From Pseudomonadota bacterium (lineage in GTDB: Bacteria > Pseudomonadota > Gammaproteobacteria > Acidiferrobacterales > UBA6901), in the NCBI GenBank assembly GCA_021785515.1, contig JAJYEX010000009.1:62001-126000 (forward strand): a stretch of 64,000 nucleotides of DNA, written 5' to 3'. Below are positions 1 through 64,000 of this stretch, in pieces; the first letter of the stretch is position 1; each line of letters starts with the position of its first letter. The position numbers and the translations under genes were made by a program. The notes beneath the pieces are model-generated. The model was not told the origin of the DNA, did no database searches, and saw only the letters and a list, made by a program, of their open reading frames with translations.

Positions 1-1
1 G

Positions 2-247
2 GTGTCGCTGGAGCAGGCCCAGATCAACTACGCGTCATTCGGCGTTTCGGAGCGGCGCAATATCGGGTGTGCCCGCGAACCCCTGGAAGGGGAGGATCGG
101 GACGAACTCTGGCGGCCCTTTGATTCGTCCCGTGACAATCCAGAAGAGCCGCAGCACGGCGTGAATTACGCGGACTCTTACCCGCTGGCAGACACCACAG
201 TGCTGTATTACTGGCGTTCGACTTACTGGCGTCGTTTCACGAGCTAA
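2..247 (+). CDS. Unrecognised protein, probably cut by the window edge
   Basis: A reading frame is open from the first bases and closes with TAA at 245-247. A GTG sits at position 2, but the true start is probably outside the window. The visible 81 residues are charged and rich in Asp, Glu and Arg, and end in an aromatic and basic tail (YYWRSTYWRRFTS). I see no signal peptide, membrane segment or known motif. It converges on cbbR, leaving about 30 bp between the stop codons. It could be the C-terminus of a larger protein or a chance frame, and no function is proposed. Confidence 0.35.
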   Translation: MSLEQAQINYASFGVSERRNIGCAREPLEGEDRDELWRPFDSSRDNPEEPQHGVNYADSYPLADTTVLYYWRSTYWRRFTS

Positions 248-280
248 CGGCGGGGTGTGGCCACCCCAGTCCTGGCGTGG

Positions 281-1165
281 TCAGGCTGCGCTGAGCAAGA
301 AACGCTTAAAGGCTTCGGCCGCGGCCGGTAGCCGTTTACCGTGACGGTGTACGACGTACCAGTGCCGCATGATTGGAAATTCGGCGATCCGGAGTATGGT
401 TAGCCGCTTGAGCGTGAGCTCCTGCTCGACCGTGGCGCGGGACAGCAATCCCAGTCCAAGACCCGCCTGAACGCTCTGCTTGATTGCCTCGTTGCTGCCA
501 ACTTCCATCCCGGTTTTCAGGCGAATTCCCCGCTCGGCGAAGAATCGCTCCATGGCAACCCTTGTCCCGGATCCCGGTTCGCGCACAAGAAAAGTCTCTT
601 CCTGCAAACGGCGCAGCGGGATGTTTTCCCTGTTTGCGAGCGGATGACCAGGGGGCGCCACGATTACCAGCGGGTTTTCCATGAACGCCTGGGCGTCAAC
701 GTCGAGGCTCGCCGGGGGTTGTCCCATGACCACGATATCCACAGTGTTGTCACGGAGCTGGCCCAGCAGGGTTTCGCGATTGGTTACGTCAAGACTGACG
801 GTTATGCCCGGGTAGCGTTGATGGAAAGTGGCAAGAAGGCTGGGCACAAAGTAGTTGGCGGTGGAGGCAACCGATATGCGCAGCCTGCCGCTGCTCAGTC
901 CTTTCAGGTCCGCAAGCAGCGTCTCCATTTCGTCCAGCTGTTGTGCGATCGAGCGGCTGTATTGATAAACTTCGCGCCCCGCTTCGGTGAGGTGAATTCG
1001 TCTGCCCACCCGCTCGAACAAGGGCACACCGAGCTGTCGCTCGAGCTGCCGTACCTGCATAGAGACTGCCGGCTGACTCAGAAACAGTTCGGTGGCGGCT
1101 CGCGTATAACTCAGGTTTCGCGCGACAGACTCAAAAACCTTCATTTGTCGTAAGGTTACATTCAT
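281..1165 (-). CDS. cbbR: LysR-family regulator of the Calvin cycle operon, CbbR
   Basis: This 294-residue LysR-type regulator has an N-terminal winged helix-turn-helix at about residues 3-62, including the segment LSQPAVSMQVRQLERQLG. A periplasmic-binding-protein-like effector domain follows at about 90-290. Its length is normal for the family. It is transcribed divergently from cbbL with 233 bp between the start codons, the standard arrangement for CbbR, which activates cbb genes in response to metabolites such as NADPH or RuBP. The start codon lies inside one arm of a perfect inverted repeat (1163-1212), which suggests autoregulation. The identity as CbbR rests mainly on the position beside RuBisCO. 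The LysR assignment itself is secure. Confidence 0.9.
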   Translation of the reverse strand: MNVTLRQMKVFESVARNLSYTRAATELFLSQPAVSMQVRQLERQLGVPLFERVGRRIHLTEAGREVYQYSRSIAQQLDEMETLLADLKGLSSGRLRISVASTANYFVPSLLATFHQRYPGITVSLDVTNRETLLGQLRDNTVDIVVMGQPPASLDVDAQAFMENPLVIVAPPGHPLANRENIPLRRLQEETFLVREPGSGTRVAMERFFAERGIRLKTGMEVGSNEAIKQSVQAGLGLGLLSRATVEQELTLKRLTILRIAEFPIMRHWYVVHRHGKRLPAAAEAFKRFLLSAA

Positions 1166-1212
1166 AAGTAATACGTTATTATAATTATCATAAATATTTA
1201 GTATTACTTATG
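1163..1212. promoter_or_regulatory. Perfect 12-bp inverted repeat in the cbbR-cbbL intergenic region (candidate CbbR operator)
   Basis: CATAAGTAATAC at 1163-1174 is the exact reverse complement of GTATTACTTATG at 1201-1212. The arms are separated by 26 very AT-rich bases in an otherwise GC-rich window. The left arm contains the cbbR start codon. The arms and spacer hold several TNA-N7/8-TNA elements of the kind bound by CbbR and T-N11-A elements typical of LysR proteins. A possible -10 (TACTAT, 1220-1225) for cbbL lies just outside the right arm. The operator role is inferred from position and symmetry. Confidence 0.6.
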
Positions 1213-1398
1213 CAACTATTACTATACCCTTACACAACTTAGCTGATTGATCCGTCCTTCAGGCATGCCGTAATACGCTCGATCGGTGTGGGTTTCCCAT
1301 CGGGCGTGGCCGTAAATTTGACTCGGATCAGAACAGACTATGTGTATGGCGCCGGGCCGAATCCCGGACCCTAAACAGATGACAGGAGTAACGAGACC

Positions 1399-2826
1399 AT
1401 GTCGGGCAAAGTGAAAAGCTACCAAGCGGGAGTCAAGGAATACCGCGAGACGTACTGGATGCCGGAATACAAGCCGAATGACACCGACCTGCTGGCGGTT
1501 TTCAAGATTACCCCTCAGCCGGGCGTTCCGCGCGAAGAGGCGGCGGCGGCGGTGGCGGCCGAGTCCTCGACCGGGACATGGACCACTGTCTGGACTGACC
1601 TTCTGACGGATCTGGACTACTACAAAGGGCGAGCCTACCACATCGAGGACGTCCCGGGCGACGATACCTGCTTTTACGCGTTTGTCGCCTACCCCATCGA
1701 CCTGTTCGAGGAGGGTTCCGTAGTCAACGTGTTTACCTCCCTGGTAGGCAACGTCTTCGGATTCAAGGCAATCCGCGGTCTGCGCCTCGAGGACGTCCGT
1801 TTTCCGATCGCTTACGTCAAGACCTGCGGCGGTCCGCCACACGGCATCCAGGTTGAGCGCGATATCATGAACAAGTACGGCCGTCCGATGCTGGGTTGCA
1901 CGATCAAGCCCAAGCTCGGGCTGTCGGCCAAGAATTACGGCCGGGCTGTATACGAGTGTCTGCGCGGAGGCTTGGACTTTACCAAGGACGACGAGAACGT
2001 AAACAGCCAGCCGTTTATGCGCTGGCGGCAGCGCTTCGACTTTGTCATGGAAGCGATTCACAAGGCAGAAAGAGAGACTGGAGAGCGCAAGGGTCATTAC
2101 CTGAATGTCACCGCGCCCACTCCGGAAGAGATGTACAAAAGAGCCGAACATGCCAAGGAGCTTGGCGCGCCCATCATTATGCACGACTACATTACCGGCG
2201 GGTTCTGCGCCAACACCGGTCTGGCTAACTGGTGTCGTGACAATGGCATCCTGTTGCATATCCATCGCGCTATGCACGCCGTTCTTGACCGCAATCCGCA
2301 TCACGGAATCCACTTCCGCGTACTGACCAAGATCCTGCGTCTGTCTGGGGGCGACCACCTCCATACAGGCACTGTCGTGGGCAAACTTGAAGGGGATCGG
2401 GCATCGACGCTTGGCTGGATCGACCTGTTGCGCGAGAAATTTGTCAAGGAAGACCGCAGCCGCGGAATATTCTTTGATCAGGACTGGGGTTCTATGCCTG
2501 GAGCTTTTGCCGTCGCTTCCGGCGGAATCCATGTCTGGCACATGCCGGCGCTGGTAACGATTTTCGGTGATGACGCAGTCCTTCAGTTTGGTGGCGGCAC
2601 CCTCGGTCATCCCTGGGGGAATGCTGCTGGTGCGGCGGCCAATCGTGTTGCCCTTGAGGCCTGTGTCGAGGCACGTAACCAGGGGATTCCCATTGAAAAG
2701 GAAGGCAAGGCGATCCTTATGAAGGCTGCGCAATCGAGTCCTGAACTCAAGGTTGCCATGGAGACATGGAAGGAAATCAAGTTCGAATTCGATACGGTCG
2801 ACAAATTGGATGTTGTCCACAAGTAA
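1399..2826 (+). CDS. cbbL: RuBisCO large subunit, form I (non-carboxysomal IA type)
   Basis: This is ribulose-1,5-bisphosphate carboxylase/oxygenase large chain, 475 residues, which fixes CO2 in the Calvin cycle. The carbamylated active-site lysine is visible as K196 in [10 protein letters not shown] with the adjacent metal ligands D198 and E199. The loop-6 lysine is K329 in GKLEGDR. Other signatures are [16 protein letters not shown] and [11 protein letters not shown]. The ATG follows a clear Shine-Dalgarno sequence (AGGAG near 1384). No carboxysome genes follow; cbbS, cbbQ and cbbO do. This matches the form IAq arrangement (inference from synteny, without a tree). A long hairpin begins 17 bases after the stop. 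Confidence 0.98.
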
Positions 2827-2842
2827 GACAGGTGCGTGGTCA

Positions 2843-2877
2843 GGGCAGCTGCAGCGACTGATTCGCTGCACCTGCCC
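2843..2877 (+). other. Long RNA hairpin between cbbL and cbbS
   Basis: GGGCAG (2843-2848) and TGCAGCGA (2850-2857) pair with TCGCTGCA (2863-2870) and CTGCCC (2872-2877). This gives a 14-bp stem with one C-C mismatch and a five-base loop (CTGAT). No T-run follows, so it is not a standard intrinsic terminator. Between the two RuBisCO subunits it more likely stabilises or separates the cbbL transcript (inference). Confidence 0.6.
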
Positions 2878-2947
2878 CGCTTGGCACAGCAGGAAATGTG
2901 CCGATTGAAGCCAGCAGCGACATCAATACAGAATTGGAGCAATCCAC

Positions 2948-3307
2948 ATGAGCGAAATGCAAGATTACAAGTCGAGCCTGACAGACATTTCTAGCCGCAA
3001 ATTTGAAACATTCTCCTATCTTCCGGCGATGAATGCCGCAGAAATCCGCAAGCAGGTGGAGTATATCGTCAAGCGCGGCTGGAACCCGGCGATTGAGCAT
3101 ACCGAACCGGAAAATTCCTTCGGCCACTACTGGTACATGTGGAAGCTGCCGATGTTCGGCGAAACCAGCGTTGACCGGATCCTGTCCGAGGCCGATGCCT
3201 GTCACAAGGCGCATCCCAATAATCACGTGCGTCTCGTGGGATACGACAACTACAAGCAGTCACAGGGTGCCGCGATGGTGATTTACCGCGGCCGGATCAC
3301 GTCCTGA
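2948..3307 (+). CDS. cbbS: RuBisCO small subunit, form I
   Basis: This is the small chain of form I RuBisCO, 119 residues, which assembles with CbbL as L8S8. Family features are the N-terminal FETFSYLP segment, the stretch [31 protein letters not shown], and the C-terminal [14 protein letters not shown] followed by YRG. The ATG lies 121 bases after the cbbL stop and has a purine-rich upstream site (TTGGAGCAATCCAC). Length is within the usual bacterial range. It is co-oriented with cbbL and cbbQ. A second strong hairpin lies between it and cbbQ. Confidence 0.97.
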
Positions 3308-3325
3308 GCGACGGTTCCGTGGTGC

Positions 3326-3360
3326 TGCCCTCCTGGTCGCTGCTCAGTGACCGGAGGGCA
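3326..3360 (+). other. Long RNA hairpin between cbbS and cbbQ
   Basis: TGCCCTCC (3326-3333) and GGTC (3335-3338) pair with GACC (3349-3352) and GGAGGGCA (3353-3360). This gives a 12-bp stem with a single bulged T and a ten-base loop. No T-run follows, so it is not a canonical Rho-independent terminator. Its position could shield the 3' end of the cbbLS message or reduce read-through, keeping cbbQ and cbbO expression lower than RuBisCO (inference). Confidence 0.6.
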
Positions 3361-3478
3361 CCCTGCCACGGCAGAAGTGTATCTCCGTGTGCAGGCAGCT
3401 CCTGCCGTCTAGGGGTAAAACGCTAGCGGGTCCCGACGGCGGGTTCCATGTCGGCTCGAAGTTTCGAGGTATGGAACT

Positions 3479-4312
3479 ATGAACAAGGTCCAATCTACAT
3501 TGAAGGCGCACGACGACCTTTCCTCGCAGTACATGGTGGAAACAGAGCCCTACTACCGGGCTGTTTCCAATGAAATCGCGTTGTACGAGGCCGCCTACAG
3601 TGCCCGTATGCCGGTCATGCTCAAAGGTCCAACGGGGTGCGGGAAGAGCCGGTTTGTCGAGTACGTGGCGTGGAAGCTCAAGCGGCCCCTGATCACGGTG
3701 GCATGTAATGAGGACATGACCGCTTCGGATCTGGTTGGCCGCTTTCTGCTGGACGCGAACGGTACGAAGTGGCACGACGGGCCGCTTACCGTAGCAGCCA
3801 GAATTGGCGCCATCTGTTATCTGGATGAGGTTGTCGAGGCGCGCCAAGACACGACAGTGGTGATTCACCCGTTAACCGATCATCGGCGCCAGCTGCCTCT
3901 CGAGAAGAAGGGGGAGCTCGTGCACTGTCATGCGGATTTTCAGCTGGTCATTTCGTACAATCCGGGCTATCAAAGTCTCATGAAAGACTTGAAGCAATCG
4001 ACCAAACAGCGGTTCGGGGCAATCGATTTCGATTACCCGGACGCCGAAATCGAAGTGGAGATCGTCCAACATGAGACTTCTGTTGGCCGGGACGTCGCTG
4101 AAAAGCTGGTGCAGATCGCGCACCGGGCGCGCAACCTCAAAGGCCATGGTTTGGATGAAGGCATATCCACGCGCCTGCTGGCCTATGCCGGGCAGTTGAT
4201 ATTCCGGGGGATTGAACCGCGTGCGGCCTGTGAGATGACCCTGGTCCGGCCGATAACAGACGATCCGGATATGCGCGATACCCTGGACGCGGCAATCAGC
4301 ACGTATTTCTGA
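3479..4312 (+). CDS. cbbQ: RuBisCO activase AAA+ subunit CbbQ
   Basis: This is a 277-residue MoxR-type AAA+ ATPase. Walker A is GPTGCGKS at residues 50-57 and Walker B lies in ICYLDEV at about 112-118. Sensor-1-like residues are in the VISYNPGYQ segment. CbbQ hexamers act with CbbO to remodel inhibited RuBisCO and release tight-binding sugar phosphates. The gene follows cbbS by 171 bp, a gap that contains a strong hairpin. Its family relatives NorQ and GpvN share this fold, but position directly after cbbLS makes CbbQ the best call. Confidence 0.95.
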   Translation: MNKVQSTLKAHDDLSSQYMVETEPYYRAVSNEIALYEAAYSARMPVMLKGPTGCGKSRFVEYVAWKLKRPLITVACNEDMTASDLVGRFLLDANGTKWHDGPLTVAARIGAICYLDEVVEARQDTTVVIHPLTDHRRQLPLEKKGELVHCHADFQLVISYNPGYQSLMKDLKQSTKQRFGAIDFDYPDAEIEVEIVQHETSVGRDVAEKLVQIAHRARNLKGHGLDEGISTRLLAYAGQLIFRGIEPRAACEMTLVRPITDDPDMRDTLDAAISTYF

Positions 4313-4328
4313 GCGCGGCGTCGATCTC

Positions 4329-4667
4329 ATGGTTCATGAGATCAGGTACCCGGGTATCCATCGCGAGGGTTACGGAGGTATGACGGATCGCGGTGGTGTC
4401 GTCAGGGACGCCCGAGTTTTCGATCTTACCTCGGAAAGCGAAACCCGCCGGGGGTGGACGCGTTCCCGGTTCGACAAACTGTATGGCGAGGTGCGTGCGG
4501 CCTGGGAGTCTCATGGCCGTGTTGCTGGTAGTCTTTCGTCTGATCTGCGGGTGCGCGACGAACGCATCTGCGCCGAGTCCATACGCCCGGCTCGTGATCT
4601 CGGCTGGTCGCCTGATCCGGATCGCGAAGATGAATTAGGCCGAAGTTTGATGTATCGCCCAACATGA
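4329..4667 (+). CDS. Unknown 112-residue protein between cbbQ and cbbO
   Basis: This frame begins 17 bases after the cbbQ stop and ends with a TGA that overlaps the cbbO ATG (ATGA at 4664-4667), the usual sign of translational coupling. An inner ATG at 4380 is preceded closely by GGAGG and is an alternative start. The protein is hydrophilic and very rich in Arg, Asp and Glu, with no membrane segment or recognised motif. Normally cbbQ is followed directly by cbbO. It may be a small accessory factor of the activase or merely a bridging frame that keeps ribosomes on the message. No function can be assigned. Confidence 0.45.
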   Translation: MVHEIRYPGIHREGYGGMTDRGGVVRDARVFDLTSESETRRGWTRSRFDKLYGEVRAAWESHGRVAGSLSSDLRVRDERICAESIRPARDLGWSPDPDREDELGRSLMYRPT

Positions 4668-6997
4668 CAGTCAATCTCGATGAATATAAGGAGCACCTCA
4701 GTCACCTTGAGCCGCACGTGAGGGATGTTCTCGGCGAGAGTTTCGCCGAGGCGGCGCGGGTGATGTCTCCCCAGGGCCTGCAGCGCTGGCTGGAAGGGGC
4801 AAAGACGCTGACCCAGCTCGGCCGGGGGAATGAGCTTGTAATAACCTATCTCCAGGCGCTTCCGGTCGTGGCGAAGGAGGTGGGCGAGGATATTCTGGCG
4901 GACTGCATTACCTCCGCCATGAAGCTGGCATCGATGGTGAGCGGCGAGGTGATCCAGCTGCTGTTCGACACCCTGCCGCTTGCCGCTGGCCGTCTCGGAG
5001 ACGCTGAGCTGCTGCGGGGCTATCTCGGACTCGTCCACCAGCTGTCGGCGCGGGTACCCCGCGGGCTGCGACCCCTTCTGACCCACCTGGATGAGCTTTT
5101 CGCGAAGCTCACGCTTGGCGGCCTGCGCCGCTGGGCCATGTGGGGAGCACAGGCGCATGCCCGAGATTTCGCGGCGCAGATTGCCTATTTTGACCTTAAG
5201 AGCGCTGATAGTCAGAGCGTCCTCCAGAAGGAGAGGCGCGGCACCCTTTTTATAGACAGCCAGAGAAAGCTGAATTTCTATTTGCGGGCATTCTGGGGGC
5301 GCGACTTCTTCTTGAGGCCGACATCGGGCGACTATGAGACGCGCGAGGGTTACCGGCCGTTCATAGAGCAGCGCGTGATCCATCTGCCGGACGCCTACGA
5401 CGATTTTTTTGGCATATCGGGAAAGGAACTGTACCGGGCCTCGGCGGCGCATGCGGCGTCGCATCTGGTTTATACCCATACCGCGATTTCAATGGAACAG
5501 CTGAATCCAGTCCAGATGTTTCTCATTGGCATTTTTGAGGACGCACGTGTGGAACATCTCGCACTGTGCGAGTTTCCGGGAATGAAGCAGCTGTGGTCCC
5601 AGTTCCATGCCAAGGTGCACGAGTCGGATCGTTCGACCGAACCGGTAGTGGGATTTCTCGAACGCTTGGCCTACGCGCTTCTTGACGATGGTTACAGTGA
5701 TGGCGACCGTCTGATACAGGATCTTGTTGCTCGATTTCGGGATGAGTGCCGGAATCGGGCCGATGATAACCAGGTTTCCTGGGATCTGGGGGTAAGTCTC
5801 TACAACTCATTGCGGGACCTCGGGACCCTGCCGTCGTTGCGGACGCTCGAAACCTTGGCCATTCCCTACCGGGACGATAATCGCTACTGCTGGGCCTCGG
5901 ACGAAGTGTCCTGGCAACAGGCGGAGTATGTGCCGGCGCCAAAGCAGGTGCGGAAATACGTCAGTACCCTGGAAATGGTGAATGAGCTCGATTGCGAACT
6001 GGCCGGGGACGATGCCCAGGAGATCTGGGTTCTGAAGGAGCCGTTCTATCTGGATCAGGAAGGCTGTACGATCAATGAACTGGAAGGGAGAGAGCCGGTT
6101 TCAGAACCCCATCACTATCCAGAATGGGACTATACCGTTCAGCTTCACCGGCCGAGCTGGACTACGGTGCTGGAGAAGCGGCAACGCGGCGGCGATCCGG
6201 CGGAAATAGATGACATTCTCACGGTTCACAAGCCGGTAGCCTCACGTCTGCGCCACATCATTGATGCCATGCAACCGGAAGGTGTGCAGCGTTTTCGCCA
6301 TCAAGAGGACGGCGAAGAGATCGACCTGAATGCCGCCATCCGGGCCATGATCGATATCCGCATGGGACAGATGCCGGATCAACGGATAAATGTCCGCATC
6401 GTTCGCAAGGTGCGTGATCTGGCCGTGCTGGTGCTGCTAGATTTGTCAGAGTCGACGAATGAAAAGCTGGGGGCGTCGGTTAAACCCGTGATCCAGCTGG
6501 CGCGGGAGGCGACGGCCCTGCTGTCCTGGGCTATCGATCGGGTCGGCGACCCTTTTGCCATTCATGGTTTCGCGTCGGACGGTCGGCACGAGGTGAAATA
6601 CTATCGCTTCAAGGATTTCCGGGATCCCTACGGCGATGAGGTCAAGGCGCGACTGGCTGGGATGCAAGGGGGCCTTTCAACGCGGATGGGCGCTGCACTG
6701 CGGCATGCTGCGACCTTTCTTCTGAAGCAGCCGGAGCATAAGAAGCTGATTCTGCTGCTCTCTGACGGTGAGCCCGCAGACATCGACGTTCGTGATCCGC
6801 AATATCTGCGGCACGACACCAAGAAGGCAGTCGAAGAGCTTGCCGCTCGCGGCGTGCACACTTTCTGTATGACCCTGGATCCGCACGCAGACGACTATGT
6901 CGCGCGCATCTTCGGTTCCAAAAGCTATATGGTTGTCGATCACGTGGACCGGCTGCCGGAACGTCTGCCACAGCTCTACGCCGGTCTGACGCGGTAA
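4664..6997 (+). CDS. cbbO: RuBisCO activase adaptor CbbO (VWA domain protein)
   Basis: This 777-residue protein has a C-terminal von Willebrand factor A domain. The MIDAS signature DLSES is at residues 593-597, followed by the conserved segment LLLSDGEPADID. The long N-terminal part is helical and typical of CbbO/NorD proteins. CbbO bridges the CbbQ hexamer and RuBisCO, using its metal-site VWA domain for substrate recognition. Its ATG overlaps the preceding stop as ATGA, so it should be coupled to upstream translation. Length agrees with the family. NorD is the closest alternative and is excluded by the cbb context. Confidence 0.94.
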   Translation: MTVNLDEYKEHLSHLEPHVRDVLGESFAEAARVMSPQGLQRWLEGAKTLTQLGRGNELVITYLQALPVVAKEVGEDILADCITSAMKLASMVSGEVIQLLFDTLPLAAGRLGDAELLRGYLGLVHQLSARVPRGLRPLLTHLDELFAKLTLGGLRRWAMWGAQAHARDFAAQIAYFDLKSADSQSVLQKERRGTLFIDSQRKLNFYLRAFWGRDFFLRPTSGDYETREGYRPFIEQRVIHLPDAYDDFFGISGKELYRASAAHAASHLVYTHTAISMEQLNPVQMFLIGIFEDARVEHLALCEFPGMKQLWSQFHAKVHESDRSTEPVVGFLERLAYALLDDGYSDGDRLIQDLVARFRDECRNRADDNQVSWDLGVSLYNSLRDLGTLPSLRTLETLAIPYRDDNRYCWASDEVSWQQAEYVPAPKQVRKYVSTLEMVNELDCELAGDDAQEIWVLKEPFYLDQEGCTINELEGREPVSEPHHYPEWDYTVQLHRPSWTTVLEKRQRGGDPAEIDDILTVHKPVASRLRHIIDAMQPEGVQRFRHQEDGEEIDLNAAIRAMIDIRMGQMPDQRINVRIVRKVRDLAVLVLLDLSESTNEKLGASVKPVIQLAREATALLSWAIDRVGDPFAIHGFASDGRHEVKYYRFKDFRDPYGDEVKARLAGMQGGLSTRMGAALRHAATFLLKQPEHKKLILLLSDGEPADIDVRDPQYLRHDTKKAVEELAARGVHTFCMTLDPHADDYVARIFGSKSYMVVDHVDRLPERLPQLYAGLTR

Positions 6998-7145
6998 GGG
7001 GTCTGGCGCGGACAGAGTTGCGTTCGGCCGGCGCTTAGCCGGTGAACGTGGGGTGATCACACGAAGGCCCGTTTCCGCTATGCTCAGGGCGAGCTATGGC
7101 GGGTCCACGCAGAGCGCGAATGAGTGGCTAACAGGGCGGACAGGT

Positions 7146-8297
7146 ATGTTTTCGCAACGCATTGAGCGGCTTACCGGATCGTTGATACGTGAAATCCTGG
7201 CGCTGACCCAGCGCGAGGGCGTCATTTCGTTTGCCGGTGGTTTGCCGGCAATGGAAGCAATGCCGGAACTAAACCTGGCTGCGTTGCCTCAGCAGCTTCG
7301 TCAATACGGCACTACGGAAGGGGAGCCATCCCTGCGTGAACGGATCGCTGCCGATTTGACCCGGATCGGCCGCACCTGCGCGGCGGACCAGGTTTTGGTC
7401 ACTGCCGGGTCGCAGCAGGGCATTGATCTGGTATCGAAACTGTTCATCGATCCCGGCACGCCGGTCATGCTTGAATCCCCGAGTTACTTGGCGGCCATTC
7501 AGCCGTTCCACCTGTTCGGCGCACGCTTTCTGCCGTTGCGGCTATTCCCGGATGGGATCGATCCATCCGAGCTTGCTGAAGAAATTCGCCGGCAGCGGCC
7601 GAGCTTTGTTTACCTGATTCCGACTTTTCAGAATCCGTCCGGCTACTGCTACTCGGAGTCGGTACGGGCCGAGATTGCGCGGGTGCTTGACAGTGAGGGT
7701 GTTCCGCTCGTTGAGGATGAACCGTATCGGGAATTGCGTTACGGGGCGGCCGATCATGTCCCCATCTCCGGCCGTCTGAAATCGTCTTCGTGGATTTATC
7801 TGGGCAGCTTGTCGAAAACCGGGATGCCCGGCATACGTATCGGATATGCCGCAGCGTCTCCTGATCTGTATCCGCTGTTGGTGCGTCTTAAGCAGGGTAC
7901 CGATTTGCACAGCAACCGTCCTGGACAGTGGTGGGCTGACCGGTTCCTGCGCAGCCCCGATTACCCGGAGCATCTGGAACGGCTGCGTGCCCGCTACCGT
8001 GCCAGACGCGACGCCATGGCCGCCGCCCTGGACCGCCATTTTCGTGACCTCGCGCAATGGGAGGTGCCGGCTGGCGGCTTGTTTTTTTGGATACAGCTCA
8101 ACCGGCCGGTGGATACCCGCGAACTCCTTCGGAAGACCCTGGAACAGGATGTGGCGTTTATGCCAGGGGAGCCTTTTTTCCCAGGCAGTGATCAGCCGCG
8201 CGGGTTTTTGCGGCTGAATTTCAGTCATGCTGGAGATGAAGCGATCGAGCGCGGAATCAGAATACTTGCGCAGGTGGCGCGCAGCGCCGGTTGCTGA
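7146..8297 (+). CDS. PLP-dependent aminotransferase, class I/II (2-aminoadipate/aromatic-type)
   Basis: This is a fold-type I aminotransferase of about 383 residues when started at MFSQRIERL. The PLP lysine is K224 in SLSKTGMPGIRIGY. Other markers are ISFAGGLPA, TAGSQQGIDLV, PTFQNPSGY and EDEPYRELRY. The GTG at 7053 would add 31 poorly conserved residues, so the ATG at 7146 is preferred. It resembles the LysN/ARO8 and MocR catalytic-domain group but lacks a DNA-binding domain. The substrate cannot be read from sequence; 2-aminoadipate, branched-chain and aromatic amino acids are all used in this group. It lies between cbbO and a carbonic anhydrase on the same strand. Confidence 0.85.
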   Translation: MFSQRIERLTGSLIREILALTQREGVISFAGGLPAMEAMPELNLAALPQQLRQYGTTEGEPSLRERIAADLTRIGRTCAADQVLVTAGSQQGIDLVSKLFIDPGTPVMLESPSYLAAIQPFHLFGARFLPLRLFPDGIDPSELAEEIRRQRPSFVYLIPTFQNPSGYCYSESVRAEIARVLDSEGVPLVEDEPYRELRYGAADHVPISGRLKSSSWIYLGSLSKTGMPGIRIGYAAASPDLYPLLVRLKQGTDLHSNRPGQWWADRFLRSPDYPEHLERLRARYRARRDAMAAALDRHFRDLAQWEVPAGGLFFWIQLNRPVDTRELLRKTLEQDVAFMPGEPFFPGSDQPRGFLRLNFSHAGDEAIERGIRILAQVARSAGC

Positions 8298-8415
8298 TCC
8301 GCGTGCTCCTCTGCAGCGCGACCGTGATGTCTGCGAATCGTCTGTCCGCGGAACTGGTCCGGGGAATGTTTTCGGCCTGAGGCGCCACCTACATATATTT
8401 CATAGAGCAGATCTG

Positions 8416-9066
8416 ATGATGAAAGATGTGAACGAACTGGTAAGCGGGTTCCGGCGGTTCCAGAAGCATTACTTTTCCGAAGACCGCGCGCTCTATGAGC
8501 GGCTTACGCATCAGGGCCAGTCGCCCAAGGTGATGATCATGGCCTGCTGCGATTCCCGCGTGGATCCGGCAATCATCACTGACAGTAATCCGGGCGACCT
8601 GTTCGTGGTGCGCAACGTGGCAAACATCGTGCCGCCCTGTGAGCTGGGCGGAGGTTACCATGGCACCAGTGCGGCGCTGGAGTTCGCGGTCAGTGCGCTG
8701 CGTGTAAGCCAGATAATCGTGATGGGGCATGCCCGATGCGGAGGCATACGTGCGTTGCTGGAAGATTCCCAGGAGCATGTCGTATCGACCGGGTTCATCG
8801 CTCCATGGATGTCTATTGTGGCCGAAGCTCGCAGCGAAGTTCAGGCGCTGTTCCCCGGGGCCGCATCGGAATCGCGTGAGCGGGCCTGCGAACAGGCGGC
8901 CATCCGGATTTCACTGCGAAATTTGACGGGATTTCCGTTTGTCCGTGAAGCAGTAGACGCGGGCCTGTTGACGCTGCATGGCTGGTATTTTGACCTGGAG
9001 CGTGGCGAGCTGCTGTGTCATTCTCCGCATACCGGTGCGTTTGAGGTGGCTGTTGCGCGCCTCTAG
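8416..9066 (+). CDS. Beta-class carbonic anhydrase
   Basis: This 216-residue zinc enzyme interconverts CO2 and bicarbonate. The zinc ligands and catalytic dyad are visible: C45-D46-S47-R48 (CDSR) and H105-x-x-C108 in GHARCGG. The frame extends upstream to 8227, but family alignment (VNELVSGFRRFQKHYF at the N-terminus) favours the ATG at 8416. No signal peptide is present, so it is cytoplasmic. Close to the RuBisCO operon, it probably supplies inorganic carbon balance for autotrophic growth in a cell that has no carboxysome genes here (inference). Confidence 0.93.
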   Translation: MMKDVNELVSGFRRFQKHYFSEDRALYERLTHQGQSPKVMIMACCDSRVDPAIITDSNPGDLFVVRNVANIVPPCELGGGYHGTSAALEFAVSALRVSQIIVMGHARCGGIRALLEDSQEHVVSTGFIAPWMSIVAEARSEVQALFPGAASESRERACEQAAIRISLRNLTGFPFVREAVDAGLLTLHGWYFDLERGELLCHSPHTGAFEVAVARL

Positions 9067-9108
9067 TGCTGTCTCGTTAGTCGCGGACAGCCTGAGTAAC
9101 TGCCATGT

Positions 9109-10080
9109 TCAGCCTGTTATGGTCTGCCGCATGGGTGCCGGTGCACCTATCCAGAATGTCAGGTCGCGGTCAAGAAAGTCCTCCACGGACATATAATGCG
9201 AGCCGTCGCAGGAGAAAGTCAGACCCACCATGCCGTTCATGACATTGAGCGACCCGGAGCGCAGGTAGATCGTTTCATCCAGGAAGCGCAGGGCGCGAAA
9301 CTGTTCCAGCACACGGATGATATCGAATTCCTTGGTTTTTGCGTTCTCCGCATAAGGGCGGGCGCGATAGACCAGACGCATCTCCGGATTTATGAGCTCT
9401 TCGATGTCGTGCAGGTGATAGTTGTGCGGGTCGTCCAGCAGCCACAGGGAGCAGTGTCCGCTGGAGAAGTGGACGTGGCTGTGGAATACACCGCACTCGC
9501 GCATCAGCGCCTCGGCGGCAAAGATTGATTCGTTGGCGTACCTGTCGAATACACTGGGTGTGCGCGTCTGCATAAATACCGTTCCGCGCACGGACGGGTC
9601 TCCACGGAACTGCTGCCAGTGCACCTTATTCGGCACGGAAATGCGGGGGTCGCGCAGCAGATCGTTGACCGCGAAATCCGCGGCGATGAAACCGAGCAGC
9701 TGGTCATCGCGGCGCACTGCCTGCAGTACCGTCAGGCAGTATTCGAACGTATATTTGGATACATAGACTGAAGACAGCATTACGCCTTTGAAGGGCAGGT
9801 GATTTTTGAGGTATGGTCGATCTGACAGGTTACGGCCACGCCAGGAAGGATCCGGGCCGGATGCCCGGACCATGGACGACAGCTCGATTCCGTTCAGGTC
9901 CCATGCGTACAACAGCTGGCAGTTGGGAAGCATGGACAGGCTCTCACGCAGCCGTTCATCAATGGCGTCAGCATCGGGCCAGGCATCGCCCACCCGTTCC
10001 GCCACACGCGCGAATGGTGCCGCGACGATTTCCGCGAGTGCCGCTTTCTTTGCCAGAATAGTCTGCTGAAGTGTGGTCAT
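9109..10080 (-). CDS. Soluble PDC/Cache-like sensor domain protein
   Basis: This protein of about 323 residues carries a Cache-type ligand-binding domain, recognised from the segment GRNLSDRPYLKNHL and the following strands LSSVYVSKYTFEYCLTVLQAV and LGFIAADFAV. Cache domains usually sit outside the membrane, but no membrane helix or signal peptide is visible, so this copy should be cytoplasmic. The C-terminal half (about 160-323) is not recognised. The start is taken as ATG at 10080; the frame continues to a TTG at 10119. It converges on the carbonic anhydrase, 42 bp apart. Ligand and output are unknown. Confidence 0.7.
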   Translation of the reverse strand: MTTLQQTILAKKAALAEIVAAPFARVAERVGDAWPDADAIDERLRESLSMLPNCQLLYAWDLNGIELSSMVRASGPDPSWRGRNLSDRPYLKNHLPFKGVMLSSVYVSKYTFEYCLTVLQAVRRDDQLLGFIAADFAVNDLLRDPRISVPNKVHWQQFRGDPSVRGTVFMQTRTPSVFDRYANESIFAAEALMRECGVFHSHVHFSSGHCSLWLLDDPHNYHLHDIEELINPEMRLVYRARPYAENAKTKEFDIIRVLEQFRALRFLDETIYLRSGSLNVMNGMVGLTFSCDGSHYMSVEDFLDRDLTFWIGAPAPMRQTITG

Positions 10081-10483
10081 GACCGTACCCCGAATCGTGG
10101 TCTTTTCATTGAGATCCAAGGATTACAGGCTATATTGTCCGTGTGTCATGGGAGTGACATCGCCATGCAGTCTTCAGTGCGTGGATTGGTTCCCCCCGAG
10201 CGGGTCTCGGAAGATCTTCGGATGCCTTGCGTGGGAAATGCAGGGTGGCGGTGCCTGGCAGGCCAGGCCGGTGGCTAATCCTTGCGCAACCAGATTGATT
10301 GGTGTTAGCGTACCGCCCCCAAATGGCGCCTGTACGTGCGTGGCGGGCAGTCGACTGCGGAAGGGCCAGGTGTGGTGCCGGCGCTTTTTATCGACAGGCG
10401 GCCGGACTTTAGGCGGGACGGCCAGCGGTGCTGGCTGCCCGGTGCAAAGAGTGTCTACTGGTCTGACCTGAACGGCAACAGGC
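10081..10483. other. 403-bp gap without a convincing gene
   Basis: This separates the reverse-strand Cache-like gene from the SemiSWEET gene on the forward strand, so it should hold two divergent promoters. The AT-rich tract near 10120-10140 (GGCTATATTGTCC) is the most promoter-like part. The open frames here have no family signature. No RNA gene was recognised. Confidence 0.4.
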
Positions 10484-10738
10484 ATGCATTTCGCGAATAT
10501 TGTGGGGGGGCTGGCCGGTACTCTGACCACCGTCGCTTTCTTTCCTCAGGCCATAAAGGCCTGGAAGACAAGGTCCACCAAGGACGTTTCGCTGGGAATG
10601 TTCGGTCTTTTTGCGGCGGGCGTATTTCTGTGGATTATTTATGGAATTGGAATTCAATCGGTTCCTGTGATTGTCGCTAACACGATCACGTTCGTTCTTG
10701 CAGTGACGATCCTGGTGTTAAAGATAAAGCATAAATGA
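10484..10738 (+). CDS. SemiSWEET-type sugar transporter (PQ-loop, MtN3 family)
   Basis: This 84-residue membrane protein has three predicted helices and the PQ motif in VAFFPQAIKAWKTRSTKDVSL, characteristic of bacterial SemiSWEETs. These proteins form dimers that allow facilitated diffusion of small sugars across the inner membrane. Length matches the family. The start ATG is in a poor ribosome-binding context, but the family match fixes the N-terminus. It precedes murI by 21 bp and may share its transcript. Substrate is unknown. Confidence 0.88.
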   Translation: MHFANIVGGLAGTLTTVAFFPQAIKAWKTRSTKDVSLGMFGLFAAGVFLWIIYGIGIQSVPVIVANTITFVLAVTILVLKIKHK

Positions 10739-10759
10739 GCTCGAATTGCCCGGCGCAAC

Positions 10760-11566
10760 GTGTCGTCCTTACCTGAATATCCCATCGGTGTTTTCGATTC
10801 TGGTGTCGGAGGTCTGACCGTTGTGCAGGCGCTGCGGCGGCGGTTGCCGCACGAGAACATATGCTACTTCGGCGACACGGCGCGGGTTCCCTATGGGGTG
10901 AAGTCACGGGAAACGATCGCGAGCTTTGCTGTACAGATTGTGGATTTTCTTCTCGAACATCGGGTAAAGATCCTCGTTATAGCGTGCAACACGATGGCCG
11001 CTGTTGCCACGCAGGCTATCCGCTCTCGGTCTCCGGTTCCGGTTCTCGACGTGATCGACGCAGGTGCCCGTGGTGCCGTTAAGGACGCGTGCGGCCGGCG
11101 CGTAGGCGTGATTGGTACCCTGGCGACAGTTGCGAGCGGTGCCTACGACCGGGCGATAGCGCTTTATGACCCCACGATCCAGGTGCAGTCCTTGGCCTGC
11201 CCGTTGCTGGTGCCCCTGGTGGAAGAGGGCTGGCTGGATCATGCCGTCACGCGCCTAACGGCTGAAGAATACCTCCGGCCGCTTTGCCGAGACGGCATAG
11301 ACACGCTGGTGCTGGGTTGCACCCATTATCCCTTGCTAAAGCCACTGCTACGGGATGTCGTTGGCGCCGGTGTACGCCTGGTGGATTCCGCAGATGCGAT
11401 TGCAGACCAGGTAGCCGCCCTGCTCGAAGCGCAGCAACTGGCCAATCCGCAGACCGGTACCCCGGAGTGCCGCTTTTTCGTCACCGATGTGCCGCAGCGG
11501 TTCCAGGAGGTTGGGAGCCGCTTTCTGGGCGAGGAGCTCGAAAACGTGCATGTTGTGAAGCTCTGA
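10760..11566 (+). CDS. murI: Glutamate racemase
   Basis: This 268-residue cytoplasmic enzyme converts L-glutamate to D-glutamate for peptidoglycan. The two catalytic cysteines are C76 in VIACNTMA and C187 in VLGCTHYP. The N-terminal GVFDSGVGGLTVV and FGDTARVPYG motifs are typical. The start is GTG at 10760. It follows the SemiSWEET gene closely. No adjacent cell-wall genes are present. Confidence 0.96.
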   Translation: MSSLPEYPIGVFDSGVGGLTVVQALRRRLPHENICYFGDTARVPYGVKSRETIASFAVQIVDFLLEHRVKILVIACNTMAAVATQAIRSRSPVPVLDVIDAGARGAVKDACGRRVGVIGTLATVASGAYDRAIALYDPTIQVQSLACPLLVPLVEEGWLDHAVTRLTAEEYLRPLCRDGIDTLVLGCTHYPLLKPLLRDVVGAGVRLVDSADAIADQVAALLEAQQLANPQTGTPECRFFVTDVPQRFQEVGSRFLGEELENVHVVKL

Positions 11567-12086
11567 CGGGTGAACCATCAGACCGGTTTCTGGTGGCCAT
11601 AAAACCCCTCTGCGGAGAGGATCAGGACGGGGGACCGCGGGCGGCTGCGCCAGCTGTACTGGCCTGTGCGCAACGGATTCCGTTCCGCGTCCACCTTTTT
11701 TGACGCCGTCGTTGCAATGCCGACCATCCATCGCCATTGTCTCGTCGGCGGTGAACTACAGCTGATGGCGTGATTAAGTCGACTTCCCGGCCAGTCGACT
11801 GCACCATGCCTTGTCCGCGGGCAGCCGACACCCACAATCTGCCGTACCACCGCAGCTTGTTGCGGAGCAGCGGTTCTCCGCATCGGCCGATCAGCGCCAT
11901 GCGCCGTGTCCGCTTGTTTGGCAGCAGGGTAAAACCCTGAGCCACGGCTCGTCTTTCTGCTCCGCGATTGCCCGGATTTGACTCGTTGCTGTCTCTTCCC
12001 CATGATCAAGGGGCCAGCCGGCTGGGTAGATGATGACAATGCGGGAAGAGGCATTCTCGACCCGGTGCACACGATAAGGGAGGCGA
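11567..12086. other. 520-bp gap without a convincing gene
   Basis: Only scattered low-quality open frames occur on both strands, none with a recognisable domain or good ribosome-binding site. A GGGAGG site at the right edge belongs to the PsiE-like gene. No tRNA, terminator with T-run or repeat was identified. Confidence 0.4.
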
Positions 12087-12488
12087 ATGAAGGAACCTGA
12101 AGGCAAAGTCGACCGGACAGTCGCAACGGGTCTGCGCCTTATCGAGGGGTTCGGGCTTGGGCTCATCGCTGTTGGAACCGTGATCGCGATCGGACACATG
12201 GCGATGCAAGTGGTCCACACTGGCGTGGTGGCTGTGCAGGATATTCTGCTTCTATTCATCTATCTCGAGATCATCACCATGGTGGGCCTTTATTTTTCCA
12301 GCGGCAAGCTGCCGCTGCGCTACACCCTCTATATCGCCATGGTGGCCATTGCCCGCTATATCATATTGGGAATGAAAGGAATGACGGGGTGGACTATCGT
12401 CGCCCTTTCCAGCGCCATACTTGTGCTGGCGCTTGCCGCCATTGCGATCGGCTTTGGCGACGCCTGGTTCCCAAACGACAACAGCTAG
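12087..12488 (+). CDS. PsiE-family (phosphate-starvation-inducible) membrane protein
   Basis: This 133-residue integral membrane protein has four hydrophobic helices. The family-like stretches are VAVQDILLLFIYLEIITMVGLYF and the central KLPLRYTLYIAMVAIARYII. PsiE in Escherichia coli is induced by phosphate limitation, but its biochemical role is unknown. A GGGAGG ribosome-binding site precedes the ATG at 12087. It stands alone upstream of purC with a 220-bp gap. Confidence 0.82.
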   Translation: MKEPEGKVDRTVATGLRLIEGFGLGLIAVGTVIAIGHMAMQVVHTGVVAVQDILLLFIYLEIITMVGLYFSSGKLPLRYTLYIAMVAIARYIILGMKGMTGWTIVALSSAILVLALAAIAIGFGDAWFPNDNS

Positions 12489-12711
12489 GCAGACCGTTGG
12501 TACGGGCATCGGCCGGCCTCCGCGTGGTCGGTTGCCTTGGAGCAATTGCCGTGGGTAGCGCCTTTTCGTCAAACGACCCGGCGTTGCCGCCAGCGTGGTG
12601 TAAACCCACCATCTGCCGCCGTCCAGGCGCCGGGCGCTGCAGCCGGGATAGGTTTTGACGCCGCCCCCGTTTAAAATAACGGGATACCCAGAACGACAGG
12701 AACCGTAGCCG

Positions 12712-13620
12712 ATGTCTGAACCGATATTTAATTCGAGCCTGAAAAGCCTTCCGCTGCTGCATCGCGGCAAGGTGCGGGATATCTATTCTGTTGATGACGG
12801 CCACATGCTGATCGTGGCCACAGACCGTATCTCCGCCTTCGATGTGGTGTTGCCCACACCCATCCCGGACAAGGGTGCGGTGCTGACGAGTTTGTCGAAT
12901 TTCTGGTTTGCGCGATTGCGGCATATTGTACCCAATCACCAGTCGGATCTTGCGCTTGAGCAGGTACTTCCGAATGCCGTTGAGCGCGAACCGCTTTTGG
13001 GTCGGAGCATGATCGTCCGCAGATTGAAACCGCTGCCGGTGGAGGCGATCGTCCGCGGCTATCTCGTGGGATCCGGCTGGAAGGAATACCGGAAATCGGG
13101 CACAGTTTGCGGCATTCCGCTGCCCAAGGGTTTGCAGGAGGCAGAGCGCCTTCCGCAAACGCTGTTCACCCCGTCCACCAAGGCTGAGGCCGGGGCTCAT
13201 GACGAGAACATAAGCTTCGAGCGCATGGTGGAGCTGATCGGGAAAGATCTGGCGGACCGGGTGCGGAACGCCAGCGTGGCCTTGTATACGGAAGCCGCGG
13301 CCTATGCCCTGACGCGCGGCATCATCATTGCCGACACCAAGTTCGAGTTTGGTCTCGACGATGCCGGGGCACTTGTGCTGATCGACGAGGTGTTGACCCC
13401 GGACTCGTCGCGGTTCTGGCCAGCCGACCAATACCGCCCGGGAAGCAACCCGCCCAGTTTCGATAAACAGTATGTACGTGATTACCTGGAGTCGATCAGC
13501 TGGAATAAGCGGCCGCCGGCCCCGGCTTTGCCTGCAGAAATCGTCGATCGTACAAGGGAAAAATATCAGGAAGCCCTGCGTCGGCTTTCCACGAAGTCGG
13601 CCGGGAAGGCCGCGGGTTGA
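12712..13620 (+). CDS. purC: Phosphoribosylaminoimidazole-succinocarboxamide synthase
   Basis: SAICAR synthase, 302 residues, joins aspartate to CAIR with ATP in purine synthesis. Signatures include [14 protein letters not shown] near the N-terminus (ATP-binding loop), [14 protein letters not shown]-like [26 protein letters not shown], and IADTKFEFG followed by [15 protein letters not shown]. The length fits the longer PurC type found in many proteobacteria. The ATG is preceded by AGGAACCGTAGCC. It appears monocistronic. Confidence 0.97.
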
Positions 13621-13699
13621 TGGGCGCGGAGACCGGCATTCATCCCCTGGTTCGCCCGCATCGCCATATCAAACCTAATTCGGACCGAAAGAGCGAAAG

Positions 13700-14182
13700 A
13701 TGAGGAAGGTTTGGGTCATCATTGCTGCAGTGGTTTTGCTCGTGACCGCATGCAAACGTCAATCGGTGAACCAGACGTCGGACTGGGCAGGGTCGAAGTC
13801 CAGGCCGACAGAGGTTGCCGGCTTTTCTGCGGGGCAGATTGCCCTGGGCCGGCGGCTCTTTCGGGCAAACTGTGAGTCTTGCCACGGTGCACGGGCGCAG
13901 GGCCATTCAGAATGGCGGGCACCCGGTACGGGCCGGATTACCATGGCGGCGCCGGCCTTAAATGATAGCGCAGGTGCGGCGGGTCGCAGTTCCAGGCAGA
14001 TGGTCTCCGCCATCGAGAACGGGATGCGCTTGCCAGACGGGAAAGTGGCGATGCCGGCCTGGAAGGACCGTCTGAGCCGTACCGAGATTGACGATGTTGT
14101 AGCCTGGGTCCGGTCGTTGCAGTCGGTACAGGTCCGGCAGAAGGTTGCGGTGCCGCAGGCCGGAAAGCCGCCAGCGGGCTAG
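13700..14182 (+). CDS. Cytochrome c family lipoprotein
   Basis: This 160-residue protein begins with a lipoprotein signal (hydrophobic stretch and lipobox ending at C18 in LVTACK), followed by one class I cytochrome c domain. Haem is bound by C58-E-S-C61-H62. M118 in the segment VAMPAWKDRLS is the probable axial ligand. It is likely membrane-anchored on the periplasmic side and carries electrons between a dehydrogenase and a terminal oxidase. The redox partner cannot be identified from neighbours. RBS: GAAAGAGCGAAAG before ATG. Confidence 0.88.
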   Translation: MRKVWVIIAAVVLLVTACKRQSVNQTSDWAGSKSRPTEVAGFSAGQIALGRRLFRANCESCHGARAQGHSEWRAPGTGRITMAAPALNDSAGAAGRSSRQMVSAIENGMRLPDGKVAMPAWKDRLSRTEIDDVVAWVRSLQSVQVRQKVAVPQAGKPPAG

Positions 14183-14352
14183 GGGGCAGGCAGACCGGGT
14201 GGAACTCGATCCCGTTTCCACCGGCTAGGATTACAGGACCGCCAGCGACTCGCCATCGGCATGGCTGGCATTTTGACATGCATCAACGCGCCAACTGCTC
14301 TTTTGGCTAGTCTGGCCGGGATGAGCCGGTGGCTGACTGATCAATTTGAGGA

Positions 14353-14751
14353 ATGAATGCCGTGTACGGATTCAGTGTTCAAGTGCAGGACAGTTTCGAT
14401 GTCGCAGTGACGAAGGCTGTCGCTGCGCTCAAGACCGAGGGTTTCGGCGTGCTGACCGACATCGACGTCATGAAGACCATGAAGGAGAAGCTCGGCGTGG
14501 AAGGCCGCCCATACCGGATTCTCGGGGCCTGCAATCCAGCTCTTGCGCACCAGGCGATTACCGCCGATCCGGACATCGGTTTGCTGCTTCCCTGCAATGT
14601 GATCGTGCGCGAGGAGCCCGATGGCCGAGTGACGGTGGGTTTCATGGATCCCATTTCGGTGCTGCGATTGACCGACAATCCTGGGGTTGAGAAGCTGGCG
14701 CGCGAAGTTCGATCTCGATTGGAAAGGGTGAGAGACATGCTTGCCCGCTAG
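14353..14751 (+). CDS. DUF302 family protein
   Basis: This 132-residue protein matches the DUF302 fold: an N-terminal [33 protein letters not shown] region, then [16 protein letters not shown] and [11 protein letters not shown]. These small proteins are common beside electron transfer or metal genes in sulfur bacteria; their function is unknown. No signal peptide is present. The cysteines in GACNP and LLPCNV are conserved in the family and could bind a metal or ligand (inference). Neighbours are a cytochrome c and a SHOCT protein. Confidence 0.88.
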
Positions 14752-14853
14752 TCCCTGCGTGGCAGGTCGGTGCGCTGGCGCGTGGCTGGGCACGCAGGAC
14801 ACCGCGTTGTGATCCGGGCAGCTGGTGGGTGAAACCCGGGACGGGAGGTCAGA

Positions 14854-15102
14854 ATGTACAGCTGGGACGGGGGAAACATGATGGGCTATGGCGCTTGGTG
14901 GGGAATGGGTTGGCTGTTCATGGCACTGTTCTGGCTGGCCATCATCTTGGCCGTCGTGGCCTTGTTAAAATGGCTGCTCGGGTCGTCCGCGCGCAGCGAT
15001 GAGCCGCGACCGAAGGATGCCCTGGAGATTCTGAAAGAGCGCTACGCCCGCGGCGAGATTGGGCGCGAGGAATTTCAGGAGAAGAAGCGGGATCTGGGCT
15101 AG
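14854..15102 (+). CDS. Small SHOCT-domain membrane protein
   Basis: This 82-residue protein has a Trp/Gly-rich N-terminus, one membrane helix at about residues 20-45, and a C-terminal SHOCT motif (DALEILKERYARGEIGREEFQEKKRDL). SHOCT modules are thought to mediate oligomerisation. Similar short proteins are frequent near copper or redox genes in proteobacteria. GGGAGG precedes the ATG. Precise role unknown. Confidence 0.85.
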   Translation: MYSWDGGNMMGYGAWWGMGWLFMALFWLAIILAVVALLKWLLGSSARSDEPRPKDALEILKERYARGEIGREEFQEKKRDLG

Positions 15103-15190
15103 ACGGGCTGCGGTGGGGTCCATTTTTCTGTGCTAGGGCGTCGGGGTGCCTTGGGCGAGTCCCCGCCTTCCAGCGTCAGGCGGGCGGGCC

Positions 15191-16741
15191 TCAAACTCTC
15201 GGGGCCAGCCGGCTGATCCAGAACTCGGGGTCCTCGTTTCCGGTCCAACGGAAGACATCGGCTTCATCGCTTCCTGGCTCCTGGAGTTCGTGCAGCTGGT
15301 GCTGCAGTACGGCGTGGGTGGCATCCGAGATGTCTTGTCCGGTGTGGGAGCGCCGGTCCAGTCGCTGCTCGAGCTCGTGGGTCGGCGCGATACACCGGAT
15401 GATGCCGAAAGGGGATTTTAGAGCGCTTGCGAGCGTTGCGACCTGCCGGCGTTGTGCCCGGCGCAGATAGGTGGCATCCAAGATTGCCCAGCGCCCGGAC
15501 TCCAGCACCGGGCGGGCGCGTTGCAGGAGACCCTGATAGGTCCGGGCGGTCATGTCGGCGTTATATAGTCCCTCCCCGTACCGGGCCGTCCGGCTCTGCT
15601 CGAGCGGGACGCCAGCCAGGTGTTTTCGCACGGCGTCCGAGCGTATGACGATGCCTCCGATGGATTCGGCGATGTGAAGTGCAGCGGTGGTTTTGCCGCT
15701 GGCGCTTGGACCGCAGGTGATTAGAAGGCCGCCGGTGCGGCCGGTGGCATAGGATTCGGCCAGCTCGAAGTAGCGCAATGCCTTGTCCTCGGCCACTCCC
15801 TGCTGCGCCAATTGTTTCTGGCTGTCCTGCAGAAGTGATAAGACCTTACCGCGCACGCATGCTCTGTAGGCCTGGTAGAAATCGAGCACGATCAGTCCCT
15901 CATAGTCATCAGTTCTCTGCAGATAATCGTTGATAAAGCAGTTTCCGAACTGCGATTGGGCGAGCGCATCGAGATCCATCGTAAGAAATGCGACGTCGCC
16001 GATCGCATCTCCCGCCCGGAAATCCTGGCTGAACTCAATGCAATCGAAGATGACCACGTCGTCGTTGTATAGACACATGTTTCCGAGATGCAGGTCGCCA
16101 TGGCCGTCCACGATTCGCCCCGCCCTGACCCGCTCCGAAAACACGGAAGCGTTGTCTTGGAGGAAGTGCTCGGTGTAGCTTCTGATCCGGGTGAACTGGG
16201 TTTGTGAGATGGTACGGCCGATATAGGGTTCCGTTTCGGCCAAATTCTGGCGGACGCGGTCGGAAATGTTGTTCAGGCTGCCGTGATGGTCGATATGGGG
16301 GCCACGTTCCGCCACGGCGTGGAAGCGGGCCAGCTGGCGGGCGATGTTGCGCATCTGTGTGCGCTCAAGCTGTGCTGATGTAGCGACCCGGTCCAGCATT
16401 CCTTCCTGCGGCAGACGGATCATCTTGACGCCGTAGTCGGTGGCCTTGCCATCGGCAGAGTCGGTTACGTTACCGACAATCCAGCGTCCCTGGCGCTCGT
16501 GTATGGGCACGACACCGAGGTATATCTGGGGTGCCAGCCGCCTGTTGAGGTGTACTTCATCCTCGCATGCTCGCTGCCTGCGGGACAGCGTGGTGAAATC
16601 AAGAAATCCGAGGTTGATTGGCTTCTTGACCTTGTAGGCGTATGAACCGGCGAGAAAAATGTCAGAGATATGTGTGCTCAGATGGACAATCTTGTCCGCC
16701 GGATGTGGGTACGGTTGCGCTTCGCCCAAGGCGGTTAGCAT
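15191..16741 (-). CDS. Bifunctional protein: APH-like kinase domain fused to AAA-type ATP-binding domain
   Basis: The N-terminal two thirds resemble aminoglycoside phosphotransferase kinases. The Brenner motif is in VDGHGDLHLGNMCLYNDD, with the metal-binding aspartate in VIFDCIEFS. The C-terminal third is a P-loop kinase-like domain with Walker A GPSASGKTTA. This fusion is widespread in proteobacteria and is usually labelled AAA family ATPase; its substrate is not established, and drug resistance should not be assumed. The start is taken as ATG at 16741 (MLTALGEAQPYPHPAD), giving 516 residues; a GTG at 16771 would add ten. It converges on the SHOCT gene. Confidence 0.85.
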   Translation of the reverse strand: MLTALGEAQPYPHPADKIVHLSTHISDIFLAGSYAYKVKKPINLGFLDFTTLSRRQRACEDEVHLNRRLAPQIYLGVVPIHERQGRWIVGNVTDSADGKATDYGVKMIRLPQEGMLDRVATSAQLERTQMRNIARQLARFHAVAERGPHIDHHGSLNNISDRVRQNLAETEPYIGRTISQTQFTRIRSYTEHFLQDNASVFSERVRAGRIVDGHGDLHLGNMCLYNDDVVIFDCIEFSQDFRAGDAIGDVAFLTMDLDALAQSQFGNCFINDYLQRTDDYEGLIVLDFYQAYRACVRGKVLSLLQDSQKQLAQQGVAEDKALRYFELAESYATGRTGGLLITCGPSASGKTTAALHIAESIGGIVIRSDAVRKHLAGVPLEQSRTARYGEGLYNADMTARTYQGLLQRARPVLESGRWAILDATYLRRAQRRQVATLASALKSPFGIIRCIAPTHELEQRLDRRSHTGQDISDATHAVLQHQLHELQEPGSDEADVFRWTGNEDPEFWISRLAPRV

Positions 16742-17153
16742 GAGCTGGTAGCGGGAAGATGGCCGGTCCACGTTGTCTCCCGATTAATCATAAAAGCATG
16801 AGCCTTTTCCGGCGACTGTGCTTTGACTCCAGTCAAGACGGCTGGCCAGGGGCGCCGACCTGCAATGCAGGTTCCCCTGTTCTGGGTTTTTGGTCCGGAA
16901 GCCCCCATATTCAGGTATATACTGGATGCGGCCGCGGCGGGTGTGTACGGCCTATTGACCTTCACACGATAGGAAGTATTACTGTCATCTATGTCCCACG
17001 ACGCAGACTGGGCGTGCTTTACGAGGTTTTCCATGGTACCCGCGGAGATGGGCCGCGCGGTTTGTCTTTCTTCGGCAGTTACGGCAATAATCCGGGCGGA
17101 CGCGTCGGGCACCGTCCACACCGATCATGGAACGGAGACGACTTTTGGCTGAT
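16742..17153. other. Divergent intergenic region upstream of the copper ATPase
   Basis: About 400 bp separate the reverse-strand kinase/ATPase gene from copA. It contains a MerR-type promoter at 16955-16985 and a short perfect dyad, TTGACT-CC-AGTCAA, at 16823-16836. A 54-codon frame (ATG near 16990, TGA just before copA) fills the leader, but its composition gives no support as a gene. Nothing else was recognised. Confidence 0.45.
16955..16985 (+). promoter_or_regulatory. CueR/MerR-type promoter upstream of copA
   Basis: A -35 element TTGACC (16955-16960) and a -10 element TACTGT (16980-16985) are separated by 19 bp, the extended spacer typical of promoters opened by MerR-family activators. 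The spacer carries a dyad (ACCTTC...GGAAGT) resembling the CueR/HmrR operator. Placement about 170 bp before the copper ATPase fits copper-induced expression. No cueR gene is visible in this window, so the regulator must be encoded elsewhere. Confidence 0.6.
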
Positions 17154-19436
17154 ATGGCGAAACCCCTGCGGCTGTCCATCGGCGGCATGAACTGCGCCGG
17201 ATGCGTGGCGACCGTCGAGACTGCGTTACGGGCGGTGCCTGGCGTAACAGATGCGACAGTGAATTTTGCCGAACATACGGCCTCCGTAGCTGGCAGCGCG
17301 TCTGCGGAGAACCTGGTCGCAGCAGTGAAGGCTGCCGGGTACGAGGCGGCCGAACTGCGTGGGGCGGGAGACGAGGCGCAGAAGGAGGCGGCAGAAATGG
17401 TCCACTATCGCCGCCTTCTGCGGAAGACTGCGGTAGCCGGAATTGTCGGGGTGCCGTTGCTGGTGGCGGGGCCGCTGGGGTGGCTGCCGGCACTTTCGAC
17501 GCCCGCGGGGCAGTTGTTCTGGCTCGCCGTGGGTGCGGCGACGCTTTTCGTCATGGCTTATTCCGGCGGTCATTTTTTCAAAGGGGCGTGGAAGGCGTTC
17601 TGGATCCACAATGCCAACATGGATACGCTCGTCGCCCTGGGTACCGGCGCGGCCTGGACGTACTCGATCGCGGTCGCCGCATTTCCCCGCATGGTTCCAG
17701 TTCTTGCCCAGCACGCCTATTTTGAGGCGGCCGCGATCATCATTGCCCTGATAAATCTCGGCTCGGCCCTGGAAATGCGTGCGCGGGGAAAGACCTCGGA
17801 AGCAATTAAGCGGTTAATCGGTCTGCAGCCGAAAACGGCGCGCGTGATCCGCGACGGACGGGAAACTGATGTACCGATCGAAGAGGTGGGCCTGCAGGAG
17901 ACGTTGCGTGTTCGCCCCGGAGAAAAGATAGCGGTGGACGGGATCGTCATAGATGGTCACTCAACGGTCGATGAGTCGATGCTCACAGGGGAGCCGCTGC
18001 CGGTCAAGAAGGAGGCGGGCAACGAGGTCGTTGGGGGGACGTTGAACAAATCCGGCACCTTTCTGTTTCAGGCCACGCGCATCGGCAAGGATACGGCGCT
18101 TGCTCATATCATCGAGATGGTCCGTCAGGCACAAAACTCCAAGCCGGCCATCGGCCGGCTGGCAGACCAGATCTCCTCTGTCTTTGTGCCTGGAGTCCTG
18201 ATTATCGCGGTCATTACCTTTCTGGTTTGGTTCAATATCGGACCGAATCCAGTTCTGGGCTACGCGCTGGTAGCGACCATGACGGTTCTGATTATCGCGT
18301 GTCCCTGTGCCCTTGGGCTGGCTACGCCGATCTCCATTATGGTCGGTGTCGGGAAGGCCGCCGAGTACGGCATACTGATCCGCAAGGGTGACGCGTTGCA
18401 GCAGGCAGGCCGCCTGACGACGGTTGTGCTGGACAAGACCGGAACGGTCACCGCTGGACGGCCAACTGTGACTTCGCTGCTCGCGGCGCCAGACTGGGAC
18501 GAGATGCAGTTGCTGCAGCTTGCCGCAAGTATCGAGGCGGGTTCCGAGCATCCTCTGGCCGAGGCGGTGATGGCAGCGGCTTCGGCGCGCGGCATTTCCA
18601 CGCTGGAACTCTCGGGTTTCGAGGCAATTCCGGGCAGGGGTGTGCGTGCCGTTGTGACCGGTGGCGCAGTCCAGACACAGTCCGCTGGCGGTCCGGCTCC
18701 GGCGCGAACGACCGGCCAGCTGCTGCTTGGCAATGAAGCGCTCATGCGCAGCTATGGAATCGATTTGGGCAGCTTTACCGGCAAGGTTGCCGCATTGGCG
18801 GCGCGTGCCGAGACACCGATGTATCTCGCTGTGGACGGGGTGATCGCCGGAATCGTTGCGGTGTCGGATCCGGTAAAGCCCGATTCGCAGGATGCTATTG
18901 CCCGGTTGCATGCGACCGGGCTCAAGGTGGTCATGCTTACCGGTGATAACAAGATCACCGCCGACGCGGTGGCGCGGCAGGTTGGCGTCGACGAGGTGAT
19001 CGCGGACGTATTGCCTGCTGACAAGGCGCACCAGATTGAATTGCTGCAGGCCCGGGGCGAGGTTGTGGGCATGATCGGTGACGGCATCAATGATGCACCC
19101 GCGCTGGCCCGGGCGGATGTCGGCTTTGCCATAGGAACGGGCACCGACGTCGCAATCGAGAGCGCTGATGTCACACTCATTCGCGGCTCTTTGCATGGCG
19201 TCGCCGATGCCATTGGAATATCGAAGGCGACCGTCCGCAATATCAAGCAGAATCTATTCGGTTCGTTTGTCTATAATTTATTGGGGATTCCGATCGCTGC
19301 CGGTGCCCTGTTTCCGCTGTTTCATCTGCTTCTTAATCCCATCATCGCCGGCGGCGCCATGGCCATGTCCTCGTTTACCGTCGTGTCCAACGCCAATCGC
19401 CTGCGCTGGTACGCTTCCGGAGAAAGGCGACCGTGA
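17154..19436 (+). CDS. copA: Copper-exporting P1B-type ATPase
   Basis: This 760-residue heavy-metal P-type ATPase (from the ATG at 17154) has one N-terminal HMA domain with metal site GMNCAGC (C14, C17). It also has the [10 protein letters not shown] actuator loop, the transmembrane CPC motif (C383-P384-C385), the phosphorylated aspartate D427 in [18 protein letters not shown], and the hinge [13 protein letters not shown] with these motifs indicates monovalent copper (or silver) export from the cytoplasm. A MerR-type promoter lies upstream. The stop overlaps the start of a cupredoxin-like gene (GTGA), so the two are coupled. A start at 17127 is possible but adds nine unconserved residues. Confidence 0.95.
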
Positions 19437-19804
19437 ACGCGCTGGCCGTGGACAGTGTTGGCGTGGTGGTGGCCGGTCTCATCGTATGGTGGTTCTGGTT
19501 GTCGAAACCAGATGCGCAACGTGCCCGCGAGGGAGCGCCAATCGATATTTTGGTGGCCGATGGTGTCTATACGCCTGCCCGGATTGAGGTGCCGGCCGGC
19601 CGGCCGCTGACCCTCCGTTTTACGCGCAAAGATCCCAGCCCATGCGCGGAAAAGGTTGTATTCGAAGGCCTAAACATCACCCGTGATCTACCCCTCGATA
19701 AGCCGCTGGATGTGGTCATTGTGCCTGACCACCCGGGTGAGTACACGTTCACCTGCCAGATGAAGATGTATCGGGGGACGCTGGTGGTCAGAAGCGGCCA
19801 GTAG
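19433..19804 (+). CDS. Membrane-anchored cupredoxin-like protein
   Basis: This 123-residue protein has an N-terminal hydrophobic anchor (about residues 5-23) and a cupredoxin-like beta sandwich. The family pattern is [18 protein letters not shown], then [16 protein letters not shown] and a C-terminal [19 protein letters not shown]. The cysteines and the methionines in CQMKM are the likely copper ligands, while the usual histidine is not evident. The GTG start overlaps the copA stop, so it is probably co-translated. It may pass copper exported by CopA to periplasmic partners (inference). Confidence 0.82.
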
Positions 19805-19860
19805 CGGCTGTACGAGCAGGGCGGTGGTGCGGCTTGTGGCAGTCCAGACGGAAGGTGCTT

Positions 19861-21687
19861 ATGTCTCCCGATTATTTTCAGGCGCGCATTTCGCGAGAGA
19901 TATGGGACGGCAAGTATCGGTTTCGTGAGCGCGGGGACATCCGCGATGCCACGATCGAGGACAGCTGGCAGCGCATCGCGCGCGCCCTGGCAGCGGCGGA
20001 GCCGTCGGATGCGGACGGTTGGCGCCGCCGTTTCTACGACGTCCTGAGTGGTTTCCGCTTTCTACCCGGGGGAAGGATCCAAGCCGGCGCCGGAACCGGA
20101 CACCGCGTCACGCTTTTCAACTGTTTTGTGATGGGCACGATACACGATTCCCTGGACGGAATTTTTGACGCGCTCAAGGAGGGTGCCCTGACGATGCAGC
20201 AAGGGGGTGGCATCGGGTACGATTTCTCGACCCTGCGTCCACGCGGCGACATTGCCCAGAGCGTCGGGATGGTGGCATCGGGTCCGGTGTCGTTCATGCA
20301 GATATGGGACGCCATGTGCGGCACCATCCTGTCCGCGGGAGCGCGCCGGGGGGCGATGATGGCGGTTCTGCGCTGCGATCATCCTGATATCGAGGCGTTC
20401 GTGGAGGCGAAGCGCAACCCGGACCAGCTTCGCCACTTCAATCTTTCGGTGCTGGTGAGTGACGATTTCATGCGCGCAGTGCGCACAGGTGCGCCGTGGC
20501 CGCTCGTATTCCCGGTTCGGCCCGGAGAGGATGCCGCTGGATCCGATACTGTCGAGCGCCTATGGCCGGGTGCGGAGGCGCCGCGGCCCTGCCGCATCTA
20601 TCGACGCGTCTCGGCGCGCGAATTGTGGGATAAGATCATGCAGGCGACGTACGACTACGCCGAGCCGGGAGTGATCTTCATCGACCGCGTGAACAGCATG
20701 AACAATCTGTGGTACCGCGAACGGCTAAACGCGACCAATCCATGCGGGGAAATTCCCCTTCCTCCCTACGGTGCCTGCGATCTGGGTTCCATCAATCTCA
20801 CCCAGTTTGTTGCGGCGCCATTTACCGACCACGCGGAGCTGGATTTGCACGCCATCGGTGATGTAGTGGAAGTGGCTACGCGCATGCTTGATAATGTCGT
20901 GGATATATCGCGTTTCCCGATTCAGCAACAGGAACTTACCGAGCGCAGCGAGCGGCGCATCGGTCTGGGGTTTACCGGTCTGGCAGATGCGTTAATCATG
21001 CTCGGCGTTCGTTATGGCAGCGCCCCGTCGCTTGCACTGGCCGCAGAGGTGATGCGCACCATTTGCCATCGGGCCTATCGGACCTCCATAGCATTGGCCC
21101 GCGAAAAGGGGCCGTTTCCGTGGCTGGAGCGCGAGCGATATCTGCAGGGGGCTTTTGTTGGAAGCTTGCCCGAAGACATTCGCGATGGCATCCGCCGTTA
21201 CGGCATTCGAAACAGCCACCTTACGGCAGTGGCGCCGACCGGCACCATCAGTCTGCTCGCGAATAACGTATCTAGCGGGCTGGAGCCGGTGTACGCACTC
21301 GAATACCGTCGCACGCTGCGAACCGTCGGCGGCTCGACCGAGTCCCACGCAGTCGCCGACTACGCTTATCGCCTGTTTCAGCGGAATTTTGGGGACGCCC
21401 CCTTGCCGTCCGCTTTCGTGACCGCAGCGAAGATTCCGCCGACCGTCCAGCTGGATGTGCAGGCGGCGCTGCAGCCGTTTGTCGATAACGCGATATCAAA
21501 GACGATCAATGTGCCCGTGGATTACAGTTTCGAGCAGTTCCGGCTGCTCTACGACTACGCCTATGACAAAGGGCTCAAGGGCTGCACCACATTTCGGCCG
21601 AATCCTGTTACCGGCGCGGTGCTCGTCGGGCAAGAGGAGGAGCTTCCCTCAATACACTGCTGTTCGCTTGAACGGGAAGCAGATTGA
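19861..21687 (+). CDS. nrdJ: Adenosylcobalamin-dependent (class II) ribonucleotide reductase
   Basis: This 608-residue enzyme reduces ribonucleotides to deoxyribonucleotides. Diagnostic stretches are GRIQAGAGTG, NCFVMG, QGGGIGYDFSTLRP, NATNPCGEIPLPPYGACDLGSINL and AVAPTGTISLLANNVSSGLEPV, ending in CTTFRPNP and HCCSLEREAD. The absence of a partner small subunit and the short length fit class II enzymes, which need vitamin B12 and work with or without oxygen. Start ATG at 19861 has GGAAGG upstream. It converges on rimO. Confidence 0.93.
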   Translation: MSPDYFQARISREIWDGKYRFRERGDIRDATIEDSWQRIARALAAAEPSDADGWRRRFYDVLSGFRFLPGGRIQAGAGTGHRVTLFNCFVMGTIHDSLDGIFDALKEGALTMQQGGGIGYDFSTLRPRGDIAQSVGMVASGPVSFMQIWDAMCGTILSAGARRGAMMAVLRCDHPDIEAFVEAKRNPDQLRHFNLSVLVSDDFMRAVRTGAPWPLVFPVRPGEDAAGSDTVERLWPGAEAPRPCRIYRRVSARELWDKIMQATYDYAEPGVIFIDRVNSMNNLWYRERLNATNPCGEIPLPPYGACDLGSINLTQFVAAPFTDHAELDLHAIGDVVEVATRMLDNVVDISRFPIQQQELTERSERRIGLGFTGLADALIMLGVRYGSAPSLALAAEVMRTICHRAYRTSIALAREKGPFPWLERERYLQGAFVGSLPEDIRDGIRRYGIRNSHLTAVAPTGTISLLANNVSSGLEPVYALEYRRTLRTVGGSTESHAVADYAYRLFQRNFGDAPLPSAFVTAAKIPPTVQLDVQAALQPFVDNAISKTINVPVDYSFEQFRLLYDYAYDKGLKGCTTFRPNPVTGAVLVGQEEELPSIHCCSLEREAD

Positions 21688-21759
21688 GGGTGGCCCGCAA
21701 AGGCGCGAGCGACCCCCGTTAAACGTACTCGCCAGGACCGCCCGGCGCATCCCCGACCA

Positions 21760-23079
21760 TCACAGGCTGTCGGCCTGCAGGTCATGATCGCCGGCACCAG
21801 ATATCCGTACACGTACGAGATCGCCGGCCGCCAGCGGCCGCGTCCCGCTGACGATCACGGTACCGTCGATTTCGGGTGCATCGCCATAGGACCGGGCAAC
21901 CGCAGTACCGTCGGCCGAGATTTCATCCACCAGCACCGTCATGGTCTGGCCGACTTTTGCCTCCAGCTTGGTCCTGCTGATTGCGGCCTGCAATTCCATA
22001 AGGCGCCCATAGCGCTCCTGCTTCACCTCTTCCGGAACCGGCTCTGGCAGCGCATTGGCGGCTGCGCCGGTTACCGGGGAATAGGTAAAACAACCAACAC
22101 GGTCGAGCTTGGCCTCCGACAGGAAGTCGAGCAGGTTTGAAAAATCATCCTCTGTTTCCCCGGGAAATCCCACGATAAACGTGGAACGAATGGCAAGCTC
22201 AGGGCAGACCTCTCGCCATGCGCGGATTCGGGCGAGATTGTCCTCACTGTCGGCCGGACGCCTCATCGCTTTCAGTATGCGGGGGCTTGCATGCTGAAAG
22301 GGTACATCCAGGTACGGGAGTACCTTGCCATCCCGCATGAGTGCAATCACCTCATCTACGTGTGGATAAGGGTAAACATAGTGCAACCGTACCCATACCC
22401 CCAGTTCGCCAAGCGCACGTGCCAGATCGAACACGCGCGTACGCAGCGGACGTCCCTGCCAGAATCCCGTGCGATACCCGACGTCAACACCATATGCGCT
22501 GGTATCTTGAGCTATGACGAGCAGTTCCCTGACCCCGGCACGAACCAGGCTGTCCGCTTCCTGCATGACTTGATCGATCGGGCGGCTGACAAGCCGTCCG
22601 CGCATTGACGGTATGATGCAGAAGCTGCAGCGATGGTTGCAGCCCTCCGAGATTTTCAAGTAGGCGTAATGTCCCGGAGTCAGTCTGATACCTTGTTGCG
22701 GAACAAGGTCCATGAACGGGTCGTGCGGCCGCGGCAGGTGTGTATGTACCGCATCCATCACTTCGGCCAGGGCATGCGGTCCGGTTACCGCAAGCACCTG
22801 CGGGTGAGCCAGCCGTACGGTCTGCTCTCTTGCGCCGAGACACCCGGTCACTATGACTCGTCCATTTTCTGCCACTGCCTCGCCGATGGCCTCGAGGGAT
22901 TCCTCCACCGCGGAATCAATGAAGCCGCAGGTGTTGACAATCACAAGGTCGGCGCCGTCATAGCTTGGCGAAATCGCATAGCCTTCGGCACGCAACTGCG
23001 TGAGAATTCGTTCGGAGTCAACCAGGGCTTTCGGGCAGCCAAGGCTGACAAAGCCGATCCTGGAGCATTTGGTTGGCAT
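21760..23079 (-). CDS. rimO: Ribosomal protein S12 methylthiotransferase RimO
   Basis: This 439-residue radical SAM enzyme adds a methylthio group to an aspartate of ribosomal protein S12. The N-terminal UPF0004 domain holds cluster ligands C15, C51 and C80. The radical SAM motif is C147-x3-C151-x2-C154 in [11 protein letters not shown]. The C-terminus is a TRAM domain ending in [20 protein letters not shown] at the N-terminus separates it from MiaB. It stands alone between nrdJ and tolC. Confidence 0.96.
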
Positions 23080-23142
23080 TGTCCTGTGCCCGCGGACGGG
23101 CGGGGCCGGGTATGGGGCGGAGAATTCTAGGGCAACTCCGGG

Positions 23143-24474
23143 CTAATGGCCAGTAAGCAGGTTGTTGACCGAAACCAGATCGTTTTCGTTCAGTGTGCCG
23201 ACGGCATCCTCGAGTTCAAGTTTGCTGATGAGGTAAGCATATTTGGCCTGGGATAGGGCATTTTCCACCTGGAACAGGCTTTGTTGCGCATCCAGGACAT
23301 CGAGTCCGGTATTGAGGCCGGTCCGGTAGCCAAGCTCGGTAGATTCGAGCGCTTTCTTGCTCGCGGTCTGAGCCTGCTCCAGGGCTTTGACCTGGGCGAC
23401 GCCACTGGTTACCGCGAGATAATACTGGCGCGTACTAAGCACGGCATGGCGTTTGGTCTGCGTAAGTATCTGCCGCGCCTGGTCCTCGCGTGCCAGTGAC
23501 TGACGGACCCTGGAGGAAATCGCGCCCCCGGAGAATATTGGCCATTGCAGTTGGACGCCGACCGAGTTGGCATGGTAGATGATCGTTCCCGGGAATCCCG
23601 GCATGGTACCGTTGCTGTAATTAGCGGAGGCAAAAAGATCCAGTGACGGATAGTGGCCGGCGCGGCTCTTTTTGACTTCCTCCCCGGCAATCGCCACCGC
23701 CTGCCGGGCAACCATGATTTGTGGACTCTGCTGCTCGGCTGCACGTGTCCAGCTGTCTATGTTGAGCGGTGCAGGCAGTTCCAGCGGCAACGAACTCGTA
23801 AGTGTTGCCAGCGCATGGACCGGAGTGTCGGTAATGGTGGAGAGCATGTCGCGTTCGACACTGAGATTGTTGTCGGCAACGACTTCGGCGGAAACCGCGG
23901 AGTCGTATTGCGCCTGCGCCGCGTTTACATCGACGATCGTACTTGTTCCGACCTCGAAATTGTGTCGGGCGAGCAGGAGTTGCCCGCTGATGGCCTTCTT
24001 TTTGGCTTTCGCGAATCTGAGTGCATCCTGCGCGGCCAGCACACTGAAATAGGCCCGTGCGGTGCGCAGCATCAGGTTCTGGCGCGCGATGGCAAGCTCG
24101 GCCTGCGCCTGGGTAACCGCAAGCTTGCCTTCGGCATAGGCAGCAAAGCTCGATTTCTGGTAGAGCGGCTGAATCAGAGTAAGCGCGTACCCGCGGCTCA
24201 GGTAGGAGCTGCTGAATGGGCCTGGTTCCTGCTCGTTGATGTTGTTCTGAGAGGCATCGGCCGTAAAAATAATTGCCGGTAAAAGCAGGGCGCGCCCCTG
24301 AGGACCCTTCTCAACGTTGGCCTGATAACTTGCCTGGGCCGCCGCCCAGGCGGGATCGTTTTTCCGCGCAAGCTGGTAGATGTCCATGAGATTTTGAGCC
24401 CGCGCAGGGATGCACGCGGCAGCGACACCTATGCAGGCGCCGGCGACCAGACTCACCAAAATGGCCCGTCTCAT
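23143..24474 (-). CDS. tolC: TolC-family outer membrane channel
   Basis: This 443-residue outer membrane efflux protein starts with a cleavable signal peptide (about residues 1-26, ending ARA). Two repeated OEP domains follow, with typical helical stretches such as ARAYFSVLAAQDALRFAKAKK and DVLDAQQSLFQVENALSQAKY. It forms trimeric channels for type I secretion or RND and MFS efflux systems. A TetR regulator precedes it on the same strand, 110 bp upstream, so it may be regulated together with it. No inner-membrane pump is adjacent. Confidence 0.93.
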   Translation of the reverse strand: MRRAILVSLVAGACIGVAAACIPARAQNLMDIYQLARKNDPAWAAAQASYQANVEKGPQGRALLLPAIIFTADASQNNINEQEPGPFSSSYLSRGYALTLIQPLYQKSSFAAYAEGKLAVTQAQAELAIARQNLMLRTARAYFSVLAAQDALRFAKAKKKAISGQLLLARHNFEVGTSTIVDVNAAQAQYDSAVSAEVVADNNLSVERDMLSTITDTPVHALATLTSSLPLELPAPLNIDSWTRAAEQQSPQIMVARQAVAIAGEEVKKSRAGHYPSLDLFASANYSNGTMPGFPGTIIYHANSVGVQLQWPIFSGGAISSRVRQSLAREDQARQILTQTKRHAVLSTRQYYLAVTSGVAQVKALEQAQTASKKALESTELGYRTGLNTGLDVLDAQQSLFQVENALSQAKYAYLISKLELEDAVGTLNENDLVSVNNLLTGH

Positions 24475-24584
24475 GTAATGCTCCTCAAGGTTTCGTGTTC
24501 GGTACCGTTCCTGCTTGTGGACCGCAGTTCTCGGCCCGGAGGATCATTGGTACGCATCCACGCCGTCTTGCCCGCAGACAATTA

Positions 24585-25355
24585 TTAGTGTGGCCGCTGC
24601 CTGCGCTTCTGACCCCGTCGCGCCGGCACTCCTGGGGTTGAGGAATCAGTCGACCCCACGGCAGGCCGGAATTTTTCCTGAACGTTGCGCGGTATCGGAC
24701 AAATGCCATGCAGCACAATTTCAATCAGCGTTGTTGTAAATCGTTCCGGACTATCGGCGAAGTCGACGTCCCAAAATTGCCGCAGCAAGGTCTGTGCCTC
24801 AAAGAAAAATACGTTGGCACCCAGCAGGGTTGTGGCCATTACGGCTGGATCCAGATCGGAACGCAGTTCTCCCGATTGCTGGCCGGCGCGCAGAATCAGG
24901 ACGAAGTGCCTGAAGTTCTCTCCGAACACATTTTCCGCGAGTTCCCGGGCGCGGTCCGGCCCGATAGCCAGCAGTTCCCGGAGAATCAGGCGCGACAGCT
25001 GCTTCTGCTCGAGCAGGCGCAACAGGTGCTTGCCGGAAAAGCTGGCCAGTCTTGCCGGAAGCGGTCCGGTGTCCTGCTCCAGACTGTGCAGATGGGCGGC
25101 GGCATCGCGCTGCGCCCGGCGCAGCACCGCCAGATACAGCGCGTTCTTGGTGGCGAAGTGATGGAATACATTAGCCTTACTCACGCCGGCGCGCAGGGCG
25201 ATATCGTTTATGGAAACAGCCGCGAACCCGTGTGCGGAAAAAAGCTCCTCGGCCGCCACAAGGATGCGTCCATTGCTGCTGTGGCCGCCGTCGGGCGGAT
25301 TTCGGGTTGCTGCTGGTTTGTGCATGGTCATCGCTGCCGCTTTCCCGCTGCATCG
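24585..25355 (-). CDS. TetR/AcrR-family transcriptional regulator
   Basis: This is a regulator of about 256 residues with a TetR helix-turn-helix at about residues 20-65 (ILVAAEELFSAHGFAAVSINDIALRAGVSKANVFHHFATKNALYLAVL) and a variable ligand-binding C-terminal domain. The last 40 residues are Pro/Arg-rich and low in conservation. A dyad CTGACCGACCGGTCAG lies 33 bp upstream of the start, consistent with autoregulation. tolC follows in the same direction and is a natural target. The effector is unknown. Confidence 0.9.
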   Translation of the reverse strand, partial: RCSGKAAAMTMHKPAATRNPPDGGHSSNGRILVAAEELFSAHGFAAVSINDIALRAGVSKANVFHHFATKNALYLAVLRRAQRDAAAHLHSLEQDTGPLPARLASFSGKHLLRLLEQKQLSRLILRELLAIGPDRARELAENVFGENFRHFVLILRAGQQSGELRSDLDPAVMATTLLGANVFFFEAQTLLRQFWDVDFADSPERFTTTLIEIVLHGICPIPRNVQEKFRPAVGSTDSSTPGVPARRGQKRRQRPH

Positions 25356-25727
25356 GGGCACGGCTCCGACAGACGCCGGAATTAAGACTGACCGACCGGT
25401 CAGCAGGGGATGTTACCAGCCGTACCCCCGCTGGGCAAGACGGGTGTGCCCGTTGACTGGCCATTACGCCCCTCAAGGGCGGCGTGACCAGCGATTGGCG
25501 AATAGCTCGCTTTCTTCCGCCGCGCTGGCGGACGGCGCTTCGTATTCCTCCCCCTGTCACAACGGCCTGTAGAAGGGGCATGATGCGCAGATGGAGTATC
25601 TGCCGCAAGATAATGACCTGATCTTATAGGTATTTTTTATGATATTAAATGCGCACGGCTTGCAGTTTTCTGTCATAGTGGCATGACAGGTGTACCATGA
25701 CGTATGCGCACTGACACAGGGATTGCT
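25356..25727. other. Divergent promoter region between tetR and the sigma-54 activator
   Basis: About 370 bp hold the TetR operator at the left. At the right, an AT-rich stretch near 25618-25650 (TCTTATAGGTATTTTTTATGATATTAAA in part) probably carries the promoter of the activator gene. No coding sequence or RNA gene was recognised. Confidence 0.45.
25388..25403. promoter_or_regulatory. Candidate TetR-family operator
   Basis: CTGACCGACCGGTCAG has perfect outer arms CTGACC/GGTCAG and an inner palindrome GACCGGTC at 25394-25401. The form resembles ACCGACCGGT-type operators of TetR regulators, and it lies immediately upstream of the tetR gene on its promoter side. Confidence 0.6.
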
Positions 25728-27077
25728 ATGACCGATCTGTCTCCGACACTGCAGGCCCTGATCGATGCTCAGGAAAACCCCTTTGTCCTGATCGATCCGG
25801 AATACCGTATCGTGGCTGCCAACAATGCTTACCAGGCGGCATACGGTCTGGAAGCCATGCAGATAGTAGGCCGTTACTGCTATGAATTGTCACACCGGCG
25901 CACGGCGCCGTGCCATCAGCACGGCGAAGAATGCCCACACCAGCAGGTACTGGCTTCCGGCAAGGGGTGCCAGGTTTTGCACACCCATTATGATCAACAC
26001 GGGGCGGCCGAGCATGTGCAGATCAGAGGGTTCGCCATACCGCACCCCGATGGAGGCTTTCTGGTGGGGGAATCCATCTTCCGCCTGGCTACCCAGCAGG
26101 ATCTGAACTGCGATGAGATGCGTCTGGTCGGGCGTTCCCCGGCATTCCTGCGTGTCGTGGAGCAGTTGACCCTGGCGGCTGCAAGCCAGGCCACTGTCCT
26201 GCTATATGGGGAGTCTGGTGTGGGCAAGGAGCTGGCGGCGCATTACATGCATCAGCACAGTCCGCGGCGAAACGGCCCGTTTCTGGCCGTTGACTGCGGT
26301 GCCATCAGCGAGACGCTTTTCGAAAGCGAGATTTTCGGCCACGAGCGCGGCGCTTTCACAGGTTGTGTGGGGCGCAAGCAGGGGCTGTTTGAGCTTGCAG
26401 ACGGCGGCACCCTGTTTCTGGACGAAGTGGGCGAGCTGTCCACCGCAATGCAGGCCAAGTTTCTGCGCGTCATGGAGAGCGGGGAGTTCCGCCGCGTCGG
26501 CGGCCGAGAGACCTTGCGTGCCGATGTTCGGGTTATCGGAGCGACGAACCGCGTGTTGGTGCAGATGGTCGAATCCGGCGGGTTCCGTGAAGACCTGTAT
26601 TACCGTCTCGCCTGCATCACCATAGAACTGCCGCCGCTGCGTGCGCGGCGCAGTGATATTCCGGCATTGGCTGAGGCTCTGCTGGTGCGCATCAATCAGG
26701 TCAACGGGAGCCGCCTCTATCTGACCGGCGAAGCCCTTGATCGGCTGACGAGCTACGATTTTCCGGGCAACGTGCGTGAACTGCGCAACATCCTGCAGCG
26801 TGCCGCCGCGCTCAGCGCAGGTTCCGGAAACGGTGCCATAGGTGCAGCCGACATCAGGGTTGAGGGCGTCCGTTCCGTAACGTCCGGCCCGGACGGGGCC
26901 GGTGTCAGTACCGGACAATCGCCGGGGCGCGCACCCACCAGCATGCGCGCGGTGGAGCGCAGCCATATCGCTGAGCTCCTGGAGCGTTTCGACGGACACC
27001 GGCGTGCGGTGGCGGACGCTCTTGGCATCAGTGAACGTACCTTGTACCGCAAACTGCGTCGCTACGAACTCGGCTGA
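25728..27077 (+). CDS. Sigma-54 dependent activator with PAS domain
   Basis: This is an NtrC-like regulator of about 449 residues. Residues 1-115 are a PAS domain with a Cys/His-rich loop (CYELSHRRTAPCHQHGEECPHQ), a pattern seen in a subset of such regulators. The AAA+ domain follows, with Walker A GESGVGKE and Walker B GGTLFLDEVGEL. A C-terminal Fis-type helix-turn-helix (RRAVADALGISERTLYRKL) ends the protein. The sigma-54 contact loop, usually GAFTGA, reads GAFTGC here. ATG at 25728 has AGGG upstream; ATG at 25704 is possible. The signal sensed may be a metal, haem or redox state, judged only from the Cys/His loop. Confidence 0.92.
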   Translation: MTDLSPTLQALIDAQENPFVLIDPEYRIVAANNAYQAAYGLEAMQIVGRYCYELSHRRTAPCHQHGEECPHQQVLASGKGCQVLHTHYDQHGAAEHVQIRGFAIPHPDGGFLVGESIFRLATQQDLNCDEMRLVGRSPAFLRVVEQLTLAAASQATVLLYGESGVGKELAAHYMHQHSPRRNGPFLAVDCGAISETLFESEIFGHERGAFTGCVGRKQGLFELADGGTLFLDEVGELSTAMQAKFLRVMESGEFRRVGGRETLRADVRVIGATNRVLVQMVESGGFREDLYYRLACITIELPPLRARRSDIPALAEALLVRINQVNGSRLYLTGEALDRLTSYDFPGNVRELRNILQRAAALSAGSGNGAIGAADIRVEGVRSVTSGPDGAGVSTGQSPGRAPTSMRAVERSHIAELLERFDGHRRAVADALGISERTLYRKLRRYELG

Positions 27078-27111
27078 CAGCAGTGCCGGGGCAGCGGTGC
27101 AATGACCGCCG

Positions 27112-27567
27112 TCAGCGCCAGTAGCGTCCGGCGGTAGCCACAATGATCGTAGCCAAGCCAAGGAGCAGATTGATGCCGATCAGTCGCCGGATCTGCGCGA
27201 GCTGTGAGGCGGCGGCGGTGAAGTCGCCGGCTGCGATCGCGCGGTTCAGGCGCCGGTAGGGCGCAAAGAACACATGGAGATAGATCATGATCATGATGAT
27301 CCCGAGGGTCTGCATGATGTTGATGCGCAAGCTCGTGTGTGCCATTCCGCCGAAGGCGTCAGATATCATCCAGTACCCGCTAGCTGGCAGTGCTATGACA
27401 GATACCCATACCCACGGGAAAAACCGGCCGAAGGTCCGCGACCACAGCGGCAGACGGATCGCCGGTTCGATGGACGCCGCCGCCGGACGCATGGCCATAT
27501 AGGCAAAAAACATCCCGCCAACCCAGATGACGGCGGCAAGCACGTGCAAGGCAATTGCTACAGGCAT
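27112..27567 (-). CDS. CopD-family membrane protein
   Basis: This protein of about 151 residues has four membrane helices. The N-terminus MPVAIALHVLAAVIWVGGMFFAYMAMRP is typical of CopD/YozB-like proteins, with later helices around WVWVSVIALPASGYWMI and IIMIMIYLHVFFAPYRRLN. Some members take part in copper uptake or haem-linked processes, but most are uncharacterised. The ATG at 27567 with GGAG upstream is chosen over a distant start at 27633. It converges on the sigma-54 activator. Confidence 0.82.
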   Translation of the reverse strand: MPVAIALHVLAAVIWVGGMFFAYMAMRPAAASIEPAIRLPLWSRTFGRFFPWVWVSVIALPASGYWMISDAFGGMAHTSLRINIMQTLGIIMIMIYLHVFFAPYRRLNRAIAAGDFTAAASQLAQIRRLIGINLLLGLATIIVATAGRYWR

Positions 27568-27684
27568 GACGATCTCCGAAATATTGATTGAACCAGGCCA
27601 ATCCGGCGAAGACCGGAAGGTGCACGCTAGCATACCGGATGTCGGTGCGTCACGACTGAATGTATTGGACGCCCTCTGTTGGCG

Positions 27685-28338
27685 TTAGGCTGATGCAGGG
27701 GGTATGAGCCTTCTCTGGAAGCCGAAAAAGGCATTGGCGACAGCGGTCGCCTGTGGCAGCTGCAGGCAGTCGCTGCCCGGTGGTGCGGCGCACTCCGGAC
27801 AGAGAAAGACGAGGTCCCGGCAAAGATTGTCGCTGCATGGACCGACAGGGTGTGCCCGATGCCGCCACAGTACGCGGATGTGCTGCGGCACATCGTGGTC
27901 CAGGCTGCCGTCAGACCGCACTTCGCAGCGAACCTGGGCCTGGCAGATCGCGCACAGGGCTTTAATTGTGCTGGCCAGTCCCGTTAGACGCGACATGGCG
28001 AGCGCGTCGATCGCGCACATTGCATTCATCGGGCGGCGGCTCAATTCCACAGCGAAGTCGCGGTTGTCGGCGCTGAAGGGGTAGCAACCCAGACCGCCGG
28101 AAACCGGTACGATGGCGTCGAGATGACACAGGGCATGCAGTTCGGCCGGTAGGAGAAAGTCGGGGGCCGGAACCCTGCCGCTGATCCACTGTGCCAGCAC
28201 GCGTCCGTAAGCTTTGCGGATCGCAGGGTCCGCTTGGGCAATGCGCTGTTCCAGCGGGAACGTGATCTGCAGTTTGCCAAGAAACCGTAGCGTGGAGTCT
28301 TTGAGCGCGGCGCGTTCCTGCGCAGGGTGAGAAGTCAT
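27685..28338 (-). CDS. MerB-like alkylmercury lyase family protein
   Basis: This 217-residue protein resembles organomercurial lyase. The core MCAIDAL matches the catalytic C-A-L-D of MerB (Cys96 and Asp99 in the R831b enzyme). A further cysteine pair lies in LCAICQAQ, and the C-terminal GPCSDNLCRDLVFLC carries candidates for the third catalytic cysteine (Cys159). MerB cleaves the carbon-mercury bond. No merR, merA or merT is adjacent, so the natural substrate is uncertain. Chromosomal MerB relatives without mer genes are known. ATG at 28338 is preferred over 28362. Confidence 0.72.
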   Translation of the reverse strand: MTSHPAQERAALKDSTLRFLGKLQITFPLEQRIAQADPAIRKAYGRVLAQWISGRVPAPDFLLPAELHALCHLDAIVPVSGGLGCYPFSADNRDFAVELSRRPMNAMCAIDALAMSRLTGLASTIKALCAICQAQVRCEVRSDGSLDHDVPQHIRVLWRHRAHPVGPCSDNLCRDLVFLCPECAAPPGSDCLQLPQATAVANAFFGFQRRLIPPASA

Positions 28339-28408
28339 GTTAGACAATGTCCCGAGGGTCAATGTGGAAGGTCATCTGCCTTTTCAGTATTGCCGGCCAC
28401 CGGCAGGG

Positions 28409-29011
28409 CTAAGGCCAGCATGTTTGTCCCGCGCCCCTGTTGTTGGCCTCGCCGAATCGGTAGTCGACGCCCAGGAAATTCCAGCCGCGATTAGGGCCCG
28501 CGCTCCAGTGGAAAAGGACATCGGCATTGGAGATGTGCCGGTAGGCCAGCGCCCAGTGGGGCCCCAGAAGATACGCGGCGCGGATCGCAAAATTCCACCG
28601 TGTGCCGTTGATGTCGGTTTCCTTCGTCACATAAGTAACGCCCAGGTTTAGTGACAGATGCTCAATCCGGCAATGGTACCCGGCGCCGTAAAATTCATCG
28701 TGATACTGTCCGCGCCAGCCGCCTGCGAAGTAATCAAGATGCTGTCCGTTTGGCCGGTAGTTCAGAAACAGTGCCCGTGCCCCGGGAGCGAACATTACAT
28801 CGCGCCCCGCGCCAATTGCGATTACGGCACCGGCCGTGCGTACAAGCAGCAGCGGCACGAGGCACATAACAAGTCCTGTCCACGCAAGCGCACGGGTGCG
28901 ATGCGTTGCTGGTGCGGGTAGCGGGATGTGCCGGCCATTCCCGTCCCGCGGACATCGAGCGCGAGAATTCGACAGGTGCTTTATGCGCCTGTTAATAACC
29001 CTAATTGGCAT
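28409..29011 (-). CDS. PagL-like lipid A 3-O-deacylase (acyloxyacyl hydrolase family)
   Basis: The C-terminal half is an outer membrane beta-barrel with the PagL active-site motif RHISNA (His and Ser) followed by NRGWNFLGVDYRF. PagL removes the 3-O-linked acyl chain of lipid A. The hydrophobic segment ALAWTGLVMCLVPLLLVRTAGA, about residues 42-62, is the signal peptide, so the true start may lie downstream of 29011 and the first 35 residues may not be translated. The gene diverges from soeA with only 54 bp between the annotated starts. Confidence 0.75.
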   Translation of the reverse strand: MPIRVINRRIKHLSNSRARCPRDGNGRHIPLPAPATHRTRALAWTGLVMCLVPLLLVRTAGAVIAIGAGRDVMFAPGARALFLNYRPNGQHLDYFAGGWRGQYHDEFYGAGYHCRIEHLSLNLGVTYVTKETDINGTRWNFAIRAAYLLGPHWALAYRHISNADVLFHWSAGPNRGWNFLGVDYRFGEANNRGAGQTCWP

Positions 29012-29065
29012 AGAGTTTGACCACCCAATATAGTTAGCGCCAGCCTACTTGAGAAACATTCCAAA

Positions 29066-31960
29066 ATGACCATGTCGACCGATCTGCTGCGTGATTCCTG
29101 CGGGAATACAGAAACCAAGAACACAACCTGCTATATGTGCGCCTGCCGCTGTGGCATTCGTGTGCATCTGCGCGATGGCAAGGTCCGCTATATTGAAGGT
29201 AACCCCAATCACCCACTCAACAAAGGGGTAATTTGCGCCAAAGGCGCCTCCGGAATCATGAAGCAATACTCGCCGGCGCGACTTACCAAGCCGTTGCGGC
29301 GCAAATCCGGTGCCGAACGCGGCGCTGCCGAGTTCGAAGAGATCACCTGGGACGAGGCGTTTGCGCTCCTGACTGAAAGGCTTGCCCGGATCCGCTCCAG
29401 TGACCCGAAGAAATTCGCGCTGTTCACCGGTCGTGACCAGATGCAGGCGCTCACCAGCCTGTTCGCCAGACAGTTCGGGACCCCAAACTACGCGGCCCAT
29501 GGTGGCTTCTGCTCGGTTAACATGGCAGCAGGCATGATCTATACGATCGGCGGTTCGTTCTGGGAGTTCGGGGGGCCGGACCTCGACCGCGCCAAGTTGT
29601 TCTTCATGATCGGTACCGCAGAGGACCACCACTCCAATCCGCTCAAAATCGCCTTATCCAAGTTTAAGCGCAACGGCGGGCGCTTTGTGTCCGTAAACCC
29701 AGTGCGTACCGGCTATTCCGCAATTGCGGACGAGTGGGTTCCGATTAAGCCTGGTACCGACGGCGCATTGCTGCTCGCGCTGATCCACGAAATCATCCGC
29801 CAGGGGCTGTACGACCGCGATTTTGTCGTACGCTATACCAATGGCGCACAGCTTGTGGACCTTACCTCGGGCGATGCCCAGTCGGGCCTGCTGGTGCGTA
29901 CTGGCGATCCTCACGATGAGGGATGCTTCGATCCCCAAGACCAACTCTGGTGGGACAGACTCAGTGGCCAGCCGGTTAGAACCCATACTGAGGGATCCGA
30001 CCCGTACCTTCTTGGCGAGTTCCATCTGGAGGATGGTACGCCGGTTAAACCGGCGTTTCAGCTTCTCGCGGACCGCGTTAAAGATTACACCCCCGAGTGG
30101 GCTGAAGGAATAAGCGGCGTTCCGGCAGATACGATCCGCCGTCTGGCAAACGAAATGGGCGTCACCGCACGTGATCACAGGATCGAGCTGCCCATTGCCT
30201 GGACCGATTGCTGGGATGTGGAGCACGAGACGGTTACCGGTAACCCGGTCGCATTTCACGCGATGCGTGGTCTGGCGGCACATTCAAACGGTTTTCATGC
30301 CATCCGTGCGCTGTCCATCTTGATGAGCCTGCTTGGCACTATCGATCGCCCGGGCGGATTTCGCCACAAGGCGCCGTTCCCGCGGCCGATTCCACCTTGC
30401 GCCAAGACTCCCCGTGGACCGGAAGCTGTGCAGCCGGACTCGATCTTGGACGGTATGGCGCTCGGCTGGCCGGCGGAGCCGGACGATCTGTTTGTGGATC
30501 AGGCGGGCGAGGCCGTGCGTATAGACAAGGCGTTCTCCTGGGAATATCCGCTCTCTGTTCACGGCCTGATGCACAATGTCATCACTAATGCTTGGCGAGG
30601 CGACCCCTACCCGATCGACACCCTCCTCATCTTCATGTCGAACATGGCCTGGAACTCGGCCATGAACACGGTCGAAATCCGCCATATGCTCAACGACCGG
30701 CGCGAGGATGGGGAATACAAGATCCCGTTTCTCGTTGTGTGCGACGCCTTCGACTCCGAGATGGTCGCATTTGCCGATCTGGTGCTTCCGGACACGACCT
30801 ACCTCGAGCGCCACGATGTAATGAGCATGCTCGACCGGCCAATATCGGAGTTCGACGGTCCGGTCGACTCGGTGCGTGTGCCGGTGGTGCCGCCAACCGG
30901 CCAGTGCCGTCCCTTCCAGGAGGTGCTGATTGAGCTGGCGTCGCGCCTGGGTCTTCCAGCGTTCGTGAATACCGACGGTACCAGGAAATTCCGCGATTAC
31001 CCGGAATTCATCGTCAACTACGAAACCGAACCCGGTTCGGGGATAGGCTTTCTTGCGGGCTGGCGCGGTGCCGGGGGTGAGAAGTTCATGAAAGGTGAAC
31101 CCAACCCGCGCCAATGGGAAATGTACGAAAATAACAACTGCGTCTACCATTACCGGTTGCCGCGCTCGTACCAATATCTGCGCAACTGGAACAAGGGTTA
31201 TCTGGAGTGGGCGCAGCGTCATCGTCTTACCCGCTATGCCGAGCCCATACTGATCCAGCTCTATTCAGAGGTGCTGCAGAAATTCCGTCTGGCGGCCCAG
31301 GGCCATACGTCCGGAAAACAACCGCCGGAACGCCTGCGGTCGCGGATCGCAACGTACTTCGATCCTCTGCCGTTTTACCATGAGCCACTGGAGTCCCAGC
31401 TCACGGATCGCCAAAAATATCCGCTGAACGCCGTCACCCAGCGGCCCATGGCCATGTATCATTCCTGGGATTCCCAGAACGCGTGGCTGCGCCAGATACA
31501 TGCCCACAACTATCTCTACCTCAACCCTCGGCTGGCAACGCAGGAAGGGTTACACGACGGGGACTGGGTGTGGGTGGAGTCAATGTGGGGACGGGTGCGC
31601 TGCATGTGCCGCTTCAGCGAGGCGGTCGAGCCGGGTACGGTGTGGACCTGGAACGCCATCGGTAAAGCAGCCGGCGCCTGGAATCTCGAGCCGGGGGCAA
31701 ATGAGGCGCAGAAGGGTTTTCTCCTGAACCACCTGATCTCCGAGGAGCTGCCCGCTGCCGCTGACGGGAGGCGTCTGTCCAATTCGGATCCGGTCACCGG
31801 TCAAGCCGGCTGGTACGACGTGCGGGTGCGCGTATACAAGGCAGCACCTGGAGAGCCGCAGCAAAGCTTCCCCCAGTTCCAGCCGACTGCCACGCCACCC
31901 GGTGTTGGACAGAGACGGCCATGGCTGGCTTATTTTGCAGGCGGGAGGAAGAAGTCATGA
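29066..31960 (+). CDS. soeA: Sulfite-oxidising molybdoenzyme catalytic subunit SoeA
   Basis: This 964-residue molybdopterin oxidoreductase has an N-terminal 4Fe-4S motif (CYMCACRCG and a fourth cysteine in GVICAKG) and the C-terminal molydopterin-dinucleotide domain (LYLNPRLATQEGLHDGDWVWVES). No Tat signal is present, so it is cytoplasmic, as known for SoeABC, which oxidises sulfite to sulfate and feeds electrons to the quinone pool. The next genes encode matching FeS and membrane subunits, which makes the assignment strong. The stop overlaps the soeB start (ATGA at 31957-31960). PSR/DMSO reductase relatives are the alternative. Confidence 0.9.
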   Translation: MTMSTDLLRDSCGNTETKNTTCYMCACRCGIRVHLRDGKVRYIEGNPNHPLNKGVICAKGASGIMKQYSPARLTKPLRRKSGAERGAAEFEEITWDEAFALLTERLARIRSSDPKKFALFTGRDQMQALTSLFARQFGTPNYAAHGGFCSVNMAAGMIYTIGGSFWEFGGPDLDRAKLFFMIGTAEDHHSNPLKIALSKFKRNGGRFVSVNPVRTGYSAIADEWVPIKPGTDGALLLALIHEIIRQGLYDRDFVVRYTNGAQLVDLTSGDAQSGLLVRTGDPHDEGCFDPQDQLWWDRLSGQPVRTHTEGSDPYLLGEFHLEDGTPVKPAFQLLADRVKDYTPEWAEGISGVPADTIRRLANEMGVTARDHRIELPIAWTDCWDVEHETVTGNPVAFHAMRGLAAHSNGFHAIRALSILMSLLGTIDRPGGFRHKAPFPRPIPPCAKTPRGPEAVQPDSILDGMALGWPAEPDDLFVDQAGEAVRIDKAFSWEYPLSVHGLMHNVITNAWRGDPYPIDTLLIFMSNMAWNSAMNTVEIRHMLNDRREDGEYKIPFLVVCDAFDSEMVAFADLVLPDTTYLERHDVMSMLDRPISEFDGPVDSVRVPVVPPTGQCRPFQEVLIELASRLGLPAFVNTDGTRKFRDYPEFIVNYETEPGSGIGFLAGWRGAGGEKFMKGEPNPRQWEMYENNNCVYHYRLPRSYQYLRNWNKGYLEWAQRHRLTRYAEPILIQLYSEVLQKFRLAAQGHTSGKQPPERLRSRIATYFDPLPFYHEPLESQLTDRQKYPLNAVTQRPMAMYHSWDSQNAWLRQIHAHNYLYLNPRLATQEGLHDGDWVWVESMWGRVRCMCRFSEAVEPGTVWTWNAIGKAAGAWNLEPGANEAQKGFLLNHLISEELPAAADGRRLSNSDPVTGQAGWYDVRVRVYKAAPGEPQQSFPQFQPTATPPGVGQRRPWLAYFAGGRKKS

Positions 31961-32688
31961 CCCAGCTTGCTCTCGTAATTGATCTCAACGTGTGTGTGGG
32001 CTGTCATGCCTGCGTTACCAGCTGCAAGGAATGGAACACTTCCGGAGCGGCCGGATACATGTCAGACGACAGGCCCTATGGTGCTGATCCTACCGGGACT
32101 TTCTTTAACCGTGTCCAGACCTTCGAGGTAGGGGAGTTCCCGCGCACCGAAACAGTCCATTTTCCGAAATCCTGCCTGCATTGTGAGGAGCCGCCATGCG
32201 TGCCTGTATGTCCTACCGGAGCCAGCTACAAGCGACCGGAGGACGGAATTGTGCTCGTCGACTATGACAAGTGCATCGGCTGCAAGTACTGCTCCTGGGC
32301 CTGCCCATACGGAGCACGGGAAATCGACCAGCATCAGAAGGTCATGAAGAAATGTACCCTGTGTGTGGACCGCATCTACGACCAGACCCTGCCGGAGGCC
32401 CAGCGCAAGCCAGCATGCGTGCTGGCCTGCCCTGCCAATGCGCGTCTGTTCGGCGATGTGCACGACCCGGATTCGCAGGTGTCGGTCGCCATCCGCGAAT
32501 CCGGTGGTTATGCGCTGATGCCCGAGTGGGGCACGAAACCGGCGAACCACTATCTGCCGAGGCGCAAGACGCGCATGAAGATCCATGATGACGAACTGAT
32601 CCGCGCGTCCAACCCGCTCAAGAAGGAGGGCAAGCGTCCAAAGCCGCCGATTACCGACCCGTCGCTGGATGATGTAACCAGCTGGTGA
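31957..32688 (+). CDS. soeB: Sulfite-oxidising complex iron-sulfur subunit SoeB
   Basis: This 243-residue ferredoxin-type subunit has four cysteine groups: CVGCHACVTSC, CLHCEEPPCVPVCP, CIGCKYCSWACPYG and CTLCVDRI with CVLACP. It should carry four FeS clusters and transfer electrons from SoeA to the membrane subunit. The ATG overlaps the soeA stop and has GGGAGGAA upstream. It is cytoplasmic. A start at 31921 is less likely because it lies inside soeA. Confidence 0.92.
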   Translation: MTQLALVIDLNVCVGCHACVTSCKEWNTSGAAGYMSDDRPYGADPTGTFFNRVQTFEVGEFPRTETVHFPKSCLHCEEPPCVPVCPTGASYKRPEDGIVLVDYDKCIGCKYCSWACPYGAREIDQHQKVMKKCTLCVDRIYDQTLPEAQRKPACVLACPANARLFGDVHDPDSQVSVAIRESGGYALMPEWGTKPANHYLPRRKTRMKIHDDELIRASNPLKKEGKRPKPPITDPSLDDVTSW

Positions 32689-32772
32689 GTCTCAGGCGAG
32701 AACGGTGTCTGGCCGGCAGGTTGTGCGGCCAGGCGATTACTTGAAAAGTCTGCCATTGCCATTGGAGTCTGC

Positions 32773-33750
32773 ATGCGTCCAGCGTTTTCCGTAGTGCTTC
32801 TGACGACCCTCATCGGCGCGGGGCAGGGATTTTTCCTTGCCTTGTTCACAACGGAGGTATATGCCACCGTCGGGCTGTTGCCGGCCCAGGTCTCCTCGTT
32901 TTTTGTCCGCGGTAGCATCATCGCCGTGGTATTTCTGTGTGCGGGGCTTGTGGCGTCATTCTTCCATCTCGGCCACCCGGAGCGGGCCTGGCGGGCCGCC
33001 ACGAAGTGGCGCACGTCATGGTTATCGCGCGAAGTGATCGCGCTGCCCGCCGCGATCGCAACCATTTTCGCGTACGGCCTCGCCCACTATCTGCACTGGA
33101 CTGCGGTGTTGCCCGATGTGCACGGCGTCCCGCATGACATCGTGCCGCTCGTCGTCGGCGCAGTTGCGGTGGTGGCGACGTTCCTGCTGTTTCTGTGCAC
33201 CGGCATGATCTACGCCTGTGTGCGGTTTCTGCAGGAGTGGGCGACTTGGCTCACGGTCGTGAATTACCTGCTCTTCGGTGCGGCGTCGGGATTCGTCCTG
33301 GCAAGCGGCTACAGTGCCTATCAGGCACCGGGGCTGGAAGGATTTCTGGTGGAATGGGCGACTGTCATCATGGGCGCGGCGCTTGTGACGCGTTCGGCCT
33401 CCCTGATCCGCAATGCCCGCATTCGCCACAAGTCCTCACTGCAGACGGCAATTGGCGTGCGGCATGCCAAGATTTCCCAGATGGCGCAAGGGTCAATGGG
33501 TGGATCGTTCAACACCCGTGAGTTCTTCCACGGTGTCACGCCGGGGTTTATGCGCTCACTGAAGTGGGTATTTCTGCTGCTGGTGTTCCCGCTTCCGGCC
33601 CTGTTGCTGTGGGCCGGGCTGCTGCGCAGAACGCCGGCTCTCGTTGTGCTGGCCTTTGTCGTACAGTATCTCGGACTCCTGGTGGAGCGCTGGTTCTTCT
33701 TTGCGCAAGCAAACCACCCCCAGAATCTGTACTACCAGGTGGTGTCCTGA
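32773..33750 (+). CDS. soeC: Membrane anchor subunit SoeC (DmsC family)
   Basis: This 325-residue polytopic protein, with about eight helices, matches the DmsC/SoeC group: LLTTLIGAGQGFFLALF at the N-terminus, FFHLGHPERAWRAATKWRTSWLSREV, and the C-terminal VERWFFFAQANHPQNLYYQ. It anchors SoeAB to the cytoplasmic side of the inner membrane and passes electrons to quinone. GGAG precedes the ATG. It follows soeB by 84 bp and completes the operon. Confidence 0.9.
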   Translation: MRPAFSVVLLTTLIGAGQGFFLALFTTEVYATVGLLPAQVSSFFVRGSIIAVVFLCAGLVASFFHLGHPERAWRAATKWRTSWLSREVIALPAAIATIFAYGLAHYLHWTAVLPDVHGVPHDIVPLVVGAVAVVATFLLFLCTGMIYACVRFLQEWATWLTVVNYLLFGAASGFVLASGYSAYQAPGLEGFLVEWATVIMGAALVTRSASLIRNARIRHKSSLQTAIGVRHAKISQMAQGSMGGSFNTREFFHGVTPGFMRSLKWVFLLLVFPLPALLLWAGLLRRTPALVVLAFVVQYLGLLVERWFFFAQANHPQNLYYQVVS

Positions 33751-33857
33751 CCGGCCGCCAGGACCCGGGCCGGGCACGGCCTGGATGTCTCCCGCTGGCA
33801 CTGGGCATGGCTTCTAAACGGCAACAGGCAGGGCAAGAGCGCCGGGGGTCGCCCTGT

Positions 33858-36245
33858 CTAGATGTTGCCGTAGGGTGCGCGCGCGCGAGTGCTGTCGCCG
33901 CCCAGGATTTCTTCGAGTGGCCGGGGGTTCGCTATGGCGAAACCCTGGGCGTAATCGACGCCGATCCGCCCCAGGGTGGTGATGACGGTCTGGGTTTCCG
34001 CGAATCCAGCGATTGTGCTGATGCCGGCAGCGTGGATGATGTGGTTAGCAGCCTCCACCAAGGACCGGGCATAGTCATCATGTCCAATGTCCTTGATGAA
34101 TCCCCCGCTTAGCTTCAGGTAATCCAGCTTAAGCTCCCGGATCTGCAGAAAGGAATTAAGGCCGCTACCGAAGTTGTCCAGGGCAAAGCCGCATCCCAGG
34201 TTGCGCAAGGCTGTTATCAGGCGGATGGCCTGTTCGGGATTGGCCAAGGCCGCCGTTTCGCTGATCTCAAAGCATACCCACTCGGGTGCAACACCGCTTG
34301 ATGTGAATTCGTTGACGACGTAATCAAGGAAGTCATCGTCGCACAGCGACTGTCCCGAGAGGTTGATTGCGAATTTCCCGTTGTTGTCCGCGGGGCATGA
34401 CGTCTGAAGCGTGCCAAGCACCGCACGGATCACCCATCGGTCTATTTGGGGCATAAGTCCGTATCGTTCCGCGGCAGGCACGAACGCCACCGGAGGAAGG
34501 AGCGCACCGCTGTCGTCCTGCAGCCGAAGCAGCATCTCGTGATATGCAACGGGAGTGTCGGTCTGTCCCACGGCGATGACCGGCTGACAGAACAGCCGGA
34601 AATGGTTCTGCTCCATGGCGCGCTTGAGTCGTGACACCCAACGCATCTCTGCATGGCGCTGGCGGAGCGCGTCGTCTCCGGGCCGGTATGCGTGAACTCG
34701 GTTGCGACCAGCATCCTTGGCCGCATAACAGGCGACATCGGCAGCACTCATGATTTCGGCTATATCGGACGCGCCGGGCGAAACGGGAACAACGCCGATA
34801 CTTACGCCAACATCGAAGCTATGGTGTTGCCAGGTGAAGCGCAGACTTTGGGTATTGTGGAGCAGGTCCTCGGCAATCTGCATCGCAAGTTCCAGATCGC
34901 AGTTCCGTAACAGTATTCCAAACTCGTCTCCGCCAAGTCGGGCTATCACGTCCGACTCACGGGTGCACCCGCGCAGTATCGCGCTGAAACGGCGCAGAAG
35001 CTCATCACCGGCAGCATGTCCGCAGGTATCGTTGACAACCTTGAACTGATCCATGTCCAAAAAACACAGCGCATGTCCGCGATCATCCCGACCAGTATTT
35101 TCCAGCGCAAGCTGCAGCTGTCGCTCGAATTCGTGGCGATTGCTCAATCCGGTGAGTGCGTCGTGAGTGGCCTGGTAGGAAAGCTGGCGTGCCGTCCGGC
35201 GCTCATGCCCAATGTCATGAAAAACCATGATCGCCCCCACCAGAATACCGTTGCGGTCATGTATCGGGGATACCGATGGCGATATGTCGAGCTCATGTCC
35301 ATCAGGACAAACCATGACGAGGTGCTCAATATTGTTGACCGCAACGCCTTCCCGTAGGCAGCGGTCCACCGGATTGTCGGTCGGCTGGTGCGTATTTTCA
35401 TCGACCAGGTACATCACCTTGTCTATCGGACGTCCGATCGCATCGAACAGCCGCGTGCCGGTCAAGGATTCCGCTACTGGATTCATGTACTCCACTGATT
35501 TCAGGCTGTCGGTCGTGATCACAGCGTCGCCAATGGAATGCAGCGTAACCTCGGCGCGCTCCTTTTCGGCGAAAAGCGCCGACTGGGACTGCCGCACGTC
35601 CGAGAGGGCATCACGCAGCGCCTGCTGCTGTGCGACACTGAAATCGAGGGCCCGGTTTATGAAGCCAGCCAAAAAGCCGAATTCGTCGTCGCGGTTGTCA
35701 TCGAACCGGACCGACGTCTCACCCCGACTGAAAGCGCGGGCCGCGGAAACCATATGCTCGAAAGGCCGCGAAAGGATGCGGCCAAGCACCCACTGCAACA
35801 CCGCGCCAAACAGCAGCGTAATAATTCCCATGGATACGAGTATGTGTCGTCGTGCCGTTGCCACGGATCGGGAGAGAGGCGGTTCGTAAGTCGTAACATA
35901 GGCGCTCGACGTCTGCCCTTCCTTTCCGACGCCGGCATAGCCGACGATGCGGGATAGCTGGGTCAGTCCGGGTCCCGTGCTTCCGGTTGACACGGATTTG
36001 GTGGCAACGTGGATGCGCGCGCCCGCCACACCGCTTTGGCGCCGGAGTTGCCGGGCGAGCGTTTTCAGATCAGCTGCTGACGGGTGTGGGTGGTGAAGAA
36101 GATATTGCTGCAGAGCGTAGGCAAAGTGATCAGCCCGCATCTGTTCATGGATGCCGATCTCGTGTTTCAGGCCGCGCAGCAGCAGCAGCGTCACTGAAAT
36201 GCCGATGAGGATCATTCCCCAGAAGACCAGCCCTGTGATTTTCAT
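33858..36245 (-). CDS. Membrane GGDEF/EAL protein with HAMP and PAS domains; EAL degenerate
   Basis: This is a protein of about 795 residues. It has an N-terminal membrane helix, a periplasmic segment, a second helix, a HAMP region (VLGRILSRPFEHMVSAARAFSRGE), a PAS domain, GGDEF and EAL. The GGDEF site is intact (ARLGGDEFGILL), so diguanylate cyclase activity is likely. The EAL site is altered: EML replaces EAL, LDNFGSG replaces LDDFGSG, LKLSG replaces LKIDG, and AGFAE replaces AEFVE. This suggests a non-catalytic or c-di-GMP-binding EAL. ATG at 36245 (MKITGLVFW) fits a membrane start. A DUF2892-type gene precedes it. Confidence 0.9.
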   Translation of the reverse strand: MKITGLVFWGMILIGISVTLLLLRGLKHEIGIHEQMRADHFAYALQQYLLHHPHPSAADLKTLARQLRRQSGVAGARIHVATKSVSTGSTGPGLTQLSRIVGYAGVGKEGQTSSAYVTTYEPPLSRSVATARRHILVSMGIITLLFGAVLQWVLGRILSRPFEHMVSAARAFSRGETSVRFDDNRDDEFGFLAGFINRALDFSVAQQQALRDALSDVRQSQSALFAEKERAEVTLHSIGDAVITTDSLKSVEYMNPVAESLTGTRLFDAIGRPIDKVMYLVDENTHQPTDNPVDRCLREGVAVNNIEHLVMVCPDGHELDISPSVSPIHDRNGILVGAIMVFHDIGHERRTARQLSYQATHDALTGLSNRHEFERQLQLALENTGRDDRGHALCFLDMDQFKVVNDTCGHAAGDELLRRFSAILRGCTRESDVIARLGGDEFGILLRNCDLELAMQIAEDLLHNTQSLRFTWQHHSFDVGVSIGVVPVSPGASDIAEIMSAADVACYAAKDAGRNRVHAYRPGDDALRQRHAEMRWVSRLKRAMEQNHFRLFCQPVIAVGQTDTPVAYHEMLLRLQDDSGALLPPVAFVPAAERYGLMPQIDRWVIRAVLGTLQTSCPADNNGKFAINLSGQSLCDDDFLDYVVNEFTSSGVAPEWVCFEISETAALANPEQAIRLITALRNLGCGFALDNFGSGLNSFLQIRELKLDYLKLSGGFIKDIGHDDYARSLVEAANHIIHAAGISTIAGFAETQTVITTLGRIGVDYAQGFAIANPRPLEEILGGDSTRARAPYGNI

Positions 36246-36301
36246 CGACAGCGTGGATCTTCCGGGGCCCCGGAAATCGTCAGCCCGGTTATCGGCGCCG
36301 G

Positions 36302-36697
36302 CTATTTTAGGCCAGCCCATCTGAGGCAAGTGACCATGGGGCAGACACCGCTCAGCCCTGAGCCAAAAAATGCAAAGCCCACAAACCATGGCAGGAACCA
36401 CAGCTGCTTGACGAACAGCAAGCTCCCGCAGATCAGAATCACAGCAGCAAAAATGGACAGTACCCGTTCCGCGTCGAGATAAAATCTGGAAGGCTGCGAC
36501 GCCGGCACCGCTGGCTGCGGGTCAGTATGGGTCCCCTCACCCCGGCGCGGTTGCGATTTCAAGCCCAAGATGCCCCATGGCGTTACGCCTCGGAACAGGG
36601 ACAACGCAATCAGTCCGTAGATGACGCTGTGCAGGTCGAAATACAAGGCTACGAGGAGAGCCACCGAAAAAGTGAAACGAAACGTGCGTTCAGTCAT
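36302..36697 (-). CDS. Small membrane protein, DUF2892/YgaP-like
   Basis: This 131-residue protein has two membrane regions: FTFSVALLVALYFDLHSVIYGLIALSLF at the N-terminus, and a C-terminal half ILSIFAAVILICGSLLF-like followed by FFGSGLSGVCPMVTCLRWAGLK. The ending GLSGVCPM is typical of the DUF2892 inner membrane domain also found in YgaP rhodanese proteins. ATG at 36697 is chosen because upstream residues lack conservation. It lies 56 bp upstream of the GGDEF/EAL gene and may be co-transcribed. Function unknown. Confidence 0.75.
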   Translation of the reverse strand: MTERTFRFTFSVALLVALYFDLHSVIYGLIALSLFRGVTPWGILGLKSQPRRGEGTHTDPQPAVPASQPSRFYLDAERVLSIFAAVILICGSLLFVKQLWFLPWFVGFAFFGSGLSGVCPMVTCLRWAGLK

Positions 36698-37024
36698 GAC
36701 GGTCCTTGGCCGGCACAGTGTAATCACAGCCGTACTGCGGCTGTACAGGGGGTCGCTGTGGCGATCCGCCCCCGAGGCGGTCACCGGAATCCTGTCGTCA
36801 AGTGTCCCGAGATTGCATGGGGCAGTTGTACGGAAAGACATTGCAATAAATGTGCCCAAGTGGTGAAAAAATCTTCCCGGGTTTTTCATATGGTTACGTC
36901 GACTCCAGCGATGAGCTGCCGTCACTCGGCTGAAAACTTTTGCGCGTTCCGGTAAAGTCGCCGTTTTTGGGCAGCGCACGACCGCTCGTGGCGGTCGCCG
37001 CTAAGCAGCAGACTGAGGAAAACC
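36698..37024. other. Divergent promoter region upstream of rpe
   Basis: This 327-bp region separates the DUF2892-type gene from rpe and must carry both promoters. No coding sequence with family support was found. The stretch near 36838-36900 is the most AT-rich part. No riboswitch or RNA gene was recognised. Confidence 0.4.
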
Positions 37025-37696
37025 ATGCTTGATTACAAGATCGCGCCGTCGATCCTATCGGCGGACTTCGCCCGGCTCGGCGCTGATGTCACGGCAGTGC
37101 TGGAAGCCGGTGCCGATATCGTTCACTTTGATGTCATGGACAACCACTACGTCCCCAACCTTACGATAGGGCCGTTGGTGTGCGAGGCGCTGCGTAAGCA
37201 CGGGATAAAGGCGGAGATCGACGTGCATCTGATGGTAAAGCCGGTCGATCGGATCATTCCGGATTTCGCCAAGGCCGGTGCCACCTACATTACGTTTCAT
37301 CCGGAGGGAACGGAGCATATCGACCGTTCGCTGCAGCTCGTGCGGGATTCCGGATGCAAGTCCGGTCTGGTGTTCAATCCGGCGACCCCCCTTAGCTACT
37401 TGAAGTACGTACTCGACAAGATTGACATGGTACTGCTCATGTCGGTCAATCCAGGTTTCGGTGGTCAGAGCTTCATCCGCTCCAGCCTGGACAAGCTGCG
37501 CGAGGCGCGGCGCATTATCGATGACAGCGGTCGCAACATCCGGCTGGAGATCGACGGGGGGGTAAAAATCGACAACATCAGGGAGATTGCCGCCGCCGGC
37601 GCCGATACTTTTGTCGCAGGGTCGGCCATTTTCGGCACGCCCGACTACAAGGCGACGATTGCCAAAATGCGTGCAGAGCTGGCTCTGGCGAAATGA
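37025..37696 (+). CDS. rpe: Ribulose-phosphate 3-epimerase
   Basis: This 223-residue TIM-barrel enzyme interconverts ribulose 5-phosphate and xylulose 5-phosphate in the Calvin and pentose phosphate cycles. Markers are [31 protein letters not shown] (metal-binding His and Asp), VDVHLM-like [22 protein letters not shown] and [11 protein letters not shown]. Its stop overlaps the gph start (ATGA, 37693-37696). The rpe-gph-trp arrangement is common in proteobacteria. Confidence 0.97.
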
Positions 37697-38400
37697 GCGC
37701 ACCTCAGCCGCACAGCAGTCAATTTCCGCTGGAGGTCAGGATGGTGATGATCGATCTCGACGGAACCCTTGTGCATACGGCGCCCGATCTTGCTATGGCC
37801 GCCAACCTCATGTTGGCCGATCTCGGCCGTCCGGTGCGCGAGACCTCGGAAATTGCGACATGGATCGGTAACGGTATTCCGCGCCTGGTAAAACGGGCGC
37901 TGACCGGGGAGATGGAAGCGGAGCCGGATTCAGCCCTCTTCGAACGGGCTTACGCGATCTATCAGAAGCATTACGCGGCCTGCGTTTCGCGCAACAGCCG
38001 CCCGTTCCCGGGTGTGGTGGATGGGCTTGAACAGCTGAAGAGCATGGACCTCGCTCTCGTCTGCATTACGAACAAGGCCGGGAGGTTCACCGAGCCATTG
38101 TTGCGCGATCTTCAGTTGCGGGACTATTTTGCGCTGGTGCTGAGCGGGGACAGCTTGCCACGGAAAAAGCCGGACCCGCTGCCGCTGCAGCATGCCTGCG
38201 CTCATTTTGGCATTCGGCCGGACCAGGGGGTGCTCGTGGGCGACTCTCGCAGCGACGTGCAGGCCGCCCGTGCGGCCGGCATGCCTGTTATTTGTGTTAC
38301 GTATGGGTATAATCACGGACAAGACATACGCGGGTCCGGGCCGGATGCGGTGATAGACTCGCTGGCAAAGTTACCAAACTACCTGAGGCGGTGCTCCTAA
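37693..38400 (+). CDS. gph: Phosphoglycolate phosphatase
   Basis: This 235-residue HAD-family hydrolase has motif [12 protein letters not shown] (nucleophile Asp), motif II in [10 protein letters not shown], lysine in LPRKKPDP, and motif [20 protein letters not shown]. It removes phosphate from 2-phosphoglycolate, the product of the RuBisCO oxygenase reaction, which gives it a role beside the cbb genes. The start overlaps the rpe stop. ATG at 37741 is a shorter alternative that still keeps motif I. Confidence 0.93.
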
Positions 38401-38533
38401 AGGCAGGGAGTACAACCACCGGATCTGACGATGTCGCGCATAACAGGGCAGGAAACGCATATGCTGGAACGATGGTACCGGCGTTCCGCAATTCCAGTGC
38501 ACCTTCTCTGTGTCTGCGATCCGGTGGTAACCC

Positions 38534-40030
38534 ATGCTGCTCAGCAAGTCCGAATTTGACCGTTACGCCCTGCAGGGCGCGAATTTTGTTCCGCTCATGC
38601 GCGAGGTTCTTGCGGACCTCGATACTCCGCTCAGCACCTACCTCAAGCTAGCCCGCGGCCGATACAGTTATCTGTTCGAGTCGGTCCAGGGTGGCGAGAA
38701 ATGGGGAAGGTACTCCATTATTGGATTGCCGTGCCGCACCGTTTTGCGGGCATTTGGCAGTGAGGTCACGGTCGAGCGGGACGGGGTGATTGTCGAGCGC
38801 GCGACGGTGAGTGATCCGCTCGAGTATATCCGCGGTTTTCGTGCCCGTTACGTGGTGCCAGCTCTGTCCGGCCTGCCCCGGTTTACAGGCGGGCTGGTTG
38901 GCTGCTTTGGCTACGATACGGTGCGGCTCATAGAGCCCGTATTGGGAGCCAGCAGCAAACCCGACGAAATCGGCGGCCCGGATATCATACTGATGGTGTC
39001 CGAGGAAGTTGTCGTATTCGACAACCTTGCCGGCAAGCTCTATGCCGTAATCCACGCCGATCCCGCGACTGAGCATGCCTATGAAAAAGGCCTGCGTCGC
39101 CTGGACGAATTGGTCGGACGGCTTCACGACGGCCTGCCTCCGCCGAGAAACGCCACAGCCGTTACCCCGCTGCGGGAAGAGGACTTTGTTTCTGGTTTTA
39201 CCCAGTCCGGATTCGAAGCAGCGGTGGAGAAATCCAAAGAGTATATTTACGCCGGCGATATTATGCAGGTCGTGCTGTCCCAGCGTCTTTCGGTTCCATT
39301 CGCATACCCCCCGATTGACCTTTACCGGGCACTGCGCACTCTTAACCCCTCTCCGTACATGTACTACATGGACCTCGGCGATATCCATGTCGTGGGGTCG
39401 TCGCCGGAGATCCTGGTGCGCCTGGACGACGGAAGCGTGACGCTGAGGCCGATTGCCGGAACCAGGCCGCGCGGCCGCGACGAACAGGAAGATCAGACGC
39501 TCGAGCGTGATTTGCTGGCTGATCCGAAGGAACTCGCCGAACATCTTATGCTCATTGATTTGGGGCGCAATGACGTGGGGCGGGTGGCGCGCATCGGCAG
39601 CGTGAAGGTTACAGACAAGATGGTCATTGAGCGCTATTCGCACGTGATGCATATCGTTTCCAATGTCGTCGGCGAACTCAGGGATGGGCTCGATGCCCTG
39701 GATGTATTGAAGGCCACATTTCCGGCCGGGACTGTGAGCGGGGCGCCCAAGGTGCGCGCCATGGAGATCATCGACGAACTCGAGCCCGTTAAGCGCGGGA
39801 TCTATTCCGGCGCCGTCGGCTATATCGGGTGGAATGGCGCCATGGATACGGCCATAGCAATTCGGACCGCCGTCATTGCCCGGGATGTGCTCCATATCCA
39901 GGCCGGTGCCGGCATAGTTGCCGATTCGGTGGCGCGCAATGAGTGGAACGAGACCATGAACAAGGCGCGTGCCATCTTTCGGGCTGCAGCGCTGGCCGCC
40001 GCAGGCCTCGAACAGCACGAACAGAAATAG
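38534..40030 (+). CDS. trpE: Anthranilate synthase component I
   Basis: This 498-residue enzyme makes anthranilate from chorismate and ammonia. Signatures are [51 protein letters not shown] and [17 protein letters not shown]. It is the first step of tryptophan synthesis and draws on the same chorismate pool as the chorismatase at 44351. The gene lies 133 bp after gph. A GGTGG site precedes the ATG. No Trp-rich leader peptide was found. Confidence 0.97.
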
Positions 40031-40109
40031 GAATGGTCATGCGGACCTTATTGCGGTTGCGGTCGGCACGTGGCGCCGGACTGGATGCCCGTGGAGCAGG
40101 GGAATTGAC

Positions 40110-40682
40110 ATGCTGTTGATGATCGACAATTACGATTCATTCACCTACAACCTGGTCCAGTATCTTGGGGAGCTGGGTGAAGATGTGCGCGTGATGCGCA
40201 ACGACCAGATAACAGTGGATGGGATTTCTGACCTGGCGCCGGAGCGTATAGTCATATCGCCCGGCCCCTGTACACCTAACGAGGCTGGGATATCCCTGGA
40301 AACCATACGCTATTTTGGCGACCGCATTCCAATACTAGGCGTATGCCTGGGCCATCAGAGCATTGGCCAGGCGTACGGCGGTCGCATCGTCCCTGCGGGA
40401 CGGGTCATGCACGGCAAGACTTCGTTGATCCACCATGACGGACGGGGAGTGTTCCGTGGACTGCCGGATCCGTTTGAAGCCACACGGTATCATTCACTGG
40501 TTATCGAGCGTGCGACGCTGCCCGAGTGTCTGGAGGTAACCGCGTGGAGCGCGGACGACGAGGAGATCATGGGTGTGCGCCACCGGGTTCATCCCGTGGA
40601 GGGCGTGCAGTTTCATCCCGAATCGCTTCTGACCCAGTGTGGTCACGAGCTGTTGAGAAACTTTCTGGAGTCCGGCTCATAG
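40110..40682 (+). CDS. trpG: Anthranilate synthase component II (glutamine amidotransferase)
   Basis: This 190-residue class I amidotransferase supplies ammonia to TrpE. The N-terminus [24 protein letters not shown] is diagnostic, so the ATG at 40110 is taken even though the frame opens upstream. The catalytic cysteine is in [16 protein letters not shown], and the His/Glu dyad is in [20 protein letters not shown] lies upstream of the start. Stop codon TAG lies at the base of a small hairpin before trpD. It may also serve p-aminobenzoate synthesis, as in many bacteria. Confidence 0.96.
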
Positions 40683-40697
40683 CGGGCGTCCGCCCGC
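40682..40697 (+). other. Short GC-rich hairpin at the trpG stop
   Basis: GCGGGC (40682-40687) and GCCCGC (40692-40697) form a six-base-pair stem with loop GTCC. An A-run follows, not a T-run, so it is not an intrinsic terminator on this strand. It may separate trpG and trpD translation, but its role is only inferred. Confidence 0.3.
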
Positions 40698-40731
40698 CGC
40701 AAAAAAACCGGCGAAGTTCAGAGATCTGACT

Positions 40732-41760
40732 ATGGATTTATCAGCCGCAATTCAGGCGGTGGTCGAGCGACGCGACCTCACTTCTGAGGAAATGTACGGT
40801 GTCATGCGCGCCATCATGACCGGTGCGGCCACGCCGGCTCAGATCGGCGGTCTGTTGATCGGGCTGCGCATGAAAGGTGAGACTGTGGACGAGATTACTG
40901 CTGCCGCCCGAGTCATGCGCGAACTCGCCACCGCTGTGGAGGTTTCAGATCGTACCCACCTGGTTGACACCTGCGGCACTGGCGGTGATGGGGCGTCTAC
41001 CTTCAACATCTCCACCGCAAGCGCATTTGTCGTAGCGGCGGCCGGCGGATCTGTCGCCAAGCACGGCAATCGTTCGGTCTCCAGCCGCTCGGGCAGCGCC
41101 GATGTGCTCGAGGCGGCGGGAGTCAATATAGACCTGGGACCGGCCGAAATCGGCCGTTGCATTGACGAACTCGGGGTCGGGTTCCTGTTTGCGCCGCGAC
41201 ACCATGGAGCCATGAAGTACGCCATCAGTCCCCGTCGTGAAATGGGTGTGCGGACGCTTTTTAACCTGCTGGGACCGCTGACCAATCCCGCTGCTGCGCC
41301 GGCCCAGCTCATGGGGGTGTTCAGCGATCATTGGCTTGAACCGCTGGCGCTCGTTCTGGGTCGTCTGGGCAGTCGGCACGTGCTGGTCGTTCATGCGGAG
41401 GACGGACTTGACGAGATCAGCGTAGGCGGGATCACCCAGGTTGCCGAACTGAGCAACGGCGCGGTGCGCCGCTTTTCCATTGAGCCGGAGGAATTTGGTA
41501 TGCGCCGAAGTGATATCCGGACGTTGGTGGTCAACGGCGCAGCGGAAAGTCTCGAGGTGATGTGTCGGGCGTTGGACAACGTACCGGGGGCGGCGCGGGA
41601 TATCGTTGTGCTTAATGCCGGCGCCGCCATATATGTCTGCGGGCTTGCCGCCGATCTGACGGGCGGCGTACGCAAGGCGGCCGAGACGATTGCCAGTGGT
41701 GCGGCGCGCGCCAAACTGGATGCCCTGGTGACGTTTACCCGCCAGTTTGCCGCCTGCTGA
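40732..41760 (+). CDS. trpD: Anthranilate phosphoribosyltransferase
   Basis: This 342-residue enzyme transfers phosphoribosyl to anthranilate. The PRPP-binding motif is [17 protein letters not shown], followed by [19 protein letters not shown] and [13 protein letters not shown]. Its length is normal and it is not fused to TrpG. It lies 49 bp downstream of trpG and 53 bp upstream of trpC in the same operon. Confidence 0.97.
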
Positions 41761-41813
41761 CGTTTGAGCCGATCATGCGCATCCTCCCCGTCCGATTTGA
41801 TTGACAGCCCAGC

Positions 41814-42641
41814 ATGAAAGCCGATACGCCGGATATCTTGAGACGCATTTTGGACCGCAAGGCGGCCGAAGTGTCCGTGCGCGCGGCACAGATGAGTCTG
41901 GGCGAGGTCAGCGCCCGTGCCCGCGCTGCGAGTGCGTGCCGACCCTTTGCAGGGGCGATCCGGAGCCGGGTTGCCGCCGGTCAACCGGCCGTGATTGCGG
42001 AAATCAAGCGCGCATCCCCGAGCAAAGGTTTGCTGCGGTCCGATTTCCAGCCGGCGCAGATTGCAATGTCATATGAGCGCGCGGGTGCGGCCTGCCTTTC
42101 CGTACTGACTGACTCGGAATTCTTCGAGGGTACCGACGAACATCTGCGGAGTGCGCGTGCGGCCTGCTCCCTGCCGGTCCTGAGGAAGGATTTCATAGTA
42201 GATCCATATCAGGTATTCGAGGCGCGCGCGATCGGGGCGGACTGCGTGCTGCTCATTGTTGCCGCCCTGGAGCGGGACCGGCTGCACGCATTCTATGATC
42301 TGGCTATCGATCTGGGGATGGACGTGCTTGTGGAAGTGCACGATGCGCCAGAGCTGGAACGGGCTCTGCGCCTGGGAGCCAAGCTGATCGGTATCAACAA
42401 CCGCGATCTGCGCACATTCGTAACCGATTTAAACGTCACTATTGCGTTATGTAGTTCTATACCACAGGATCGCATCGTCGTTACGGAGAGTGGCATTCGC
42501 TCTGTGGCGGATGTCACGCGGATGTATCGAGCGGGTGTGAAGACCTTTCTGGTCGGGGAGACCTTCATGCGGGCACCGGACCCCGGGGCAGCGCTTGCGG
42601 AACTGTTCGGGACGCACCCCGCGGATGGCGAACCGGGGTAG
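41814..42641 (+). CDS. trpC: Indole-3-glycerol phosphate synthase
   Basis: This 275-residue TIM-barrel enzyme closes the indole ring. Motifs are IAEIKRASPSKG, SVLTDSEFFEG, LRKDFIVDPYQ, DCVLLIVAAL, LIGINNRDLRTF and VVTESGIRS. It is the monofunctional form, without fused TrpF. It ends the trp cluster seen here; trpF, trpB and trpA are not in the window. Confidence 0.97.
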   Translation: MKADTPDILRRILDRKAAEVSVRAAQMSLGEVSARARAASACRPFAGAIRSRVAAGQPAVIAEIKRASPSKGLLRSDFQPAQIAMSYERAGAACLSVLTDSEFFEGTDEHLRSARAACSLPVLRKDFIVDPYQVFEARAIGADCVLLIVAALERDRLHAFYDLAIDLGMDVLVEVHDAPELERALRLGAKLIGINNRDLRTFVTDLNVTIALCSSIPQDRIVVTESGIRSVADVTRMYRAGVKTFLVGETFMRAPDPGAALAELFGTHPADGEPG

Positions 42642-42716
42642 TGCGGCACCTTCCGGGCATGCGGTTGGGCGCTGCCGGGTGCCGTTTTCGATATCAGATT
42701 GGCGGAGTGTTTTCAG

Positions 42717-43136
42717 ATGAAAGCAGCGATCAAATGGGATGGCGGGGCAAGTTTCGTGGGTGAATCGGAATCCGGGCATCGTGTCGTCATGGATGGTCCG
42801 GCCGACAGTGGTGGACGTAATCTTGGAGCGCGCCCAATGGAAATGGTCCTGATCGGTATGGGTGGATGTACCGCATTCGATGTGGTGCACATCCTGCGCA
42901 AGGGACGCCACGATGTCACGGATTGCGCGGCCTATCTTGACGCCGAGCGTGCCACTTCAGACCCCAAGGTGTTTACCCGCATTCACGTGCATTTTGTGGT
43001 GAGCGGCAGGGGACTCAAGCCGGACGTGGTGGAGCGCGCCGTAAAGCTGTCTGCCGAGAAATACTGCTCGGCATCGATCATGTTGTCCAAGACGGCCACG
43101 ATCACGCACGATTTTGAGATCGTGGCGACAGCATGA
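42717..43136 (+). CDS. OsmC-family protein
   Basis: This 139-residue protein belongs to the OsmC/YhfA fold, dimeric enzymes of peroxide or thiol metabolism. The two conserved cysteines lie in LIGMGGCTAFDVVHILRK and LSAEKYCSASIMLSK. ATG at 42717 (MKAAIKWDGG) matches the family N-terminus better than 42699. It lies downstream of trpC on the same strand. Its substrate is not known; YhfA-like members differ from the peroxidase Ohr. Confidence 0.9.
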   Translation: MKAAIKWDGGASFVGESESGHRVVMDGPADSGGRNLGARPMEMVLIGMGGCTAFDVVHILRKGRHDVTDCAAYLDAERATSDPKVFTRIHVHFVVSGRGLKPDVVERAVKLSAEKYCSASIMLSKTATITHDFEIVATA

Positions 43137-43266
43137 GTCTCGTTGTAGATGGGCTGTTCGGTGCACGGACCAGACGGGTAGGCGAGCGCTTTCGGCGCAA
43201 GCCCGGCAGGCGGCGTCTTGTTGTCGGGCGACCGTGCGGTGGCGGTTCTTACGGACGGGCAGACGC

Positions 43267-43674
43267 GTGACGCGGCCGGCTTCGACACTTGGTTTGCGTC
43301 ACGTGGCACTGCAGGTCCGCAGGCTCGAGGAATGTGAGCAGTTCTACACTTCGTTGCTGGGCATGGCCGTGGAATGGCGGCCGGACGCGGACAATGTCTA
43401 CCTCACGACCGGATATGACAACCTTGCCTTGCACCGGGCTGCGGCGGATTTTGCGGCGGATCGAGACCAGAGGCTTGATCATATTGGATTTGTTCTAGCC
43501 GCACCGGAGCATGTGGATGCCTGGTGCGACTTTCTGCGTGCACGCGGGGTAACCATCACGCGCGAACCGCGCACCCATCGTGACGGGGCGCGCAGCTTTT
43601 ACTGTCTGGATCCGGATGGTAATGGGGTGCAGATCATCTATCACCCTCCCCTGGCGGGTACCGGCGCCCGGTGA
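43267..43674 (+). CDS. VOC-superfamily (glyoxalase-fold) protein
   Basis: This protein of about 135 residues has the paired beta-alpha-beta-beta-beta modules of glyoxalase and dioxygenase proteins: LRHVALQVRRLEECEQFYTSLLGMAVEWRP, then LDHIGFVLAAPEHVDAW and the C-terminal SFYCLDPDGNGVQIIYHPP. Metal ligands may be H in LRHVAL, H in LDHIGF and E/Q near the C-terminal strand. The GTG start at 43267 agrees with the domain edge; the frame extends upstream without conservation. The reaction is unknown. Confidence 0.85.
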   Translation: MTRPASTLGLRHVALQVRRLEECEQFYTSLLGMAVEWRPDADNVYLTTGYDNLALHRAAADFAADRDQRLDHIGFVLAAPEHVDAWCDFLRARGVTITREPRTHRDGARSFYCLDPDGNGVQIIYHPPLAGTGAR

Positions 43675-43813
43675 GGCCGGGTCCCCAAGGCCGGTTGCCC
43701 CGGCGTATCCCTTGGCAGCGACTCAGGCAGGCGGGCAGGCCCGATTTCGGGGGGGCGGGGTCGCCCGGCTTGCACGGTGCTGACGTATTGCCGACTTGTT
43801 GATGGATACGGTT

Positions 43814-43819
43814 TATAAT
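43814..43819 (+). promoter_or_regulatory. Consensus -10 element ahead of the pigment locus
   Basis: TATAAT at 43814-43819 matches the sigma-70 -10 consensus exactly. Possible -35 elements upstream are weak (TTGCCG at 43788-43793 with a 20-bp spacer). It would give a leader of about 110 nucleotides before the first ACP gene. Inferred promoter for block (a). Confidence 0.45.
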
Positions 43820-43932
43820 TGTTCGGGGGTTAAGAGCCGAAAGTGCGTCAGGTGTGTCGCCGGCACGCGGTCCGTTTCTCTCCGGCCGGCGACCATGGTC
43901 CGGGTGTCCGTATGAATATTAGGTGAGTGCAG

Positions 43933-44202
43933 ATGTCTGATATTTCTGGATTTGAAAAGGAAGTTGCGCAGCTGATTGTGGAAACACTCAATCTGGAAGA
44001 TGTTGATGCGGAACAGATAGATCCGCAGGCCCCGTTGTTTAGGGAGGGATTGGGGTTGGACTCGATCGACGCACTGGAGTTGGCGCTGGCCATTTCCAAG
44101 AAATACGGCTTTAAACTGCAGTCCGACGACAAGAACAATATAGATATCTTTCAGTCGTTGCGCACGCTGTCGCGGCACGTTGAACAGAATCGTGTTTATT
44201 GA
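43933..44202 (+). CDS. Acyl carrier protein of the aryl-polyene locus
   Basis: This 89-residue acyl carrier protein has the phosphopantetheine serine in GLGLDSIDALELALAISKKYGF. It should carry the growing aryl-polyene chain. ATG at 43933 is chosen (MSDISGFEKEV). It opens the pigment locus and is followed by a chorismatase 148 bp later. Acidic composition is typical of ACPs. A second ACP lies at 50542. Confidence 0.92.
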   Translation: MSDISGFEKEVAQLIVETLNLEDVDAEQIDPQAPLFREGLGLDSIDALELALAISKKYGFKLQSDDKNNIDIFQSLRTLSRHVEQNRVY

Positions 44203-44350
44203 AGGGGCCGGTGAGCGCCCGTCTTGTTTTGGTGATGCCTGCGACATCCGGAGACTCCTTGCGGCTCCCGCCTTTTTGCTTGTCGTCAACGGTGTACAGC
44301 CCCGGCGGTACCCGCCGGTGCGTTTGGATCCTTTGTGATGGCTTGATCCC

Positions 44351-45370
44351 GTGCTGAGCGATGCCACGATGGACGATGTTGCCGCTGCGACACCACGGCT
44401 GGTATGTGCCTCGCCCGCGCAGTTTCAGGGCGTTCTGATCGAATTTGCTGGCAGGATTCTCGGGGTTCTGGCGTACTCAGCGGCGGCTCCTGCGGATTTG
44501 GCGGGGTTCGAGGCGCCGTATGTGTGGGTCAGACTGCCCGTGCTGGCGGAAGACGCCTGCTGGTACGAGGTGTGGGTCTCGTCTGTTCCCGTCACAACCG
44601 GCAAAAAATCGGGGCTTAGCTTCGCCAGCAACGGCAAACTGCTCTTCGGCAGTCTGGTGATGGACGAGGCGGATCGCAGCCGGATCGAACAGATGGCGCA
44701 AGCCGCCTATACGGCGATTTTTGACGTGCTCGATCATACGGGTTATCCCGAACTGCTTCGACTTTGGAATTATTTCCCCGACATCAATGGATCTGGATGC
44801 AAGATGGAGCGGTATCGCGAATTCAACGTGGGTCGCCACAACGCCTTCGGCAGCGAGGGCCGTCCTATCGGGGACGGATTGGTGCCGGCAGCCTGCGCGC
44901 TGGGGACGCGGCAAGGCCCGTTGGTCGCGTGCTTCCTGGCAGGCAGGGTACGGGGCGTGTGTCTTGAGAATCCGCGGCAGACGACTGCGTATCGTTACCC
45001 GGAAGAATACGGTCCGAGAAGTCCAACTTTTTCGCGCGGCATGCTGGTTGGCGGGGTGCTGCTGGTATCCGGAACGGCAAGCATCGTTGGATCCAGGACG
45101 ATGCATCCCGGAGACGTTCTCAGGCAACTGGACGAAACACTCGAAAACCTGCGCTTGGTAATCTCCCAGGCGCGCTCCGGCGGATTTTCTGGTGCGTCTG
45201 CGGCGGGGCTGTGTTTGAACGTCTATCTGCGTCGCGCAGAGGATCGGACCGTCGTGTGTGGCCGGATTGAGACTGAATATGCCGGGGCGCACGTCGTATA
45301 CTTCCAGGCCGACGTGTGTCGCTCGGACCTTCTGGTCGAGATTGAAGCGTTCTGGATGTCGCATCCCTGA
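44351..45370 (+). CDS. Chorismatase (FkbO/Hyg5/XanB2 family, hydroxybenzoate-forming)
   Basis: This 339-residue protein matches the chorismatase family: LLRLWNYFPDING, ERYREFNVGRHNAF, PAACALGTRQGPLV, ENPRQTTAYRYPEEYGPRSPTFSRG and VSGTASIVGSRT. In Xanthomonas, XanB2 converts chorismate to 3-hydroxybenzoate (and 4-hydroxybenzoate), which feeds xanthomonadin pigment. The position between an ACP and acyl/glycosyl transferases in a polyene locus supports that role here. Start is GTG at 44351. A Hyg5-type product profile cannot be excluded without the active-site structure. Confidence 0.88.
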   Translation: MLSDATMDDVAAATPRLVCASPAQFQGVLIEFAGRILGVLAYSAAAPADLAGFEAPYVWVRLPVLAEDACWYEVWVSSVPVTTGKKSGLSFASNGKLLFGSLVMDEADRSRIEQMAQAAYTAIFDVLDHTGYPELLRLWNYFPDINGSGCKMERYREFNVGRHNAFGSEGRPIGDGLVPAACALGTRQGPLVACFLAGRVRGVCLENPRQTTAYRYPEEYGPRSPTFSRGMLVGGVLLVSGTASIVGSRTMHPGDVLRQLDETLENLRLVISQARSGGFSGASAAGLCLNVYLRRAEDRTVVCGRIETEYAGAHVVYFQADVCRSDLLVEIEAFWMSHP

Positions 45371-45630
45371 TCCGAACATGACCGTTCTCCCGACACCGCC
45401 GTTTACTTTGCCTGGCCTGCAGACTGGCGCTGTCAGGATGCAGCGAGACGCCAAGGTTCGATGTCGGGGTTGCCGGTGGCTGGCGGCAACTGGCGACAGT
45501 TTGCACCGGTATCTGCGTCGACCACTGGCGACCGGTGCAGGCTGCAGCCTGCTGCCGGGCGGGTGGCCGGGCGAAACGTCAACGTCTGCCGCAGGGACGG
45601 GTCTTGGCTGAAAGGGGTATTTTTCGAACC

Positions 45631-46383
45631 ATGGCTTGGCTGCGGCTACCTTACGAATGCCTGGTGTACTACGGTGGCCTGTTGTTGTTCGGGGCCATGT
45701 GCCTGGTATGGAGTGTGGTGGCCCTTCCGCTGGGCCTACTTCTGCCGAAACGCGCTGGTGTCAGGCTCGGCCGAAGCGTCATTGCATTCGGTTTCAGGGC
45801 CTACCTGCTCTTCCTGGAGTTCAGCGGGATCGTGACCTGTGATCTGGGTGCACTGGATGGCCTTGGTGACCAGAGTCCGCTTATCGTTGCGCCGAACCAT
45901 CCATCTCTGATTGACGTCGTGTTGATTGTCTCGCGGCTGCGCAATGCGGTCTGCATCATCAAGGCCACCCTGTGGAACCAGCTGATGTTCAGTGGCAGTG
46001 CTAGACTTGCCGGGTATATCCGCAATTTTTCCCAGTCGAGATTAATCGTCGATGCGACTCAGGAGATAGGGCAAGGGGGCCAGCTGCTGGTGTTCCCCGA
46101 GGGTACGCGGACGGCGGACGGAATGTTGCGGCCGTTTAAGGGCGGGTTCGCCCTGATTGCCAAGAGGGCGCGGGCACCGGTGCAGACTGTGTTCATCGAG
46201 ATCAACCATCCGTTCCTGTGCAAGGGCTGCTCATTGCTCAAAAAGCCCCAGTTTCCGCTGGTGTTTCGGGTTCGCTTGGGCAAGCGGTTTCTGCCGCCTG
46301 ACGAGGTCCGGCCATACGTTTCCCAGCTCGAACAATATTGCCGCGATCAGCTGGGACGGGACGGCGCGGGCGTACAGCAATGA
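45631..46383 (+). CDS. Lysophospholipid acyltransferase (PlsC-like)
   Basis: This 250-residue membrane-bound acyltransferase has an N-terminal hydrophobic region, the NHxSxxD-type motif NHPSLID and the second motif FPEGTR. In aryl-polyene loci such enzymes attach the polyene to a lipid carrier. ATG at 45631 (MAWLRLPYE) is taken as the start; 260 bp upstream contain no credible gene. Its stop overlaps the glycosyltransferase start (ATGA), so the two are coupled. Confidence 0.88.
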   Translation: MAWLRLPYECLVYYGGLLLFGAMCLVWSVVALPLGLLLPKRAGVRLGRSVIAFGFRAYLLFLEFSGIVTCDLGALDGLGDQSPLIVAPNHPSLIDVVLIVSRLRNAVCIIKATLWNQLMFSGSARLAGYIRNFSQSRLIVDATQEIGQGGQLLVFPEGTRTADGMLRPFKGGFALIAKRARAPVQTVFIEINHPFLCKGCSLLKKPQFPLVFRVRLGKRFLPPDEVRPYVSQLEQYCRDQLGRDGAGVQQ

Positions 46384-47156
46384 TTCCGTCGTCTACCCAT
46401 CTCGTATTGATACCGAGCTTCAATACCGGCGAGCGGGTATATGCAACGGTGCGCGATGCGCGCCGCTTCTGGAATCCGGTGTGGGTGGTGGTCGACGGCA
46501 GCGACGACGGCACCCCGGAGGGCCTGGACAGGATGGCCGCTGCCGACCCTGGCCTCAGGGTCTGGGTGCGCCCCGCCAACATGGGGAAGGGCGCGGCGGT
46601 GCTGTTTGGGCTTGATCAGGCCAAGCGGGCGGGGTTCACCCATGTCCTCACCATGGACTCCGACGGCCAGCATCCGCCGGACAAGATTCCCGAGTTTATG
46701 CTGGCATCGCAAAGTAACCGCGATGCCATGATACTTGGGTGTCCGAGGTTTGATGAGAGCGCACCATCAATCCGGGTGCGTGGGCGGAGAATTTCCAACT
46801 GGTGGGCGAACCTTGAGACCCTGCATGCCGGCATCGACGATTCGCTGTGCGGATTCCGGGTGTATCCGATTGAACCGCTCGGCGCCGTGATGCATGCGCA
46901 GCGCTGGATGCGGCGCTTTGATTTCGATCCTGAAGCGGTTGTGCGGCTAAGCTGGCGCGGGGTGCCCGCGATCAACATCGGTGTGCCGGTAACGTATCCT
47001 AGCCGCGAGGAGGGTGGTGTCTCCCACTTTAACTACCTGCGCGACAACGTGTTGCTGACTTTCATGCACGTTCGTCTGATGACCGAGTTTGTATTGCGCT
47101 TCCCGCTGCTGGTCCGGAACAAATTCAGGGCCCCGGACGGTCCACCGAAACCTTGA
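46380..47156 (+). CDS. Family 2 glycosyltransferase
   Basis: This 258-residue GT-A glycosyltransferase has HLVLIPSFNTGERV at the N-terminus, WVVVDGSDDGT and a DxD-type site in LTMDSDGQHPP. No long C-terminal membrane region is present. It probably glycosylates the polyene or its lipid anchor (inference). Its 3' end overlaps the reverse-strand chain-length factor gene by 32 bp, a convergent overlap. ATG at 46380 overlaps the previous stop. Confidence 0.9.
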   Translation: MIPSSTHLVLIPSFNTGERVYATVRDARRFWNPVWVVVDGSDDGTPEGLDRMAAADPGLRVWVRPANMGKGAAVLFGLDQAKRAGFTHVLTMDSDGQHPPDKIPEFMLASQSNRDAMILGCPRFDESAPSIRVRGRRISNWWANLETLHAGIDDSLCGFRVYPIEPLGAVMHAQRWMRRFDFDPEAVVRLSWRGVPAINIGVPVTYPSREEGGVSHFNYLRDNVLLTFMHVRLMTEFVLRFPLLVRNKFRAPDGPPKP

Positions 47157-47925
47157 TCCGCAGATCTTCGGCGTAGCGGAGTACGACCTGTTGCGCCATT
47201 GGTTGCGCGAGCGCTGCCAACAGCGGAAGTGAGCGCGAGGCCGATGAGTCGCGGCGCAGGTTCTCTAGCAGCGGGTCATTCATTTTTGTCGTCACCAGTT
47301 GGGTATCGGGGCCGATGTCGATGGTCATTGCAGCCAGGCTGCCGCGCGGATCTGCGTCGAGAACCATTGACACACCGAACGGCTGGCGGCCTGGTGTCAG
47401 CTGATACAACGGTTCCGGAAATGGCGTATCGAATACCGCCAGTAGTACTGCGACCTCCTCCGCCAGGGACTGAGTAGCGGCCTCGACCAGGCCCGCAGCA
47501 AAGGTGTTGCTCATGGCGCACAGGCTCGAGGAGGGCTGCATGGAACCTGATGCGATACTCCAGTATCCGACCGGGGCATTGTGTACAGAATTGTGAAAGC
47601 GCGTGGGTGAAACGCAACGTTCCGCCGTGGCAAGCGCGTCGCATATGTGATGTATGGTGTTGGTATCCCCGTTGGACGAGGCAAACACGGTGGCCAGATC
47701 CTTGGCCTTCATGCCAGACTGCTGCAGGGCGCCTTGTGCGATATCCACTGCAAGCCGGACCGTGGCGCTGGCGCGCCGCCGCTCTGCTCCAGGCAGGGCG
47801 CTTCCTGATGGCACCGGCACGAAATCTGTATTGAGCGCTGTTCCAGTGCGGAAATGACTGCGCAGCGTGTCCCAGTTCTCGAATCCGGGACCGAACGCAG
47901 CTATGCCCTTTACGTGAATGATCAT
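47125..47925 (-). CDS. Beta-ketoacyl synthase-like chain-length factor
   Basis: This 266-residue thiolase-fold protein is shorter than a ketosynthase and lacks the two C-terminal histidine motifs. It keeps the dimer-side segments VFASSNGDTNTIHHICDAL, FHNSVHNAPVGYWSIASG and SLCAMSNTFAAGLVEA. Such chain-length-factor partners (ApeC type) form a heterodimer with the active KS and set polyene length. It overlaps the upstream KS gene by 4 bp, so the pair is translationally coupled. Confidence 0.88.
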   Translation of the reverse strand: MIIHVKGIAAFGPGFENWDTLRSHFRTGTALNTDFVPVPSGSALPGAERRRASATVRLAVDIAQGALQQSGMKAKDLATVFASSNGDTNTIHHICDALATAERCVSPTRFHNSVHNAPVGYWSIASGSMQPSSSLCAMSNTFAAGLVEAATQSLAEEVAVLLAVFDTPFPEPLYQLTPGRQPFGVSMVLDADPRGSLAAMTIDIGPDTQLVTTKMNDPLLENLRRDSSASRSLPLLAALAQPMAQQVVLRYAEDLRIKVSVDRPGP

Positions 47926-49112
47926 GCGGCTCGGTAGCCGAAGACGAGGCTGACATTACTTCCGCCGAAGCCAAAGGAATTGCTCAACACCCGCCTGTTT
48001 TTCTGGTTCCGGTTTTCCAGCAAGACGTTCATGCTGAATTCTGGATCGACCGTGACGGTGTTGAGGCTGCCGGGCAAAAAGTTTTCTTGCAGACACAAGC
48101 AAGCGATAGCGGCCTCGGTAATGCCAGCAGCCCCCAGCGTATGTCCGGTCCAGCCCTTGGTTGAGCTGCAGGGAGTTCGGTTGCCGAAAAGACCGGATAC
48201 GGCGATATCTTCCGCGCGATCATTGGCGCGGGTTGCCGTTCCGTGCAGGTTGATGTAGTCAATCTGGGCCGGTTCTAGTCCGCCCCGCTGCAGCGCGCGC
48301 AGCATGGCCAGTCGCGCGCCGGCGCCTTCCGGATGTGGAGATGACATATGATAGGCGTCGCTGCTTTCTCCGTACCCCAGGAGGCAGGGCACGTCAGCAC
48401 TATCCTCTTCGCACCGTTCAAGCAATGCGAATCCTGCGGCCTCGCCAATCGAGATTCCGTTACGCTCGGCGTCAGCCGGGCGGCACGGCGTGGCTGACAC
48501 AATCTCGAGTGACGAAAAGCCGTACAGAGTCGTCATGCACAGGCTGTCGATGCCCCCCACTACGGCCGCGTCGCACAGACCGCTGGTGATCAGCCTGCTG
48601 GCCGAGGCAAATACCTTGGCGCTGGAAGAGCAGGCAGTCGAGATGGTGAATGCACAGCCCTGCAGTTTCAGGTAACGGCGCACGAAATCAGTGACGCAAT
48701 AATTTTCGTGCGTCGTCCGGTAGTTGAATTGCGCCGGCAACCTGCCGGCGGCATCGCGCTGCCGGTAGGCCAGTTCGGTCTCGAGAATCCCGGATGTGCT
48801 GGTGCCGAGGATTACCCCGACCCGGTGCGCACCATAACGCGCTCGCGCGGCCGCAACGGCCGACTCGAATCCGTCCGCCGCAAGCCCGAGCATGGCCAGC
48901 CGGTTGTTGCGGCAGTCAAATTCCCTGAGGCGGGCGACGACGGGCTCATTTTCGATGCCATCCACCCGACCGATGTACGTATCGATCGTGGCGTCCATGA
49001 AATTGCACTGGCGCAGGCCGGACTGTCCCGCCTGAAGCGCATCAAGCGTCGATTTTGTGCCCCGACCAAGAGCGTTAACCAGGGTATAGTGACTGATTGC
49101 TAGCGGGTGCAC
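47922..49112 (-). CDS. Beta-ketoacyl-ACP synthase (aryl-polyene elongation KS)
   Basis: This condensing enzyme of about 396 residues has catalytic Cys in TISTACSSSAKVFASA and the two histidines in NLHGTATRANDRAED and TKGWTGHTLGAAG. The C-terminal NSFGFGGSNVSLVFG is typical. It pairs with the chain-length factor that follows with a 4-bp overlap, the ApeO/ApeC-like arrangement. GTG at 49112 is the preferred start (family N-terminus HPLAISHYTLVNALGRG); the frame extends to 49190. Confidence 0.92.
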   Translation of the reverse strand: MHPLAISHYTLVNALGRGTKSTLDALQAGQSGLRQCNFMDATIDTYIGRVDGIENEPVVARLREFDCRNNRLAMLGLAADGFESAVAAARARYGAHRVGVILGTSTSGILETELAYRQRDAAGRLPAQFNYRTTHENYCVTDFVRRYLKLQGCAFTISTACSSSAKVFASASRLITSGLCDAAVVGGIDSLCMTTLYGFSSLEIVSATPCRPADAERNGISIGEAAGFALLERCEEDSADVPCLLGYGESSDAYHMSSPHPEGAGARLAMLRALQRGGLEPAQIDYINLHGTATRANDRAEDIAVSGLFGNRTPCSSTKGWTGHTLGAAGITEAAIACLCLQENFLPGSLNTVTVDPEFSMNVLLENRNQKNRRVLSNSFGFGGSNVSLVFGYRAA

Positions 49113-49190
49113 GATGGAGGCTTCCGGGGTGAGCTGAAGATTGAATATTCCGGAAAACTTCCTGTCCCATTGGGGCGCTTCAGGACGCAA

Positions 49191-50541
49191 CCGGTCCCGT
49201 CAGCGCTTACGTCTAGGTTCAGCACCGGGAAGCAAGCGGGTATAGCCGTACCGACAAGTGTTCCAGCCATTATATCTGGAAAGATAGCAGGCGTGGCCAC
49301 CAAGTGCCGTGCCCAGAGAAACGCCGGCGCCGCCGGCAGACCGATGTCCCAGTTTCGCAGTCGTCTCGAGATCATCGTTACACCGAGTGTCGGCCCAGGT
49401 CGCAGAGAGCTTCCCCGGGGCTGGGTCGGCCGGTAGCGTACGGCCCGGTGCCATTCCGTCCCCCTGTCGCAGCCTGCGATGCGATCCTGATAGTTACCGG
49501 CATACCTGAATTTAGACCTAGAAAAGGATCGGCCCGCATGTCGGGAACCCGTTTACGGCCGGCTAATTTGCCCATTTTAATGATGCTTGTCGGCCAGAAC
49601 AATCTGGAACGAACGTCGAACCCTGTCTTTAAACCGGATACCGAATCGAGTACCATGGCGCTGCCTGTCACCGTGGTGATGGGCAGGGCTGGATTATATT
49701 AGGGCGGCTCCGGGCCGCCCATATCTAAAAATACATAAAACAAACGTAGCGATGTCTAAAGGAGTCACCTCGCGCTTTGCGCAGGTCGGTCTGGCGTCAG
49801 TTTGCCCGCCGATCCTCAGGCCGGGTGGGTGCGGGACGGCAGATCGTCTGAGGCCAGGACATCGCCACACCGAAGCGCCCCGATACGGGATCAGACGTGC
49901 AGTGTTCGCGGGTCTGCGCTATGGCAGGGGCTCCTGCGCGGATCATTGTCGGGCGAGCCATATTGTGGCTATTTGGTGCGGATGGCACGCCGCCCGGGTT
50001 AGAGCCCCCCACTTTATTGTGCTATGGTTGATGTACGTCAGAATGACAGTATCCGTTTCATTGAGAAAGCCTTACAAGCTTACAGGTTCTGTGAAATTCA
50101 TGCGGTTCGATCCTCGAGAAGCCCGGTTTTGTGATGGCCAGATGACCCACGGAGGGACCGTGGCGGCCTTCCGTGTGACCTTCGGCGGCAAGGTTCGGAA
50201 TGACCTGTCTGCGGTCGGGGCCACCCCCAGCGTGCTCGGCTTTCTGTGCGGTGCGGGAAGATTGTGGTGCCGGCATGGTGCCGGGCGTGTAATTTTCGCA
50301 CGGGACGCGTTTTTTTCGTGCCAGGCGTCGCAGGCCCGGTGCCGGCCGCATGGTCGACGAGGGTCGTCGGCGCACCCGCCGTTGCGATCTGCTCCCTCGC
50401 GGTATTCCAGCGGCGCTCCCGTACCGGTGGTGGTCCGGTATGTTCGGCCGGACATGATGACGGAATCGCGTGTCAACGCGGTTTGTCGGCCAGCTTAACC
50501 CGCACGAGACTTCATCTCTCCTTTAAGAAGAGGCGCTTTTC
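49191..50541. other. 1.35-kb gene-free stretch inside the pigment locus
   Basis: This lies between the reverse-strand KS and the forward-strand ACP and is far longer than needed for two promoters. A GGGCGGC-TCCGG-GCCGCCC hairpin sits at 49702-49720 next to an AT-rich tract (ATATCTAAAAATACATAAAAC) that is likely a promoter region. Forward frames up to 248 codons (49752-50498) have unusual composition and no domain. It could be a decayed gene, a long leader RNA or regulatory DNA. Confidence 0.45.
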
Positions 50542-50787
50542 ATGGACAGCAGGCTTGAACCGATCAAGGCTTATCTTGATCGACATCTCGACAATCCGCC
50601 GGAAACTCTCACTATGGAGACCAGGCTGGACGGGATCGGCGTCGATTCTATGGCGCTGCTCGAACTTATGATGGAGTTGGAAGACAAGTATGATTTCCGG
50701 CTCCCTGAGGATGTATCCACGCCGGAGACGGTCGGTCAGCTGGTCGCGCTGGTGGAACAGTACAGGCCCTCTGCATTAAATGAGTAG
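50542..50787 (+). CDS. Second acyl carrier protein of the pigment locus
   Basis: This 81-residue ACP has the phosphopantetheine serine in GIGVDSMALLELMMELEDKYDFRL. A GAGG-type site (AAGAAGAGGCG) precedes the ATG. The last codons overlap the start of the downstream ketosynthase by 8 bp, so it is probably its dedicated carrier or is coupled for stoichiometry. Sequence differs clearly from the ACP at 43933, so the two may hold starter and chain separately (inference). Confidence 0.93.
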   Translation: MDSRLEPIKAYLDRHLDNPPETLTMETRLDGIGVDSMALLELMMELEDKYDFRLPEDVSTPETVGQLVALVEQYRPSALNE

Positions 50788-52033
50788 GACCGGACCCTCC
50801 AGGGTCGCGGTGACCGGCATCGGTTTGGTTAGCCCGTTTGGCGGCGACGCCGACGATTTCTTCACGCGCATCATGCGTGGCGAATCCGCAGTGCGGTTGT
50901 ACCGTCATCCGGCCTCGCCCAACGACCTGGCCCAGCCTGCCGTTCAATGTGCACTGTTCAATCCGGAACAGGCCATTGGCCGCGCCTTGTCAAGCGTTAC
51001 CGATCGCTATAGCCAGCTTGGCCTTGCCGCGGCGTTTTCCGCATGGAGCGATGCGGGGTTTGCGCGCAAGGGCGCCGGATCCAACGAATATGGCGTATCT
51101 TGGGGGACAGGGGTAGGTGGCGCCCTGACCTACGAAAAGGGCTACACCGATTTCTTCGAGCGCAGCAGGCGTCGCGTGTCACCTCTGACCGTTGCGCTGG
51201 CCATGAACAATGCGGCGGCCTCGAACCTTGCGATCGCGCTCGGTCTGGGCGGGGCCTGTCTGACCTATTCAGTAGCCTGCGCCTCATCGGCCGTGTCCGT
51301 CGGCGAGGCATACCGCCGCGTCCGGTCTGGCCAGGACAAGCTGGTTGTCGCCGGCGGCTCCGAGGCGCCACTGGCGCTGTCCATCATGCTGGCATGGGAT
51401 GCCATGCGGGTGGTCGCGACCGGCGATGAGGAAAGTGCGTTCAGGGCATGCCGGCCATTCCAGCAGGGTCGCAAGGGCCTGGTGCTTGGTGAAGGCGCCG
51501 CGGCCTTGGTGCTTGAGGACTGGGTCCATGCCGAGGCCCGCGGGGCGCGTATTTACTGCGAGCTCGCCGGCTACGGGCAGAGCGGTGACCGCAGCCATTT
51601 GGTGCGTCCCGATGCTGATGGTCAGGTTCGGGCGATCGAGGCCGCATTGCATGAAGCCCGGCTGCCCGTGACCGACGTGGGGTACGTCAATGCTCACGGC
51701 ACAGCCACCCAGGAGGGCGACCCTATTGAGATCAGTGCGCTCAGAGCCGCTTTCGGGGAAGCCGCATCACGATTGCGCGTCAGTTCGACCAAATCGATGC
51801 ACGGGCATCTGTTGGGTGCGGCCGGTGCCATGGAAGCCGTGATTACGGTAATGGCACTGGTAAAACAGCAAATTCCGCCAACTGCGCACTTGCAGCAGGT
51901 CTCGGCGGATTGCGTCGGCGTCTCGCACGTGATGGGGGAGGGTCTGAGAGATGTCTGCTTTAGCGCGGCAATGAGCAATTCTTTTGCGTTTGGTGGCAGC
52001 AATGCCGTTCTGGTGTTTCGGCGGCCCGATTAG
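50780..52033 (+). CDS. Beta-ketoacyl-ACP synthase II-type enzyme
   Basis: This 417-residue ketosynthase has active-site Cys in TYSVACASSAVSVGEAYRR and histidines in VNAHGTATQEGDPIE and STKSMHGHLLGAAGAMEA. The C-terminal NSFAFGGSNAVLVFRR is typical. It is a second condensing enzyme of the locus, probably for initiation or a separate extension step. It overlaps the ACP gene by 8 bp and precedes two methyltransferases. Confidence 0.93.
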   Translation: MSRTGPSRVAVTGIGLVSPFGGDADDFFTRIMRGESAVRLYRHPASPNDLAQPAVQCALFNPEQAIGRALSSVTDRYSQLGLAAAFSAWSDAGFARKGAGSNEYGVSWGTGVGGALTYEKGYTDFFERSRRRVSPLTVALAMNNAAASNLAIALGLGGACLTYSVACASSAVSVGEAYRRVRSGQDKLVVAGGSEAPLALSIMLAWDAMRVVATGDEESAFRACRPFQQGRKGLVLGEGAAALVLEDWVHAEARGARIYCELAGYGQSGDRSHLVRPDADGQVRAIEAALHEARLPVTDVGYVNAHGTATQEGDPIEISALRAAFGEAASRLRVSSTKSMHGHLLGAAGAMEAVITVMALVKQQIPPTAHLQQVSADCVGVSHVMGEGLRDVCFSAAMSNSFAFGGSNAVLVFRRPD

Positions 52034-52066
52034 TCAATTTCCCCTGGACCTGCGCGAGGAGAGAAC

Positions 52067-52846
52067 ATGGAAAACCAGAACGAGACGACCATCCCCGAAT
52101 GCGCGCAGGCCCCGCATCTGCCGCTTACAGATTATTATACCGACGAGGCTTCGCGCAGCGGGTTTGTGCGTGAGATGTTCGACAGCACGGCGGAGGACTA
52201 TGATCGGATGGAACGTATCATGGGGCTCGGATCCGGTTTGTGGTATCGCGGGCAGGCGCTGCAGCGCGCCGGACTGCGGTCCGGTATGAAGGTGGTGGAC
52301 GTCGGGGTGGGCACAGGGCTGGTGGCCCGTCAGGCCGCCCGTATTACCGGCAGCGGCGGGTTGGTGATCGGTATTGACCCGAGTCCGGGCATGATGCGCA
52401 ACGCCAAGGTTCCGCCGGACGTCGTGCTGGTAGAAGGCCGGGCTGAGAACATGCCATTTCCAGACAACCATTTCGATTTCCTGAGCATGGGATACGCTCT
52501 GCGCCACATCAGCGACCTGTCCGTGGCTTTCCGCGAATTCCACAGAGTAATGAAGCCGGGCGCCAAGCTGTGTATCCTCGAGATCACCTGCCCGGAGAGC
52601 CGATGGGCACGTATTCTGCTTAAGGGCTATATGAAAGGAGTGGTGCCGACGCTCGCCAGAGTGGTCGGAAGCAGGAAAAACACGCCGCGGCTCTGGCGTT
52701 ACTACTGGGATACCATCGAAGCCTGCATTCCGCGGGCCCAAGTACTTGCCACGCTCAAGGCTAGCGGTTTCGGCGAGGTGCGCTGTTACAGTGAAATCCG
52801 GGCTTTGGGTATGCTCGCTGAGTACCAGGCAACCAAGCCGGAATAG
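52067..52846 (+). CDS. SAM-dependent methyltransferase, UbiE-like
   Basis: This 259-residue class I methyltransferase has SAM motif I VVDVGVGTGLVARQAA, then GIDPSPGMMRNAK and the UbiE-like segment FDFLSMGYALRHISDLSVAFREFHRVMKPGAKLCILEIT. The UbiE type methylates quinone rings, but the position in a polyene locus suggests methylation of the aryl head or chain (inference). RBS GGAGAG before ATG 52067. Confidence 0.9.
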   Translation: MENQNETTIPECAQAPHLPLTDYYTDEASRSGFVREMFDSTAEDYDRMERIMGLGSGLWYRGQALQRAGLRSGMKVVDVGVGTGLVARQAARITGSGGLVIGIDPSPGMMRNAKVPPDVVLVEGRAENMPFPDNHFDFLSMGYALRHISDLSVAFREFHRVMKPGAKLCILEITCPESRWARILLKGYMKGVVPTLARVVGSRKNTPRLWRYYWDTIEACIPRAQVLATLKASGFGEVRCYSEIRALGMLAEYQATKPE

Positions 52847-52883
52847 GGCGGCTGTGCCTGCCTTTAGCCAGGGATAGTCCGAC

Positions 52884-53768
52884 GTGTCGAGCGGTCCGGT
52901 AATGCTTACCCATCTTATCGCCGAGCGGCTGTCGCGGCGGCTCCTGCCGAGAGTACCCGAACCGGGCCTCTCCGATCTCGACCGCGGGGCGCAATGCGCG
53001 GCATTTGAGCTTGCTGGCCGTGAAGATGGCATTCTTGTTGCTATTTACTTCTACCAGGCCATGCAAATAGCCCCGCTGGTTCGTCCCGGTGACCAGGTGC
53101 TTGATCTGGGATGCGGCCCGGCGAATCAGCTCGTTCATGTTGCGCGGCTGAATCCGCATGCGCATTTCACGGGGGTCGATGTCTCCGCCGCGATGCTCGA
53201 CCGGGCGCATCAAACGATTGCGCGTTCCAGCGTGACCAATGTCCGGGCGATTCAGAGCGACATGACCCGATTGGCGGAATTTGCCGATGACACATTTGAC
53301 TGCGTTATGTCGACCATGTCACTGCACCATCTTCCCGACGAGACGGCGCTCGCGGATGCGTTGTGCGCGGCGCGGCGTGTTCTAAAGCCGGACGGCAGCT
53401 TGTATCTGGTCGACTTCGGCCGCTTGAAGCGTGCCGCAACCCAGCGTTTTTTCGCCGAAGATCGCGGTGACGTTCAGTCGAAAGAGTTTACGCGTGATTA
53501 CCTGAATTCGCTCCGTGCCGCATTCAGCGTTGAGGAGCTTATACGCGCCGCTGCAGTGTTCGGCGGCCGCGTGAAGCGGTACACAACGGCGCTTGCGCCG
53601 TTTATGGTGATCTTCAAAAGCGCTGCACGGCATGAACCGGACGAGGGCTTGCAGGAGGCCGCCCGCGCGCAATACCGGCAGCTCAGCGTCACGCAGCGGC
53701 AGGATTTCATGCGGTTTGCGCGCTGGCTGCGGGTCGACGGCCTGACGCTGCCGTTTCTCTTGGGCTGA
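52884..53768 (+). CDS. SAM-dependent methyltransferase, class I
   Basis: This 294-residue enzyme has motif I QVLDLGCGPANQLVHVARLNPHAHFTGVDVSAAML and the motif FDCVMSTMSLHHLPDETALADALCAARRVLKPDG. The C-terminal part is unassigned. It starts with GTG at 52884 or ATG at 52902. It follows the UbiE-like gene by 37 bp and belongs to block (c). Acceptor unknown; an O- or C-methyl group on the pigment is plausible. Confidence 0.88.
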   Translation: MSSGPVMLTHLIAERLSRRLLPRVPEPGLSDLDRGAQCAAFELAGREDGILVAIYFYQAMQIAPLVRPGDQVLDLGCGPANQLVHVARLNPHAHFTGVDVSAAMLDRAHQTIARSSVTNVRAIQSDMTRLAEFADDTFDCVMSTMSLHHLPDETALADALCAARRVLKPDGSLYLVDFGRLKRAATQRFFAEDRGDVQSKEFTRDYLNSLRAAFSVEELIRAAAVFGGRVKRYTTALAPFMVIFKSAARHEPDEGLQEAARAQYRQLSVTQRQDFMRFARWLRVDGLTLPFLLG

Positions 53769-53888
53769 GTATTGACTGGTCCGGTTTGATTGCTCGTGCG
53801 GTCCGGTAAACCCGGGGTTACCGGCGGGCAGATACAGGAGGTGCGACCCGCGCGTTGTTGTTCCGCGCCATGTCCAGACGCCCCCAAT

Positions 53889-54608
53889 TTACTTCGCGCG
53901 CGCGATCAGCATAACGTTGGCGAAAGGTGTGCCGTGACTCATCGGAACAGGTTGGACCACGAAGCCGCGTTGCTGTAGGGCCTGCATCCAGGCCGACAGC
54001 GGCCGGCACCACATGCGGGCCAGACGATGTCCTTGGAGAAACGACATTCCGGCGTCCACCACTTGGCTGATCGCGAATCTCAAACCGCCGTCCGCATTGC
54101 CGACCCGTGTGACGAATACGCCATCCCGTCCGATCGCAGCACGGATCTTATCGAGCATCAAATCCTGTTCGGCGTAGGAAATGTAGTGAAGTACGTCAAG
54201 GATCGCAATGACGTCGGACCCCCCCAGCTCGGCGTCGCGCATGTCGCCACCGCTCAATTGTACGCGTTCGCCGTGCAGCGGCTGTAATGCCCGGTTGCCG
54301 CAGATTGCCTCGCGCTCCATCAGTTCAACGCCGTGGAAGCGCAGGCCGGCCGGGGGAGGCGGATCGTCTCGCCATTCTCCTTGGGCTGCCAGGCGTTCCG
54401 CAGCCAGAAGCCATGCCGCCAGCAGGCCGCGGCCACACCCGAGATCCAGCACCCGCGCACCATCGGGCAGAATCGCACGCTCAAGCAGCGCCGCAAAAAT
54501 CGGATCGCTCCCGAGCTTGCCCCGTGCCCAGTGATAATTGAAACGGCCGGTGCCGCGGTAAGGTTCGGTAGCTAGATCCAGCAGCCGCTTTTTCAGGCTG
54601 GTCTGCAT
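53889..54608 (-). CDS. SAM-dependent methyltransferase, class I (third of the locus)
   Basis: This enzyme of about 239 residues has motif I ARVLDLGCGRGLLAAWLL, then GVELMEREAI and VIAILDVLHYISYAEQDLMLDKI. It starts with MQTSLKKRLLDLATEPYRGTGRFNYHWARGK. ATG 54608 overlaps the 3' end of the deacetylase gene by 16 bp. It ends the reverse-strand operon of block (d) and converges on the second methyltransferase. Its place after the exporter gene is typical of aryl-polyene loci. Confidence 0.88.
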   Translation of the reverse strand: MQTSLKKRLLDLATEPYRGTGRFNYHWARGKLGSDPIFAALLERAILPDGARVLDLGCGRGLLAAWLLAAERLAAQGEWRDDPPPPAGLRFHGVELMEREAICGNRALQPLHGERVQLSGGDMRDAELGGSDVIAILDVLHYISYAEQDLMLDKIRAAIGRDGVFVTRVGNADGGLRFAISQVVDAGMSFLQGHRLARMWCRPLSAWMQALQQRGFVVQPVPMSHGTPFANVMLIARAK

Positions 54609-55423
54609 GACAGGCCCAACGGTACAGGGTTCAGTTTGCGAGCCGCCAGTTCTGCGATCAGGCGTGGCAATACTTCGACAATGACCGGAATCCCATTCGA
54701 ACTGCGGGCGCAATGGCCATCGTGCAGAAGAAGAATATCGCCCGCGCTAAGCCCGCGCGTAAGGCGCGCAAATACGATATCGGCATCTCCGCAGCGCGTG
54801 TCGTACGCACGCCGCGTCCAGCTTGCGAGCCTGATGCCGGCCGTCTGCAGTACCGGGTCGAGGAGGGGATTGCGCAGACCGGCAAGTGCACGAAAGTACT
54901 GCGGTCTTCGTCCGGTTATGCTTTCCAACGTCTTCTGCGCATCACCCACTTCGCGCGTCCAGCCAGCGATACCGGAAAATGCGGCGTGTTTCCGGTGACG
55001 CTGTCCGTGGTTTTCGATCACATGCCCACCTGCCAGGATGTCACGGCAGACCTCCGGATGTGCGATGGCCTTTTCACCGATGCAGAAGAAAGTCGCATGG
55101 ACCCCGTGCTGCGCGAGAATACCGAGCACCAGCGGTGTGACTTCCGGGTCCGGCCCATCGTCGAAGGTAAGCGCCACTTCGCCCCGCGCCGCTGATGCAG
55201 GCGGTAGCCGCACAAGATTAGCGCCCAGCAGGCTGCTGCGCGGCCACAGCCCGGCGGCGGCTATTACGCCGTGGTTCACCAGCACGATGGCGAGCGCCCA
55301 TTCCCAGCTGGCGGGTGCAACCAGTACCAGCGCCAGTGCCCCTGCGTGAGCCAGGATCGATGCCTTCATAAATGGCGTGAGCCGCCATGAGCGCACCGGG
55401 TATTGGGCGCCGGATTGGGTCAT
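54593..55423 (-). CDS. Polysaccharide deacetylase (NodB domain) with N-terminal membrane helices
   Basis: This 276-residue protein has two N-terminal hydrophobic segments and a NodB domain. The metal and catalytic motif is ALTFDDGPDPEVT, with VIENHGQRHRKHA and the C-terminal ILLLHDG. Such enzymes remove acetyl groups from sugars. Its overlap with both neighbours (4 bp with the exporter, 16 bp with the methyltransferase) ties it to pigment synthesis, perhaps acting on a glycosylated product (inference). Confidence 0.88.
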   Translation of the reverse strand: MTQSGAQYPVRSWRLTPFMKASILAHAGALALVLVAPASWEWALAIVLVNHGVIAAAGLWPRSSLLGANLVRLPPASAARGEVALTFDDGPDPEVTPLVLGILAQHGVHATFFCIGEKAIAHPEVCRDILAGGHVIENHGQRHRKHAAFSGIAGWTREVGDAQKTLESITGRRPQYFRALAGLRNPLLDPVLQTAGIRLASWTRRAYDTRCGDADIVFARLTRGLSAGDILLLHDGHCARSSNGIPVIVEVLPRLIAELAARKLNPVPLGLSCRPA

Positions 55424-57771
55424 GTGTCGGATATACCGGCTTTTCTTCGTGATAGTATGGCTGAAAACAGCAGAGAGAACAGGGCACCCAGACTGACTGT
55501 AGTGCCGATATCCGACAGCACCGGGATGCTGGAAAAGCCCAGGATAGCGAAGCTGCCCACAGTCGCGAGATTGGCAACTACCAGAGATATCTGCATGCGG
55601 CGGCGCTCGTCGGCGGTCACCGATTGGCCTCCGCCCTCAAAAAACAGCGCGTAGTTCGAGCCAATCGCGACGACCAACAGCAGTCCGACAAGGTGCAGGA
55701 TGGTCAGCCTGATGCCATTCCCCAGCAATATCCCCGCGACGCACGCGACCGCGCAGGCCAGCGGGGCGACCACGCGCAGCGTACGCGCTGCCGATTTTAG
55801 CGCGGCCAGCAGCAATCCGACGATCACCAGACAGCCGACTTCGGACAGCATCAACGCCTCATTGCGATAGTTTCGGAATAGATCGGTCGATTCCTTCAAC
55901 AGGTCAATCACGACGATGTTCTTGAGCCCGGTTGTCTTCAGCACGGACTGGACGTAGTTGACGTTCAGAGGCGGCCTGGCGCCGGTGTCGGATGGACGTA
56001 ACGGCATCAGCACGAGATAGTCGCGGTTCCGGCGGATCAGAAGTGAGTCTACCAAAAGCGCCGCCGAGGTGCCGTCCAGATCGGCGCGACTCAAAAGTTT
56101 CTGTTTCCGGGCCGCCTGCAGATCTGAAAGAAATCCGTGTAATGAATGGAATTTTACCGGCAGGCCGGCGAGTGCCTGCCGCAGCCGCAGTCGCGCCAGA
56201 CGCGCGTCGGGAATGGCTGCCTGCCGTGCGCGCTGCTGGGCGCGGCTCGGCAGTACAAATGCAGGGGAATTGAATCCACCGAGCAGTTGACGATGAACCA
56301 GTCCGCGCAGCACCCCACCCGCCTTTTCGGCTCCCTGCAGGGCCAGTTCCCTGTTCGGCGCGCTAAAGGCAACCATGTAGCGCAGGTCCGGCGCGCCGAG
56401 GTCATTGCGCAACCTCTGGTCGAGCCGCTGATCGGCCTTGGAAATTGGACTGAGTGCCGACAGGTTCCGGTTCCATATTCTCGCCGAGTGTGCGAAGACG
56501 ACGCCTATGGACGCCAGCGCCAGAAGGGGCGGCAGCCACCGAAACCGGGTGATAAAGTCGAGAGCCTGGTCTAGCACGAGACCGGGACGACTGAGGTCGC
56601 GCAGCTTCAGCTGTCGCGGTACCAGCACCGGTAACACGTAGCGCGTTACCAGTACGGCCGCGATCAGCCCGCTGATCGAGTAGACTCCAAGCTGCGCAAG
56701 CCCCGGAAAGTCGGAAAACAGAAGTGGCGCAAATCCGGCGATCGATGTGGCGACCCCTAACCAGATAGTGCGCCAGAAGTAGCTTGGGTTCAGATGCCCG
56801 GTTCGTTGCAGGTAAAAGTATATAGAGTAGTCGACCGCTTCGCCGATCAGGGTGGTCCCGAACCCGAGAGTAAGCCCGTGCACCTGGCCGAAGTGCAGGC
56901 TGACGGCGGTTATCCCAACCAGCGCGCCGGACAGTACCGGCAGCAGGCCGATTCCTAGAAGCCGCGGTGACCGATAGACAAGCAGCAGCAGAAACGTCAC
57001 AAGCAGCAGACTGGCGCTTGCCAGCCGGGTGACTTGGCCCTGTATGGTGTTGCGCGACCTCACGGCGAACACGCTGGTGCCGCTCATGACCACGCGACTT
57101 CCCGCCTGGCGGTGCGGCAATTGTCCGAAAGTTTTCCGGATATAGCTGATGGCGCGCGCTTGCGCCCCGATGGCGGTGCCAGGCGCCTGGGTGTAGGCCA
57201 GCAGTACCGCCCACTTTCCACTGCGGGAGGCCCAGACACCGTCCAATCTGCGCGGCTGACTGCTGCCATCAAATTGATCCAGTAGCCGCAGCGTTTCACC
57301 TGTCGGGTCGCGCGCAAACAGCCTTGCGAGCAGCAGCCCGGTGTCGCCGGAAAGCGCATCAATGGAGTTTTTGATGGCAGCGTGAAGCCCGCGCGCGGTA
57401 AACCGTTCCGGGGTGATGTCGGGGCTGAGCAGATAGCGATTGTCGAAAAAATATCTGCGGTCACGTCGTTCGGTGGCGGAATCCCCGTTCAGCACCCCGA
57501 GGAAAAGGCCGCTGCGACGCAGACGACCGGCTAGTTCCCGGGACATGCGCGCGCGCCCTGGCGCGTTTCCGCCCTCGATGCCGATCATGATGAGGCGCCC
57601 GATGATTCCGTACCTGAACTGGTCGACAAGCAGTTTTTGACGTGCACTCGGCGCCTTCGGCATGAAAGCTGAGAGGTCAGACACAAACCGTGTTCGGGCG
57701 ATGATCAGCGCGCAAGCCACCAGCAGCGTGAGCCACAGTCCCAGGACAAGGCGTTGCCAGCCCGGTTTCAT
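55420..57771 (-). CDS. MMPL/RND-family exporter
   Basis: This 783-residue membrane protein has about twelve helices in two repeated halves with large extracytoplasmic loops, the MMPL/RND plan. Visible helices include LASASLLLVTFLLLLVYRS, LVIVGLLLAALKS and LHLVGLLLVVAIGSNYALFFEGG. MMPL proteins are standard in aryl-polyene loci and are thought to move the lipid-linked pigment to the outer membrane. The start overlaps the LolA-like gene by 4 bp and the stop overlaps the deacetylase by 4 bp. Confidence 0.92.
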   Translation of the reverse strand: MKPGWQRLVLGLWLTLLVACALIIARTRFVSDLSAFMPKAPSARQKLLVDQFRYGIIGRLIMIGIEGGNAPGRARMSRELAGRLRRSGLFLGVLNGDSATERRDRRYFFDNRYLLSPDITPERFTARGLHAAIKNSIDALSGDTGLLLARLFARDPTGETLRLLDQFDGSSQPRRLDGVWASRSGKWAVLLAYTQAPGTAIGAQARAISYIRKTFGQLPHRQAGSRVVMSGTSVFAVRSRNTIQGQVTRLASASLLLVTFLLLLVYRSPRLLGIGLLPVLSGALVGITAVSLHFGQVHGLTLGFGTTLIGEAVDYSIYFYLQRTGHLNPSYFWRTIWLGVATSIAGFAPLLFSDFPGLAQLGVYSISGLIAAVLVTRYVLPVLVPRQLKLRDLSRPGLVLDQALDFITRFRWLPPLLALASIGVVFAHSARIWNRNLSALSPISKADQRLDQRLRNDLGAPDLRYMVAFSAPNRELALQGAEKAGGVLRGLVHRQLLGGFNSPAFVLPSRAQQRARQAAIPDARLARLRLRQALAGLPVKFHSLHGFLSDLQAARKQKLLSRADLDGTSAALLVDSLLIRRNRDYLVLMPLRPSDTGARPPLNVNYVQSVLKTTGLKNIVVIDLLKESTDLFRNYRNEALMLSEVGCLVIVGLLLAALKSAARTLRVVAPLACAVACVAGILLGNGIRLTILHLVGLLLVVAIGSNYALFFEGGGQSVTADERRRMQISLVVANLATVGSFAILGFSSIPVLSDIGTTVSLGALFSLLFSAILSRRKAGISDT

Positions 57772-58388
57772 CTGCCAGGGCCGGTCTGGGTGATGACCAT
57801 TACAGAATGGTCACCGTTATGCTGCTCGAGCTCAATGGTTCTTATGTATGCGTGCGATCCGCTGATGCGAATGTGGCTAAATATGTGGCTCAGCTTCCTC
57901 TGTTTCGGTGTCAGCACGAGCTGCCAATCGCCCATCGGTCCCGTAAGTCGCAGCGCATAGTACGTTTTAAGCGCTGAAAGGTTGCCGGCCAGTGTGCCGC
58001 GTATGCTGTCGATGAACGCCGCGACTTCCGGATGCCCCTCAAGGCTGACGGTGATTTGGTGCTTTCCGGGACGCTTGATAGTGAGGACATTGCCGCGCAG
58101 CGCCAGCAACTCCGGTTTGGGTGTAAGCGTGCGTTTTTCGAGACGGTCCGGTGCGATGTAGGATAGATCGCCCGTGGATATGAGTGGATGTTCGATGATT
58201 CCGATGTACGTCTTTTCCACGAATGTGGCCTTGTCCGACCTGCGCTGGGCCAGAAGCCCCATCAGTTGTGCGAGCTGCGAACCGCTGGCGCAGGCCACCG
58301 GAGTCACCAGCAGCAGCGCAAGCAGGACCGTTGATACGGTGTACGGAAAATCAGGTCGTCTCACGGTCAGCGGGCTTCCAAAAATCAT
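57768..58388 (-). CDS. LolA-like outer membrane lipoprotein carrier homologue
   Basis: This protein of about 206 residues has an N-terminal signal peptide ending near VACASG and the LolA-like fold: LMGLLAQRRSDKATFVEKTYIGIIEHPLISTGDLSYIAPDRLEKRTL. Periplasmic LolA relatives are common in polyene loci and may carry the pigment through the periplasm to the outer membrane. ATG at 58388 is chosen. The gene overlaps the LpxL-like gene by 38 bp and the MMPL gene by 4 bp. Confidence 0.85.
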   Translation of the reverse strand: MIFGSPLTVRRPDFPYTVSTVLLALLLVTPVACASGSQLAQLMGLLAQRRSDKATFVEKTYIGIIEHPLISTGDLSYIAPDRLEKRTLTPKPELLALRGNVLTIKRPGKHQITVSLEGHPEVAAFIDSIRGTLAGNLSALKTYYALRLTGPMGDWQLVLTPKQRKLSHIFSHIRISGSHAYIRTIELEQHNGDHSVMVITQTGPGR

Positions 58389-59292
58389 AAAAGTTGAACC
58401 AATTGAACGGTTCCGCATAGCAGTAGCGCTCAAGCGCAGCCACGTATTTGGTCAGCAGTTCGCAAACCTCATCCTGCCGGTTTGCCATCGGCGGTCCCGT
58501 GAAGTCGGTCAGAAGTTCGAAATGTACGTCGTAGCGGTTGCCGCCACGGTACAGACCGGCCATGAAATAGACCGGGTGGCGCAGCATCACGGCCGTGCGG
58601 AACGGCCCGGTTGGAAAGGGGGCGGCCGACCCGAAAAACGGGAGCTCGAGATATCTGTCTGGCCCGCTCGCACGGTCGGCGAGAAGGCCAACCATGGCGC
58701 CGCCCTGCAGGCGGTGGTGAATTTCCAGCATCGCGTCCAGCGGACCGAGGGTGATGATGTCGAGCATTACATCCGGATTAATGGCCGCCAAAGAGGCGTT
58801 GATCTGGCGCGCGTTTTCGGGGTTCATTGCGACGCATACCCGCAGGTTCGGGTTGTCGCGCGCAACGCTGCGCAGCATCTCGAAACTTCCGAGATGTGCG
58901 CCGAACAGGAAGCAGCCGCTTCCGGAGGCATGCAATGCGTGTACCCGCTCGGCGTCGAAGATCCTGATGTCAAACAGGTCATAGCGGTTGTTGAGCAGAT
59001 AGAGGCGGTCGTGGATAGTTGTGGAGAACGTGAGTATGTGGCGGTACAAGTCGCGCCATCCCGCTGGCCGGCGCAATACCCGCTCAAGGTAGGCGCGCGA
59101 GGCCTGACGCACCGATTTTGCGGACAGGAGGAAGTACCACGCGATGCCGTACACCACGACCCGGGACAGCCGACGCCCGAACAGCAGCGACAGTCTTCGC
59201 ATGATGCCTAGCCACAGGACGCTGCCGCGCTCTTTTTTCTGCAGCCATTCGGGTGCCGGCCCGGCACCCGAAGTTGATGGTGTAGTGGTCAT
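58351..59292 (-). CDS. LpxL-like lysophospholipid/lipid A acyltransferase family protein
   Basis: This protein of about 313 residues has a single N-terminal membrane helix and the HtrB/LpxL-like pattern: GCFLFGAHLGSFEMLRSVAR (HxxxxE-type motif, here HLGSFE), VGLLADRASGPDRYLELPFFG and NWFNFYDFW near the C-terminus. It should transfer an acyl chain, probably the polyene acyl group or a fatty acid, to a lipid. ATG at 59292 is chosen. It is followed by the LolA-like gene with 38 bp overlap. Confidence 0.9.
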   Translation of the reverse strand: MTTTPSTSGAGPAPEWLQKKERGSVLWLGIMRRLSLLFGRRLSRVVVYGIAWYFLLSAKSVRQASRAYLERVLRRPAGWRDLYRHILTFSTTIHDRLYLLNNRYDLFDIRIFDAERVHALHASGSGCFLFGAHLGSFEMLRSVARDNPNLRVCVAMNPENARQINASLAAINPDVMLDIITLGPLDAMLEIHHRLQGGAMVGLLADRASGPDRYLELPFFGSAAPFPTGPFRTAVMLRHPVYFMAGLYRGGNRYDVHFELLTDFTGPPMANRQDEVCELLTKYVAALERYCYAEPFNWFNFYDFWKPADRETT

Positions 59293-59684
59293 GGCGACGC
59301 GTAGTGAATCCGAAGCGAAGAGTCGCTGGCAATGCAGTGGCCGGCGCCGGTTGTGCCCGCCCCGTGCCAGGGTCTGGATGCATGCAGGTCCGCAGCGGTG
59401 ACGGACAGGCGGGTGGCGGCAGCTCCGCAAATCACGGGCGGCCTGCCGGGTGGCCGAAGCAAATGCCGTTGCCTGAATTCCCGGGACAAATGATTCATTC
59501 CAGCGAGTTTCCCCGTCTGTGCTGCGCCCGACATTGTTCAGAGGACCGTCCGCGGAACTGCAGATGTTCCGCGCTTGGCGACTGCGACCGCAGGCAGTGC
59601 CACGGCTGACCGGTTGGAGCCGACGCTCCCATCGATACCTGACCGAGCAAGCGGCATGGAAGTGCAAGGATCATATCGCGGCGG
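59293..59684. other. 392-bp gap within an otherwise overlapping operon
   Basis: All other neighbours in block (d) overlap or nearly touch, but here 392 bp separate the AMP-ligase from the LpxL-like gene. No frame with family support was found on either strand, and no terminator or promoter consensus was recognised. It may contain an internal promoter or the decayed remains of a gene. Confidence 0.35.
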
Positions 59685-61019
59685 TCACGGAATATATTTG
59701 GCAATGAGTTCAGCCATAGCCGATGCAGGGATCTTGCCGTTGCCGTCGCGTGGCAGCGATTCGAGGAACACAATCGGCCGCGGCAGGAATACGGGATCCA
59801 GCTGCAGCAGCAGGGATGAGTGAATGTCGTGTGGCCGCAATCCCGGCGCAACCACGAACGCGGCCAGGCGCGAGACATTGCGTTCCGGATGCGTTTCCGG
59901 AATGCAGAACACGCCGTCGCGCACGCCTGGCAGATTGGCAATGACCCGGTTCAGGTAAGACAGCGAGCTGCGCTTACCGACGACGTTTACCATGTCGGAG
60001 TCGCGTCCGAGCAGCCGGAACCGCGATTGGCTGCGGATCTCGACGATATCGTTCAGTATCTGGGGTGATTCCAAGTGTCCACCGCTGACTACGGTGGTGC
60101 CCTGCTCCTGTGTCAGCGTAATGTGGTCATACGCTTCCCATTCGGAACTCATGGTGGGCCGGCGCGTGGCAATCTGTCCAGTTTCCGTCGATCCGTATAT
60201 CTCGATGATCGGTGTTTGCAGTCTGCGTTCCGCTTCAACGGCCAGTTCTTCCGGCAAGGGTGCGGTCGCTGACACGATTGCTGCGAGCGGTGGAAAGTCT
60301 ATGTCGCTTTCCAGCAGATTACGCAGGTGAAATGGCGTTGTCACGAGCAGTCTGGGGGCCGGTACCTGCGCCAGTGCCGCAGCCACGTCAGCCGGAAAAA
60401 ACGGTAGCCGTGAGGCCAGCCGTCCCCCCCCGATCAATGGCAGGAATATGGTCGACTCAAGCCCGTACATATGCTGGAACGGCACGGTACCGAGCACTGT
60501 GCACGGGCCGCCGGCCGCCCCCCACAGACGCCCCGCCCCGGTCATGATGCACTGGCATATCCGTCCGAAAGTTTTGCCGTGGTGGTTTGGTCTGCCGGTC
60601 GAGCCCGATGTGTAGACGTGCATTATGGTCTGGGCGGCGGGAATGCGCGGCGTGTCGAGGCCGCCTGCGGAAATGCCCTGTCCGCGGCCGGACACCTGCA
60701 GGTAGGGTAAGTCGACCGGCGCTGATGGCTGGTCGCCCAGACACACGAGATCCGAATGGTCACGTTGAATGCCAGTGATGATGTCGGGTGCGGCCGAGTT
60801 CGGCAGGACGGTCAGCGTGCCGCGGGCAATGCTCGCGAACAGTGTCGCTGCAAACCAGTATCTGTCCCTGCACAGGTTAAGAACGTGTCCCGTGTCCGGT
60901 ATGCGCGCGGCCAGTGCCAGCAGATCATCCAGAAACTCGCCGCGCGTGACCGCCCTGCCGTCGCGGTAAGCAACAATCGAATCCGAGGCGGATTCCGGCA
61001 GAAGTGGAAGGCTGTTCAT
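59685..61019 (-). CDS. AMP-binding acyl/aryl ligase of the pigment locus
   Basis: This 444-residue adenylating enzyme has A3 motif YTSGSTGRPNHHGKTFG, A5 IYGSTETGQIA, A7/A8-like FRLLGRDSDMVNVVGKR and A10 RDGNGKIP. It probably activates the hydroxybenzoate starter and loads it on an ACP. The A3 motif has Asn where Lys is usual (PK). It is about 80 residues shorter than many CoA ligases but normal for aryl-polyene loci. It lies 6 bp after the COG4648-type gene. Confidence 0.9.
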   Translation of the reverse strand: MNSLPLLPESASDSIVAYRDGRAVTRGEFLDDLLALAARIPDTGHVLNLCRDRYWFAATLFASIARGTLTVLPNSAAPDIITGIQRDHSDLVCLGDQPSAPVDLPYLQVSGRGQGISAGGLDTPRIPAAQTIMHVYTSGSTGRPNHHGKTFGRICQCIMTGAGRLWGAAGGPCTVLGTVPFQHMYGLESTIFLPLIGGGRLASRLPFFPADVAAALAQVPAPRLLVTTPFHLRNLLESDIDFPPLAAIVSATAPLPEELAVEAERRLQTPIIEIYGSTETGQIATRRPTMSSEWEAYDHITLTQEQGTTVVSGGHLESPQILNDIVEIRSQSRFRLLGRDSDMVNVVGKRSSLSYLNRVIANLPGVRDGVFCIPETHPERNVSRLAAFVVAPGLRPHDIHSSLLLQLDPVFLPRPIVFLESLPRDGNGKIPASAMAELIAKYIP

Positions 61020-61025
61020 CGTCGC

Positions 61026-61703
61026 TTATGGTGTGTTTTGACGCTGCGCGTATTCCCGGTAGGCCCGGATGGTGGCGGCGACACTGAGCCGCGGTCCGTT
61101 CGGCAGCGCGCGCAGGCGGATCAGGTATTCTCCGGAAAACATGATCGCAAGCGAGACCGGCGTCAAAATATTGGCAAAGACCCACCACGCGTTGATCGGG
61201 GCAAAAAAGAACAACACCATGGAAAGCGCCGCACTGACTGCAAAGTAGATGGTCCAGGCCAGCGTGACTTTCCAGGTGTAGTGCAGGTACCCGGCATCCA
61301 ACAGTTTAGGGAAGATAAGGCTGGCAATACGCGAGCACAGCGCGTCACCGTGTTTGTTGCCGAGTGTGCTGCCGAACGTGATGGCGAGGAGAACCATCGC
61401 CCCGACATGCTGTACGAAGTACACCCATGCGGCATGGTTGCGCAGCTGGTCTATGTGAATGGCGATGGCCAACACGCACAGTGCATATAGCGACACAAAC
61501 AAAATGCGACTTCGCGATTTCCATGCCATCACCAGCGCTGCCGCACCGAGCGGTGCCAGTCCGATGAGAATCACTGCCAACGGCGGGTGTGGCCTGGTCG
61601 TGGCGACGTAGCTAATGGCCACGTAGACCACGCCAGCCAGCACGAGCAGGAAGTTGCGGATGGAGAGCACGCCGCGAATCGTGCGCCCGTTTCGTCCGGT
61701 CAC
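61026..61703 (-). CDS. COG4648-type integral membrane protein
   Basis: This protein of about 225 residues has six or so membrane helices (SIRNFLLVLAGVVYVAISYVA, LAVILIGLAPLGAAALVMA and VFANILTPVSLAIMFSGEYLIRL). The ending EYLIRLRALP is typical of COG4648, found in aryl-polyene gene clusters. Function is unknown. GTG start at 61703 follows the phosphatase stop by one base. It precedes the AMP-ligase by 6 bp. Confidence 0.82.
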   Translation of the reverse strand: MTGRNGRTIRGVLSIRNFLLVLAGVVYVAISYVATTRPHPPLAVILIGLAPLGAAALVMAWKSRSRILFVSLYALCVLAIAIHIDQLRNHAAWVYFVQHVGAMVLLAITFGSTLGNKHGDALCSRIASLIFPKLLDAGYLHYTWKVTLAWTIYFAVSAALSMVLFFFAPINAWWVFANILTPVSLAIMFSGEYLIRLRALPNGPRLSVAATIRAYREYAQRQNTP

Positions 61704-61704
61704 G

Positions 61705-62520
61705 CTAGGGTTCCTGTTCCGTAACACCGTATTCCGGCCGATTTGCACCGCCGGCACATCTCCTGTTGGCTGATCCGGCCCAGCGGTATGCCCAGATGAA
61801 GACCAGTGCCAGACCGATGCCTGCAGCAACATCGATTGCCATATGCTGTTTGGTGGCCATGGTAGAGTAAACAATTGCAGCGCACCAGCATGCGCTGAAG
61901 ATGCGTATACTCCGGCCCAGAGCGAGCTCCGGGAACCGTTGGTCCATCCAGGACCAGGAAAACACGGCTGTGGCGACGTGCAGCGACGGGCAGGCGTTGC
62001 CCGCAGCATCGATGCCCTTGAGAAATGCCATTCCCGGATAGCGGGCCCAGTCGACGTGGGCAGGCGGTATGGCTGTTGGCCAGAAGTAGAAGATGGTCAA
62101 CGCCACCAGACAGAGGCCGCCGATCCATTTCCCGTATTCGAAGATGGCCTGCCGCGTGGTCATCAGTATCGGTGGCAGTGATACGTACAACCACAGCGAG
62201 AGGTAAAACGGCAGCATAAACGGTTCAACGCCTATTATCCGGTCCAAGGCAGTTTCCGGAATGATAGTCACCGGATAGGCCGGGTGCTTGAGCAGGTAAA
62301 GATAGGCCACAAAGAACAGAGAGGTGAACCCCATGGTTCCGAAACATTTGAGCCAGAAATGGGCGAAGATAACCGATGGCATGTTGCGCCACCCGCCGAT
62401 ATCCCGGGACCGTGCCCCGGCGCTGTCGGGATGCGTCGATGCTCCCGGGCTGACTGCTGATGCCAGCGGCTTCCCGAAACGGGTAGCGTCGATGTCCGTA
62501 TCTTTTGAATGACTGGACAA
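61705..62520 (-). CDS. PAP2-family phosphatase
   Basis: This 271-residue membrane protein has several helices and the PAP2 motifs CPSLHVATAVFSW and STMATKQHMAIDVAAG, with the catalytic histidines in the latter two. PAP2 enzymes remove phosphate from lipids or transfer headgroups (inositol phosphorylceramide synthase-like members share this pattern). It opens the reverse-strand operon (d). Role in pigment lipid handling is inferred. Confidence 0.88.
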   Translation of the reverse strand: MSSHSKDTDIDATRFGKPLASAVSPGASTHPDSAGARSRDIGGWRNMPSVIFAHFWLKCFGTMGFTSLFFVAYLYLLKHPAYPVTIIPETALDRIIGVEPFMLPFYLSLWLYVSLPPILMTTRQAIFEYGKWIGGLCLVALTIFYFWPTAIPPAHVDWARYPGMAFLKGIDAAGNACPSLHVATAVFSWSWMDQRFPELALGRSIRIFSACWCAAIVYSTMATKQHMAIDVAAGIGLALVFIWAYRWAGSANRRCAGGANRPEYGVTEQEP

Positions 62521-63043
62521 AATATGTCTCCGAATAAGATGGGGGTGGCGTGCAGTCTGATTGACCGGTTCTGGCAGGGCGTCGGAATGTCCGAAGCCGC
62601 AGCACTTCAGGCGTTCGGGACGGTACCCTGCAGGATCACGTTATCCCCGGTGCAATCCGTGCATTCCCTGCGAACCCGCTCGCGGTGCCTGCCTCAGATC
62701 CGGTTACGGGCGGACTGACAGATTGTGCCACTGTGCGCGCCGTATCCCCCCATGAATATCTGCCATCCAAACGACCCAGAACAGTGGAAGTGTTCGGCAA
62801 CACCTGGATTTCGGGTGCTGTAGACATTATAAAAGAAATTACCGCACAGATGACCTTCCCAGAGATCTCCCCGGTCCCGGCCGGTGCGGGCGGGTTCTGG
62901 CCGTGACGCCACTCAGGATGCAGCGCAGACGGGATCCAGACGGGTTTTCCGGGCCGGCGGTATCGCGAGGGTCGCTGCGTCAAGACCCGTCTGGGCTTTC
63001 CCGGTTGTGTGCCGCCACGCCAGACAGGGTAGACTTGCGACTG
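62521..63043. other. Divergent promoter region between blocks (d) and (e)
   Basis: About 520 bp separate two opposite operons. A frame continuous with the dehydratase extends back to 62903 but its residues are not conserved. A TATAAA-like AT-rich patch at about 62825-62840 is the most promoter-like element. No RNA gene recognised. Confidence 0.4.
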
Positions 63044-63337
63044 ATGAAGATCAGTGCCAGCCATCCGGCCCTTGCAGGCCATTTCCCCGGCAACCCCGTG
63101 GTTCCAGGTGTTGTGATCCTCGATGAGGTGCTGCAAGCTGCTGGCGTTTTCCTGGGACGCCCGGTGCGAACCACGGGCCTGCCGAGCGTGAAGTTTTCGG
63201 CGCCGCTTGCTCCCGAAGAAGAGTTTGAAATTGTTTTTGACCGGAAAGACGACGGACGAGTCGGGTTCGTGGTGCGCAGTGGTGCGCAGGCTTTCGCCAC
63301 TGGTGTGTTGACGTATGATATTCATGGTTCTCGCTGA
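63044..63337 (+). CDS. 3-hydroxyacyl-ACP dehydratase, FabZ/ApeI-like hotdog
   Basis: This protein of about 97 residues, possibly longer at the N-terminus, has the hotdog dehydratase motif HPALAGHFPGNPVVPGVVILDEVLQAAG (catalytic His in GHFPGNP). It removes water from the beta-hydroxy intermediate to build the polyene. ATG at 63044 is chosen because upstream residues lack conservation; the frame is open to 62903. A second dehydratase follows at 63446. Confidence 0.85.
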   Translation: MKISASHPALAGHFPGNPVVPGVVILDEVLQAAGVFLGRPVRTTGLPSVKFSAPLAPEEEFEIVFDRKDDGRVGFVVRSGAQAFATGVLTYDIHGSR

Positions 63338-63445
63338 CCGGTCCGGGCCTGCGGTGCGGCCCGTGGTGACACTTCCGGTCTGGAATTATACAGGGGTTAT
63401 GCCGGGGCGCGGTGGCAGCCGGGTTTTCCCGGGGGGCGCAGGACC

Positions 63446-63883
63446 GTGACGCTGGATCACGACGCAATCTGCGCCCTTATCCCCCATGCGGGATCGATGT
63501 GCCTGCTCGATGGCGTAGAGTCCTGGGATGAGGAGACGATGCTGTGCTATGCCGTGTCCCACACCAGCCATGCCAATCCGTTGCGGACGCATGATGGTCT
63601 GCATGGAATCTGCGGCGTGGAGTACGCGGCCCAGGGCATGGCGTTGCACGCCCGTCTGTCCGGGGTGAGCGGTCCTTCCGGTGGCGGCATGCTCGCCAGC
63701 GTGCGCAACCTCAGACTTTATGTGGACAGGCTGGAGGACTGTGGCGAGCGGATCTGGATTGAAACGCGGCGGCTGGGCGGGTCGGCGCAGGGCTTTGTCT
63801 ATGATTTCGAGGTGCGCGCCGCAACGACAGTATTGCTGTCCGGACGGGCGGCAGTCATGGTGACGGAGGGAGACGGTCCGTGA
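63446..63883 (+). CDS. ApeP-like 3-hydroxyacyl-ACP dehydratase (hotdog)
   Basis: This 145-residue hotdog protein has the typical start ICALIPHAGSMCLLDGV, then CGVEYAAQGMALHARL and LASVRNLRLYVDRLEDCGERI, the ApeP pattern. It pairs with the FabZ-like protein in aryl-polyene loci. GTG at 63446 is the start. Its stop overlaps the next gene start (GTGA at 63880-63883). Confidence 0.9.
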   Translation: MTLDHDAICALIPHAGSMCLLDGVESWDEETMLCYAVSHTSHANPLRTHDGLHGICGVEYAAQGMALHARLSGVSGPSGGGMLASVRNLRLYVDRLEDCGERIWIETRRLGGSAQGFVYDFEVRAATTVLLSGRAAVMVTEGDGP

Positions 63884-64000
63884 GGCGCGCGCTTGTGACA
63901 GGCGGTAGCGGCGGCATCGGGGCGGCCATTGCGCGACAACTTGCGCGCGACGGCCTGAAGGTGATCGTGCATGCCAATCGCCATCGGGAACTGGCGGAGG
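63880..64000 (+). CDS. 3-oxoacyl-ACP reductase (FabG/ApeQ-like), truncated by window end
   Basis: The frame starts with GTG at 63880 and is still open at the window end. The first 40 residues contain the SDR nucleotide-binding signature ALVTGGSGGIGAAIAR. It should reduce the beta-keto intermediate with NADPH. Overlap with the upstream dehydratase stop supports a KR/DH operon. Confidence 0.9.
   Translation, partial: MRRALVTGGSGGIGAAIARQLARDGLKVIVHANRHRELAE

Follow-up and report, generated by a model that had tools for sequence, protein, structure and literature searches.

An eight-gene arm of a XanB2-type aryl polyene cluster that probably anchors a yellow pigment on a sugar-bearing membrane lipid and exports it

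What do a NodB-type deacetylase, a PAP2-superfamily protein and a methyltransferase contribute to the exporter genes with which they are arrayed? The window, that is, the whole stretch of 64,000 nucleotides that was analysed, carries these genes in a block of eight on the minus strand, from 62520 to 53889. All eight lie where the original prediction had placed them, and the overlaps it had given are correct: 38 bp for LpxL/LolA, 4 bp each for LolA/MMPL and MMPL/NodB, and 16 bp for NodB/methyltransferase, lengths that take ATG 58388 and ATG 54608 as starts, with MMPL and NodB read from the start of their ORFs. Domains scoring over the Pfam cut-off are PAP2_3, AMP-binding, Lip_A_acyltrans, LolA_3, MMPL, Polysacc_deac_1 and a methyltransferase domain; the "COG4648" protein matched nothing in Pfam or NCBIfam, and E. 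coli ApeG is its match. In order of transcription, the block reads:

61705..62520, minus: PAP2-superfamily membrane protein at the operon head (PF14378, E 1e-7, over cut-off; model and fold searches)
61026..61670, minus: COG4648/ApeG-like membrane protein, presumably in the ArcU position, start uncertain from 61670 to 62009 (ApeG 24%, E 1.5e-5; profile E 5e-37)
59685..61019, minus: putative AMP-ligase for the aryl starter (ArcT, ApeH; PF00501 E 5e-18; ApeH E 6e-27)
58351..59292, minus: LpxL-like acyltransferase, matching E. coli ApeJ over its C-terminal part (PF03279 E 2e-7; ApeJ residues 218-550, E 1e-31)
57768..58388, minus: LolA-like periplasmic carrier (ArcQ, ApeL; PF19574 E 1e-16; ApeL E 2e-6)
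55420..57771, minus: MMPL/RND-type exporter (ArcP, ApeM; PF03176 E 2e-11; ApeM E 6e-19)
54593..55423, minus: NodB/CE4 deacetylase (ArcN position), with an N-terminal hydrophobic stretch by eye (PF01522 E 3e-25, over cut-off)
53889..54608, minus: methyltransferase c (ArcM position), ATG start at 54608 (PF13489 over cut-off; model pLDDT 94, class I methyltransferase matches)

The near-continuous spacing that had been claimed for the block holds at most junctions. The one between the AMP-ligase and LpxL genes measures 17 bp only if LpxL starts at TTG 59667; the conserved reading begins at about ATG 59292 in three of four congeners and extends further upstream in the fourth. A start at about 59292 leaves some 390 bp before the AMP-ligase gene, a segment that none of the four congeners matches at the DNA level. 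The idea that this gap conceals a dehydratase was rejected, as dehydratase profiles had no match in any of the six frames. Comparison of gene order in relatives, which had been suggested as a check, shows the order from PAP2 to methyltransferase to be conserved in all four congeners fetched, one of them truncated within the methyltransferase gene by a contig end, and this is more than chance.

Judged by its homologies, the block forms one arm of an aryl polyene cluster of the XanB2 type (xanthomonadin/arcuflavin-like), which spans about 43.9 kb to 64.6 kb and ends just beyond the window. The other cluster genes are:

43927..44202, plus: acyl carrier protein, ApeE-like, the first cluster gene found (E. 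coli ApeE, 46% identity, E 6e-21)
44351..45370, plus: XanB2-type chorismatase, which would make hydroxybenzoate from chorismate (PF21168 E 3e-37, over cut-off; TIGR04444 E 9e-67, below cut-off)
45535..46383, plus: PlsC-like acyltransferase, ApeD-like (PF01553 E 1e-15; ApeD 30%, E 2e-19)
46338..47156, plus: family 2 glycosyltransferase (GT2), matching E. coli ApeJ over its N-terminal part (PF00535 E 1.5e-18; ApeJ residues 9-242, 40%, E 9e-54)
47125..47925, minus: ketosynthase chain-length factor, ApeC-like (PF13723 E 2e-30; ApeC E 4e-16)
47922..49190, minus: ketosynthase, ApeO-like (ApeO 43%, E 2e-87)
50542..50787, plus: acyl carrier protein (PF00550 E 1e-7)
50780..52033, plus: second ketosynthase, ApeR-like (ApeR 32%, E 1e-57)
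52067..52846, plus: methyltransferase a, UbiE-type (PF01209 E 6e-30)
52884..53768, plus: methyltransferase b (PF13649 E 9e-24)
62903..63337, plus: FabA/FabZ-like dehydratase, ApeI-like (PF07977 E 4e-8; ApeI E 7e-10)
63446..63883, plus: second dehydratase, ApeP-like (ApeP profile E 4e-17; no Pfam match)
63880..64000 in the window, plus: ketoreductase, ApeQ-like, running past the window to 64599 on the same contig (ApeQ 49%, E 1e-72)

Fourteen of the 18 E. coli Ape proteins have a counterpart among the window proteins (ApeB weakly, ApeP by profile only), and ApeF is also matched, through the acyl carrier protein at 43927. The chorismatase is of the XanB2/FkbO/Hyg5 type, and the ketosynthase with its chain-length factor, ketoreductase, dehydratases, acyl carrier proteins and AMP-ligase are all present, as are acyltransferases, the glycosyltransferase, the LolA-like protein and the MMPL exporter. 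No flavin-dependent halogenase of the PF04820 type, the mark of xanthomonadin proper, turned up anywhere in the genome with the E limit at 0.001; the same search found matches in 5 of 14 control genomes. Within this yellow-pigment cluster, the block is the part that probably anchors the pigment on a sugar-bearing membrane lipid and sends it outward.

We propose, with a probability of about 0.65, that the block would be the starter-activation, membrane-anchoring and export arm of the cluster, in which an amino-sugar lipid anchor is assembled or trimmed by GT2, NodB, methyltransferase c and PAP2. Gene content, order, homology, cross-genome association and conserved motifs are what the sequences show; the substrates, the order of steps and pigment production itself we infer as follows. 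XanB2 would make the hydroxybenzoate starter and the AMP-ligase would load it, with the polyene acid then being built by the ketosynthase/chain-length factor, ketoreductase and dehydratases. GT2 would place a sugar on a lipid carrier, the PlsC-like and LpxL-like acyltransferases would attach acyl chains, and NodB would take the N-acetyl group off the sugar added by GT2. The exposed amino-sugar head might be further modified by methyltransferase c through methylation and by PAP2 through phosphate or phospho-head-group chemistry, before MMPL and LolA would deliver the completed pigment lipid to the outer membrane.

The sugar is suggested by ApeJ: GT2 and the LpxL-like acyltransferase match the two halves of this single E. 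coli protein, which suggests that they act jointly and makes the predicted amino-sugar pigment plausible. The glycosyltransferase is not, however, specific to deacetylase clusters, since it is present in 21 of 28 NodB-negative exporter neighbourhoods, and 2 of 10 NodB-positive ones lack it within the stretch. Its presence in NodB-negative neighbourhoods suggests a glycosylated anchor for the cluster type in general, to which NodB would add de-N-acetylation in a subset. In this one sample, the counts make LolA, LpxL and GT2 the common anchor and export genes, and NodB, methyltransferase c and PAP2 the optional ones. A study of the full pigment lipid is said to have arrived at galactosamine-phosphate-glycerol. 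The lipid of Xenorhabdus doucetiae is mentioned as just solved in PMC8253772. A dedicated deacetylase, methyltransferase and PAP2 protein would be three named enzymes whose loss would reveal anchor variation.

What, then, is the role of PAP2? Of the 11 genomes that carry its subfamily, 10 contain an exporter match as well (base rate 82/369; Fisher p 1.7e-6, kinship ignored), although two of these matches, in G240 and G266, are weak (about 1e-23) and lie on other contigs. All 14 loci in which PAP2 adjoins NodB belong to a single clade of 22 rows in a quick NodB tree of 96 rows, so that, the genomes being related, the counts overstate the independent events. Thiobacillus denitrificans RG, Sulfuriferula multivorans TTN and Polaromonas sp. 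OV174 are among the strains in which exporter, NodB and PAP2 are laid out together. PAP2 might be an ordinary lipid phosphatase, for instance in undecaprenyl pyrophosphate recycling or lipid-phosphate trimming, rather than a head-group transferase, and we consider this a serious possibility at somewhat under even odds. Both PF01569 and PAP2_3 match 20 of 20 members scanned, and, for the PAP2 model, B. subtilis PGP phosphatase (Z 12.5) and LpxE (Z 11.7), covering 157 and 149 residues, come within about 2 Z of SMSr and Aur1. The three best structures are nevertheless SMSr (Z 14.2), Aur1 (13.5) and IPC synthase (12.9), with a longer coverage of 190-194 residues, and the model appears at least as similar to phospho-head-group transferases as to phosphatases. 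Moreover, KX6RP, the classical C1 motif that marks PAP2 phosphatases, is missing from 24 of 24 members, whose aligned His-His-Asp triad fits an SMS/IPC-synthase-like pattern. PAP2_C, a model of the sphingomyelin-synthase type, gives matches with E no higher than 0.01 in 8 of 20 members. Placement of PAP2 by sequence among solved structures was abandoned, as there was no match to solved chains even at E 10.

It is tempting, if doubtful, to go further and suppose that a pigment-dedicated PAP2 branch is a head-group transferase, transferring a phospho-head group (e.g., phosphoglycerol) to the amino sugar added by GT2 and deacetylated by NodB, with methyltransferase c capping the amine set free in this way. 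In that case, the pigment would be a glycolipid that is both phosphorylated and de-N-acetylated, assembled much as Nod factors are, and its optional modules would vary from clade to clade. The literature searched, which comprised part of the candidate papers, contained no description of PAP2 in aryl polyene or xanthomonadin clusters.

For NodB, the motifs TxDDGP, NHxxxH, FRAxxG and LHD are present in 14 of 14 aligned sequences, giving the metal-binding Asp, the two His and the other conserved motifs of CE4 enzymes. The third motif of classical CE4 enzymes is FRPPxG, and the FRAxxG found here means that the substrate may differ. The chitooligosaccharide deacetylase equivalog TIGR04243 was not reached (107.5 bits against a cut-off of 240). 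The coupling to the exporter foreseen from the overlap was borne out: among the 70 named loci with enough flank, 53 have the exporter as the nearest recognised gene on the upstream side of NodB, no more than 1.5 kb away, the gap being under 0.3 kb in 43 of the 53 and 0.66-0.84 kb, space for another gene, in the other 10. Within the order, the NodB family of this cluster occurs in 21 of 57 genomes, all 21 exporter-positive, and the 27 exporter-negative genomes have only six weaker NodB matches (E 1e-31 to 1e-36); 9 of the 30 exporter-positive genomes, whether pigmented or not, lack the family. A pigment made with neither deacetylase nor glycosyltransferase was to count against the amino-sugar proposal, and E. 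coli supplies half of this, its aryl polyene being made without a deacetylase among the 18 ape genes but with a glycosyltransferase (PMC8253772). Together with the nine NodB-lacking genomes, this makes the deacetylase look like an optional modifier.

The two further methyltransferases, a and b, that had been noted nearby are indeed there, both encoded on the plus strand (52067-52846 and 52884-53768). Methyltransferase b occurs in three of four congener stretches (the fourth ends short of the gene), in 0 of 50 exporter loci and in 0 of 80 NodB loci, and is seen here as confined to the genus among the loci sampled. Methyltransferase c, with a generic methyltransferase fold in its model, is found in 3 of 10 NodB-positive and 0 of 28 NodB-negative exporter neighbourhoods, a distribution that fits action after deacetylation. 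In one genome (G180) it lies on a 9.4-kb contig without a recognised pigment gene. The specific claim that methyltransferase c is a true NodS was rejected, since 1 of 23 members matches NodS and NodS ranks low among the solved relatives. The two optional genes, methyltransferase c and PAP2, might seem to exclude each other across 45 large named loci (methyltransferase c alone 15, PAP2 alone 13, both 3, neither 14), but this idea was dropped because the Fisher p is about 0.06 and NodB-adjacent PAP2 is confined to one clade.

Alternatively, NodB and the methyltransferases could act on the aryl polyene or an O-acetyl ester, with methylation of the aryl head or carboxyl and NodB as an O-deacetylase. 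Methyltransferase a is weakly ApeB-like (E 8e-4), and methylation of the aryl head group has been proposed as the role of ApeB in E. coli (PMC8253772); acetyl-xylan esterases, too, are among the solved CE4 relatives of NodB. We nonetheless regard this as unlikely, as methyltransferase c tracks NodB and not the pigment core, and the top-scoring solved relatives of NodB, which include peptidoglycan GlcNAc deacetylases, and its NCBIfam models are mostly sugar N-deacetylases. That NodB, methyltransferase c and PAP2 are bystanders sharing the operon while modifying LPS, peptidoglycan or exopolysaccharide is very unlikely: NodB homologues of other subfamilies do act, by name, on peptidoglycan or polysaccharide, and further NodB-type matches exist in this genome on contigs C3 and C11, but the 4-bp NodB/exporter overlap, the recurrence of the exporter-NodB neighbourhood across many genera and the nesting of NodB within the exporter-positive genomes of the order all stand against it.

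How does the amino-sugar anchor that we favour compare with known systems? In rhizobia, NodC, NodB, NodS and NodA are a glycosyltransferase, an amine-freeing deacetylase and a methyltransferase, followed by acylation with an unsaturated chain. A similar working logic would apply here, although the NodB equivalog cut-off is missed and methyltransferase c is only weakly NodS-like. The E. coli CFT073 ape cluster (NC_004431) has homologous acyl carrier protein, AMP-ligase, COG4648, LolA, MMPL, ketosynthase, chain-length factor, ketoreductase, dehydratases and acyltransferases, but its GT2 and LpxL are fused as ApeJ, whereas they are separate genes here, and it has no match for the NodB, PAP2, methyltransferase b, methyltransferase c or XanB2 of this cluster.

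The view of the tailoring set as unusual was mostly mistaken, since a closely similar one, compared by gene names and order, is described for the grass endophyte Azoarcus sp. BH72 (PMC3949708): methyltransferase, PS-deacetylase, exporter, LolA, acyltransferase and AMP-ligase follow in the same order, and a second arc locus holds XanB2, acyltransferase, glycosyltransferase and ketosynthase genes, as here. The arc cluster differs in that arcO, a gene of unknown function, separates the deacetylase from the exporter and a dehydratase gene intervenes before the AMP-ligase, after the acyltransferase; it also has a halogenase and a partner resorcinol cluster, and is spread over separate loci, whereas here everything is in one locus; PAP2, present here, is not in its Table 1 (PMC3949708). 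In Chitinophaga pinensis, flxP-flxU likewise bring together polysaccharide deacetylase, acyltransferase, LolA, glycosyltransferase and exporter with a proposed export role, but in that flexirubin cluster (PMC3992019) the pathway begins with tyrosine ammonia-lyase and 4-coumarate ligase, and its product is linked to a dialkylresorcinol. Thus, the gene set is mostly known from other pigment clusters, of which this one, with its phosphatase-like PAP2 and extra methyltransferase, is a slightly unusual version.

The eight genes of the block form a real operon: ORFs and domain matches in the window place them all where the original prediction had put them, on the minus strand, and its overlaps of 38, 4, 4 and 16 bp are borne out by reading of the gene ends. 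The two extra methyltransferases it named were found as well, on the opposite strand. The tight packing claimed for the operon fails at the AMP-ligase/LpxL junction alone, where the LpxL start is most likely the ATG at 59292, ~390 bp behind the AMP-ligase. On DNA comparison, the conserved LpxL reading starts at this ATG in three of four congeners (same-genus relatives), and extends further up at locus L106. Nothing in the DNA of the four congeners compared matches the gap, 59293-59684; their own gap is ~0.2 to 1 kb, measured from matched domain to matched domain. In many other clusters a dehydratase occupies this interval; here, a dehydratase lies at 62903.

43927-44202: acyl carrier protein (ACP), first listed gene of the cluster
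46338-47156, plus strand: glycosyltransferase GT2
52067-52846, plus strand: methyltransferase a
52884-53768, plus strand: methyltransferase b
62520-53889, minus strand: operon of PAP2, COG4648, AMP-ligase, LpxL-like, LolA-like, MMPL exporter, NodB deacetylase and methyltransferase c (53889-54608)
64599, beyond the window: end of the ketoreductase
64744-65823 (window numbering, same contig past the window): transposase-like ORF of 359 aa, IS110-type by eye

Judged from its sequence, the block is part of one aryl polyene cluster, whose support consists of homology, gene order, motifs and association. After the ACP come a XanB2-type chorismatase, a PlsC-like acyltransferase, GT2, a chain-length factor, a ketosynthase, an ACP, a second ketosynthase, two methyltransferases, the minus-strand operon, two dehydratases and the ketoreductase. 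Since the transposase-like ORF stands directly behind the ketoreductase, the cluster may be bounded on the right by a mobile element. Between ketosynthase and ACP, 1.35 kb (49191-50541) hold no recognised gene. In the congener stretches, which may end short of this region, it has a single DNA match, of 40 bp, and two cluster halves may be joined here. Beyond the genus, the exporter is best matched, at 47% identity, by genomes G061 and G077, which belong to a different order of the class, and no match from its own order exceeds 40%; NodB clusters with Simplicispira and uncultured proteobacteria in a quick tree. Judged by these two genes (54593-57771), the cluster may be foreign to the order. 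In one congener (G005 C137:6257-8590), a TAG stop lies inside the matched exporter stretch, either a sequencing error or a pseudogene.

How regularly does NodB accompany such clusters? In the class-wide sample the exporter occurs in 82/369 genomes (E up to 1e-12). Fifty neighbourhoods were taken (listed rows down to 5e-33, minus the window, G239 and a second G276 fragment), and the 38 with at least 4.5 kb on both sides were used for counts: LolA 38, LpxL 35, GT2 29, AMP-ligase 29, XanB2 18, NodB 10, methyltransferase a 9, PAP2 6, methyltransferase c 3 and methyltransferase b 0. The 28 lacking NodB include GT2 in 21, PAP2 in one and methyltransferase c in none. Within the order, 30/57 genomes have the exporter (E up to 1e-30); of these, 21 carry the NodB family, 20 at E below 1e-80 and one through a partial match at 2e-39, and nine do not. 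Exporter-negative genomes account for all six of the weaker NodB matches (1e-31 to 1e-36). The named-genome sample was chosen by NodB (best 80 of at least 590 family relatives), and 70 loci have enough flank. On the upstream side, within 1.5 kb, the nearest recognised gene is the exporter in 53 of them, with gaps below 0.3 kb in 43 and of 0.66-0.84 kb in 10; the nearest recognised gene downstream is methyltransferase c in 28, a ketosynthase in 16, PAP2 in 13, a dehydratase in one and none in 12. From these three samples, NodB is apparently optional in this cluster type and varies by clade, while most such clusters have LolA, LpxL, the exporter and GT2.

The CE4 motifs of NodB, T(F/I/L)DDGP, NHxxxH, FRAxxG(L/F/M)RxP, (S/A)W(S/T)xR and LHD, are kept across 14 aligned proteins; with slightly different patterns, applied to the matched domain stretch only, each is found in 70 to 80 of those best 80 named loci. 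Among solved structures, the best matches are two chains annotated as predicted xylanase/chitin deacetylase, followed by peptidoglycan GlcNAc deacetylases; the NCBI cut-off for NodB equivalog status is not reached. Methyltransferase c, modelled as a generic class I methyltransferase, follows NodB in the genus. It occurs in seven genomes of the class sample, five of them exporter-positive; NodB adjoins it by position in five, and the other two genes are on 9.4- and 3.4-kb contigs lacking NodB, the former with no other recognised pigment gene. Methyltransferase b is confined to the genus among the congener stretches, exporter loci and NodB loci compared, and methyltransferase a is UbiE-like with a faint ApeB match.

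The PAP2 subfamily, searched with neighbours ignored (E up to 1e-20), is in 11/369 genomes, of which 10 have an exporter match, against a base rate of 82/369 (Fisher p 1.7e-6, relatedness ignored). For G240 and G266, two of the ten, the exporter match is weak (~1e-23) and stands on a different contig from PAP2. PAP2 shares a stretch with recognised pigment genes in 9/11 genomes, in G240 a chain-length factor only; the PAP2 stretch of G266 has a weak GT2 match alone, and that of G098, the weakest PAP2 match, a weak AMP-ligase match alone, with no exporter in the genome. Among the 57 genomes of the order, strong matches are limited to the five of the genus, with one marginal (4e-4) elsewhere.

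Is this protein a phosphatase or a transferase? PSxH and S(T/S)x4QHx3D are kept in 24/24 members of a first alignment, none of which has KX6RP; the second motif is missing from 1/20 rows of another. Structural comparison of the model (pLDDT 87) puts SMSr (Z 14.2), Aur1 (13.5) and an IPC synthase (12.9) first, over 190-194 residues, followed by PGP phosphatase (12.5) over 157 and LpxE (11.7) over 149; by Foldseek none of the five passes E 0.001 (best 7e-3). The model favours a transferase, short of proof, because scores that differ by less than 1 Z count as ties and a Z of 13 is easily reached by helical models.

We propose that GT2 would glycosylate a lipid carrier, LpxL/PlsC would acylate, NodB would free an amine, methyltransferase c and PAP2 would finish the head group, and MMPL and LolA would export. 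PAP2, PAP2 with methyltransferase c, or methyltransferase b may alter the product. A galactosamine-phosphate-glycerol unit is reportedly part of the Xenorhabdus doucetiae aryl polyene lipid; a deacetylase and a head-group transferase would be consistent with such a unit. By sequence comparison, E. coli-type clusters have neither a NodB-type deacetylase nor a PAP2 gene, and would therefore need other enzymes for these reactions. The best NCBIfam model for GT2, the polyprenyl-phospho-N-acetylgalactosaminyl synthase PpgS (46 of 370 bits, far under the cut-off), gives a faint hint of a GalNAc lipid. The predicted amino-sugar pigment is a reasonable idea.

When 18 Ape proteins of E. coli CFT073 were compared with the window proteins by BLAST, ApeB (weakly), C, D, E, G, H, I, J, L, M, O, Q and R were matched, ApeF solely by the ACP at 43927, and ApeA, ApeK and ApeN not at all; ApeP was matched by profile. 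GT2 matches ApeJ residues 9-242 and LpxL residues 218-550; thus, two separate genes here correspond to one fused protein in E. coli. The gene list in PMC8253772 gives no deacetylase for E. coli, and the main text on the Lysobacter enzymogenes pigment does not use the word (PMC3691225). The list for the Azoarcus sp. BH72 arcuflavin cluster names arcM methyltransferase, arcN PS-deacetylase, arcO, arcP exporter, arcQ lolA, arcR acyltransferase, arcS dehydratase, arcT AMP-ligase, arcU and arcV ACP (PMC3949708), and flxP-flxU of the Chitinophaga pinensis flexirubin cluster are listed as deacetylase, acyltransferase, LolA, glycosyltransferase and exporter, with a proposed export role (PMC3992019). 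An arrangement much like this one was already published in 2014, so calling the set unusual was mostly an overstatement. What sets this version apart is PAP2 at the head of the operon, PAP2 together with methyltransferase c (both present in 3/45 large named loci), and methyltransferase b.
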